Assembly: GCA_012518395.1 (NCBI GenBank)
Contig: JAAYSJ010000022.1
Span: forward strand, 1 to 48,815
DNA length: 48,815 nt
Reading direction: 5' to 3'
From: Clostridiales bacterium
GTDB taxonomy: Bacteria; Bacillota; Clostridia; Caldicoprobacterales; UBA3941
Shown one piece after another: positions 1 to 48,815 of this stretch (the stretch's first letter is position 1; each line of letters opens with the position of its first letter). The translations under genes were made by a program, and so were the position numbers. A model generated the notes under the pieces. It made no database searches. It had not been told where the DNA came from and saw only the letters and a list, made by a program, of their open reading frames with translations.

Positions 1-19
1 AATAAAGGGCTAAAAGAAG

Positions 20-87
20 AATGATTAAGGGGACGGAATGATTAAGGGGACGGGTACGTTGATCATTTGATCAATGTACCCGTCCCC
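20..87. repeat. Tandem 17-bp repeat (aatgattaaggggacgg x2, 20-36 and 37-53) running into a near-perfect palindrome (46-65 / 68-87)
   Basis: Left arm ggggacgggtacgttgatca and right arm tgatcaatgtacccgtcccc are reverse complements except one G-T position; the 17-mer is repeated exactly. Confidence 0.85.
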
Positions 88-105
88 ATTGTTCACACCC
101 ATTGT

Positions 106-1239
106 TCAAAGTCTTAGCATTTCATAAGTTAAATCTCTGATAGATGTGGGGACAACACCGCGTGTTACCTCGCACTCAAGGACATGTTGCGCATAGAAGA
201 TTGAAAGGGAATTTTCTACATCTATCAAGGCATATGCACCAGCTGCGCCGCCCCAACCAAACTCGCCCAAGGGGCTTCTGGCCCCTGAAATTTCCTTATC
301 AATCAGCGTTCTAACACCCAGGCCATAGCCATAGCCTATCTGTTCATGTAGGGCAAAGTCGTCTCTGGAGACTCCTTTTAGCTGATCAGTGCGCATTTCA
401 TTGATGGATTCCATTGACAAGATCCTATTTCCTATATGGCCAACCCCCCTATTTGCTAAGGCGTCCAAGAATAGAATATAGTCATCAACAGTGGAAATAA
501 GTCCGGCGCCACCGCTTTCATAATTGTCTGAGAGAACATATACATTAGCGCGTTTCGTGGGGACAATAGCCAAGGTATCCACATTACAAATAAACTGGTC
601 AGACATATTTGCTTTGAGTTCCGGAGTCAATTTAAAGCCGGTATTTGTCATGCCCAGAGGCTGGAATATATGCTCGTCCAAATACTCGCCAAAGTTCTGG
701 CCGGAAACTACTTCTATTATGGCACCCAATACATCATGGCTAAGGCTATATTCGTAATGAGTCCCTGGTTCAAAATCCAAAGGCTCGTAGGAAAGGGCTT
801 CTATAATTTGTCTGGTAGATGCCTTGCCCCGAGTACTCTTAACCACATTTTTGATAGAAGGGGGAGCAAGGTTATAATTAAGGCCGCTCTGCATAGTCAA
901 TAAGTGTCTTATAGTCATGGTATTTTTTGCAGGCCGTATAGCCGAACCCTGCCGTACATTCATCTTTTCATATTCAGGAAGATATTTATGTACAGGATCA
1001 TCCAAGGCAATACTTCCTTTATCTACAAGCTGCATAAGGGCTGTACAGGTTATGATCTTTGTGGCGGAATAAAGCCAATAGGTGGTATCTTTTGTCAGGG
1101 GTCTGGTTTCGTTATTATCTGCATAACCGGTAATATGGCGGAAGACTTCCTTATGGTCTTTGTATACTACGCAATCACACCCGGGTATGCCCTTATCCCT
1201 TAGGGAATCAAGAAACTCTGTAAGCTTTGAACTGTCCAC
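106..1239 (-). CDS. Serine hydrolase, beta-lactamase/penicillin-binding class C family
   Basis: SATK (SxxK) motif, YSLS (YxN-like) motif, beta-lactamase-family fold pattern (LLTMQSGL, FQPLGMTNTGF). Confidence 0.85.
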   Translation of the reverse strand: MDSSKLTEFLDSLRDKGIPGCDCVVYKDHKEVFRHITGYADNNETRPLTKDTTYWLYSATKIITCTALMQLVDKGSIALDDPVHKYLPEYEKMNVRQGSAIRPAKNTMTIRHLLTMQSGLNYNLAPPSIKNVVKSTRGKASTRQIIEALSYEPLDFEPGTHYEYSLSHDVLGAIIEVVSGQNFGEYLDEHIFQPLGMTNTGFKLTPELKANMSDQFICNVDTLAIVPTKRANVYVLSDNYESGGAGLISTVDDYILFLDALANRGVGHIGNRILSMESINEMRTDQLKGVSRDDFALHEQIGYGYGLGVRTLIDKEISGARSPLGEFGWGGAAGAYALIDVENSLSIFYAQHVLECEVTRGVVPTSIRDLTYEMLRL

Positions 1240-1308
1240 TGAATATCACCTTCCATTGTTAATATAAATATAGTTTATAACAATATTTATTAAATGGGAA
1301 TAGGGGAA

Positions 1309-1342
1309 AATGATTAAGGGACCCGTCCCCACTGACGTCCCC
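1309..1342. repeat. Second, centre-deleted copy of the 20-87 element
   Basis: aatgattaaggg joined directly to acccgtccccactg, matching the left flank and right arm of the first copy. Confidence 0.7.
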
Positions 1343-1416
1343 ACTGCCCAATTAGCGGCTTTTGTGGTATATTCATATTGAACTAAAAATTTAAGGGATG
1401 GAGGCATAGAGAATAT

Positions 1417-1917
1417 ATGATTAAAGAATATAAGGATTATAGACCTTCAGTACATGAGGATAGCTATATTACAGAAAATGTTTCTATAATTGGTAAAGTA
1501 ACACTAAAAAGGAACGCAAATATATGGTATGGGGCCGTACTCCGGGGGGATTGTAACTATATCACCATCGGTGAGGATACAAATATACAGGACAATTGTG
1601 TTGTCCATGTGACGGATGATTATCCCGCAATTATCGGGAACTCAGTCACTGTAGGCCATAGTGCCATAATCCATGCCTGCACCATAGGTGATAATGTGTT
1701 GGTAGGTATGGGGGCAATAGTGCTGGATGGGGCAGAGATAGGGGACAATGTAATAATTGCCGCAGGAGCGTTGGTGCCTCCGGGCAAGAAAATACCCTCA
1801 AACACCCTGGTAATGGGTTCACCGGCAAAGTTTGCGCGGGAACTGACCCCGGAAGACATAACTGCCATAAAAGATTCTGCTGATTATTATATCAGACTGG
1901 CAAAGGATAGCGTGTAA
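1417..1917 (+). CDS. Gamma-carbonic anhydrase-like left-handed beta-helix protein
   Basis: Hexapeptide repeats (IGEDTNIQDNCVVHV, VGHSAIIHACTIGDNVLVGMGA) with spaced His residues typical of the YrdA/gamma-CA family. Confidence 0.85.
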   Translation: MIKEYKDYRPSVHEDSYITENVSIIGKVTLKRNANIWYGAVLRGDCNYITIGEDTNIQDNCVVHVTDDYPAIIGNSVTVGHSAIIHACTIGDNVLVGMGAIVLDGAEIGDNVIIAAGALVPPGKKIPSNTLVMGSPAKFARELTPEDITAIKDSADYYIRLAKDSV

Positions 1918-1945
1918 AAGAGCAACCGTTTAAGGTTGCTCTTTT
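1916..1945 (+). terminator. Intrinsic terminator, possibly bidirectional
   Basis: aaaagagcaacc...ggttgctctttt 12-bp stem overlapping the preceding stop codon, flanked by A/T tracts. Confidence 0.85.
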
Positions 1946-1987
1946 AGGTGGTTGTGCTTTATTGGAAACTTATATTGTCTTTGGCTA

Positions 1988-3400
1988 TTAGTAGAAAATT
2001 CTTCTGGCTGTTATTAGGCGTTTGCCATAGGAATCCAAGTTGCTGATCTTTACCCCGTCTTTCCTATTGGAAGCATGGATGAACTGACCGCCGCCGATAT
2101 AAAGCCCTACATGTCCGGAAAAGCAAAGTATATCTCCGGCTTTCAGTTCACTGCGGGATACAGCCTTACCGACAGAACGCTGTGAAGCAGAACTATGGGG
2201 GAGGCTTACTCCGAAATGACCGTATACATACTTGGTAAAGCCGGAGCAATCAAAGGTATTAGGGCCCGAGGTCCCAAAAACATATCTATAACCATTGAAC
2301 CTCTTGGCATATGCCACTACATCACTGCCCGAACCGCTTGCCCTACTAGTCGAAGTGTTTGAGGATCCGCCGGAAGAACCAGAGCTTTTTGGTTTGGTAG
2401 ATGTCTTAGGCTTGGGAGCCGGCTTTGGTCTGGGAGGGGCCTTGGTTCCATTGGCCACTATATGCTTTACAGGCTCCTTGGAAACCTTTTCCTCTGTTAT
2501 TTCCCGGGAAACCTCTTGTCCATCTTCCTTGGTTACTAATGCAGTAATATCTTTTCGGCCTTTTTCACCTTGTTGTACTACCTTTGTATTTCCCCTTAAG
2601 AGGCTGCTATCTTGTCTGGTTTCGGATTCAAAGGGAATTTCTTCGGAATAATGGATTTTTTCTGTAGTGATAACGGAAAGGAGCCTTTCCTGCCGACCAA
2701 TCTTAATAACCTGACCGGGATGGATTATATCGCTGGTCAGATCCGGGTTGGAGAGCATAAGATCGGATTCTTCCAAACCGTTTTCATGGGCGATTACCCA
2801 TAGGTTGTCCCCCTCTTGGACTTCATAATCCTTAAGCTCTTCTCTGCCATGTAAAATTATCCTCAGGGCTTCCTCGGGGCTGACGATATCCTTTACGGAA
2901 ACTATATCTTCTGTAAAATCAATATCCTGCTTAAAGGTGATAGCTTCAAGTTGTCCGCCTTCTTCATTTGGATCGGGGATATATGGAGCCTTGATATCAT
3001 CAATTAATTTTTGCCCGTCTTCCATGGTCTTCACATTAAGTATCTTGGTACCGTCGATATTTACGGAGTAGGCATGCACCCTGATGTCAATGGCATTCCC
3101 AATAGCTTTGGCCAACGTTTTTTCATCAGTTAGTTCTGTGGAGCCGGGTTTAGCCTCCTTAAAGTGTATTCTGGAATCTATGAATACCTCTTCATCAAAG
3201 CCTGCCTTTTGCGCCTTTTCTACACTGTCGTAGATCTGCAACGCCCTTGCAGGAAATTTGATGACTCCCACCTGCAGGTCGTTGATGTGCATTGTGTACA
3301 GTGAGGAAGAACTCCCCTCATAAGCCATAGCCGGGACTGTCATGGAGACCAGTAGTAAAAACAATAAAGCTGCACACAATAGACTCTTAAATTTTCTCAT
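1988..3400 (-). CDS. Secreted cell-wall hydrolase: LysM + G5 + NlpC/P60
   Basis: Signal peptide after MRKFKSLLCAALLFLLLVSM; LysM (YEVQEGDNLWVIAHENGL), G5-like segment, NlpC/P60 DCSGF catalytic Cys. Start placed at 3400 by the ggaggtta RBS. Confidence 0.88.
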   Translation of the reverse strand: MRKFKSLLCAALLFLLLVSMTVPAMAYEGSSSSLYTMHINDLQVGVIKFPARALQIYDSVEKAQKAGFDEEVFIDSRIHFKEAKPGSTELTDEKTLAKAIGNAIDIRVHAYSVNIDGTKILNVKTMEDGQKLIDDIKAPYIPDPNEEGGQLEAITFKQDIDFTEDIVSVKDIVSPEEALRIILHGREELKDYEVQEGDNLWVIAHENGLEESDLMLSNPDLTSDIIHPGQVIKIGRQERLLSVITTEKIHYSEEIPFESETRQDSSLLRGNTKVVQQGEKGRKDITALVTKEDGQEVSREITEEKVSKEPVKHIVANGTKAPPRPKPAPKPKTSTKPKSSGSSGGSSNTSTSRASGSGSDVVAYAKRFNGYRYVFGTSGPNTFDCSGFTKYVYGHFGVSLPHSSASQRSVGKAVSRSELKAGDILCFSGHVGLYIGGGQFIHASNRKDGVKISNLDSYGKRLITARRIFY

Positions 3401-3767
3401 GCTAACCTCCGTTGAAGCAGTCTTTCTGTTACAGTTCTGTTTCAAGTTCTTACAGAATTGTTACGTCAATGATATATATTCTACATAAATTATAGAACTC
3501 CTCCTTATTTTTTGCAATACCTAAAATAATTTTAAACTTAATTGTTTCTCTATAAAAGGATTTTATTCATGTCTAACCTGAACGTGGTTAACTCTGGCAA
3601 TATGAACATCCCAAATTTAAAGTGTCCATAAAGCCTGCTATATTCAACAAATTGGCTCTAAAAACATATTATAATTCTGTATAGCAGTGTTATTGCCTTT
3701 TGTATTTGGAGTTGATATAATGATACTTGTATGCGAAAATATTGTCGGTTTAGGGGGATGAAAAACG

Positions 3768-5957
3768 ATGGTTTGGGTAATGATCTATCTTGTGGGCTTA
3801 GGTTCTATTTTTTCTTTGATCTTTGCCTACTACAATTTTCAAAAGGGTACTAAAATGGAACATGGCACACCTGTGATGCGGGATATCGCAGATGCCATAA
3901 GGGAAGGTGCAGATGCATTTCTAAAAAGGGAATTCTCCCTCAGTATTCCTATTATTATCGGAATTGCCATATTATTTACTATAATTTTTACGCCCTGGGC
4001 AGGGATCGCTTTTCTTATCGGCGCGGCCATGAGCGCATTTGCCGGCCTGGTGGGTATGAAGGCTGCAGTAATTTACAATGAGCGTGTAGCCAATGAAGCC
4101 CGCCTTGGTGTAGAAAGGGGAGACCCATCCACCTTGGGAAAGGCATTGAACATAGCTTTTCGGGGTGGTTCGGTAATGGGATTGTCCGTCGGCGGATTTG
4201 CCATGTTTGGGCTTCTGCTGATCTACTTAATAGTTGGTATGTTATTAGGGTATGCAAACCCTGAAAATATCGTGGAGATGACCAGCTGGGCGGGTCTTAA
4301 GTTTGTTCTCTTCCCCCAGGTGCTGGCAAGTTATTCTCTGGGTTGCTCCTCTATCGCAGTCTTTAACCGTCTTGGGGGCGGTATCTACACAAAGGGCGCA
4401 GATATGGGGGCGGATCTGGTAGGTAAGACTGAATTAGGACTTCCTGAAGACGACCCAAGAAACCCCGCTGTTATAGCCGACTGTGTTGGAGATAACGTAG
4501 GTGATGTAAACGGTAACGGTTCGGATCTTTTAGAGAGCACCATCGGTGCGGTAGTAGCATCGGCTGTTTTGCCGACTGCAATTCATACCACCGCTATTAA
4601 TGCTTCCATACCTATAAGCACGGAGCTTGTTGTTCGCATGATGCAGTACCCAATGTCCTTTTTAGGCGTGGGTCTTTTGGCCTGCATCTTGGGCGTTGCA
4701 TATGTATTGGTAAGGAAACCAAGTAATAAACTGAGCAGGGAACTTAATATTTCCCTATGGAGTTCTGCGGCGATCATTGCAGTTGTTACATTAGTACTCA
4801 GCTACTATTATTTTGGCGGTCAGGACTTTACAGGGGTGGAATTCAAGTTTGGTTGGATATCCCCTTGGTTAAGTGCCATGACGGGGGTAATTGCCGGTAT
4901 TGCTCTTGGTATGTTGGCGGAACGCTACACCAGCGAACAATATAAAGAGACACAGAACGTTGCAGATTTGGCTAAAGAAGGGCCAGCCCTGGTTATCATA
5001 GGCGGAACCAGTACCGGTTGGAGAAGCTGTTTACCAGCCTGTATCACCCTGGGCGGTGCCGTTATTCTTTCAAGTTATTTTTCAGGTCTATATGGCTCGG
5101 CTATCTCAGCCGTAGGCATGCTTTCCTTCGTTGTAGCTACAGTTACAGTAGATACCTACGGGCCAATATCCGATAACGCCGGTGGTATTGCGGAGATGTC
5201 CCAGTTGGATAAGAAGGTTCGAGATATTACAGACAGTTTGGATTCTCAGGGGAATACTACCGCCGCTATCGGTAAAGGCTTTGCTATCGGCTCCGGTGTT
5301 CTTGCAGCCCTTAGTATGATGATGTCCTTTGCTAACGTAGGGGAAGGCAGCGGTGAAATAAATATACTAAACTACTTGGCCTTAGGCGGAGCCTTTATGG
5401 GAGTAGGCCTTATGCATTGGCTCTCTGGGGTCATGCTAAACTCTGTATGTAAAAATGCCGGGGAGATGGTAGACGAGGTTCGCAGGCAGATGCGGGAAGA
5501 TCCTCGTATCCTGGCAGGCGAAGTGAAACCGGATTCCAATCGCTGTATCGATATTTGCACCCGAAGTGCTATTGCGGAGATGAAAAAGCCTGTTTTGGCT
5601 TCTCTTTTAGCTCCAATCATAGGTGGCTTTATTTTCGGACCATTGTTCGTAGGCGGTTTTCTATTAGGGACCATATTGGACGCCGTAGCCATGGCTACCG
5701 CAACAGCAAACAGCGGCGGTACATGGGATAATGCCAAGAAATATATCAAGTCCCTACAGGCTGAGCTGATAGAAGAGTTTGGTGAGGATGGCTATAACGA
5801 GATCCATAATGCCAGTATCATAGGGGACACGGTAGGTGACGGTTACAAAGACGTTGTAGGCCCAAACCAAGACATTATGATCAAAATGATGGCTACTATA
5901 TCTGTTATCATGCTACCGGTAATGAATGCTTTTAACCTAATTTCCTATTTGAAATAA
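3768..5957 (+). CDS. hppA: Membrane-bound proton/sodium-translocating pyrophosphatase, K+-dependent subtype by motif
   Basis: Substrate motifs (ADMGADLVGKTELGLPEDDPRNPAVIADCVGDNVGD), GNTTAAIGKG (Ala at the K+-dependence position). Confidence 0.95.
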   Translation: MVWVMIYLVGLGSIFSLIFAYYNFQKGTKMEHGTPVMRDIADAIREGADAFLKREFSLSIPIIIGIAILFTIIFTPWAGIAFLIGAAMSAFAGLVGMKAAVIYNERVANEARLGVERGDPSTLGKALNIAFRGGSVMGLSVGGFAMFGLLLIYLIVGMLLGYANPENIVEMTSWAGLKFVLFPQVLASYSLGCSSIAVFNRLGGGIYTKGADMGADLVGKTELGLPEDDPRNPAVIADCVGDNVGDVNGNGSDLLESTIGAVVASAVLPTAIHTTAINASIPISTELVVRMMQYPMSFLGVGLLACILGVAYVLVRKPSNKLSRELNISLWSSAAIIAVVTLVLSYYYFGGQDFTGVEFKFGWISPWLSAMTGVIAGIALGMLAERYTSEQYKETQNVADLAKEGPALVIIGGTSTGWRSCLPACITLGGAVILSSYFSGLYGSAISAVGMLSFVVATVTVDTYGPISDNAGGIAEMSQLDKKVRDITDSLDSQGNTTAAIGKGFAIGSGVLAALSMMMSFANVGEGSGEINILNYLALGGAFMGVGLMHWLSGVMLNSVCKNAGEMVDEVRRQMREDPRILAGEVKPDSNRCIDICTRSAIAEMKKPVLASLLAPIIGGFIFGPLFVGGFLLGTILDAVAMATATANSGGTWDNAKKYIKSLQAELIEEFGEDGYNEIHNASIIGDTVGDGYKDVVGPNQDIMIKMMATISVIMLPVMNAFNLISYLK

Positions 5958-6008
5958 GCAGGTGTTCATCTTAGAGAATGAGAATAGAATAAAAAACAAA
6001 AATAAATG

Positions 6009-6039
6009 AAAGCCGGGAATAGATTCTGTCCCCGGCTTT
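6009..6039 (+). terminator. Intrinsic terminator after hppA
   Basis: aaagccggg ... cccggctttt stem with T run. Confidence 0.8.
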
Positions 6040-6202
6040 TGATTAAACATTTTTGAAATATAAAAAGATGTAGTCTAAATATATATTTGATGGTAGAATA
6101 AAAATGGTACAAGTATTTACTTATGCATTAACCCTAATTTTGAAATCCTTGACAAGGAAGACTTTGACCATTATAATCAAGTTAACAACTGAATAGTAAC
6201 AT

Positions 6203-6288
6203 ATGCGCTAGGGGGGCTTAATCGCTGAGATGGTGGCTTTCACCGACCCTTGGAACCTGTTGGGTAATTCCAACGCAGGAAAGCGCGT
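6203..6288 (+). promoter_or_regulatory. TPP (THI-box) riboswitch aptamer
   Basis: ggggggcttaatcgCTGAGAtggtggctttcaccgACCCTTgGAACCTGttGGGTAATtCCAaCGcAGGAAAgcgc matches conserved TPP aptamer cores; lies upstream of thiT. Confidence 0.95.
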
Positions 6289-6309
6289 AATGTATAGGAC
6301 ACATTATGC

Positions 6310-6334
6310 GCAAGCTGTAGAAGGCTTGCTTTTC
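6310..6334 (+). terminator. Riboswitch expression-platform terminator
   Basis: gcaagc tgtagaag gcttgc followed by ttttctt; overlaps an alternative 11-bp hairpin at 6283-6311. Confidence 0.6.
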
Positions 6335-6386
6335 TTATTCCAAACCCCCTGAAGTAGCAGATTCTTAATTGAAAGGGGGTGTTTTT

Positions 6387-7034
6387 GTGCAGATAATGGA
6401 TTATTTGAAATCCGTAGTTGCCAAATTTGCAGAGTTGAAGCCTGTTACAATTATTATCCTGGCAGCGCTGGTTCTGACGTTTATTGTTTTTCTACTCCTG
6501 TCAAAAAGGGAGCCCAGAAAATACAATACGAAAATGATAGTGTACGCAGGGCTTTCTATCGCCATATCATTTGTGCTGTCCTATCTCAGGATTTATCGTT
6601 GGCCTCAGGGCGGGTCTATAACCCCCGCCAGTATGCTGCCCTTGTTTGTCTTTGCTTACTTTTTTGGAGCCAGGGCAGGGATAGTGGCAGGGGCGGCCTA
6701 TGGGTTACTCCACCTTGTTCAAGGGGCTTATATCGTACATTGGGCTCAGCTTTTACTTGATTATATTTTGGCATATGCAGCCTTAGGTGTTGCAGGGTAT
6801 TTTAAGGACAATATTTATAAGGGCATAGGAGTAGGCGGATTTCTAAGATTCTTCTTTTCCTTTCTCTCCGGTGTGATATTCTTTGGTGAATTTGCACCTG
6901 AGGGTATGAACGTAGTTGTGTATTCAATACTTGTAAACCTTCTCATCATAGGAACAGAAACTATAATATGCTTGTTGGTGGCTCTTATCCCTCAAGTAAA
7001 AACCATGCTCAAAACCCTAAAGAATCAGATATAG
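6387..7034 (+). CDS. thiT: Energy-coupled thiamine transporter ThiT
   Basis: Multi-TM protein with ThiT-like segments (SYLRIYRWPQGGSITPASMLPLFVFAYFFGARAGIVAGAAYGLLHLVQGAYIVHWAQLLLDY); TPP riboswitch upstream. Confidence 0.93.
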   Translation: MQIMDYLKSVVAKFAELKPVTIIILAALVLTFIVFLLLSKREPRKYNTKMIVYAGLSIAISFVLSYLRIYRWPQGGSITPASMLPLFVFAYFFGARAGIVAGAAYGLLHLVQGAYIVHWAQLLLDYILAYAALGVAGYFKDNIYKGIGVGGFLRFFFSFLSGVIFFGEFAPEGMNVVVYSILVNLLIIGTETIICLLVALIPQVKTMLKTLKNQI

Positions 7035-7045
7035 GGGACAATAAA

Positions 7046-7074
7046 ACAGGGTCCATAGTCGGACCCTGTCTTTT
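7046..7074 (+). terminator. Intrinsic terminator after thiT
   Basis: acagggtcc atagtc ggaccctgt ctttttaa. Confidence 0.85.
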
Positions 7075-7111
7075 TAAGGTTCCTTGCAAGCTCGGGATGA
7101 CCATTTTAGAC

Positions 7112-10100
7112 CTATCCTTCAATTGGCCTATCCTGGGCGGCCTTTCTTTTCTTTAGATATAGAACAGCCAGGCCAATAGCAAGAATTGCTGCCCCAGCCA
7201 AGGCTGCAAATATCCAAGCCGGTATACCCTTTTCAATTGCACAGAATACGACCCTATTGTCAGGGCTTTCAAACACCAAATATTTACCGTCTTTATGGCT
7301 ATTTATTTTTACCCATTTGCCATTGGTCAAAGCAAAGAGATCCGGATCCCTTTTTCCCTCGGGCATAAGATACCTGATAGTGTGTGTCATATTTCCGTCA
7401 TCCGGAATAATTACTTCTAATTGATCTATAGGCTTTTTTCTGCCTGAATAAGGTGCTCCTGGTACGCCAGAATTTAAGATTAGTGAAGCCTCCTGCACAA
7501 ATTCTCCCTCCACTAGAACTAAGGGGAGAGTATTGTTTCTTCTTTCTTCGCTCTCAAGGACAGTTAAATACGGGGTATAATTAGCTTGAATAACGGTATC
7601 GGCAGTAATGGTTTTCTCCTCAAATTGTTCCCACTCACCGTAAAACCCATCTTTTTCGGGCACCGGAGGCAAATCTATCTTAAAAGGTGATTCCCCATAG
7701 TTTACATCGTAGGTTCGGACGATTTCCCCGTCACTGACAAAACTGAGCTTCAACTGCTTAAATACAAGGGGGAGATCCGCTATGGAAATCAATTCGTTGT
7801 AGCTTAAAGGTTCGGCTTTATCCATATAGCTGATACCATCGATAGCCGATAGGTTATCACTGACAAAATAATTAGTTTTGATAGTACTGTCTTCCTCTAC
7901 ATCTCCTGCGATAGCCCCTATACAAGATTTGGCCTCTTCTACTTTAACCATAGTATAGCAATCAACTATTTCAGCGCCGTAACCGGAAATGCCGCCGATG
8001 TAATTGGCTCCTCTCAAGGTGCTTTTAGCATAACTGGAAACGACAGGCCCCTTAGATCTGCCGGCAATACCGCCAACATAATCACCATCGGTGCTTTCCA
8101 CAGAATCCGAGGCTATGCAATCTATGATGTATCCTAGATCCATAGCCCCCACAATACCGCCCGCATTATTCTTTTTCGCAATTATTTGGCCGCTGTTTTC
8201 ACATTTTTGAATGATGGCGTTGGTTTGGAATACGGCATTTAAAGAGGCATCCTTTAGTAATGCAAGATCGTCTTCCGGGTCAGATTCAAACTCGATGGCC
8301 ATGGCACCTGCTATGCCGCCTACGTTTAGAACCCCCTCTATCACACCAAAATTTTTGCAATTTAGCACCTTACCTTCTGTTTTGCGATCGATATCTTCAC
8401 GGGATATATCTTGATAGATCTTGTCAAGGCTCTTTTCGTCATTCATCAGCTCATCCATCATTTCAAAGGACATACCCATTACAAGAGAGAGCTGATCTCC
8501 CATGGATTGCATATCGTCTGACATGATTCTCCCCTGGAGAAACATGGTGTCCATGAACTCTGAAAGGGAAGCAGACATATCGGCCATACTGTCTAAAAGG
8601 CCTTCTCTGACCCTTTGATAGTCATCGCTTATGGATTCAAAATCCATTTCCGGCATACCGGTCATATAGTCTAAAATATCTTTTATCCCGCTAAAGACCT
8701 GGTTTAATTTCTCAAAAGCCCTTTCCAGAGTCTTTATTCCATCGACAATACCATCCAGAGCTTCTTTTAACTCGTCTCCTATTTCACCATCTATTGAGGA
8801 GATGAGCTCACCGATAATTTCAGTTAATTCTTCAAGATTGGACAGTTCCCGGGAAATAATATCGGTTGCAGATCTTAGGTTTTCCCATGCCAGCCCCAGC
8901 AGTTCGGCAACACCCTCGGTTTCATTGTCCAGAAGTATTTCTATCGCATCGTTTATATAAGAAGTACTTTGTTCAATTTTATTCCAGGCCTCATCCAATC
9001 CGGAAACAATATTACGTAATCTGGCCAGAAGTTCCTCTGCTTCAAGACTATCCTCCGGCAGCTTTTCCAGAGTTTTCTCAATTATTTTCAAAGATTCTTC
9101 AATGGAAGCTATAGATTTTGCTACATCCTCTGAAATCCCTTCAATTGTCTTTATAAGGGGTCTTATTCTGTCCAGGATCTCTACGCCTATGACGCTGGTT
9201 TTATTTATTAAGACCTCTGTCATATCCATAAGTTCCTTGGCATGGGCTTTTCCCGTATCTATATCCTGCCGGATCCCGGATAACTTTTGCTCCATCTCCA
9301 GAGAACCATGTTTCGCAGCTGATGACATTTTCTTGATAGTAGAATCCAGAGCATCCAATTCCTCATGTAGTGCATCCAGTTTCGATGGGGGGATCAAGAC
9401 GTTAATATAAGGTTCCATCTGACCTGCTATACCGCTAACCTCTTTGCGGCCTTGGACAGACCCGTAATTAGAACAATCTGATATAAATCCAGTTTGTCTG
9501 CCTGCAATACCTCCCACATTATAGCCTACTTGGGGGTAGCCAATAACACCTTCGTTTTTTGAATTCTTTATGATGCCTGTATTGACCCCGGCAATACCCC
9601 CTATGTCTGTTATATCGGGAGCCAGTCTTGAAATTTGGGTTATATCGATATTGTCCAGGGATAGATCCAGATCTCCATAATCAAAATCTTCCTCTTCTAT
9701 CGTTGTATTAACGCTTATCTTGTTGATGCTGCGAAGTATTGTTCCTGAATTGAATCCGGTTATACCACCAACTTTTCTTTTTCCGTAAATTATTCCTTTG
9801 GATGAGGAATCTATAATCATACCTGTATCCCCATTCCATCCTGCCAGACCTCCGATTATATCCTTACCGTTTATATATCCGGAGAAGCTGCAATCTTCTA
9901 TAGTTCCCCTGTTATAGCCTACGATACCGCCAACGGTGGATTTCTCTCCTAAGGGGGTAAGGATACCCTCAATATTCAGGTTTTTTATGACCCCGCCTTC
10001 CTGAAGATACCGGAAAAAACCCTGATTTGAGCCCTCTACGGTTATGGATAAGCCCTTGATTGTATGCCCCTTGCCATCAAAGGTGCCCAAAAAAATCGGT

Positions 10101-10324
10101 ATAGGGGTAAAATCCTTATCATTAAGATCTATATCTGAGGTTAGGATAACCTCCAGGCCTTGGGAAAAGCCATCAAAAGAACAATCCTTTGAAAGCTGAA
10201 TCAAATCTGAGGTATCTTCTATATATATGGTCCTGGTTATTTCCTCAGGAGAGGCTGTGATAGTACCTGTCGGGAATAATATTAAGATTATCAGGAATAC
10301 CAAGGCCAAATTAAGCTTCTTCAT
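7112..10324 (-). CDS. Large surface protein: signal peptide, GLUG-type repeats, internal coiled-coil block, C-terminal TM anchor
   Basis: Repeated VGGIxGxNxGxIxDC units, long heptad-rich helix, C-terminal IFAALAGAAILAIGLAVLYLKKRK. Start set at MKKLNLALV (10324) with ggaggg RBS. Confidence 0.8.
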   Translation of the reverse strand: MKKLNLALVFLIILILFPTGTITASPEEITRTIYIEDTSDLIQLSKDCSFDGFSQGLEVILTSDIDLNDKDFTPIPIFLGTFDGKGHTIKGLSITVEGSNQGFFRYLQEGGVIKNLNIEGILTPLGEKSTVGGIVGYNRGTIEDCSFSGYINGKDIIGGLAGWNGDTGMIIDSSSKGIIYGKRKVGGITGFNSGTILRSINKISVNTTIEEEDFDYGDLDLSLDNIDITQISRLAPDITDIGGIAGVNTGIIKNSKNEGVIGYPQVGYNVGGIAGRQTGFISDCSNYGSVQGRKEVSGIAGQMEPYINVLIPPSKLDALHEELDALDSTIKKMSSAAKHGSLEMEQKLSGIRQDIDTGKAHAKELMDMTEVLINKTSVIGVEILDRIRPLIKTIEGISEDVAKSIASIEESLKIIEKTLEKLPEDSLEAEELLARLRNIVSGLDEAWNKIEQSTSYINDAIEILLDNETEGVAELLGLAWENLRSATDIISRELSNLEELTEIIGELISSIDGEIGDELKEALDGIVDGIKTLERAFEKLNQVFSGIKDILDYMTGMPEMDFESISDDYQRVREGLLDSMADMSASLSEFMDTMFLQGRIMSDDMQSMGDQLSLVMGMSFEMMDELMNDEKSLDKIYQDISREDIDRKTEGKVLNCKNFGVIEGVLNVGGIAGAMAIEFESDPEDDLALLKDASLNAVFQTNAIIQKCENSGQIIAKKNNAGGIVGAMDLGYIIDCIASDSVESTDGDYVGGIAGRSKGPVVSSYAKSTLRGANYIGGISGYGAEIVDCYTMVKVEEAKSCIGAIAGDVEEDSTIKTNYFVSDNLSAIDGISYMDKAEPLSYNELISIADLPLVFKQLKLSFVSDGEIVRTYDVNYGESPFKIDLPPVPEKDGFYGEWEQFEEKTITADTVIQANYTPYLTVLESEERRNNTLPLVLVEGEFVQEASLILNSGVPGAPYSGRKKPIDQLEVIIPDDGNMTHTIRYLMPEGKRDPDLFALTNGKWVKINSHKDGKYLVFESPDNRVVFCAIEKGIPAWIFAALAGAAILAIGLAVLYLKKRKAAQDRPIEG

Positions 10325-12767
10325 GGATACCCTCCATTCCTGTGTCCAAACTGTCACCGGCTCTTTTACTACCATCATGGACAGCCCGTATCTCCCCGGT
10401 GACAGTGCCGTCAACATATGCATCTATCTCGCCATTTATATAACCCTTTAGCTTGCCTTTGAGCTGCACCCTGTCCATTGATTCTTGGGGGTGGGAGCTT
10501 AGTATATTCAATTTAAAAGAAGTTCTTTCAATTATAATGTCTCCCAAATAAAGGAGCTGAGGAAGAACGAATATGACCAAAGCCATTGAGATAATAGTCC
10601 CATATCCTAAATAGGAACCCAGGATAGAGGTGGCCCCATCCGTTGAGATCTGTCCTATCAATATGCCGGAAATGGCCAGGATGGTGCCCGAGGTTATAAC
10701 AGTAGGATATCCTTGATTGAGAGCCTGGATTATGGCTTGACGTTTTGGCATACTTTTTTTAAGGGCAAGGTAACGGCTGGATATGACAATGGCATAGTCT
10801 ATATTAGCACCCATCTGAATGGAGGATACAAGTAAAAAGCCTAGGAAATAGATCGGTTTCTTTGTCAAATAGGGTACAGAGAAATTGATCCAGATACTGG
10901 CTTGTATTACAGCGATAAGGATAAAGGGAAGTCCGGCTGACTGGAAGGTAAATGTTAATATTATTACTACAAACAAAACCGACAGGATACTTATTATAAG
11001 GTTGTCTTTGTCAAAGGTTAAGGACATATCCCAGGAATTAGTGGATTCACCGGTTAAATGGACTGAATCACGATCATAGTGCTTTCCTGCCTCCCTGTAA
11101 ATAGTGGCAAGAAAATCGTAGGTCTCCTGGCTTTCCGCAGGCAAGTTTAAAACTATGAACATCCTGCTATAATTTTCGCTCTCCATCTGGATACGGGCAC
11201 TAGCTAATTGTTTATAGGAATCTTCCAACCCTTCCATCATCTCCTCGTCCAGGGTGACTAATCCTTCGTTGACCTGCTTATATGCAAATTGGATCATATC
11301 TATAAGAGGAACACCGTATTGGGTAACACCGCTTATAATCCTTCCGTATTCTTCATCATCTACAGCATAAGCAGAATACAAGAGCTGCGCCATCTCATAG
11401 TCCAAATCCATTAGCTCTGCAAATTGCCTGGGGTTTAGGGAATCTGCCAGCATAAAACCGCCCATGGCCTCTGTATTGGCCAAGCCTACGGCGGCATCGA
11501 CCTCATCATAGCCTTCCAATGCGGTTAAAAGTTTCTTCTCAGCCCTATAATCGCCACCGGGTACCATAAGAGCCATCATATTGCTGGAACCGAAGTTCTT
11601 TTCGATTCTGTCCTCTGCTATTTGGGCCTCGGAAAGCCTGTTGGCACGGAAATTATCCAGACTGAAGGAAAAAGGACATTTCATGGAAAATATAAAGGCA
11701 AAGATGAGGACTACAGCAAAGATAGGGGGGATGATGAATCTGGTTTTAATAGAAAAACGCCCTAACACAGATACCGAGGGAACATAGCTTCTGTGCCGGG
11801 TTTTATGAATAGCCTTACTAAAGAGAACCAGGAGCCCGGGCATAAGGGTAAAGACGGATAACATACTTAACAGGATGGCCTTTATCATAACAGCGGCCAG
11901 ATCCTTGCCTATCCCAAACTCCATAAAAGCCAGAGCACCCAGCCCGGCCATGGTGGTCAAACTGCTGGATGATATCTCAGGGATCGCTTTTTGAAGAGCT
12001 AAAATAGCTGCGTCTCTGGCGGGTAGGATCTCATTTTCTTCGCTAAACCTGTGGCACAGGATAATGGCATAATCTATGGCCAGGGCAAGCTGAAGGACTA
12101 CAGCTACAGAATTGGAGACAAAGGAGATGGTACCATAAAAATAATTGGTACCCATATTTAAAAGGGCTGCTGCTCCGAAGGTGATCAGGAGCACCGGTAT
12201 CTCTGCATAGGATTTTGATGTAAAAAGGAGGACGATTACAATGACTATCCCTGCAAGAATACCTATAATAGTCATTTCTTTGGTAAGTTGAGCGGCTAAA
12301 TCTTTTCCTACACTGGTAGAGATAGATGAATCGTAGGAGGATACCAGCTTCCGGACTTCATCCATAGCTTCCAAACTTATTTGGTCAGTATCTTCACCGG
12401 CAAAGGTTACGATAAAAAGGGCGGAGGTATTCTTATAGTGGTCTTCATTGTTCTCAAACATTACAGAATCGACCCCGTCGACCTGCTTGATCTCTTCCGC
12501 TATATCCTGGGCATGAGGAAAGGAAATATTGGAGACCATAACATTGGCCATGCCAAAGGTGGTAAATTCCTCTTCCATAACGGCAATTCCCTGAAGGGTC
12601 CTGCTATCTTCAGGAAGATACTTTGCAACATCTTCTTCGACGTTTACCCAGCTCATAGAAAAAAGGCTGAAGCCAAGAATGATTATATAAAATAGGAAGA
12701 ACAAATTCCGCCTGTCTACAATGACCTGCGCTATTCGTTCAAACAGTCCATGCCTGCCTTTTTTCAT
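10311..12767 (-). CDS. MMPL/RND-family transporter
   Basis: Two RND-like halves, DYAIILCHRF and DYAIVISSRY motifs, about 12 TM segments. Confidence 0.88.
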   Translation of the reverse strand: MKKGRHGLFERIAQVIVDRRNLFFLFYIIILGFSLFSMSWVNVEEDVAKYLPEDSRTLQGIAVMEEEFTTFGMANVMVSNISFPHAQDIAEEIKQVDGVDSVMFENNEDHYKNTSALFIVTFAGEDTDQISLEAMDEVRKLVSSYDSSISTSVGKDLAAQLTKEMTIIGILAGIVIVIVLLFTSKSYAEIPVLLITFGAAALLNMGTNYFYGTISFVSNSVAVVLQLALAIDYAIILCHRFSEENEILPARDAAILALQKAIPEISSSSLTTMAGLGALAFMEFGIGKDLAAVMIKAILLSMLSVFTLMPGLLVLFSKAIHKTRHRSYVPSVSVLGRFSIKTRFIIPPIFAVVLIFAFIFSMKCPFSFSLDNFRANRLSEAQIAEDRIEKNFGSSNMMALMVPGGDYRAEKKLLTALEGYDEVDAAVGLANTEAMGGFMLADSLNPRQFAELMDLDYEMAQLLYSAYAVDDEEYGRIISGVTQYGVPLIDMIQFAYKQVNEGLVTLDEEMMEGLEDSYKQLASARIQMESENYSRMFIVLNLPAESQETYDFLATIYREAGKHYDRDSVHLTGESTNSWDMSLTFDKDNLIISILSVLFVVIILTFTFQSAGLPFILIAVIQASIWINFSVPYLTKKPIYFLGFLLVSSIQMGANIDYAIVISSRYLALKKSMPKRQAIIQALNQGYPTVITSGTILAISGILIGQISTDGATSILGSYLGYGTIISMALVIFVLPQLLYLGDIIIERTSFKLNILSSHPQESMDRVQLKGKLKGYINGEIDAYVDGTVTGEIRAVHDGSKRAGDSLDTGMEGIHEEA

Positions 12768-13271
12768 ATGAATCACCCTCGATTATTGATCCTTATATCA
12801 CCGAAACAAAGGACATACTTTTGTCCTGTTATAATTATTGACGCCTTTATGCATAGTATACTATATATAAGGGACAATGCAATGAATATGTAGGAGCGTT
12901 TCATATATACTTACGTTAGTATAAAACTACTATGATAAATCAGACGAACCAAAGATAAAAGGATCCATTTTATGAAACTACATAATCTATTAAGGAGCAC
13001 AAGGTTCATAGGGGACGCGCGATAATTGATGTATTTCAAAAAGGCAAGATTCGCAAACTCCATGTTAATTATAACATAGACCTAAAAAGCGAAATAGTAT
13101 ACACTAGTTCTGCGACACTAAAACTTTTGTCTGGGAACCCTCAAAAGGGCGGTATGCACCTTGGAAATTTAATGAAAAGTAACTTTTTCTAAATTGATAA
13201 AATGTTTTAGGTCGGGCTTGTTTTTATAAGTTGGAACTCTTAAGTAAATTATACAAGGGGGATTAGACATT

Positions 13272-14600
13272 ATGAGAAAAGTACATCTATTAATTGCAAT
13301 TTGTATGGTTTTTGTAATGCTGGTTAGTTGTGGACAAGGTACACCACCTGCACAAAACGGCAAGGACGATACCACTCCTAACAATTCGGTGGATGCAGAC
13401 AAGCCATATGCAGGAACAACAATTCGGTTTTTAGCTTCAAATCATAGTTGGGCAGATACTGTTGAACCATTACTTCCAGAATTTGAAGAGAAGACTGGTA
13501 TAAAAGTAAATATAGAAAAGTTTGAGTTGAATCAAACTGCAGAGAAGGCGACGATAGAGCTTTCCAGTAAAAATGATACACTAGACGTTGTGTACATTCG
13601 TCCTATGTCGGAAGGCAGAATGTTTATAGAAAATGGGTGGTTAGAACCCGTTGATCAATACTGGGAAGGCGATGCTGAATTTGATGCAGACGATTTAATG
13701 GAGGCTGCCAAAGATGCTTTTACGGTAGATGATGTTATTTATGGGGCGCCTGTTACTACAGAGCGACAAATTCTATACTATCGCAAAGATCTATTAGAAG
13801 AAAAGAATATTCCGGTGTCTACAACGCTGGACGAACTGTATGAGGCTGCAGTTAAATTGAATAATCCAGAAGCTGGTATTGCCGGTATCGTGAGCAGGGG
13901 TGCCGCAAGTGTTACCTGTTTCGCCAGCTACTTGTTTAGTTTTGGTGGACAATACCAGGATGGCACAACGTCTACATTAGATACACCAGAAGCGGCAGAA
14001 GCTATTAAATACTATGGTAAAATTCTGAAGGATGCTGGTCCGGATGGTATCCTAAATATGACTCACGCAGAAGTCAGTGCATTATTTGCACAGGGTCAAG
14101 CAGCTATGATAACTGAAGTTGACGCTCTATATCAGAGCATAGCAGATCCTGCCTCAACAGAGCTTAGCGATAAAATTGGCTATGCACGGTTCCCAGCAGG
14201 TCCAGCAGGATCTAAACCTATAAACTCATGTTCATTCGGGTTAGGCATTAGTGCATTTTCTAAAAATAAAGATGCAGCATGGGAATTTATTAAATGGTCC
14301 GTTGGCAAGGAAATAAACGCAAAGATCCATGCTGCCGGTGCGCCTACTGCCAGAGAATCTGCTTGGGCAGACGAAGAAATCAATACTGGATTGCCTGCGG
14401 AAATGGTGGAAGCAGTTAAAGACAGCTTCGAAGGCAGCGTGGGTGTTGATAGGCCACTAACTTTGAATTATCCAATGGTTCGTGACGTAATTATACCGTT
14501 ACTTGGCCAGTCCATGATGAATGGTGGCGAAAACATGGAAGAGCTTATACAAAATGCTAATAAGGAAATACAGGCAGTATATGATTCCTATGATAAGTAG
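13272..14600 (+). CDS. ABC transporter extracellular solute-binding lipoprotein (carbohydrate, family 1 type)
   Basis: Lipobox LVSCGQ; WEFIKWSVGKE and substrate-binding protein pattern; permease pair downstream. Confidence 0.88.
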   Translation: MRKVHLLIAICMVFVMLVSCGQGTPPAQNGKDDTTPNNSVDADKPYAGTTIRFLASNHSWADTVEPLLPEFEEKTGIKVNIEKFELNQTAEKATIELSSKNDTLDVVYIRPMSEGRMFIENGWLEPVDQYWEGDAEFDADDLMEAAKDAFTVDDVIYGAPVTTERQILYYRKDLLEEKNIPVSTTLDELYEAAVKLNNPEAGIAGIVSRGAASVTCFASYLFSFGGQYQDGTTSTLDTPEAAEAIKYYGKILKDAGPDGILNMTHAEVSALFAQGQAAMITEVDALYQSIADPASTELSDKIGYARFPAGPAGSKPINSCSFGLGISAFSKNKDAAWEFIKWSVGKEINAKIHAAGAPTARESAWADEEINTGLPAEMVEAVKDSFEGSVGVDRPLTLNYPMVRDVIIPLLGQSMMNGGENMEELIQNANKEIQAVYDSYDK

Positions 14601-14631
14601 TAAATAAACCGAGGGGGAACTAACTACAACA

Positions 14632-14664
14632 GGGGCTTTTTTTGATACTGTCAAGACAAGCCCC
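14632..14664 (+). other. Intercistronic hairpin after the SBP gene
   Basis: ggggctt ... aagcccc inverted repeat. Confidence 0.45.
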
Positions 14665-14901
14665 CGTTCTTATTCACGGCTGTTTGTATATCTATATATC
14701 TATGTGTATTCACCATAATGCTAACCACCACGGACAAATATTTGTAGTCAGCAGGTGCTAAATTATTATTAATGAGTTTTTAACGAAGATTATCTATTTA
14801 GCCAATAGCCGCTATATTATGCCTCGTAACAGTTTAAACGCAACTTATATAGGGAAATTAGTTTAAAAGCGAATGTAAAATTATAACACGGGGTGTTTAT
14901 T

Positions 14902-15774
14902 ATGATTACTTACTTGAAAGAAAAGAATACTAAATTTTATTTTTCTTTGCCTACAATTTTATTTTTATTTATAATGGTTATATTTCCAATATTATTTACA
15001 TTGTACTCCAGTGTTACTAACTCAACATTGTCAGCTGCATCAGGCTTCGTTGGATTTAGCAATTACAGACAACTCTTCCAAGAAGCTAGATTTTGGGATT
15101 CAATGGGTAATACGATTTATTTTACTATAACAGCTAGTATTTTCGAGACCTTTCTTGGGCTACTTTTCGCGATCTTACTAAATAGGGCTTTTAGGGGTAA
15201 AACATTAGTAAAAACTATGTTTTTATTACCCTTTGCTGCCACCCCTGTGGCCATCGCAATGACTTGGCAATTAATATACGATCCCAATATGGGAATAGTA
15301 AATGCATTTATAGCATTATTTGGTATGGAGCCGAAATTATGGCTTGCTTCAACAGAGACTGCACTAAATTGTTTGATATTTATAGAGATATGGCAAGGCA
15401 CAGCAATCGTGGCCCTAATTATTAGTGCGGGACTAAGCCTTGTACCAGATTCATTATACGAGGCTGCAGGAATAGACGGGGCATCTTCATGGAAATGTTT
15501 TTTTCACATAACCCTGCCTAGTATTAATAATACAGTTTTCATGGCATTTATTTTAAGGTTTATAGAAGTAATAAAAGCATTTGATATAATTTATGCCACT
15601 ACAAAAGGTGGGCCAATGCATGCTTCTGAAACCCTTAACATTTATGGTTATCTAAAGGCATTCCAATACTTTCAGTTCGGAAGTGCCTCGGCCTTAATTA
15701 CAATGTTTACTATTGTTGTTACGATTATTGGAACAATACTGTTAAAAATTAAAAAACTTACGACTGAGGGGTAA
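14902..15774 (+). CDS. Sugar ABC transporter permease (MalF type)
   Basis: Six TM; EAAGIDGASSWKCFFHITLPSI EAA-loop motif. Confidence 0.9.
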   Translation: MITYLKEKNTKFYFSLPTILFLFIMVIFPILFTLYSSVTNSTLSAASGFVGFSNYRQLFQEARFWDSMGNTIYFTITASIFETFLGLLFAILLNRAFRGKTLVKTMFLLPFAATPVAIAMTWQLIYDPNMGIVNAFIALFGMEPKLWLASTETALNCLIFIEIWQGTAIVALIISAGLSLVPDSLYEAAGIDGASSWKCFFHITLPSINNTVFMAFILRFIEVIKAFDIIYATTKGGPMHASETLNIYGYLKAFQYFQFGSASALITMFTIVVTIIGTILLKIKKLTTEG

Positions 15775-15776
15775 TT

Positions 15777-16592
15777 ATGACTAAAAAAGGATGGAAAAAG
15801 GTTGGATTTTATTGTCTCCTTGGGATAGTGCTTGTCTATGTTTTATTCCCATTTTTTTGGATGGTAATTAACTCTATAAAAGATCATAAAGATATTATGA
15901 ATATAGAAAGGATACTTTTTTTCAAACCAACCTTAAAAAACTATTTGGGTGCATTTAAAAACTATGATATGGTTGTCCCGATCAAAAATAGCCTTATAAT
16001 CGGCTTTATCTCTACAGGACTATCTTTAGCATTGGGGTTGCCATGTGCCTATGCAATAGCACGCTACAAAATGGATAAGTTAAGCGCAGCAATACTTTTT
16101 GTTCGCGTAATACCAGCGATTACATTCTTAATTCCCTGGTTTATCGTAGTTTCAAAGCTCGGTATAACGGATACATTTTTTGTAGTATCTTTAAGCCACA
16201 TGATCCTGTCGCTTCCTTTTACAGTTTGGATAATGACACCATTCTTTGAATCCATACCGATTGAATTAGAAGAGGCTGCGATGATTGATGGATGTGCACC
16301 TTTTGGCCGTTTTTTTAAAGTTTCTCTTCCAATAACACGTTCAGGAATAATTACGGTTACTATTATGTCATTTATTTATTCCTGGAATAATTTTATGTAC
16401 GCAATGGTTCTGTCTGGGAAAAACACTAAAACTGTACCCATAGCAATCTTTAATTTTGTGGGGTATTCTTTTGTCGACTGGGGGGCAATGATGGCGGCAG
16501 CGGTAGCGATTACGTCACCTATTTTGATCTTATCGCTGTTGACACAAAAATATATTATTAAAGGTTTAACCTCAGGTGCAGTGAAAGGATAG
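15777..16592 (+). CDS. Sugar ABC transporter permease (MalG type)
   Basis: EEAAMIDGCAPFGRFFKVSLPITRSG EAA loop; adjacent to the first permease. Confidence 0.9.
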   Translation: MTKKGWKKVGFYCLLGIVLVYVLFPFFWMVINSIKDHKDIMNIERILFFKPTLKNYLGAFKNYDMVVPIKNSLIIGFISTGLSLALGLPCAYAIARYKMDKLSAAILFVRVIPAITFLIPWFIVVSKLGITDTFFVVSLSHMILSLPFTVWIMTPFFESIPIELEEAAMIDGCAPFGRFFKVSLPITRSGIITVTIMSFIYSWNNFMYAMVLSGKNTKTVPIAIFNFVGYSFVDWGAMMAAAVAITSPILILSLLTQKYIIKGLTSGAVKG

Positions 16593-16599
16593 ATAATTA

Positions 16600-18039
16600 A
16601 TGAGGGCTAAGGATATTAAACAAGCAGTATCAGATCATACCCATGAGATTACAAGCAATCTTTCTAAGCTTGTCAGAATTATAAGTATTGAAGATCCATT
16701 AAGTGCAAGTGAAGGTCAGCCTTTTGGGAAAGGTTGCAATGAAGCCCTGGAATTTATTTTAGACCTAGCAAAAGGAATGGGATTAAGAACATTTAATAAT
16801 GACGGATATGGGGGTTTTGCTGAATGGGGGGACGGGGATGCGGTAGTCTGTGCGTTTACCCATTTAGATGTTGTTCCTGAAGGAACGGGTTGGAGATATC
16901 CACCATTCGGGGGGGTAGTGTCAGATGGTAGAGTATATGGCAGGGGAACCGTAGACAATAAGGGACCGGCGATTACATGCCTATATGCCCTTAAGGTTTT
17001 GAAAGAATTAGGTTTGGAATCGAAATCTAGAATGCGTATATATTTTGGCTGTTGTGAAGAAAATAGCATGAAGGATCTCCCAAAATACCTTGATCGATTT
17101 GGTTCTCCAGATCTGGGATTTGTTCCAGATTCGCAGTTTCCGTTGGCTTATTGCGAACGTGGTGTTTTCTTTTTAAGGGCATATGCAGATGCAATTGCAT
17201 CAGATCAAAATATTCGGTTAGTATCGTTTGAGGGCGGAAAAGCCAGGAACATGGTACCAGATTACGCATATGCCAGGTTGGAAGCAAAGAATGCTATTAT
17301 TATAGACAGGATAATATCAAAATTTGAATCCTATATAAGCACAAGCAATGCAAAAATAACCATAAGACAATCGGGTTTAGTTATAGAACTTATGAGTTTT
17401 GGCGTCACTGCCCACGCGAATATGCCGGAAGAAGGGATAAATGCGGTCACACAATTAGCGAAATTATTGGATGTTTTTGATTTAAACGATAGGTGTGGTG
17501 AAATAATACGTTTTATTGCACAAAACATCGGGGACGAAATAAATGGGGGAAGCCTTGGTATAGATCTAGCCAGTGAAACAAGCTCGTTGACTTTCAATCT
17601 GTCTACATTATCTATAAAAGGTGGTATCTTTGAAGCCGTTACAAACATCAGATTCCCTGCAGAGTTCACGCCGGAATATATATATGAAATCTCGCAAGCA
17701 GCATTTAAAAGGCTAGATATAGATTTATCTATTATTGATATGTTGCCTGCGGTACTTTTAGACAAGGAAAGCGATTATGTTCAATTGCTTTATAAGATAT
17801 ATAGGGAAATTACCGGTAGAAGTGAGTCTATGAAGGTAGCAGGGGCAACATATGCAAAGTATATTGAAAACGTAGTTCCATTTGGTGCCATTTTTCCCGG
17901 CACAATAGATTATTGTCACCAGGTCGATGAATCGGTATCTATTCAGGAGTTGATTTTATGTTGCGAGATTTATTCACATGCACTTTACAGGCTAAGTCAG
18001 CTAGCAGGCGAAAAAAATCAATTAGAGAGTAATAGTTAG
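16600..18039 (+). CDS. M20-family metallopeptidase/amidohydrolase (PepV/Sapep-like)
   Basis: FTHLDVVPEGTGWRYPPFGGVVSDGRVYGRGTVDNKGP and CCEEN motifs. Confidence 0.88.
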   Translation: MRAKDIKQAVSDHTHEITSNLSKLVRIISIEDPLSASEGQPFGKGCNEALEFILDLAKGMGLRTFNNDGYGGFAEWGDGDAVVCAFTHLDVVPEGTGWRYPPFGGVVSDGRVYGRGTVDNKGPAITCLYALKVLKELGLESKSRMRIYFGCCEENSMKDLPKYLDRFGSPDLGFVPDSQFPLAYCERGVFFLRAYADAIASDQNIRLVSFEGGKARNMVPDYAYARLEAKNAIIIDRIISKFESYISTSNAKITIRQSGLVIELMSFGVTAHANMPEEGINAVTQLAKLLDVFDLNDRCGEIIRFIAQNIGDEINGGSLGIDLASETSSLTFNLSTLSIKGGIFEAVTNIRFPAEFTPEYIYEISQAAFKRLDIDLSIIDMLPAVLLDKESDYVQLLYKIYREITGRSESMKVAGATYAKYIENVVPFGAIFPGTIDYCHQVDESVSIQELILCCEIYSHALYRLSQLAGEKNQLESNS

Positions 18040-18801
18040 ATGCAGATATCTTCGATATATCTTTTTTCTACGTTGCTTATAGGTCTTATAGTTATGGTTT
18101 GTTACAGTGTTGAAACAATGACCGGGTTTGGATCTACAATATTGGCACTGCCCCTATGTATTCTAATTATTGGTATTACGGAGGCTATACCAGTCTTGAC
18201 ACTCCTTTCACTTTTATTGTCATTGATTTTAGTTTTGATTAATTTCAAGGATATTCAATGGAGTCAGTTTGCAATAATTGCTTGCCTATTAATAGTTGGG
18301 ATGCCAATAGGATTTTGGTGCTTTGATAACTTAGATCAAAAAGTTTTGAAATTGGTTTTAGGTATAGTTATTATAATTATTTCCCTGCGTGGGCTTATGG
18401 AAAGGATGCCCAGAAGATTAAGGGTTTCGCAGAGCATAAAACCACCTTCTTGGGCACTAATACCTAATCTAGTGCTTGGGGGGGTTGTGCATGGAGCATT
18501 TAGTTCGGGTGGGCCGTTTGTTGTTGCCTATGCGGTTAAAAAGATCAAGGACAGACAAAAGTTTCGTGCAACTATACAATTGTTATGGCTCGCACTTAAT
18601 AGTATCGTTATAATAAAGTACGCAATAAGTGGTGCCCTTAATAAGGCTATATTGGTTAGAACTGTTTTTAGTATTCCATTTTTATTGGCAGGGCTTCTAA
18701 TTGGAAACTTCCTTCACAATAAAATCAACCAAAAACAATTTGTCATCCTGCTTTATATAGTAATTTTCATATCAGGGCTTATAATGGTATTATCAAGATA
18801 A
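18040..18801 (+). CDS. TauE/SafE-family membrane transporter
   Basis: GFGSTILALPLCILI and GGVVHGAFSSGGPFVVAYAVK repeats typical of TauE/SafE; multi-TM. Confidence 0.8.
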   Translation: MQISSIYLFSTLLIGLIVMVCYSVETMTGFGSTILALPLCILIIGITEAIPVLTLLSLLLSLILVLINFKDIQWSQFAIIACLLIVGMPIGFWCFDNLDQKVLKLVLGIVIIIISLRGLMERMPRRLRVSQSIKPPSWALIPNLVLGGVVHGAFSSGGPFVVAYAVKKIKDRQKFRATIQLLWLALNSIVIIKYAISGALNKAILVRTVFSIPFLLAGLLIGNFLHNKINQKQFVILLYIVIFISGLIMVLSR

Positions 18802-18885
18802 GTCTTAATCAGGCATGTATCTATGGGACATGAAAGACGGGCTGAAGTGAATAAATCTTGAAAACCTTTTTTGGGGGAAGACATA

Positions 18886-20295
18886 GTGAAAAAATTCTTA
18901 GACGAAGATTTTCTTTTATATAGCGAACCTGCCAGAGAATTATACCACCGTTATGCACAAAAAATGCCTATATATGATTATCATTGTCATCTCAATCCTA
19001 TTGATATTGCAGAAAACCGGAGATTTAATAATATAACCGAGATTTGGTTAAGCGGGGATCATTACAAGTGGCGAGCAATGAGATACTGTGGGATTGATGA
19101 GGTATATATTACCGGTTCTGCTGATGATAAGGAAAAATTTATAAAATGGGCAGAGACTATGCCTTATTGTATTGGTAACCCCCTTTATCATTGGACCCAT
19201 TTGGAACTAAAGAGATACTTTAATATAGACATCCTTTTGAACCCTGATACAGCTGATGAGATATGGGAGGAATGCAACAGAATAATTCGTAGCGATAGAT
19301 TTACCCCCCGAAATCTAATAGAAAAGTTTGGGGTAAGGGTTTTATGCACTGCAGATGATCCAGTTGATTCTTTGATATATCATAATATAATCGCTGATAA
19401 TACCCAGTTTGGCACAAAAGTGTTTCCATCATTCAGGCTGGATCAAGTTATGAACATTGGGACAAAGGGTTTTTTAACGTGGATTTCTAAGCTCATGGAG
19501 GTCACTGGGATTCGGATAGAATGTATAGAAGATCTCAAAGAAGCACTAATCAATAGATTAGAATACTTTAATAATTTTGGTTGCAAGATATCTGACCATA
19601 GCATTAGCAATTTGACCTATACGATAACAAATGAAGACGAGATTCAAGATATATTCAGGAAAGCCCTGGGAAACGGTGAGATTTCTGGGGTAAATGCGGA
19701 AAAATATAAGACCTATATATTGTTATTTCTAGCTAGAGAATATGCAAGATTGGATTGGACAATGCAACTTCGAACTGGTGTCATTAGGAATGTAAATACT
19801 CGAATGCATAATTTATTAGGGCCTGACACCGGATTTGATACAATAGATGAAAGGGGATCTATATATTCCCTTTCTAAAGTACTTAACAATTTAGAGGAAA
19901 CAGATCAATTACCAAAAACTATTTTGTATTGTCTCAATCCTAAAGAGAATGAGGCGCTTGCTGCATTGATTGGTTGTTTTAGCCAGGAAGGGGTTTCTGG
20001 TAAGGTGCAGCTAGGACCCGGCTGGTGGTTCAATGATAATATACGTGGTATGGAAGGGCAGATGATGGCCCTTGGGGATAATGGATTGCTAAGTAAGTTC
20101 GTAGGGATGGTTACTGACTCCCGAAGCTTTCTATCCTTTACCAGGCATGAATACTTTAGAAGGGTATTATGCAACTTGTTAGGGACCTGGATTGAAAATG
20201 GAAAGGCCCCAAATGATATGGGGCTTATGGGTAATATGGTAATGGATTTGTGTTGGAATAACGCCTATAATTATTTTGGGTTGAAGGCAGATTAA
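18886..20295 (+). CDS. uxaC: Uronate (glucuronate/galacturonate) isomerase
   Basis: PIYDYHCHLNPIDIAENRRFNNITEIWL; QLRTGVIRNVNTRM; LGPDTGFDTI; TDSRSFLSFTRHEYFRR. GTG start at 18886 preceded by ggggg. Confidence 0.95.
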   Translation: MKKFLDEDFLLYSEPARELYHRYAQKMPIYDYHCHLNPIDIAENRRFNNITEIWLSGDHYKWRAMRYCGIDEVYITGSADDKEKFIKWAETMPYCIGNPLYHWTHLELKRYFNIDILLNPDTADEIWEECNRIIRSDRFTPRNLIEKFGVRVLCTADDPVDSLIYHNIIADNTQFGTKVFPSFRLDQVMNIGTKGFLTWISKLMEVTGIRIECIEDLKEALINRLEYFNNFGCKISDHSISNLTYTITNEDEIQDIFRKALGNGEISGVNAEKYKTYILLFLAREYARLDWTMQLRTGVIRNVNTRMHNLLGPDTGFDTIDERGSIYSLSKVLNNLEETDQLPKTILYCLNPKENEALAALIGCFSQEGVSGKVQLGPGWWFNDNIRGMEGQMMALGDNGLLSKFVGMVTDSRSFLSFTRHEYFRRVLCNLLGTWIENGKAPNDMGLMGNMVMDLCWNNAYNYFGLKAD

Positions 20296-20302
20296 AACGT
20301 AT

Positions 20303-21184
20303 TTAAATTATAGCTGAGAATTGCTCTTTTACAATCTCTGCATATTGTTTTGGGCTGATAGTATATGCATTTTTAAAAGCCCGGAAAAAATTTGAGTAAT
20401 CGCCAAACCCGCATGAAAAATGAAGATCGGATATAGGTTTTCCCTTATATATGAGCCGTTTGGCCAGGGTAAGCCTTTTTTGCATGATATAATTATAGAC
20501 GGTGTTTTTGGTATATTCCTTAAATTTACGGGACAGATAAAACTTGCTGCAATAGCAGTGCTCAGCAATCATTTCGAGGGTGAGTTTTTCTGTGTAGTTT
20601 TCATTTATAAAATTTATAGCCTTATTTACTAAGGGAGTTTCAGTAATGCTATCCATTACGTTAGCGGTACCATATAATGATATGCGCCTTATATAGACTA
20701 GGAGTTGCTGTATCAAGCTACGACATAGTATATCACTACCGAACTCGCCATCGTTATTGTACTTGTATAGCTCTTTCATTAAATGCTTTATTGTCAACGC
20801 AACATCAGGCATACCCCGGATTAGATTATTTTCATTCTTTGAAACATTATCAAAACATATTTCTAAATCGGTCTGTTCGGAGCATAAACTATTAAGATAA
20901 TCCCTATCTATCCAGAGTACCATTCTCCTGTATTGATCCTTACTTTCTTCGATGATGGGTTTGTGTAAGGCGTATATTGGAATAATTAGAAGATCATTAG
21001 GAAGCATGTTATATTGACGACCTTCGATAATATAAGTGACTTTTCCGGACAGGAATAAATATAGCTCAAAATAGTCATGCTGGTGAAAATCTATGTTATC
21101 CAACGTAATATCTTCATAGTTGAAGACCTCAAATTTTTTATTTAACATATGCTGTCTTGTTTGAAATAATTGTACTTCGTTCAT
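20303..21184 (-). CDS. AraC-family transcriptional regulator with cupin-type sensor domain
   Basis: N-terminal HQHDYFELYLFLSG, C-terminal double HTH (SKFYLSRKFKEYTKNTVYNYI ... CGFGDYSNFFRAFKNAYTISPKQY). Confidence 0.9.
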   Translation of the reverse strand: MNEVQLFQTRQHMLNKKFEVFNYEDITLDNIDFHQHDYFELYLFLSGKVTYIIEGRQYNMLPNDLLIIPIYALHKPIIEESKDQYRRMVLWIDRDYLNSLCSEQTDLEICFDNVSKNENNLIRGMPDVALTIKHLMKELYKYNNDGEFGSDILCRSLIQQLLVYIRRISLYGTANVMDSITETPLVNKAINFINENYTEKLTLEMIAEHCYCSKFYLSRKFKEYTKNTVYNYIMQKRLTLAKRLIYKGKPISDLHFSCGFGDYSNFFRAFKNAYTISPKQYAEIVKEQFSAII

Positions 21185-21365
21185 GTTGCAGGAACACCCC
21201 CAAGAGAGTTTAATCTCATATATTATATTATGTAAAGGCAAGATTTGCAATGCTTGTAGCAATTTTAGATATGGACAATGATATACAGGAATCTTATAAT
21301 TTTAATAGGGATATAGATGTTCCTTTTGTATCCAGGATTAAGATAAATTGTTTTGTGTGTTGTGA

Positions 21366-21497
21366 TTCGGGGCTGCTTTACAATTCATAGAATACAAAGG
21401 GGAATGGAGCATAGAAGCATTCCAAGGCGACCCTGCTACGGAAATACCAAATAGCATGCAGATAATAAGAAAAATGCAGAAAGAGGGTAGGTCATGA
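21366..21497 (+). pseudogene. C-terminal remnant of a sugar phosphate isomerase/epimerase-like TIM-barrel gene
   Basis: Open frame without a start codon, FGAALQFIEYKGEWSIEAFQGDPATEIPNSMQIIRKMQKEGRS*, resembling the tails of AP_endonuc_2-type sugar epimerases; its stop overlaps the next start as ATGA. Confidence 0.45.
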
Positions 21498-22510
21498 AAG
21501 CAATTTATATGAAAGAGCCTTATAGTATAGAAGTGGCTGAAATAGAAAAAAGCAAGCCGGCAGAAAATGAAGCATTGATCAGGATTAAATCTGCGGGTAT
21601 TTGTGGTAGCGATATTGGCGCATTTAGGGGTACGAATAGTCTGGTTTCATATCCTCGAATAATCGGACATGAACTGGGTGGAGAAATATTGGAACTTCCC
21701 AAAAACGATACAAGTGGATTAAAAATTGGCGATAGAGTTGTTGTGGATCCATATTTATATTGTGGTATATGCTATCCCTGCTCTATTGGCAGGACCAATT
21801 GTTGTACGGATCTTAAGGTTCTCGGAGTTCATATTGATGGGGGAATGTCGGAGTATTTTTCGCATCCTGTAGATATGCTTGTTAAGGTGCCTGACAATAT
21901 GCCATGGGATATCGTACCATTAGCGGAACCATTAACTATTGCATTGCATGGGCTGCATAGGTTGAAACTAACAGGAAAAGAACATATCGTTATTTTTGGT
22001 GCTGGTTCTATAGGCCTTCTTGCTGCGATGTCTGCTATTCACTATGGGGCTACGCCCATATTAGTGGATCTAATTCAAGAACGTTTGGATTTAGCAAAAA
22101 CATTGGGTGTTATAAAGACAGTAAATATTAAAGAAGATAATTTAATTGAGAAAATACATGATTATACGAACGGCCGTATGGCAGAATGCGTCATGGAGGC
22201 ATCAGGGTCAAATGAAGCGATTCGCTCAGCCTTAGATATTGTAAGCCACGCAGGGCGCATAGCTTTTACTGGTTGGCCTAAGGATGAAACTTTAATACCA
22301 ACGGCTGTCATCACAAAGAAAGAGATTGATATCAGAGGCGCCCGCACCAGTGCAGGTGAATTTGATGAGGCAATTGATCTTATCTATAATGATAAAGTTG
22401 AGGTACAAAGGATCGTTACAAAAACTGTTTCTATTGACGATGTACCAGAAACGATACGTGACATTGATAAAAACCCTAACAACTATATAAAAGTTAATGT
22501 TATCTTTTAG
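21494..22510 (+). CDS. Zinc-dependent sugar/polyol dehydrogenase (MDR family, YjmD-like context)
   Basis: GICGSDIGAFRG, GHELGGEI, CGICYPCSIGRTNCC structural zinc motif, GAGSIGLLAA Rossmann. Confidence 0.9.
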   Translation: MKAIYMKEPYSIEVAEIEKSKPAENEALIRIKSAGICGSDIGAFRGTNSLVSYPRIIGHELGGEILELPKNDTSGLKIGDRVVVDPYLYCGICYPCSIGRTNCCTDLKVLGVHIDGGMSEYFSHPVDMLVKVPDNMPWDIVPLAEPLTIALHGLHRLKLTGKEHIVIFGAGSIGLLAAMSAIHYGATPILVDLIQERLDLAKTLGVIKTVNIKEDNLIEKIHDYTNGRMAECVMEASGSNEAIRSALDIVSHAGRIAFTGWPKDETLIPTAVITKKEIDIRGARTSAGEFDEAIDLIYNDKVEVQRIVTKTVSIDDVPETIRDIDKNPNNYIKVNVIF

Positions 22511-22600
22511 CTAATCCAAGTGATGAAAAAAGGATAGGGAATAAAAGGGCTTTTATCTGATTATAGGGTATTCGGATCTATATAATGGGAGGGTTTATTT

Positions 22601-24052
22601 ATGTCAAAAGCTGATATAGGTTTAATTGGGCTCGCAGTCATGGGCGAGAACCTAGTCATAAATATGGAGAGCAAAGGTTTTACCGTAGCCGTCTTTAATC
22701 GTAGCATAGAAAAGGTTACAAGATTTATTGAGGGCAGGGCCAAGGGGAAAAACATCCTTGGTACTTATTCGATTGAAGAATTGGTAGATAGTCTAAAAAC
22801 ACCGAGAAAAATTATGCTTATGGTTAAGGCAGGTCAGCCCGTTGATGGGTTTATCGATATGCTCATTCCACTTCTTGATAAAGGGGATATTATCATAGAT
22901 GGCGGAAACTCACATTTTCCAGATACTATACGCCGGACAAAATATGTAGAGAGCAAAGGACTTTTATTCGTTGGAACAGGGGTATCAGGCGGCGAAGAGG
23001 GTGCTCTAAAGGGACCGAGTATCATGCCGGGGGGCTCTCATGAAGCATGGCAGTACGTGAAGCCTATATTCCAAAGCATTGCAGCTAAGGTGGAAGATGG
23101 TAGCCCTTGTTGTGACTGGGTCGGGAGTGACGGAGCCGGGCATTTCGTGAAAATGGTTCATAACGGAATTGAGTACGGCGATATGCAAATTATATGTGAA
23201 GCTTATCATATTATGAGGGATTACTTGGGCATGACTGCTCTGGAAATGCATGAGATTTTCAAGGAATGGAATAAAGGGGACTTAGATAGCTATCTAATAG
23301 AAATTACAGGGGATATTTTGGCCTATAAGGATACGGAAGATGAATCCATAGTTGATAAGATTTTAGATACTGCCGGTCAGAAAGGAACGGGGAAATGGAC
23401 ATCAGAGGCATCACTAGATGAGGGGGCGCCATTAACCCTTATAAGTGAAGCCGTTTATTCACGGTATTTATCCGCTATGAAAGAAGAAAGGGTGGAGGCG
23501 TCTAGAGTATTAAAAGGACCAGAGACCAAGTTCGATGGTGACAAAAGGGAATTCATTGAAGCAATAAGAGATGCCCTCTATGCTTCTAAAATTGTTTCCT
23601 ATGCCCAAGGTTACACCCTGCTTCAGGCGGCAGCCAAGACCTATGGATGGGATCTTAATTATGGCGGCATTGCCCTTATGTGGAGGGAAGGTTGTATTAT
23701 CAGATCCGCTTTCTTAGACAAGATAAAGGAAGCCTTTGATAAGAACCCAGATCTCCCCAATCTTTTATTAGATCCTTTCTTTGGGGAAAAGGTGGATATG
23801 GCGCAGTCAAACTGGAGAAAAGTAGTAGCCCAGGCATTTATAAATGGGATTCCTGTACCGGCCTTTGCCAGTGCGCTCAGCTATTATGACGGTTATAGGT
23901 GCGCAAGGCTCCCTGCTAATTTATTGCAGGCCCAGCGTGATTATTTTGGTGCCCATACCTATGAAAGGGTAGATAGACCCCGAGGTGAATTCTATCATAC
24001 CAATTGGACAGGTACCGGGGGTTCGACCTCTGCATCCACCTATACTGTATAA
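22601..24052 (+). CDS. gnd: 6-phosphogluconate dehydrogenase (decarboxylating)
   Basis: [53 protein letters not shown]-terminal [21 protein letters not shown]. Confidence 0.95.
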
Positions 24053-24147
24053 TGTTAAGTACTTATATATTCTTCGGTAAACATTTTATATCTTATAATT
24101 AATGGTGCATATCATATATTATTATTTTCATGAAAAGGGGAACGTAA

Positions 24148-25002
24148 ATGGCCTACAAATTGCCTTTTAATATAGATTTACACAATAAAGTGGTGGTCGT
24201 TACAGGTGGAGGCGGGGTACTTTGCAGCGCTTTTGCTAAGGCACTGGCGCAGAACGGGGCAAAGGTTGCTGTTCTGGGGCGGACAGAGGGAAAGGTCCAG
24301 GCCGTAGCCTGCGAGATAAACAAAAATGGTGGAAGAGCCATAGGCGTTAAGGGTGATGTTCTTGATATAGAAAGTATGGAAAAGGCCCATAGGATAATAA
24401 TGGATAAGCTGGGCCCTTGTGATATACTGGTCAATGGCGCAGGGGGCAATGATGCAAAAGGTACTACAACAAAAGAATACTTCTATAATGGTGATATCGG
24501 GCAGGATGATAGTATAACGACATTCTTTGACCTTGATCCTGAGGTCATCGGATCCATTTTCGGTTTAAACTTTCTTGGTACTCTCATTCCAATACAGGTT
24601 TTCGCTAAGGATATGATAGATAGGGACGGGATTATAATAAATATGTCATCCATGAATGCATTTACACCTCTGACAAAAATACCTGCTTATAGTGGTGCAA
24701 AGGCTGCTATCTCTAATTTCACTCAATGGCTTGCAGTGCATTTTTCCAAGGTAGGTATCCGTGTCAATGCTATGGCTCCGGGATTTTTTGCTACCGAACA
24801 AAATAAGGCACTTTTATTTAATGGAGACGGCACACCTACTGAAAGAACACAAAAAATATTAAACATGACCCCCTTAGGGCGGTTTGGGGAGCCGGAAGAA
24901 TTGTTAAGCACGTTGCTTTGGCTCTGCTCAGAAGGAACTAAATTCGTTACTGGCGCAGTTATTCCCGTTGACGGGGGATTCTCGGCGTATTCAGGGGTCT
25001 GA
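24148..25002 (+). CDS. SDR-family oxidoreductase, probable D-mannonate (fructuronate) oxidoreductase, B. subtilis UxuB type
   Basis: GGGGVLCSAFAKALAQNGA, YSGAKAAI catalytic YxxxK; large insertion before the active site as in SDR-type UxuB; uronate gene context. Confidence 0.82.
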   Translation: MAYKLPFNIDLHNKVVVVTGGGGVLCSAFAKALAQNGAKVAVLGRTEGKVQAVACEINKNGGRAIGVKGDVLDIESMEKAHRIIMDKLGPCDILVNGAGGNDAKGTTTKEYFYNGDIGQDDSITTFFDLDPEVIGSIFGLNFLGTLIPIQVFAKDMIDRDGIIINMSSMNAFTPLTKIPAYSGAKAAISNFTQWLAVHFSKVGIRVNAMAPGFFATEQNKALLFNGDGTPTERTQKILNMTPLGRFGEPEELLSTLLWLCSEGTKFVTGAVIPVDGGFSAYSGV

Positions 25003-25015
25003 TGGGAGTGTTGAA

Positions 25016-26290
25016 GTGAATATATCTGTTAAAGCGAGGGAAAACGGATCAATATTGGAAAAAAAGCTTTTAGATGCCCTAAAAAAATCTTTAATAGGCA
25101 GAAAATTATCAAAGGTTCTTTTAATACCCCCCGATCTGACCAGATTCCATTCCTATGCAGGAAAAATTACTAACGCCTACTACAACCTTTTAAAGGATAG
25201 CTGCCACATCGATATAATGCCTGCATTAGGTACTCATGATGCGATGACAAGAGAAGAATGCGCAGAGTTCTTTGGCTCTGATATCCCATATGAGGCAATA
25301 ATTGCTCATAACTGGAGGGAGGATGTAGTAAAGATTGGGGAGATCCCATCAGAATTTGTAGAGCATATATCCGAAGGACTCATAGATTTTCCCGTAGATG
25401 TAGAGGTAAACAAAAGGATTGTAGATAGTAGCTATGACTTGATTATATCCATAGGTCAGGTTGTGCCCCATGAGGTTGTTGGTATGGCTAATTATTCGAA
25501 AAATCTTTTGGTGGGTTGTGGAGGCAGCACGATTATTAACAAATCTCACTTCTTAGGTGCCGTATATGGTATGGAAAGAATGATGGGTAAGGATCATACA
25601 CCTGTCCGAAAAGCCTTCGATTATGCAGAAGAACATTTTCTATCCAAATTGCCGATTTTATACGTTCTTACCGTGACGACGACAGAGGGTGATAATGTCA
25701 ATTTAGAAGGTCTTTTTATTGGGCGGAAAAGAAAACTCTTTGAAGAAGCAGTGGATTTAAGCAGGGAGAAGAATTTAATTTCCCTGGAAAAGCCCCTCAA
25801 AAAGGTTGTGGTCTACCTGGATCCCCGAGAATTTCGTAGTACATGGTTAGGTAATAAAGCAATTTACAGAACACGTATGGCTATTGAAGACGGTGGCGAA
25901 TTAATTATCTTGGCTCCGGGTGTAGTAAAATTTGGGGAAGATGAACAAATAGATAAGCTAATCCGAAAGTACGGTTATATCGGGAAGATGAACATTCTGG
26001 GTGAATATAAAGCTAATGAAGACCTGAAGGAAAACCTGTCGGCAGCAGCTCATCTTATCCATGGCTCTTCAGATGATAGGTTTTGTATAACCTATGCAGT
26101 AGAAAAGTTATCTTGCGAAGAAATAGAAGGTGTCAATTTTAAATATGCACCTTTACAGGAGGCTATTAAGAAGTATAACCCCCAGTTTCTGAAAGATGGG
26201 TTTAACATCTTAGAGGATGGTGAGGAAATATTCTATATAAGCAATCCAGCCTTGGGTTTGTGGACAAGCAAGGATTTATTTGAAGATTAG
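25016..26290 (+). CDS. LarA-family (DUF2088) nickel-pincer racemase/epimerase homologue
   Basis: Conserved PALGTH, VPHEVVGMANYSKN (His and Lys 10 residues apart as in LarA H174/K184), NKSH, FRSTW. GTG start after gggagtg. Confidence 0.85.
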   Translation: MNISVKARENGSILEKKLLDALKKSLIGRKLSKVLLIPPDLTRFHSYAGKITNAYYNLLKDSCHIDIMPALGTHDAMTREECAEFFGSDIPYEAIIAHNWREDVVKIGEIPSEFVEHISEGLIDFPVDVEVNKRIVDSSYDLIISIGQVVPHEVVGMANYSKNLLVGCGGSTIINKSHFLGAVYGMERMMGKDHTPVRKAFDYAEEHFLSKLPILYVLTVTTTEGDNVNLEGLFIGRKRKLFEEAVDLSREKNLISLEKPLKKVVVYLDPREFRSTWLGNKAIYRTRMAIEDGGELIILAPGVVKFGEDEQIDKLIRKYGYIGKMNILGEYKANEDLKENLSAAAHLIHGSSDDRFCITYAVEKLSCEEIEGVNFKYAPLQEAIKKYNPQFLKDGFNILEDGEEIFYISNPALGLWTSKDLFED

Positions 26291-26370
26291 TGCCAGGGAT
26301 CTATCAAGAAACTGGGGCTAACGAGGAATGCTCGCTTTGGGCGTGCTTATTATACTAGGAGGAATCAACT

Positions 26371-27444
26371 ATGAAATTACGTGAAAATTGTGCCAATGCC
26401 CTTGTTGTACCAACCAGTATCGGGGTTAGAATAACACCACAGAATGGACAACCGGTGCAGAGCAGTGACACTTTTACTATGCAGGTGACCAGTGCGGAAA
26501 CTAATGTAGCCAGTATATCATCCTATCTGGGTCTACCTGTAAAGGTTCTTACGAACTTTGTAGAGGGCAGTCCCATTTCGGCTTTGATAAAGAGCAATTT
26601 GGCATCAAGGCATATGAGCTTTGAGGGTAAAAATGTCCTACAAGGCGGACCCTGGGGGTATCGTCATCAATTCAATATTGCAGACAGCGGGTTTGGGCCT
26701 AGGGGTCCGAGAGTGCATAATGACCGGGCGGGTGAAGTTGGTAGAATCTTGAACGTTAAAGATTTTGATCTTGACAGAATTTTTGGTGAAGAGGGGGTCC
26801 AAATCTTGCATATGTCGGGGCTTATTGCGGCACTTTCGCCTGAAACCGGGGTATTTTGCCTTGAACTTGCCCGGGCTGCCAAAAAATATGGGACGAGAAT
26901 TTCTTTTGATATGAATCACCGTGCAACCTTTTGGAAGGATCGGGAGACGGAATTAAGAACTATTTTTAGTGAGATTGCCGGGATAGCGGATATTTTAGAA
27001 GGCAATGAAGAGGATTTTCAGCTTTGCCTGGGTATTGAAGGCCCTAAAGCAGGGGGCAAGGACATTGTATCCAAAGTTGATAGCTTCAAGGAAATGATAA
27101 CAAGGATTAAAAAAGCATATCCCAATGCGTCTGTTTATGCTAACACACTGCGCCAGGTAGTTGATTCGAACAACCACCTATGGGGTGCAGTTATGCTGGA
27201 AGGCGAAAACCTGCATGTAGTAGAGCCCCGTTCTATTGGAGTATTAGACAGAATAGGCGGAGGCGATGGCTTTGTGGGCGGACTATTGTATGGTATTTTA
27301 AGAGATTGGGAGCCCGAGAAGTGGTTGCAGTTTGCCTGGGCTAGTGGGGCCTTAGCTGCAACATTCTTGACGGATTATGCGCAACCTGCCGATGAAGATC
27401 AGGTTTGGAGCATATGGCATGGGAATGCAAGGGTACAGCGCTGA
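26371..27444 (+). CDS. PfkB-family sugar/aldonate kinase
   Basis: DRIGGGDGFVGGLLYGIL PfkB signature; SFDMNHRATFW. Confidence 0.88.
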   Translation: MKLRENCANALVVPTSIGVRITPQNGQPVQSSDTFTMQVTSAETNVASISSYLGLPVKVLTNFVEGSPISALIKSNLASRHMSFEGKNVLQGGPWGYRHQFNIADSGFGPRGPRVHNDRAGEVGRILNVKDFDLDRIFGEEGVQILHMSGLIAALSPETGVFCLELARAAKKYGTRISFDMNHRATFWKDRETELRTIFSEIAGIADILEGNEEDFQLCLGIEGPKAGGKDIVSKVDSFKEMITRIKKAYPNASVYANTLRQVVDSNNHLWGAVMLEGENLHVVEPRSIGVLDRIGGGDGFVGGLLYGILRDWEPEKWLQFAWASGALAATFLTDYAQPADEDQVWSIWHGNARVQR

Positions 27445-27462
27445 TCAGCGCAGCACCCTTGC
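27427..27462. other. Hairpin overlapping the kinase stop codon
   Basis: gcaagggt ... acccttgc enclosing gcgctgatcagcgc. Confidence 0.6.
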
Positions 27463-27502
27463 TAACAAAGAATGTTTATCAAGAAAGTTATGTGTTCAAT
27501 CT

Positions 27503-28018
27503 TTAAATGGATAACATCGTGTTATCAGCGCTGGTGTCAACATAGAACCCGCTGATAATAAATATTACCGAAAAAACAGCACCCATAAAGGCGGTATATA
27601 CTGATTTATAGATGGTATAGCCCCATAGGGTAAAATGGGTGAAACCGAATAAGTATATTCCCAGGGCAGATAAACCGTATATCAATGGAATCATACCTAT
27701 ACACAGGAGCCAGCCATATCTGGCAGGTTTTTTGAACCAATGCCCCATCCACCTTGAGAGCTTAGTTTTTGGTTCCTTGACACCATAATAATTGTCTTTT
27801 TTCAGTCCTGAATTGATTGACCAGGCGATAAGCCAGGCCAATATCAGTGATGTTATTAGGATATCAAAGACTAAATCTATATAGTTTTGCTGCATACTGA
27901 CCTGTTCAAGGTGGCTATTCAGATTCAGAAAATAGGCAATTAACCCGTTAATAACACCGTTTATAAAGAATGACATGACCGCCTGGATGGCAATATATTT
28001 TTTTTGATCTTTTGTCAT
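27503..28018 (-). CDS. Small four-TM membrane protein of unknown function
   Basis: Hydrophobic segments; start overlaps the stop of the upstream GH29 gene by 4 nt. Confidence 0.7.
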   Translation of the reverse strand: MTKDQKKYIAIQAVMSFFINGVINGLIAYFLNLNSHLEQVSMQQNYIDLVFDILITSLILAWLIAWSINSGLKKDNYYGVKEPKTKLSRWMGHWFKKPARYGWLLCIGMIPLIYGLSALGIYLFGFTHFTLWGYTIYKSVYTAFMGAVFSVIFIISGFYVDTSADNTMLSI

Positions 28019-29148
28019 CTTATCCTGCCCTCCAAATTCTCCAATATCTTGACCTGGTAGTCGGCAATATTGCCAAAAGAATCCGGGCCTGCGTTTAAAA
28101 GGAGGCGGCCTTTTTTGGGCACTATATCGTCCAGCATGGCAATCACTTCATCTGCGGTAATATAATCTTGGGGACGGCTTAGCTTATTATAACCAAAGGA
28201 CTTATCCATACCCCGACATACTTCAAACCAAATATCTTCTTCATTCCACTCTGTGTTATACTCCAGGGTACGATAATCATAATATTTCGTATCTATGGGT
28301 TTGGCAGAACCTTTTTTAAGAACCTTTCTGGCTTGGCTGGTGATAAAGGCTTTCCCCAAGGAGTTTCTAAAGATATTAGGCCATTGACCCCATCGATCAT
28401 TGACTACACCTTCCGGGACAGTTTTGTAGTAATAAGCAAACAGATCTTCAAGCCTGTTGTCCGTGGGATAGCCAATATCACTCCATAGTATATCAGGTTG
28501 GTATCGATCTATTATTTCCATCCAATGATTCAGGCAATAATCACGGTATTCCTTTGAATTGTCATTGCCCATAAACATAGAGCCCGCATCGATAATAGGG
28601 TTTTCCGTAAAGGTCCAATCAATTAGGGAGGAATAGTAGATACCAAAGCGCATCCCTTGCTTTCGTACAGCGGCTGCAAGATTTCCAATATAATCAAAAT
28701 CCAGGTTATAACCCGGCATCTTAGGATTTCTGACTTTTGTATCAAACAAAACAAAACCGTCATGGTGCTTGCTTACTACGACCACATATTTAGCCCCGGC
28801 TTTTTTAAATAATACAGCCCATTCTTCAACGTCCACATTTTTCGAATGTTCCTTAAATTCATCTGCAAATTTACTATAAGGTGTGTCTCCGTAATGTTCT
28901 TTGTGGTAGGCGTATGCAGGGCTGTCTTTGATCCTGATACTGTTTTGATACCATTCAGCATAGGGGAAATTTTCAAACATGTATTCCATGGGCTTCTCCC
29001 GCAGGAGTTTGTCATAATCGTCTACATCTACGGGAGCGAATGCGGGGATGCTGTACGGCCCCCAATGAATGAAGATCCCAAAGTTGGCCTCTCGGAACCA
29101 TTGGGGTGGGTCATAGCGGTGAATGTTGGGGTGTTTGGTAGCTTTCAT
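28015..29148 (-). CDS. GH29 alpha-L-fucosidase-family protein
   Basis: WFREANFGIFIHWGPYSIPAF, KYVVVVSKHHDGF, GIYYSSLIDWTF, PDILWSDIGYP nucleophile region. Start at MKATKHP after ggaggtcgg. Confidence 0.9.
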   Translation of the reverse strand: MKATKHPNIHRYDPPQWFREANFGIFIHWGPYSIPAFAPVDVDDYDKLLREKPMEYMFENFPYAEWYQNSIRIKDSPAYAYHKEHYGDTPYSKFADEFKEHSKNVDVEEWAVLFKKAGAKYVVVVSKHHDGFVLFDTKVRNPKMPGYNLDFDYIGNLAAAVRKQGMRFGIYYSSLIDWTFTENPIIDAGSMFMGNDNSKEYRDYCLNHWMEIIDRYQPDILWSDIGYPTDNRLEDLFAYYYKTVPEGVVNDRWGQWPNIFRNSLGKAFITSQARKVLKKGSAKPIDTKYYDYRTLEYNTEWNEEDIWFEVCRGMDKSFGYNKLSRPQDYITADEVIAMLDDIVPKKGRLLLNAGPDSFGNIADYQVKILENLEGRIR

Positions 29149-29469
29149 GGGCCGACCTCCTGTAATATAAAATTGGTTGTACTGCGTTGGTTCTTTATTC
29201 ACATTTATTGGATTGATGTACCGATATTATATAAAAAGCTATGCATTAACACAAGGATAAGATATAGATTGTTGCCTTAACCCCTTACAATTCATTATAC
29301 AAGTTCCCCTAATAGGATGTCTCCAAAAGATTTGGTATAAAATTCGGTCATACTGAACCTTGTTGGGGGTGATTCAACTGTACTGAGCTGGATCTGGTAT
29401 ATTTCCGGCTAAGGTAAAAGATAAAGGGAATAATAGATTTAATGATGGAGGCTCTACGAATAAATTTTT

Positions 29470-29997
29470 ATGGGAGCGGTGGATATGGTTACAAATCAGA
29501 GAGAAACAGTATATTGGACTTTATTAGATAATGGGGCATGGGAGCTATATATAGCAGCAACAGATAATGGTCTTTGTTATGTAGGTTCACCTAAGGCGCC
29601 CTTTGGGGAACTGGAAGAATGGGTCAGAAAACATATCAAAAACTATGAATTAGTAGAGGATAAAAATGCCTTGTGGCCCTATGAAGCAGAACTCCTTGAA
29701 TTTTTAGAAGGACGGCGCAAGGAATTTACCATACCCTTGGATCTTAGGGGTACAGAATTTCAGCATAAAGTCTGGGATGAGCTCCTAAAAGTTGGGTTTG
29801 GCGAAAGTGCCACCTATACAGAAATAGCAGAAAGAATACATAGACCGGAGGCGGCCCGAGCCGTAGGCTCGTCTATAGGCGCAAACCCTGTATTGATAGT
29901 AGTTCCCTGTCATCGTATGTTTGGAAAGCACGGTGAGTGGCGGGGCTATCGTGGGGGATTGGAGATGAAAGAGCGCTTATTGGATATAGAAAAATAA
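29470..29997 (+). CDS. ogt: Methylated-DNA-[protein]-cysteine S-methyltransferase
   Basis: PVLIVVPCHRMFGKHGEWRGYRGGLEMKERLL contains the PCHR active site. Confidence 0.93.
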   Translation: MGAVDMVTNQRETVYWTLLDNGAWELYIAATDNGLCYVGSPKAPFGELEEWVRKHIKNYELVEDKNALWPYEAELLEFLEGRRKEFTIPLDLRGTEFQHKVWDELLKVGFGESATYTEIAERIHRPEAARAVGSSIGANPVLIVVPCHRMFGKHGEWRGYRGGLEMKERLLDIEK

Positions 29998-30099
29998 GTG
30001 GGTAACTTTTTCCTTGCCCATATTCTTGTTCACAAAATTAGATTAATGATATAATATTAATATAATTGGCCAATGCAAGAAAGGGAAGGGGATAAAGCA

Positions 30100-31125
30100 A
30101 TGAATTCTTATGAAAGGGCCCTTGCGACGTTGGAGGGCAGAATACCGGATAGGGTACCTACTTTTGAGATTATGATTGACCCCAAAGTAATAAAGGGTCT
30201 TATGGGTTATGACGATTATATGGATTTTTGTGATTATATAGATATGGATATAGTGGTGACATCGACCCCGTCCAGTCTATACAGGAATATGCCTGTTGAT
30301 GAATCCAGGGGTATCTACAGAAACGAATGGGGAACCGTAAGGCAATATGGAGCTGAGGTCGTGCCCTCAGTACTTGAAGTACCATTAAAAGATGTGGCTG
30401 ACATTTACGAATATACCCCGCCTGACCCATACGATGAATACAGGTACACCCAGCTAAAAGATTTGCTAAAGCGTTTCAAAGGCAAGCGCCTTGTAGGAAT
30501 GCACTTACATGATTCCTTTAACTATCCATACTATTTAAGGGGAATGGAAGACCTGTTTATGGATATGTTTGATGACCCCGAGGCGGTACACCATTTGGTG
30601 GATATTACAGTGGATCATAATATTGCAATCGCCGAAAGGGCCATCGATTTGGGCGCCGATTTTATCCTTTTAGGGGATGATTATGGCGGTGGTGATAGTC
30701 TTTTGATTTCGCCTAACCAATTTAAAGAGTTTTTCCTGCCTGGTTTTGAAAAAATAGTGGATAGTATCAAATCCAAAGGGGCTCTTTGTATAAAGCATTG
30801 CTGCGGGAATATAAATTCCATATTGGACGAAATGGTGGACGCGGGGATAGATGCCCTCCACCCCTTAGACCCTAGCGCTGGAATGGATATAGTGGCTGTC
30901 AAAGAAAAATACAAAGACCTAACGGTTATCGGGGGCATAAATTGCTACGAGCCTCTATGCGAATATACCTTAGACGAATTGAAAGCTGGGGTAAAGAATG
31001 TGATGGGGCAAGCAGCCCCTGGGGGAAGATATATAATGGCATCCAGCAATAGCATACACTCTGATGTAAAGCCTGAGAACTTTAAAGCTATGCAAGAGTA
31101 TGCCAAAAAATATGGGAAATATTGA
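30100..31125 (+). CDS. Uroporphyrinogen decarboxylase-superfamily (MtaA-like) protein
   Basis: ILLGDDYGGGDSLLISPNQFKEFFLPGFEKIV, KHCCGN (HxCGN zinc-type motif), DALHPLDPSAGMD. Confidence 0.85.
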   Translation: MNSYERALATLEGRIPDRVPTFEIMIDPKVIKGLMGYDDYMDFCDYIDMDIVVTSTPSSLYRNMPVDESRGIYRNEWGTVRQYGAEVVPSVLEVPLKDVADIYEYTPPDPYDEYRYTQLKDLLKRFKGKRLVGMHLHDSFNYPYYLRGMEDLFMDMFDDPEAVHHLVDITVDHNIAIAERAIDLGADFILLGDDYGGGDSLLISPNQFKEFFLPGFEKIVDSIKSKGALCIKHCCGNINSILDEMVDAGIDALHPLDPSAGMDIVAVKEKYKDLTVIGGINCYEPLCEYTLDELKAGVKNVMGQAAPGGRYIMASSNSIHSDVKPENFKAMQEYAKKYGKY

Positions 31126-33540
31126 TCAATTCAGGGTATGTTCTGTGCGAGCGATGATGTCATCCTGAGTCTGTCGGGATAACACATTGAAAAACGCACT
31201 ATATCCGGCTACGCGAACGATCAGATCCCTATGTTTTTCGGGATGTATTTGGGCATCCAGCATAGTCTGACGGGAAACAACGTTATATTGTACATGGTAG
31301 CCATGAAGGACATCAAAGAAGGTACGGATCAAGAGAATAAGCTTTTGCTTGTTTTCTTCCTTGTCGAGCAATGTGGGGGTGACTTTTTGATTTAGGAGAA
31401 CCCCGCCTGTAATCTTATTAGTGGGCAGTTTGGATACGCTTTTAAATACGGCTGTAGGTCCATTGCGATCCATAGCATGGCTGGGTGAGCAACCCTCAGA
31501 TAAAGGTTCCCTGGCATGCCGACCGTCGGGAGTCGCCAGGGTACCAAGCCCCTGCCCCACATTGGCAGAAATCGAAGAGGTGCCGGCATAGCGGGTGCCG
31601 CCTATAGGACCCCTGCCAAAGCGGGTATTGGGGTGTTTTTCGACTTCATCTATATATACATTGTAGGCATCTACTACAAGCTGATCTACATAGTCATCAT
31701 CATTGCCGTATTTGGGTGCATCCTCGAGGAGCATCTGGCGAATAGCCTCACCTTCTTCTCCGGCAAAATCACTTTCCAGGGCATCCCATAGCTGAGCCGG
31801 TGTCAAGCGCTGCTCTTCAAAGACCAGCTTTTTTATAGCGGCCAAAGAATCGGCCAGATTGGCAATGCCCACCTGCAATCCGCTTATAAAGTCATAGATA
31901 GCACCACCTTCTTTTAGGGTAAGTCCCCGGCCTATGCAGTCATCCGTTAAGGTAGAACATAAGATGTCGGGAACGTCCTTTTCCAGTGTCAAATCGCAGA
32001 CATTTTCGATAATAACACTGTGTCGGGTAAAATCACGGATAACCACATCCCATGCATGTTTTAATTGATCAAAGGATGTCATATCCCTAAAATGCCCTAC
32101 ACCCTCGATAAGTTTATGACCGCTTATTGGTTCTATTCCGTCATTCATAGCAATAAGAAGGGATTTGGGAAAATTCAAAAAGCTCATACCGGTACAGCGA
32201 TAGCCCCATTTTCCGGGCACTGCTGTTTCTACGCAGCCGATGGCGCTATAATTATAGGCATCAGATTCCTCTACACCCCTGGCAAGGAAAGAAGGAATGA
32301 TGATTTCGTCGTTATTAAAAGCGGGCATCCCAAAACCCAGCTTTACCACCTCAATGGCCTCGTTCATAAAGTCATCCGGCAGACCGGCATGATAACGCAC
32401 GGTTAAATTGGGCTGCGGCAGCCTGGTCTGGGCAACACTGCGCAGGATTAGATAGGATGCAGGATTTACTGCGTCCTTTTTATCCTTTGTTTGACCGCCT
32501 ATGGTGACGTTCTGATAGAGCGGGGATCCAGCACTGAACTGTGTATGGCTCCAGGGACGAACCTTGTTAATAGTGTAGGTTTTCAGCCATAGATTTGTCA
32601 TCAGCTCACAGGCAGAGTCTTCTGTGATACGGCCTTCGGCCAAATCTTTGGAATAATAGGGGTATAGATACTGATCCATGCGGCCATAGGATAAGGAATG
32701 ACCGTTGGATTCAATCTGAAGTATCAAATGTATCAACCACACGGATTGTAGGGCTTCCCAAAATGTGTCTGCAGGCTCGTAGGGTACCTTTCGCATGATC
32801 CGAGCAATTTCTAATAACTCGGATGCCCTCTGGGAACCGGCCTTTTGGGCTTCTCTTTCTGCTAAATCGGCATATCTTTTGGCAAAATGCACCACTGCCT
32901 TAATTACAATTAAAATGCTTTGGTAGAAATAATATTTCTTAAGATTTTTATGGTCGGTTAAGTCCAATTTATCCATAGATTTCAGGGTATAGGCTTCATA
33001 ATGTTTTAGACCTTTTTCCAAAAGACTTTCATAGGCTACTGCAACATGGCCATCGCCGGAGGTAAGGTTTCCCTCTGCTTTGATGATACCTAGATCGTAA
33101 AACATTCTGCTTTTTGGAGGCATAGCGGCCAAGCCTTTATCCAGCAGAGTATTATGCTCCCAGAAAGGGTAGATATCCCGCAGTTGGTTCTTGGTTTCAT
33201 CATTTATGTAGAAGACGTCCCCGTCACGCTTTTCGAATTCATCCAGCTCCCGGATGACCCAATCCATGGCATATTCCGGAAATACAGGTGCAGACCGGTT
33301 GGCAGAAGCTTGATTACCAACTAGCAATGTATCCGATTCAATAAAAATATCCATATTGGCCAAGATATTTTCCAGCATATAGGCACGCTTTAATGTTATA
33401 GGTTTGTCAGCGTGGAGTCGATAACTCTGGGTAGTTAAAATTGCCCTATCGGCACAGATATAGGGCTTAGTGTCCAATAGTTTCTCGCGAAAAGCCTTCA
33501 TACGCGATGTCAATGAGCCAAAATATTTTTCCTTCTGCAT
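31126..33540 (-). CDS. Glycyl radical enzyme, YbiW-like dehydratase/lyase
   Basis: YSAIGCVETAVPGKWGYRCTGMSF thiyl Cys/Glu motif and C-terminal VRVAGYSAFFNVLSRQTQDDIIARTEHTLN glycyl loop; close to E. coli YbiW segments as recalled. Confidence 0.92.
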   Translation of the reverse strand: MQKEKYFGSLTSRMKAFREKLLDTKPYICADRAILTTQSYRLHADKPITLKRAYMLENILANMDIFIESDTLLVGNQASANRSAPVFPEYAMDWVIRELDEFEKRDGDVFYINDETKNQLRDIYPFWEHNTLLDKGLAAMPPKSRMFYDLGIIKAEGNLTSGDGHVAVAYESLLEKGLKHYEAYTLKSMDKLDLTDHKNLKKYYFYQSILIVIKAVVHFAKRYADLAEREAQKAGSQRASELLEIARIMRKVPYEPADTFWEALQSVWLIHLILQIESNGHSLSYGRMDQYLYPYYSKDLAEGRITEDSACELMTNLWLKTYTINKVRPWSHTQFSAGSPLYQNVTIGGQTKDKKDAVNPASYLILRSVAQTRLPQPNLTVRYHAGLPDDFMNEAIEVVKLGFGMPAFNNDEIIIPSFLARGVEESDAYNYSAIGCVETAVPGKWGYRCTGMSFLNFPKSLLIAMNDGIEPISGHKLIEGVGHFRDMTSFDQLKHAWDVVIRDFTRHSVIIENVCDLTLEKDVPDILCSTLTDDCIGRGLTLKEGGAIYDFISGLQVGIANLADSLAAIKKLVFEEQRLTPAQLWDALESDFAGEEGEAIRQMLLEDAPKYGNDDDYVDQLVVDAYNVYIDEVEKHPNTRFGRGPIGGTRYAGTSSISANVGQGLGTLATPDGRHAREPLSEGCSPSHAMDRNGPTAVFKSVSKLPTNKITGGVLLNQKVTPTLLDKEENKQKLILLIRTFFDVLHGYHVQYNVVSRQTMLDAQIHPEKHRDLIVRVAGYSAFFNVLSRQTQDDIIARTEHTLN

Positions 33541-33867
33541 CCTACTATTCCCCCTGAAAAGATCAAAGATTCAGATAATGATTTGCTTAATACTAATATA
33601 GCAAAAGGTTTCGAAAGTGTCAATTTATATTTACTAATGAAATACAATTAACTCCGAAATGAATTCAAATTATTGCCTTACAAAAGTGTGCTGGGTATAT
33701 ATATTCATTATATATATTCCTATTCAAGAGGACAATGCAAAGATTAGTGTAAAATTATTATGGGGAAAATTAGCTGAAAAGGAGAAAGAATACCCCGTCT
33801 GTGGTATCATGTAATTGGGATCGGCATTATAAAGTTGGATATTGACCTAAAATATTTGGTTTAAAGG

Positions 33868-34686
33868 GTGTATACAATGGATCAATATGACAACCTGGAA
33901 GAAATAGAACAATATATGGCGGGAATGGATCTAAATAATGTAGAACTGGTCTTTTGCGAGAGATTCGATGGTAAGAGCAGGATATGGAATTTTAAAAAGC
34001 ACCGCCATGATTATGTGGAGATTATCTACTTTATAGAGGGCAGGGCAAACATCTCTGCAATGGAAGAGATATTAAAATTAAACATCCATAATATTGTCCT
34101 TTACCCGGAGGATTGTGATCATCAGGAGATTCTTGACATGCGATTTCATCAAGATGTGATATGTCTCGGGATTAAAGCAGATGCCACCAAAAAGCTGGGA
34201 TATCCTTTTAAGATAACGGATAAAAAAGGGGATCTAAAGTGGCTGTTTGAAAAAGTACATTTTGAATACACCAATAAACTTGATTGCTCCACAGATATCA
34301 TCCCCCTGTACTTAAAGGCAATTTTCCACTTGATTAGACGATCCTTCAGATATGGAAGAACTAAGGAATATAATATTGTAGATCATGCAGCAGATTATAT
34401 TAAAAATAATCTGGGAAAAGAACTGAATGTAGATAACATTGCCGCCTCCGTACATATCAGCCCATCTTATCTTACAAGGTTATTCCGAAAGGAAATGGGT
34501 ATTACCCCCATGAAATATGCTAATTATTTAAGGACAGATACTGCCAAAAGGCTTCTTATTCAAGAGAATTATTCTATAGCACAGATATCCGAACTGGTGG
34601 GCTATAAGGATCAAAAATATTTTAGTAGGGCTTTTAAGAATAATACAGGCTTGACTCCCTCACAGTTTAGAAATCTGGAAGGGTAA
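33868..34686 (+). CDS. AraC-family transcriptional regulator
   Basis: KHRHDYVEIIYFIEGRANI sensor; SPSYLTRLFRKEMGITPMKYANYLR and VGYKDQKYFSRAFKNNTGLTPSQFR HTH motifs. Confidence 0.9.
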   Translation: MYTMDQYDNLEEIEQYMAGMDLNNVELVFCERFDGKSRIWNFKKHRHDYVEIIYFIEGRANISAMEEILKLNIHNIVLYPEDCDHQEILDMRFHQDVICLGIKADATKKLGYPFKITDKKGDLKWLFEKVHFEYTNKLDCSTDIIPLYLKAIFHLIRRSFRYGRTKEYNIVDHAADYIKNNLGKELNVDNIAASVHISPSYLTRLFRKEMGITPMKYANYLRTDTAKRLLIQENYSIAQISELVGYKDQKYFSRAFKNNTGLTPSQFRNLEG

Positions 34687-34988
34687 GCTGAGTAGTAGAA
34701 TAGGGATAAAACTTTGTTTTTGAAAAAGAAATCAATTTATAGGAAGAGTTCAGAAAAGTCTACTTTTTAGGTTCTAATAGGGGTTGATAATGCCCTGCAA
34801 AACTATTACCATAAAATATGGATCATACAAGATTAAAGAAAAGCAATTATAATAGTCAAGTAAAAAGTCGAAATTGGTTTTTAACAATATTTACTGTTTA
34901 AATCATCATTGGAATATAAAAATTGAAAATCCAAATAGACCCTGCCTAAAATGTAAGACGTAAAAGAGGTCTGGAGCAAAAAATAGGG

Positions 34989-37382
34989 GTGAAAGATATG
35001 ATGGGTATGAAGGATAACATCAGTGAGATCGGAAAATTACAATTTACGGACAGAATAGCTGATCTGAAGGAAAAGATGTTTGAAGAGCCAAGATATTTAT
35101 CCTTAGAGCAGGCTTTGCTTATAACAAAATGCTATAAGGAAAATGAGGATCTGCCGAGAATTTTACAGAGGGCAAAGAGTCTTGCCCTTGCCCTTGGGGA
35201 AATTTCTATCAAAATTGATCCCCAAGAACTAATTGTGGGTAACCGGACTATCGGGGTAAGGGGTGGGGTCGTATCACCTGAGGCGGGAATCTCATGGGTA
35301 GCTAACGAAATTGAAACATTGCCCACAAGGCCCCAGGACGTATTCAATGTAAGGGAAGAGGACATAAGGGATTTTAGAGAAATCGTACTGCCCTATTGGG
35401 AAGGAAAATCCCTGGAAGATTTGGTGAAAAAAGAAATCGGGGAAGAAATGTCAGCAATGGGTAAGGCAGTAAAGATCAATCAGACTGACCACGCCCAGGG
35501 ACATATATGCCCCAACACACCCAAATGGCTGAGAATGGGTCCGGCTGGGTTAAAAAAGGAGGCCGAGGAAGAACTAAAAACTGCCCCGGAAGATAAAAGG
35601 GTGTTTTATGAAAGCGTGATAATTGTACTTTCAGCTGCCCAGGATTTTATGAGACGATATGGTCGTCTTGCATTGGACATGAAAGAAGAGGCAGAGGATG
35701 AAATTCTAAAGACGAACCTTTCTAAAATAAGTAAAATATGCTTTGATTTAGCCGAAAGGCCGCCCCAAACCTTCCATGAAGCAGTGCAATCCTTTTGGTT
35801 TTTGTATACTATTTTGCAGATGGAATCCAATGCCTCATCTTTTTCTCCGGGAAGGGCAGATCAATACCTGTATCCGTACTTTAAAAAAGATATGGAGGAA
35901 GGAAGGATCACCCTGCAGGATTCATTAGAGATAATAGAAGCCCTTTGGCTGAAATTTAACCAGATTGTATATATGAGAAGCTCCAACAGTGCCAAGTATT
36001 TTGCAGGCTTTCCTATAGGCTTTAACGTGGCTATAGGCGGGCAATCAGAAGACGGTAAAGATGCTTCGAATGAACTTTCTTATCTGTTTTTAAAGGCCCA
36101 GGAACACCTGCTTCTGCCCCAGCCAAACCTTTCTGCAAGATTATTCGCAGGTTCGCCTATGGAATTTGTAAAGGAATGCAGCAGGGTTATAGGCAGGGGA
36201 AGCGGCATGCCCCAGCTTTTTAATGACGAGGCTGTTATACCTGCTTTAAAAGCCCAGGGTATCAGCGAAGAAGATGCTATAAACTATGCTATAGTTGGGT
36301 GTGTGGAACTCACTACCCATGGAAATAATCTTGGCTGGAGTGATGCAGCCATGTTCAATCTGGTCAAAGTCCTGGAGCTCACATTAAATAACGGTGTCTG
36401 TCTTCAGACCGGAGACCGGATAGGGCTAGAGACAGGTTTTCTAACGGACTATAAGACTTACGAAGAATTGGAAGCCGCATATGTGAAACAAATGGATTAT
36501 TTCATTGAAAAGATGGTATCTGCATGCGATATCGTTGATCGATTACACGCCGAATACCTGCCTTCGCCCTTTTTATCCAGTGTGATCGACGATTGTGTGA
36601 AAAAGGGCATAGATGTTACGGCAGGCGGGGCCCACTATAATTATTCAGGTATCCAGGCTATTCAGGTAGCCAATATCGCAGACAGCCTGGCTGCCATTAA
36701 AAAATTCGTATACGAGGATAAGACCCTGAAAGCTGATGAACTTCTTAAAGCCCTGCAAACGAATTATGAGGGCAGAGAAGAATTAAGACAATACCTCATT
36801 AATAGGGCGCCAAAATACGGGAATGACATAGCCTGGGTAGATAATATAGGCAACAAATGGATCAGTTATTTTACAGACCATCTAAAAAAATATAGAAATG
36901 CCAGGGGCGGCCCCTACCATGTAGGCTTATACACGGTTTCGGCCCATATACCCATGGGTCATAACGTGGGCGCCTCGGCAGACGGAAGGCTTTCCAGAGA
37001 CCCTCTGGCTGATGGCGGGATGTCTGCCATGTATGGAAGAGATCAGAATGGACCTACCGCTCTTCTAAAATCAGTATCAAGAATAGACTCTATAAATGGA
37101 AGCAATGGAACCTTACTAAATATGAAGTTCTTACCCGAATTTTTCAGGACAGAGGAGGGCATTGAAAAATTTGCTCATATGCTCATGGCTTTTGTTAACC
37201 TTAAGATAGTCCATGTTCAGTTCAATGTCGTAAATAGAGAGGACCTAATAAAAGCCCAGCAAAACCCTGAGGCCTACAGGAGTCTTATAGTCAGGGTTGC
37301 CGGCTACACAGCATACTTTACTGAGCTGGCAGGGGACCTCCAGGACGAAATAATAGCGAGAACCAGCTACGGTGGAGTCTGA
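34989..37382 (+). CDS. Glycyl radical enzyme, PflD-like dehydratase/lyase
   Basis: INQTDHAQGHI, RSSNSAKYFAGFPIGFNVAIGG, YAIVGCVELTTHGNNLGWSDAAMFNL, glycyl loop VRVAGYTAYFTELAGDLQDEIIARTSYGGV. Confidence 0.93.
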   Translation: MKDMMGMKDNISEIGKLQFTDRIADLKEKMFEEPRYLSLEQALLITKCYKENEDLPRILQRAKSLALALGEISIKIDPQELIVGNRTIGVRGGVVSPEAGISWVANEIETLPTRPQDVFNVREEDIRDFREIVLPYWEGKSLEDLVKKEIGEEMSAMGKAVKINQTDHAQGHICPNTPKWLRMGPAGLKKEAEEELKTAPEDKRVFYESVIIVLSAAQDFMRRYGRLALDMKEEAEDEILKTNLSKISKICFDLAERPPQTFHEAVQSFWFLYTILQMESNASSFSPGRADQYLYPYFKKDMEEGRITLQDSLEIIEALWLKFNQIVYMRSSNSAKYFAGFPIGFNVAIGGQSEDGKDASNELSYLFLKAQEHLLLPQPNLSARLFAGSPMEFVKECSRVIGRGSGMPQLFNDEAVIPALKAQGISEEDAINYAIVGCVELTTHGNNLGWSDAAMFNLVKVLELTLNNGVCLQTGDRIGLETGFLTDYKTYEELEAAYVKQMDYFIEKMVSACDIVDRLHAEYLPSPFLSSVIDDCVKKGIDVTAGGAHYNYSGIQAIQVANIADSLAAIKKFVYEDKTLKADELLKALQTNYEGREELRQYLINRAPKYGNDIAWVDNIGNKWISYFTDHLKKYRNARGGPYHVGLYTVSAHIPMGHNVGASADGRLSRDPLADGGMSAMYGRDQNGPTALLKSVSRIDSINGSNGTLLNMKFLPEFFRTEEGIEKFAHMLMAFVNLKIVHVQFNVVNREDLIKAQQNPEAYRSLIVRVAGYTAYFTELAGDLQDEIIARTSYGGV

Positions 37383-38299
37383 TGAAAGGCAACATCGTTG
37401 ATATTAAAAAATTTACGCTTCACGACGGACCCGGGATAAGAACCACAGTTTTTCTAAAAGGCTGTCCCTTAAATTGTATATGGTGTCAAAACCCAGAGGG
37501 TATAGACAGTAAGATACACCTTTGGCACTTTGAAAAGAGCTGTATAGGGTGCCATAAATGTATAGCCGCCTGTGATAATAGCGCCTTATCAGCGGGGGAT
37601 TCCAGGAACCGGATAATCATAGACAGGGATAAGTGCACAAATCTGGGTAATTGCGTAGAGGTTTGCCCAACAAGGGCTCTAAGCTTTGATGGCAGACAGG
37701 TCAGTGCAGAAGAAGTGGTTGAAATCCTGTTGGAAGATAGAATGTTTTACACTATGTCCGGGGGTGGAATAACCCTTTCCGGGGGCGACCCTGTATTCCA
37801 GCCTGAATTCGCCATTGAAATTTTAAAGGCTTGTAAAAAGGAAGGCATCCATACGGCAATTGAAACTGCTATGTACAGCGGTCAAAAGACCATTGAAAGG
37901 TTTTTTGATCATGTTGATATGTTTATTGTAGATCTCAAGATTTTTGATAGCAAAGACCATAAAAAATATACTGGTGTTGATAACGGGCTGATAAAATCGA
38001 ATTTTGAATTTATAGCCGCACAAAAAGAGGATGTACTGGTCAGGATTCCGCTGATACCCGGAATAACCACAAAAGAGGGTAATATAAGGGGGATTGCAAA
38101 GCTCGTCAGAAAAACCGGCAGGAAAATCCCCGTAGAACTTATAAACTTTAACCCCCTCGCAGAAAATAAGTACAGGCGTATGGATAAAGATTATGATCTA
38201 ATCAGGGGGATGCAGCCTCTTTCCGAAAGCGAATTGGATTTCTTGTATCAGATTCTTATTGAAGAAGACGTAGAAATTTTAAGGGATACAAAGATATAA
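37382..38299 (+). CDS. Glycyl radical enzyme activating protein (radical SAM with two-cluster ferredoxin insert)
   Basis: KGCPLNCIWC (CX3CX2C), CIGCHKCIAAC and CTNLGNCVEVCP clusters; start overlaps GRE stop (TGATG). Confidence 0.93.
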   Translation: MKGNIVDIKKFTLHDGPGIRTTVFLKGCPLNCIWCQNPEGIDSKIHLWHFEKSCIGCHKCIAACDNSALSAGDSRNRIIIDRDKCTNLGNCVEVCPTRALSFDGRQVSAEEVVEILLEDRMFYTMSGGGITLSGGDPVFQPEFAIEILKACKKEGIHTAIETAMYSGQKTIERFFDHVDMFIVDLKIFDSKDHKKYTGVDNGLIKSNFEFIAAQKEDVLVRIPLIPGITTKEGNIRGIAKLVRKTGRKIPVELINFNPLAENKYRRMDKDYDLIRGMQPLSESELDFLYQILIEEDVEILRDTKI

Positions 38300-38333
38300 T
38301 TAAAAATCAATATTTTAGGGGGTATTGTTTTTT

Positions 38334-40169
38334 ATGATAGATAAATTGTTACGGAAAGCGAAAGAAGGAAATCCGGTTTATATAAGTCATGTGTCCAAGA
38401 CCTTCAACGAACTTGCAGCGGATAAAAGGCAAGACATGAACTGCGTGTTAAGAACCATGGAAGATGATGGTGACAGATTGTTTAAAATAAGTCTGCCTGT
38501 CTTTGAGGATTTTGATGGCGAAGAAGCAGATTTTATTAAGAATTATTTATGGGCTAAGGTCTATAATATACTCTCGAGTCTTGGCGGCAGGGGGATGGAT
38601 ATCTATATAGATAAAAAAAACACCGGGCTCTTGGATTTGGCAAAGGGATTAAATAATGCTTTTTCTGTTGATAAAAGACGCCTGGAAAGGCACGGATATG
38701 GCAGGACCGTAAATGTTATAGATCGTATGTTAGGTACCTTATATCCTGGAGAACCCGGATTCAAATTCGATGTCCATGATATTTCACAAATGCCAAAGAT
38801 CAATCCAAATGCAGATAAACATATAAGGGACTCAAGTATATTTGTCAGGGCTGCCGAAAAATTAGAAGGCAGGATTCTGTGCGGGATAGATATTGGCGGC
38901 ACTGATATTAAGGCAGTCCTTGTCAAAGATGGCAATATCGCCTGTTACAAGGAATATGACTGGTTTCCTGCAGATTTTAAAGAATCAAGCCAGCTGGTTG
39001 AGCCTATTTGCCTGATCGTAAGACTTATGAGAGCTAAGATTACCTTGGATAATTGTAAGAACCCCTACGTGGATAGGGAAGTCTTGGAAGATGACATGAG
39101 GAGGGCCCTTCATAAAGATGCCTCTGACACTTTTATACTTTCAGTCGTTGAAAAAGTTGAAACTGCCCTGAAAGACGAGCTGGCAGGAATAGATGCCCTG
39201 GGCCTTTGCTTTCCCGATGTGGTCGTTAAAAATAAAGTCGTCGGGGGCGAGGTATATAAAACCAGAGGGATAAGAAATAACCCCGAGATTGATTACGAAG
39301 CGGATTTTCTAAAACTCACTAACCTTGATAACAGGCTTAAAGAATTAGTAAGAAAAGGTGGAGCAGTAAGGATAATAAATGATGGGCCTATGGCTGCATT
39401 TACTGCCGCAGTAGAGAATGCAGCAACTGGTGCTATTGAATCCGTTAATAACGGTGTGTTTGCCCACACTCTTGGGACAGAGTTGGGGACAGGCTGGGTT
39501 TACGGGGACGGGCTAATACCCGATATACCATTGGAAGTCTATAACTTTATAATAGACCTTGGAAGTTTCGTTGAAAAGGGATATCCTTCTGATGATTTAA
39601 GAAGTATCAACAATTTTAACACCGAACTTTCGGGTACCCTACAAAAATACTGCAGCCAGAGCGGCATCTTCAGGCTGGCCATGAAGTATTTCCCCAAATT
39701 CAGGCCGGATCTTTATAAGGAATTGTTTGATAAAGGTTATGTAATAAAAAGGGAAATGGGTGGTAAAACAGGTTATTTTGTACCGACGGAGCCCATTGAC
39801 CAGAGAAAACCTTTCTTAGAGCATATGATGAGTCTGCCTGAGAGGGAGAGAGACGAGGTTAACGATAGAATCTGGAGGGAATTGGGTGAGTTTCTGGCTA
39901 TTACATGGATAGAGACCCAAGAGATCCTAAGGCCGGAGACAGCGGTAAGGGTGCTTTTTGGAAGGCTCGTGAAAAACAGGCGCTGTTTTGAGCTGATTCA
40001 AGAAGGGGCAAAGACAATAGTTGAAGATATTATCCTTGAAACAGCTGATGCAGAAATGGCCAATACCCCCTTGATGAAGCAATTAGAAGAGGATGCGGAC
40101 TTTACAGTGGCCCAGTTCGCCCAAGCCGTAGGGGCCGTTTATTTTGGAAACCTGGGGCTAATAGATTAA
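38334..40169 (+). CDS. Divergent ROK/ASKHA-fold protein with about 180-aa N-terminal extension
   Basis: CGIDIGGTDIKAVLVKDG phosphate-1-type motif; no ROK CxCGxxGCxE zinc motif. Confidence 0.7.
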   Translation: MIDKLLRKAKEGNPVYISHVSKTFNELAADKRQDMNCVLRTMEDDGDRLFKISLPVFEDFDGEEADFIKNYLWAKVYNILSSLGGRGMDIYIDKKNTGLLDLAKGLNNAFSVDKRRLERHGYGRTVNVIDRMLGTLYPGEPGFKFDVHDISQMPKINPNADKHIRDSSIFVRAAEKLEGRILCGIDIGGTDIKAVLVKDGNIACYKEYDWFPADFKESSQLVEPICLIVRLMRAKITLDNCKNPYVDREVLEDDMRRALHKDASDTFILSVVEKVETALKDELAGIDALGLCFPDVVVKNKVVGGEVYKTRGIRNNPEIDYEADFLKLTNLDNRLKELVRKGGAVRIINDGPMAAFTAAVENAATGAIESVNNGVFAHTLGTELGTGWVYGDGLIPDIPLEVYNFIIDLGSFVEKGYPSDDLRSINNFNTELSGTLQKYCSQSGIFRLAMKYFPKFRPDLYKELFDKGYVIKREMGGKTGYFVPTEPIDQRKPFLEHMMSLPERERDEVNDRIWRELGEFLAITWIETQEILRPETAVRVLFGRLVKNRRCFELIQEGAKTIVEDIILETADAEMANTPLMKQLEEDADFTVAQFAQAVGAVYFGNLGLID

Positions 40170-40246
40170 AGCCTATTTTTAATTACTGGTTTGTGGGATT
40201 ATAATAAATATAACAAAGGACATATGTGTTGTGAAGGAGCGCAATT

Positions 40247-41017
40247 GTGGGGCTGACAGGAAGGATATTTAATATACAAAAGTTTAGTATAAATGATGGC
40301 CCGGGTATCCGAACTACGGTCTTCTTTAAGGGCTGCCCCCTGGGCTGCCCTTGGTGTGCCAACCCGGAATCACAAAACCGTTACGCCTATATCGCAGACA
40401 CCATGGGGGATGAAGCCTATAGCGGGAGGGATTATACTGTGGAAGAGGTTATGACCCAGGTTCGCAAGGACAAACCCTTCTACCAACAATCCGGCGGTGG
40501 CATGACCTTATCCGGCGGCGAGGTTTTACAACAAATGGAGTTTGCTATAGCCTTATGCAAGGCAGCCCACAGCGAAGGAATCCATGTAGCAGCAGAGACA
40601 ACCGGCTACACTGCCCCTGGTCGATTCCAAGTCTTTCTGCCTTTTGTAGATTTGCTTTTATTTGACTTTAAGCACTATGACAGAATAAAACACCATGAAA
40701 GTATAGGTGTATACAATGATATAATTTTGGAAAATCTCCGTCAGTCTGTGGATGCAAAAGTGCCAGTCATTGCCCGAATCCCGGTAATTCCTGAATTCAA
40801 TAGCAATTTGTCTTCAGCAAGGCAAATGGCACAGACACTGGCTGATATAGGCATAAAAGAGATACACCTGCTTCCCTTCCATCAGCTTGGGGAGAAAAAA
40901 TATGAGCAGATGGGGCTGGACTATGCTATGAAAGGAGTAAAGCAACTCTATCCCGAGGATTTGCAGGAATATCAAAAGGTATTTTTGGATTATGGTTTGG
41001 ATTGTAAATTTCAATAA
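40247..41017 (+). CDS. Glycyl radical enzyme activating protein without ferredoxin insert
   Basis: KGCPLGCPWC radical SAM motif, DGPGIRTTVFFKGC, GGGMTLSGGEVLQQ; GTG start after gaaggag. Confidence 0.9.
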   Translation: MGLTGRIFNIQKFSINDGPGIRTTVFFKGCPLGCPWCANPESQNRYAYIADTMGDEAYSGRDYTVEEVMTQVRKDKPFYQQSGGGMTLSGGEVLQQMEFAIALCKAAHSEGIHVAAETTGYTAPGRFQVFLPFVDLLLFDFKHYDRIKHHESIGVYNDIILENLRQSVDAKVPVIARIPVIPEFNSNLSSARQMAQTLADIGIKEIHLLPFHQLGEKKYEQMGLDYAMKGVKQLYPEDLQEYQKVFLDYGLDCKFQ

Positions 41018-41141
41018 GCCATATACCTTTACGCTCTCTCATCCAATCTGGATCTTTTCCTTTCAGATTCATTCGAAAGATATTGAAAAGTATTCTTAAA
41101 TTATGTTATATTGGAAAGAGAATACTAAAAAGGAGAACTGA

Positions 41142-41891
41142 ATGGAAAAAAGAGGAGCCCAAATATTAGAACTTTTATCGAGACATGGAAAAATCAGGGT
41201 TGCTAAATTGGCAAAGCAGCTTGGTGTATCACAGGTAACTATACGCAAAGATTTAGATGATATGGGACGAAAAGGTGTTATCCGACGGGAACACGGTTAT
41301 GCCATATTTGGCGGCAGTGACGATGTGGCCAATCGATTGGCCTTTCATTACGAAGAAAAACGCAGGATTGCTACTAAAGCCGCAGGGTTGGTATCCGCAG
41401 GCGAAACAGTTATGATTGAAAATGGCAGCTGTTGTACTTTGTTGGCAGAAGAGATTGCCAGGACAAAACCCAGCACCACTATTATTACGAATAGCGCCTT
41501 TATAGCCAGCTATATCCGCCGGGTGGAAGGAGCCCGCGTAGTCCTTTTAGGAGGGGATTTTCAAAATGATGCCCAGGTAATGGTAGGGCCTATCTTACGG
41601 GTTTGTGTGGAACAGTTCCGTGTAAACAAGCTATTTGTTGGGGCAGATGGCTATATTCCCGGAATAGGTTTCACCGCTAACGATCATCTTCGTGTACAAG
41701 CAGTGCGAGATATGGCTGAACGCGCCAAAAAAGTAATCGCAGTTACAGAAAGTGATAAATTCTTTAGAGACAGCGTTACTCCCCTTGCAATCCATAAGGG
41801 AGTGGCTGCAGTAGTCACGGATCAGCAGATTTCGCCAGAGGCAGAGGAGATTCTACAAAAAGACGGGATCAAGATATATAAGGCGGGTTAG
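41142..41891 (+). CDS. DeoR-family transcriptional regulator
   Basis: N-terminal HTH (VAKLAKQLGVSQVTIRKDLDDMGRKGVIRREHGYA) and DeoR sensor domain. Confidence 0.93.
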   Translation: MEKRGAQILELLSRHGKIRVAKLAKQLGVSQVTIRKDLDDMGRKGVIRREHGYAIFGGSDDVANRLAFHYEEKRRIATKAAGLVSAGETVMIENGSCCTLLAEEIARTKPSTTIITNSAFIASYIRRVEGARVVLLGGDFQNDAQVMVGPILRVCVEQFRVNKLFVGADGYIPGIGFTANDHLRVQAVRDMAERAKKVIAVTESDKFFRDSVTPLAIHKGVAAVVTDQQISPEAEEILQKDGIKIYKAG

Positions 41892-41932
41892 GTTTCCAAC
41901 ACATACCCTTGTGTTTCATTTGAAATTACAAG

Positions 41933-41961
41933 TTGACATGTTCGTAAACGATTGTTATAAT
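41933..41961 (+). promoter_or_regulatory. Consensus sigma-A promoter with palindrome in the spacer
   Basis: TTGACA-17 nt-TATAAT; tcgt-aa-acga inverted repeat at 41942-41951 inside the spacer. Confidence 0.85.
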
Positions 41962-42020
41962 GAAATCAACATTAGTAATTAACTCTTATAATTTTACAAT
42001 ATACAGAATGGATACATATT

Positions 42021-42962
42021 ATGAAAAACTATCGGATTGGTATTGACGCCGGCGGCACCAAAGTCGCCTATGGTTTAGTTGATGAAGATAATAGATTAGT
42101 CGACCGGTTCCAACACCCAACCCCAATCGAGGCCAATGGTTTTGATTTTTCTGATCTGGTTATTGAAAACATTGAAAAGCTCCTGGACAGAAATGGCAAA
42201 ACCAAAAAGGAATTACAGGGCATCGGTATATGCATGCCGTCGTTTATTCTTTTTGATAAAGGCTACATATGTATGACCTCTGCTATGGTGAATATTAGGG
42301 AATTCCCTATGCGGGATTATTTGACCAAACGATTAGGGGTGCCTATTGCACTGGATAACGATTGTAACGTGGCTGCCCTGGCAGAACATAGATTTGGCGC
42401 CGGGCGTGGCAGTCGCCACATGATTTACGTGGCTACCAGCACCGGTATCGGCAGCGGGCTTATTTTAAACGGCCAGCTTTTTCGAGGCAGCTATGGTTGG
42501 GCCGGGGAGAGTGGTCACATGCTTATTACACCTGACGAGGGTATCCTTTGCGGTTGTCAAAACCAGGGCTGTTTTATGTCTTGGGCTGCGGGGCGATATA
42601 TTCCGGACCATATTCGACAACGAGCCAGGGACAGGGACACTACAATAAGTATAGACCAGAATCTGGGTTGTGAAGAGCTTGCACGCTCCTGCCGGGAAGG
42701 AGACCCTCTGGGTCTTGAGATTCTGGATCAAATGGCCCATTACATTGCCGTATGTATATTTAATATCTACCAACTACTTAATGTTAACCTATTTGTCTTT
42801 GGGGGCGGAATGGTGAACTTTGGTCCTATGCTCTTTGATCGCGTACGATCCAAGTTTGACCAGTATAATCATATCCCCCAGCCGGTGGAATTTCGATTCG
42901 CCCAATTAGAAAAGGATCCCGGCATCATAGGCGCGGCAGAGTTGGTGCGGGAAGCGTTATGA
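42021..42962 (+). CDS. ROK-family sugar kinase
   Basis: GIDAGGTKVAYGLV, STGIGSGLILNGQLFRGSYGWAGESGHM, CGCQNQGC zinc motif. Confidence 0.93.
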   Translation: MKNYRIGIDAGGTKVAYGLVDEDNRLVDRFQHPTPIEANGFDFSDLVIENIEKLLDRNGKTKKELQGIGICMPSFILFDKGYICMTSAMVNIREFPMRDYLTKRLGVPIALDNDCNVAALAEHRFGAGRGSRHMIYVATSTGIGSGLILNGQLFRGSYGWAGESGHMLITPDEGILCGCQNQGCFMSWAAGRYIPDHIRQRARDRDTTISIDQNLGCEELARSCREGDPLGLEILDQMAHYIAVCIFNIYQLLNVNLFVFGGGMVNFGPMLFDRVRSKFDQYNHIPQPVEFRFAQLEKDPGIIGAAELVREAL

Positions 42963-43064
42963 CGGGCGTTTAAGTAGGCAAGCGATCTGTAACCCTTGGA
43001 TATCGGCAGGAAAATCCTGTTGATTATATATCAAAAAAGTATATCTAAGCTAGGAGGAAAAAGA

Positions 43065-44090
43065 ATGAAGAAACTGATGGTTTTGTTGCTGACGATGGTT
43101 TTAGTCTTAGGCATAGTGGCTTGCACAAGCACACCTGCCGAAGCACCCGCTGGTGACAAGCAAGCACCCGCAGGCGAGGAGCAGGGCGGCACTGATGCTG
43201 ACGCTGACAAACCTGCAGACAAGGACGGGGAGGTTAAGGTAGCTTTTATCACCCAATCTCTTTCAAACGCTTCCCAAGCTTACGCTTGGACACAGTTCCA
43301 AAAGTATGCGGACGACTATGGCTTTACAGTAACCGTCTTTGAAGAGGATTATGACGCACAAAACGGTGTTGCTGCTATTGGTACCTGTATTGCCCAAGGC
43401 TATACAGCAATATGCATTAACCCAACAGATCCAAGCGCCATGATTCCATCTTTCATGGAGGCCCAGGAAGCTGGTATTATTGTTGGCATGTATTCTTCTG
43501 AAGTTCCCGAAGGTAACGAGAAATATCGTGACTTTATGTGCGGTACCGACGACTATATGGCCGGCGAAGTGGCTGCCCAAACCCTGATGGAAGAATTCCC
43601 GGACGGTGTGAAAGTCGTTCAGGTTGGTGGACAATCCGGTCATAGTGCACAGATCAAGAGAAATGATGGCTTTGTCGATACCATCAAAGACACTAATATC
43701 ACTTTATTGGATTCCAAGGATTGCGGAGCATGGGCCAGTGAGGACGCCATGGCTATTATGGAAGACTTTATAGTCGCTTACGGCGATGAAATCCAAGCCG
43801 TATACTGTCACTGGGATGTTGGCGCCACCGGCTGTATCGAGGCACTGAAAAATGCCGGTATGGACGATGTATATGTAATCGGTGTTGATGGCTGTTCTGT
43901 TGGTTATGACCAAGTAATAGAGGGCACCCAGGCCTTATCCATAGGCCAGAGCTTCTCCCAGATGACTCAGGATGCTTTTGATAACATTACCAAGATCATG
44001 AAGGGCGAAGATTTTGACGAGGTCGTATGGACCAAGTTAGATATAGTTACCAAAGATACCGTTAATGATTTCCCATATCCTGAATGGTAA
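43065..44090 (+). CDS. Periplasmic-binding-like sugar ABC lipoprotein (RbsB type)
   Basis: Lipobox GIVACTS; AICINPTDPSAMIPSFMEAQEAGI; GVDGCSVGYDQVIEG. RBS aggagg. Confidence 0.92.
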   Translation: MKKLMVLLLTMVLVLGIVACTSTPAEAPAGDKQAPAGEEQGGTDADADKPADKDGEVKVAFITQSLSNASQAYAWTQFQKYADDYGFTVTVFEEDYDAQNGVAAIGTCIAQGYTAICINPTDPSAMIPSFMEAQEAGIIVGMYSSEVPEGNEKYRDFMCGTDDYMAGEVAAQTLMEEFPDGVKVVQVGGQSGHSAQIKRNDGFVDTIKDTNITLLDSKDCGAWASEDAMAIMEDFIVAYGDEIQAVYCHWDVGATGCIEALKNAGMDDVYVIGVDGCSVGYDQVIEGTQALSIGQSFSQMTQDAFDNITKIMKGEDFDEVVWTKLDIVTKDTVNDFPYPEW

Positions 44091-44123
44091 TCAGACCAAG
44101 TAAAAAGGGGTTTTGAAGGTTTA

Positions 44124-44158
44124 CCAACTTACTCTGGTTTAGCGCCGGGGTAAGTTGG
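44124..44158 (+). other. Intercistronic hairpin after the SBP gene
   Basis: ccaacttac ... gtaagttgg inverted repeat. Confidence 0.6.
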
Positions 44159-44191
44159 CCCTTTAAATTCATAGGGGGGTAAGCACATTAA

Positions 44192-45661
44192 ATGGGTGAA
44201 AATATCCTTGTCGTAAAAGATGTATGTAAATATTTTCCGGGTGTAACGGCTCTGGATAATGTCTCCATAGAAGTACCGCGGGGTATCGTCTATGGTATCG
44301 TAGGTGAAAACGGGGCCGGCAAATCTACGCTTATGAAGATTTTGTCCGGTGTTTATGAAAAAGATGGAGGCACAGTTGTCTTCAACGGCGAGACCATAGA
44401 ACATACTACTCCAATTCAAGCCTTGCAACGCGGTCTCAGTATTATCTACCAGGAATTCAACTTGGTTAACTCCATGACCGTGGGCGAAAATATTTTTTTA
44501 GGTCGTTTCAAAGAGAACCGTGGTATGCGAGGCACACATAAAAAGGCCAGGGAGCTTCTGGACAGCATCGGCAGCACTATTAACACTTATACAATGGTAG
44601 GGGATCTTAGCGCTTCCGAAATGCAGATGGTGGAAATCACCAAGGCCTTATCATTCGATTCAAAACTGATTATTATGGACGAACCTAGTAGCTCCTTAAC
44701 TTCAGAGGAACTAAAGCGACTGGGTATAATTATAAATCAACTTCGTGACAAAGGAATCTCAATTATTTATATAAGTCACAAACTCGATGAAATTTTTGAA
44801 TATTGCGATATTGTTACCATTTTGCGTGATGGTCGTGTTATTGATACTAAGCCTGTTGGCGAGTATACCCGCAATGAGATGATTGCGAAAATGGTTGGCC
44901 GTACCATCGAAAATGAATTCCCGCCCCGGGCACATTTTGTAGCAGAACCTTTGCTTGAAGTCCGTAATCTTAATACAAAGAAGCTCAAGGATATTAATTT
45001 CACCTTACATAGGGGCGAAATCCTTGGATTGGTCGGGTTGGTAGGTGCTGGTCGTACGGAAATTATCCGTGCACTGTACGGTGCTGACAAAGCACGGGGT
45101 CACAAGATATTTCTGCGGGGCAAGCCAGTTAATATCCGAAACCCCAAACAGGCCATGCGGGCAGGTATGGGTCTGGTGCCGGAAGACCGTAAGCATGAGG
45201 GTCTTATTCTTCCCTTTTCCGTCGAGGGTAATATCACTATGGCATCATTGGAAGCCTTGACTAAGTATGGGATTGTTAATCGGGCAGCTGAAAGGGATAT
45301 CGCCAAACGTCAGATAGACTCCCTTTCCATTAAAACACCTACTCAAACAACCAAAATGATCAGCCTTTCAGGGGGTAACCAGCAAAAATGTATCGTTGGC
45401 CGATGGCTAGAGATAGAACCTGATATATTGATTCTGGATGAACCAACCCGGGGCATTGATGTGGGTGCCAAATACGAAATTTATCTTCTAATGAATAAAA
45501 TAGTGGAATCCGGCGGAGCGATTATTATGATTTCCTCAGAACTGCCGGAGGTATTGAACATGAGCAACCGGGTTTTGACCATTTGTGAAGGCCGCATAAC
45601 CGGTGAATTCAAGCCTGAGGAATCCAGTGCCGAGGAAATCATGGAAAGAGCAATTGGGTGA
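44192..45661 (+). CDS. Sugar ABC transporter dual-domain ATPase (RbsA/MglA type)
   Basis: GENGAGKSTLMKILSGVY Walker A, LSGGNQQKCIVGRWLEIEPDILILDEPTRGIDVGAK. Confidence 0.95.
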   Translation: MGENILVVKDVCKYFPGVTALDNVSIEVPRGIVYGIVGENGAGKSTLMKILSGVYEKDGGTVVFNGETIEHTTPIQALQRGLSIIYQEFNLVNSMTVGENIFLGRFKENRGMRGTHKKARELLDSIGSTINTYTMVGDLSASEMQMVEITKALSFDSKLIIMDEPSSSLTSEELKRLGIIINQLRDKGISIIYISHKLDEIFEYCDIVTILRDGRVIDTKPVGEYTRNEMIAKMVGRTIENEFPPRAHFVAEPLLEVRNLNTKKLKDINFTLHRGEILGLVGLVGAGRTEIIRALYGADKARGHKIFLRGKPVNIRNPKQAMRAGMGLVPEDRKHEGLILPFSVEGNITMASLEALTKYGIVNRAAERDIAKRQIDSLSIKTPTQTTKMISLSGGNQQKCIVGRWLEIEPDILILDEPTRGIDVGAKYEIYLLMNKIVESGGAIIMISSELPEVLNMSNRVLTICEGRITGEFKPEESSAEEIMERAIG

Positions 45662-45677
45662 GAACGGGGGGAATAGA

Positions 45678-46646
45678 ATGAAACGAGATATATCGGCCAG
45701 ATTCACACGATCCTTGAGAAATAATTTAGTGTTGGTCGGCATCATTGCTTTGATTGTTGTTACAGCCATAATAGAACCCAAATTTATCAGTTCTGCCAAT
45801 CTGACAAATGTAATGCGGCAGCTTTGGCCCCTGCCCTTTATTGCTTTGGGTATGACCTTTGTTATTATTGGCGGCTTTATCGATCTGTCTGTCGTGGGGA
45901 TGATTTCTTTGTCAGGCGTGGTAGCAGCTTCCCTAATCAACCCTCTGGGTCAGGTGGGAGCCATATTATCAGGCATTCTACTTGGGGGGATGATGGGCTA
46001 TTTAAACGGATTTGTCCTTACCACTGTAGGAGCCATGATACAGGCAGAGGTTTTATTTATTACCTTTGGCATGAGTTCAATATATACCGCCATCGCTTTA
46101 CTTTTGACAAATGCCGAGACTCTGCGTATTGCCAGAAGCACTAAACCTTATAATATTTTTACCGCTTTAGGCTCCGGCACTGTGGGTATGATTCCAGTTG
46201 TTCTGATCGTATTTCTGGTTATATTGGTTATTATGCACTTGTTTTATAAAAAGACACTTGCCGGCCGCAGTATTAGTCTCATGGGCGGTAATAAAGAAGC
46301 CGCTTTTCTTACGGGTTATAATGTCAAACGCAGCATGCGTCTTGTCTACACCATCAGCGGCATTATGTCCGGTATGGGGGCTGTTTCTTTGGTCTCCCGT
46401 GTTACTACGGCTACAGCTACCAGCGGCATAGGATATGAGACCAATGCTATTTTATGTGTTGTTGTTGGCGGTACCTCGCTGAAGGGTGGCAAGGGCAGTG
46501 TCATCCGAACTATGTTGGGAGTTTTATTGGTTGTGCTTTTGGGCAACTGCATGAATTTACTGGGCTTATCTACCTTTATGCAGACTGTCATGCGTGGTGC
46601 GGTTTTGGTTATTGCAATTTGGCTTGATAACCGCAGGGAACTGTGA
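45678..46646 (+). CDS. Sugar ABC transporter permease (RbsC type)
   Basis: Multi-TM, GGFIDLSVVGMISLSG, GGTSLKGGKGSVIRTMLGVL. Confidence 0.92.
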   Translation: MKRDISARFTRSLRNNLVLVGIIALIVVTAIIEPKFISSANLTNVMRQLWPLPFIALGMTFVIIGGFIDLSVVGMISLSGVVAASLINPLGQVGAILSGILLGGMMGYLNGFVLTTVGAMIQAEVLFITFGMSSIYTAIALLLTNAETLRIARSTKPYNIFTALGSGTVGMIPVVLIVFLVILVIMHLFYKKTLAGRSISLMGGNKEAAFLTGYNVKRSMRLVYTISGIMSGMGAVSLVSRVTTATATSGIGYETNAILCVVVGGTSLKGGKGSVIRTMLGVLLVVLLGNCMNLLGLSTFMQTVMRGAVLVIAIWLDNRREL

Positions 46647-46662
46647 GGAGGCGACTTATAAG

Positions 46663-47631
46663 ATGAATATAAAAATTGCGTCCCAAAGGGTTTGGGGAAC
46701 GATATCCAAGCAAGGAGCCGTACTTGCTATCCTTGTGTTGATGATTATGATGCTTTTTTTTAAGACCAATTTCTATACAGCCTATAATTGGCTGGATATG
46801 CTGAGGTCCGCGGCTATTTTGGAGATTGTTGCATTTGGTGTTACTGTGGCAGTTATTTGCGGCGGATGTGATTTATCTGTAGGTGGCACATTGAGTTTTG
46901 GCGGCATTGCCGCGATCCTTCTTATTAATATTGGATTTCCCATCTGGTTGGCAATAATTATTGCCGTCCTAGGCGGTGCGTTTGTGGGCTTTATCAATGG
47001 ATTTCTGGTTGTGCATCAAAAAACTGAGCCCTTCATTATTACCCTGGGTATGGGAATGTTATTAAAAGGTGTATGTCAGGTTCTTACCGATGCCCATCCC
47101 TTGCCTAGTAAGGTTCCTGCCTTTATGGAAATCTCTAATAGCAAGTTTTTCGCTTCCATACCCTCTCTGGTTGTTTATATGGTAATCTTGTTTGCTGCAT
47201 TTCACTATCTTATGCGTTATACCAGCTTTGGAAGGAATTGCTATGCCATAGGAGGCAATTATGAGGTAGCGGAATATTCCGGTATAAAGGTTATCCCTAC
47301 AAAATGGGCGGCCTTTATCATCAGCGGTGCTACAGCGGCCTTGGCCGGTGTATTGCTTGCCTCTCGTATGAATACCGGTTCTTCCGTTTACGGAGACAAT
47401 ACCGGAATGTTGGTCAATTGTGGAGTTGTTATAGGCGGTACTTCTTTCGCAGGAGGGGTAGGAGGTATCAGAGAGAGCTTTATCGGCCTCTTTGTTATTC
47501 AGATACTGATTAACTGTATGTCTATGCTGGGCCTGGACAGTTACTATCAAAAACTTTTCGAAGGCATACTTATTGTTACAATTATTGGGCTTGATTGTTT
47601 CTTCAGAATGCGCAAGCGTGAGAGTGTTTAA
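46663..47631 (+). CDS. Sugar ABC transporter permease (RbsC type)
   Basis: GGCDLSVGGTLSFGG, GGTSFAGGVGGIRESFIGLF. Confidence 0.92.
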   Translation: MNIKIASQRVWGTISKQGAVLAILVLMIMMLFFKTNFYTAYNWLDMLRSAAILEIVAFGVTVAVICGGCDLSVGGTLSFGGIAAILLINIGFPIWLAIIIAVLGGAFVGFINGFLVVHQKTEPFIITLGMGMLLKGVCQVLTDAHPLPSKVPAFMEISNSKFFASIPSLVVYMVILFAAFHYLMRYTSFGRNCYAIGGNYEVAEYSGIKVIPTKWAAFIISGATAALAGVLLASRMNTGSSVYGDNTGMLVNCGVVIGGTSFAGGVGGIRESFIGLFVIQILINCMSMLGLDSYYQKLFEGILIVTIIGLDCFFRMRKRESV

Positions 47632-47679
47632 TAGTAGGGCTGTAGATAGGAACAGCCTAAAAATTATATTGCGGGGTGT

Positions 47680-48549
47680 ATGGACTTGAAAGAGCAGAAT
47701 TATCTGGATCATTTAGTCGGCGTTTTTGGTCAGCCCGTTTCGGAAAATCCGGGTGTTGTTATTCAAGAGGCTGCTTTTCAGGCTATGGGTCTGGAGAGAT
47801 GGCGCTTTTTGACCATAGATGTGGATAGAGATCAGTTGGAAAATGCTATAAATGGCTTAAAGGCATTTAAAATGCGGGGAATTAATTGTACTATGCCCCA
47901 TAAAATCGAGGTTATAAAATATTTGGATGAGATCTCCGAAAGTGCCAAGCTAATTGGCGCGGTTAATACTATAGTCAATGATGGGGGCAGATTGTTTGGC
48001 GAAAATACCGATGGCAAGGGCTTTATGATGTCCCTCGAGTCAAATGGGATAGATGTCAATGGGAAGAGTGCTGTGGTATTTGGTGCCGGCGGTGCTGCCC
48101 GTTCTATATGCGTAGAAATGGGTCTGGCCGGTATAGCGGATATTACTATTGTAAACAGGACACAGGACAGACACTTAGGTGATGGGTTGGTAGAGATCCT
48201 ACAGAAGAATACAAAGGTAAAGGTCCGGTATGTGGATTGGGACGGCCCCTATTCTATCGAGGAAGGCACAGATATTGTTATTAATGCTACTTCCGTGGGG
48301 CTTTACCCCGATATAGATGCAATGCCTGACATCGATATGGACAGCATTAAGGATAATATGTTCGTACAAGATGTTATACCGAACCCTGTTGAAACAGCCT
48401 TTATCAAAGAACTTCGCCGCAGGGGAATCCCATCTTCTACTGGTGCAGGGATGCTGATCAATCAAGCGGCCCTGAATATTTTGATGTGGACAGGTATGGA
48501 GCCGGATAAGGATATTATGTATCAGGCATTGGAAAGGGAGTTATCATAA
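47680..48549 (+). CDS. Shikimate dehydrogenase-family (AroE-like) oxidoreductase with altered substrate pocket
   Basis: NCTMPHK catalytic Lys, ENTDGKGF catalytic Asp, GAGGAARS and NRTQDR NADP motifs; canonical SxS segment reads PVSENPGVV. Confidence 0.88.
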   Translation: MDLKEQNYLDHLVGVFGQPVSENPGVVIQEAAFQAMGLERWRFLTIDVDRDQLENAINGLKAFKMRGINCTMPHKIEVIKYLDEISESAKLIGAVNTIVNDGGRLFGENTDGKGFMMSLESNGIDVNGKSAVVFGAGGAARSICVEMGLAGIADITIVNRTQDRHLGDGLVEILQKNTKVKVRYVDWDGPYSIEEGTDIVINATSVGLYPDIDAMPDIDMDSIKDNMFVQDVIPNPVETAFIKELRRRGIPSSTGAGMLINQAALNILMWTGMEPDKDIMYQALERELS

Positions 48550-48651
48550 AAGATAAATCTATTTATATGCCCTCCGGACCTTTAATTGCCAAATTTATAT
48601 TTTGGCGAATAAAGTACGGATAAACGGAATAGCGTTTTCGATTTAGGAAAT

Positions 48652-48688
48652 AAAAACTGCCGCAACTAGAAAGTATGCGGCAGTTTTT
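48652..48688 (+). terminator. Intrinsic terminator downstream of the AroE-like gene
   Basis: aaaaactgccgca ... tgcggcagttttt 13-bp stem. Confidence 0.88.
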
Positions 48689-48691
48689 CAT

Positions 48692-48815
48692 GTGCGCCAT
48701 GCATGGCGCGTAACTTGGCGGTGAAAGTCCGCTATGGGGGCTGGCAGTTGCCAACCATTAGCCAAGCACAAGGGTGTCCACGGCGACGTGGAATCTGAAG
48801 GAAGTGTGATGAGCA
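48692..48815 (+). mobile_element. 5' end of a group II intron (IIC-like), truncated by the window edge
   Basis: Starts GTGCGCC; GGTGAAAGTCC and CACAAGGGTGTCCACGGCGACGTGGAATCTGAAGGAAG match bacterial group II intron domain I; located 3 nt after a terminator stem. Confidence 0.85.

What the first reader, a model, noticed from the sequence alone, without database searches (positions are those of the whole stretch)
38334..40169. Uncharacterised 614-codon ROK/ASKHA-like protein between two GRE activases
It has a ROK-type GIDIGGTDIKAV motif about 190 residues in, an N-terminal extension with no family I recognise, a very long internal region and no ROK zinc motif. A conventional ROK kinase exists in the same locus (42021-42962), so this one probably does something else: another kinase specificity, a GRE accessory/reactivase function, or a sugar sensor.
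Basis: partly seen in the sequence, partly recalled or inferred. Interest (0 to 1): 0.65.

Follow-up and report, generated by a model that had tools for sequence, protein, structure and literature searches.

The report
Unclassified ROK-like kinase beside radical enzyme
This gene encodes an undescribed type of sugar kinase that travels with an oxygen-sensitive ring-opening radical enzyme, and it probably adds the phosphate that the radical enzyme needs before it can break down an unusual sugar.

Summary
The ORF is real, intact and conserved (ATG 38334, 611 aa). It matches no Pfam or NCBIfam model. AlphaFold2 (pLDDT 87.6) plus Foldseek show a ROK/hexokinase-fold kinase domain (residues ~180-611) behind an N-terminal domain (1-179) with no relative in the PDB. 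DxGGT, the catalytic Asn-Asp and the sugar-binding Glu are kept. ExGH has become ExxN, and the zinc cysteines are gone.

Orthologues (Spirochaetes, Clostridia, Planctomycetes, Betaproteobacteria) sit directly beside a PflD-type glycyl radical enzyme (GRE) and its activase in 14 of 16 informative loci, usually with a sugar ABC transporter and a keto-sugar-reductase-like AroE paralogue. The partner GRE is the sister clade of E. coli PflD, which opens 1,5-anhydromannitol-6-phosphate. A 62% orthologue of it elsewhere lies beside a fructose-6-phosphate aldolase. Where this protein is missing from such loci, a PTS, a PfkB kinase or an FGGY kinase is there instead.

Best reading: a PTS-independent ATP:sugar kinase that makes the phosphorylated (probably anhydrohexitol) substrate of the GRE. 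A GRE reactivase is unlikely, because orthologues occur in a family of genomes without any PflD-type GRE. The substrate is inferred, not shown. The host genome has no recognisable FSA aldolase, so the downstream route is open.

The parts
38334..40169 (+). Protein X, 611 aa: ROK-fold kinase with an unassigned N-terminal domain
38334..38870 (+). N-terminal domain of X (residues 1-179), alpha/beta, no PDB relative
   Evidence: AF2 pLDDT 87.6 on 22 sequences; Foldseek best E 0.029, TM 0.31
38889..38903 (+). DIGGT (residues 186-190), ROK phosphate-1 motif DxGxT
   Evidence: motif definition from PMC5458393
39378..39383 (+). Asn349-Asp350, predicted catalytic Asp pair
   Evidence: aligned with the ROK 'ND' by hhalign; invariant
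39474..39497 (+). GTELGTGW (residues 381-388), second phosphate loop
39534..39545 (+). ExxN (Glu401-Asn404) in the place of the ROK ExGH
   Evidence: hhalign aligns E401 with E163 and N404 with H166 of the local ROK
38317..38322 (+). AGGGGG, probable ribosome-binding site of X
   Evidence: sequence
34989..37382 (+). GRE2: PflD-sister glycyl radical enzyme, partner of X
   Evidence: TIGR01774 833 bits; closest PDB 8yjo PflD; pocket signature and tree
37382..38299 (+). act1: activase of GRE2, directly upstream of X
   Evidence: TIGR02494 330 bits; GRE2-act1-X order conserved
40247..41017 (+). act2: second activase, probably for GRE1
   Evidence: TIGR02494 279 bits; beside GRE1 in L147
31126..33540 (-). 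GRE1: YbiW-type glycyl radical enzyme
   Evidence: closest PDB YbiW/6xs4; same residue as YbiW at all 27 pocket positions compared
33868..34686 (+). AraC-family regulator
41142..41891 (+). DeoR-family regulator
42021..42962 (+). Conventional ROK kinase, in the transporter unit
   Evidence: PF00480 202 bits; promoter-like 12/12 site at 41933-41961
42996..47631 (+). Sugar ABC transporter: binding protein, ATPase, two permeases
47680..48549 (+). AroE paralogue, closest to 5-ketofructose reductase
   Evidence: closest PDB 7cok, 228 bits; lacks the SxS motif

Best explanation
X is an ATP-dependent sugar kinase of the ROK/hexokinase fold. The sugar enters unphosphorylated through an ABC transporter. 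X then transfers the ATP gamma-phosphate to a primary hydroxyl (O6-equivalent), with Asp350 as base, Asn349 and Glu401 as sugar ligands, and the two glycine loops (DIGGT, GTELGTGW) holding the nucleotide. This supplies the phosphorylated cyclic polyol that the adjacent PflD-type GRE (activated by act1) opens. By homology the substrate is a 1,5-anhydrohexitol (mannitol type) or a close relative, and the product a 1-deoxyketose phosphate. X thus does the job that a PTS does for E. coli PflD. Shown: fold, conserved motifs, gene association, replacement pattern. Inferred: kinase activity, acceptor sugar, order of steps. The role of the N-terminal domain (substrate lid, dimerisation, or contact with another protein) is unknown.
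For: Fold: best Foldseek hits are ROK glucokinases (2qm1, E 7e-12, TMt 0.72) and the visible top 50 are almost all ROK/hexokinase proteins. hhalign to conventional ROKs gives E 2.8e-6 with the ND pair and ExGH Glu aligned. Context: GRE2-act1-X adjacent in 14 of 16 informative loci; L010, L012 and L015 have X but no ROK inside the stretch held. Partner: GRE2 is the sister clade of PflD (support 0.999) and shares 22 of 27 pocket positions with PflD, including those that separate PflD from YbiW. PflD and YbiW open 1,5-AM6P and 1,5-AG6P made by a PTS (review PMC12441222; E. coli loci). A 62% GRE2 orthologue lies beside an FsaA-like aldolase (L134). Replacement: PTS with a 57% PflD (L135), PfkB kinase between GRE and activase with an ABC transporter (L138, L143, L144), FGGY kinase with a binding protein (L142).
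Against: No activity data. Five pocket positions differ from PflD in the whole GRE2 clade (K152H, Y326F, S423T, Y429L, H432S), so the substrate may differ. The PfkB- and FGGY-associated GREs have other pockets, so they show replacement of a kinase in GRE operons, not the same sugar. No FSA family member (TIGR00875) in the host genome or in seven other X-bearing genomes. X also occurs in GRE-poor genomes of family f42 and, at 35%, in G246 without an adjacent GRE, so the family is not confined to this pathway. A second kinase (ROK, 42021) is in the locus and could do this job.
Confidence: 0.6

Rival explanations
1. X is a sugar kinase, but its acceptor is not the GRE substrate: the ROK at 42021 feeds the GREs and X phosphorylates another sugar or an intermediate such as the AroE-like reductase's product.
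For: X orthologues occur without PflD-type GREs in family f42, next to a ROK and a URO-D-like gene. ROK is also in the window and in L008 and L013.
Against: GRE2-act1-X is the tightest unit, while ROK goes with the transporter unit and with GRE1/act2 in G014 and G026. L010, L012 and L015 show no ROK in the stretch held.
Confidence: 0.22
2. X is a GRE-dedicated ATPase: reactivase, chaperone or activase helper, like the ASKHA reactivases of B12 diol dehydratases.
For: ASKHA fold, similar length (the length of the B12 reactivases is recalled, not tested), and it sits beside the GRE and activase. Weak profile hit to the 2-hydroxyglutaryl-CoA dehydratase activator 1hux, E 0.0019.
Against: X occurs in genomes with no PFL-like protein (G094) or only distant ones, about 30% to PflD. 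PflD, YbiW and the GRE2 orthologue in G268 manage without X in their loci. ROK catalytic residues are kept and the top fold hits are sugar kinases.
Confidence: 0.07
3. X is a non-catalytic sugar sensor or ROK-type regulator.
For: Many ROK proteins are repressors, and the ROK repressor Lmo0178 appears among the fold hits.
Against: No HTH family hit and the N-terminal model matches no winged helix. The catalytic Asp is invariant. AraC and DeoR regulators are already present.
Confidence: 0.05

Closest known systems
ROK family sugar kinases (PF00480; e.g. glucokinase 2qm1, S. griseus GlkA 3vgk)
   Same: Kinase-domain fold, DxGGT, catalytic Asn-Asp, second glycine loop, Glu of ExGH
   Different: About 15% identity, Pfam ROK E 0.028 below cut-off, extra 179-aa N-terminal domain, helical insertions, ExxN instead of ExGH, no zinc cysteines
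Inorganic polyphosphate/ATP-glucomannokinase (1woq)
   Same: Best single-sequence PDB hit (E 0.016); same core motifs
   Different: 267 aa, no N-terminal domain, only marginal similarity
E. coli anhydroglycolysis loci (pflD-pflC-frw PTS-fsaB-gldA; ybiW-ybiY-fsaA)
   Same: PflD/YbiW-type GREs with activases; AraC-type regulator beside pflD (yijO; family from memory)
   Different: Here an ABC transporter plus X/ROK replace the PTS; no FSA in the genome; an AroE-type keto-sugar reductase paralogue is added
463-aa neighbour of X in L038 and L039 (no Pfam family)
   Same: Remote homologue: ROK-like core behind an N-terminal domain (BLASTP E 3e-5)
   Different: Shorter, unassigned function, no GRE context

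Membership tests
ROK family | DxGxT nucleotide motif | tested here: met
   D186-I-G-G-T190; D186, G188 and G189 invariant, T190 over 90%
ROK family | Catalytic Asp in the active-site loop (ND) | tested here: met
   N349-D350 invariant and aligned with the ROK ND
ROK family | ExGH sugar-binding motif | tested here: not met
   E401-V-Y-N404: Glu kept, His replaced by Asn (Gln in L037). A structural relative with Tyr at this place exists (PMC5458393)
ROK family | CxCGxxGCx(E/D) zinc motif | tested here: not met
   No cysteine motif; F. nucleatum NanK, a ROK member, lacks it too (PMC5458393)
ROK family | Score above the Pfam PF00480 cut-off | tested here: not met
   14.4 bits against 22.9
ROK/hexokinase fold (ASKHA sugar kinase) | Structural match | tested here: met
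   Foldseek E 7e-12, probability 1.00
ATP-dependent sugar kinase | Phosphoryl transfer to a sugar | not testable with these tools
   Needs an enzyme assay
Acyl-CoA dehydratase activators (BadF/HgdC) | Conserved cysteines for a 4Fe-4S cluster and a dehydratase partner | tested here: not met
   C292 is not kept in f42 orthologues and only C551 is invariant; no acyl-CoA dehydratase among the genes of 33868-47631
Anhydroglycolysis locus | PflD/YbiW-type GRE with activase | tested here: met
Anhydroglycolysis locus | FSA aldolase | tested here: not met
   No TIGR00875 match in the host genome; met in L134 and L006

The most novel reading that the evidence does not exclude
X founds a new sugar-kinase family with an N-terminal domain of unknown fold, and it phosphorylates free 1,5-anhydrohexitols. 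That would define a PTS-independent branch of radical-mediated anhydro-sugar breakdown in Spirochaetes, Clostridia and other anaerobes, in which an AroE-derived reductase first reduces a keto form such as 1,5-anhydrofructose.
Probability: 0.3. Interest if true: 0.62.

Novelty: new variant of a known kind. Interest (0 to 1): 0.48.

Why it matters
The described route for breaking down 1,5-anhydro-sugars with glycyl radical enzymes relies on PTS transport in E. coli and gut bacteria. A dedicated ATP kinase would extend it to anaerobes that import sugars by ABC transporters, and would give a testable function to a protein family that Pfam and NCBIfam do not cover. The N-terminal domain may be structurally new.

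Tried and rejected
GRE reactivase and acyl-CoA-dehydratase activator: rejected on distribution and residues. ROK repressor: no HTH. PTS enzyme I as a discriminator: not informative, as PF02896 matched every genome searched and all 14 control genomes. Arg311 of PflD as a phosphate marker: dropped, it is also in other GRE clades. Plasmid search with X: nothing. Literature searches for GRE with ROK or shikimate dehydrogenase: nothing relevant. The primary paper on PflD and YbiW is not in the library; I used a review and my own memory of its abstract.

Full report
What is there. The ORF 38334-40169 (+) encodes 611 aa from an ATG preceded by AGGGGG. It lies between two GRE activases (TIGR02494, both above cut-off) and directly after the pair GRE2 (34989-37382) and act1 (37382-38299). 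It has no Pfam or NCBIfam family even at E 0.01. The best weak hits are ROK, E 0.028, below its cut-off, and individual ROK kinases. The genome has one copy.

Fold. An alignment of 16 relatives gave an AlphaFold2 model with mean pLDDT 87.6 and pTM 0.89. Foldseek against the PDB returned ROK glucokinases first (2qm1, E 7e-12, TM 0.72 by target length), followed almost entirely by ROK and hexokinase-fold proteins. Profile-profile comparison with conventional ROKs gave E 2.8e-6 and aligned Asn349-Asp350 with the ROK catalytic ND, Glu401 with the ExGH Glu and Asn404 with the ExGH His. The ROK motifs are DxGxT, catalytic Asp, ExGH and CxCGxxGC (PMC5458393); X keeps the first two, half of the third and none of the fourth. 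In known kinases of the fold the catalytic Asp contacts O4 and O6 (MurK, PMC10465942), and in human ManNAc kinase the ExGH His and the Glu of the zinc motif are among the sugar ligands (PMC2742894). My inference that a lost His fits a sugar without a normal anomeric hydroxyl is only suggestive.

N-terminal domain. Residues 1-179, modelled alone from 22 sequences, reached pLDDT 87.6, and no PDB entry matched (best E 0.029, TM 0.31). A 463-aa neighbour of X in two genomes is a remote homologue that also carries an N-terminal region, so the architecture may belong to a wider undescribed clan.

Neighbourhood. Relatives came from genome contigs and unnamed whole genomes. GRE2-act1-X are adjacent in the window, L005, L006, L007, L008, L010, L012, L013, L015, L016, L017, L019, L043 and L044 (in L019 the order is act1-X-GRE2). 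L011 and L014 are the two informative loci of this branch without that adjacency, and both show a GRE or activase fragment at the contig edge. L009 and L018 are too short to tell. The f42 loci and L037, discussed under Limits, are counted apart. An ABC sugar transporter and the AroE paralogue usually join. In G014 and G026 the set is split: GRE2-act1-X on one side, and act2-DeoR-ROK (with the transporter genes in G014) plus GRE1 on the other. In the window a perfect promoter-like site stands before ROK (41933-41961), which fits two units. X therefore pairs with GRE2, and ROK with the transporter unit and GRE1.

The partner enzyme. GRE2 is closest in the PDB to E. coli PflD and GRE1 to YbiW (44% and 52% identity). 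In a tree of 31 GREs, GRE2 is the sister clade of PflD with support 0.999, and GRE1 groups with YbiW. Of 27 pocket or signature positions, GRE2 equals PflD at 22 and GRE1 equals YbiW at all 27. PflD and YbiW cleave 1,5-anhydromannitol-6-phosphate and 1,5-anhydroglucitol-6-phosphate to 1-deoxyfructose-6-phosphate after PTS phosphorylation (Ma et al. 2024, as described in PMC12441222). E. coli pflD sits with PTS genes, and fsaB, gldA and ptsA lie nearby. A GRE2 orthologue at 62% in G268 has an activase and an FsaA-like aldolase beside it.

Replacement. In 391 genomes of the class, X occurs in 11 at E 1e-5, one of them (G133) a weak partial match to a 992-aa frame. GRE2-clade genes occur in three, two of which have X. 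In related GRE loci without X, the phosphorylating part is something else: PTS EIIA and EIIC with a 57% PflD homologue (L135), a PfkB kinase between GRE and activase with an ABC transporter (L138, L143, L144), and an FGGY kinase with a binding protein (L142). This is the main reason to call X a kinase for the GRE pathway rather than an accessory factor. The PfkB- and FGGY-linked GREs have different pockets, so the sugars need not be the same. Other PflD-related loci looked at (L136, L137, L139-L141, L145, L146) show no kinase or PTS gene that I recognised beside the GRE, so the pattern is not universal.

The AroE paralogue. The gene at 47680-48549 is a second copy beside a housekeeping aroE in the genome. 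All ten cassette copies carry ENPG or DNPG where true shikimate dehydrogenases have the SxS motif, and the closest PDB entry is 5-ketofructose reductase 7cok. That enzyme type is a known shikimate-dehydrogenase relative (PMC7954740). It is thus probably a keto-sugar reductase, which strengthens the sugar reading of the cassette.

Limits. The genome has no FSA match at 98% completeness, so the fate of a 1-deoxyketose phosphate is unexplained. Orthologues in family f42 (L038-L042) lie in a URO-D-ROK-X group without a PflD-type GRE, and a 35% relative in G246 lies with a sugar transporter and a PMI-like gene. X is therefore a family of sugar kinases with one major GRE-linked branch. Activity and substrate remain untested.

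Noticed in passing
window 47680-48549: AroE paralogue that lost the shikimate carboxylate motif (SxS to ENP) and is closest to 5-ketofructose reductase; annotation pipelines would call it shikimate dehydrogenase (TIGR00507 above cut-off).
   Followed up: partly
window 30073-31125: URO-D-family protein convergent with GRE1; URO-D-like genes also sit near X in L038 and L039.
   Followed up: no
L011:512-2020, L014:631-2208: GMC-type flavin oxidoreductases in X loci of a betaproteobacterium and an unnamed bacterium; with the AroE-like reductase they could form an oxidise-then-reduce epimerisation pair.
   Followed up: partly
L038:5938-7326, L039:6934-8337: Unclassified 463-468 aa ROK-like protein beside X, no Pfam family, remote homologue of X.
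   Followed up: partly
L138, L143, L144: Operon of ABC transporter, GRE, PfkB kinase, activase, Gfo/Idh oxidoreductase with a distinct GRE clade of unknown substrate.
   Followed up: partly
L019:15525-17296: Split transketolase pair about 1.3 kb after GRE2 in a Spirochaetales genome whose only FSA-model matches are weak and partial; a possible alternative route for a 1-deoxyketose phosphate.
   Followed up: no
window 18871-29202: Upstream genes look like a uronate operon (glucuronate isomerase, 6-phosphogluconate dehydrogenase, SDR, LarA-like, PfkB kinase, named by eye from sequence), probably unrelated.
   Followed up: no
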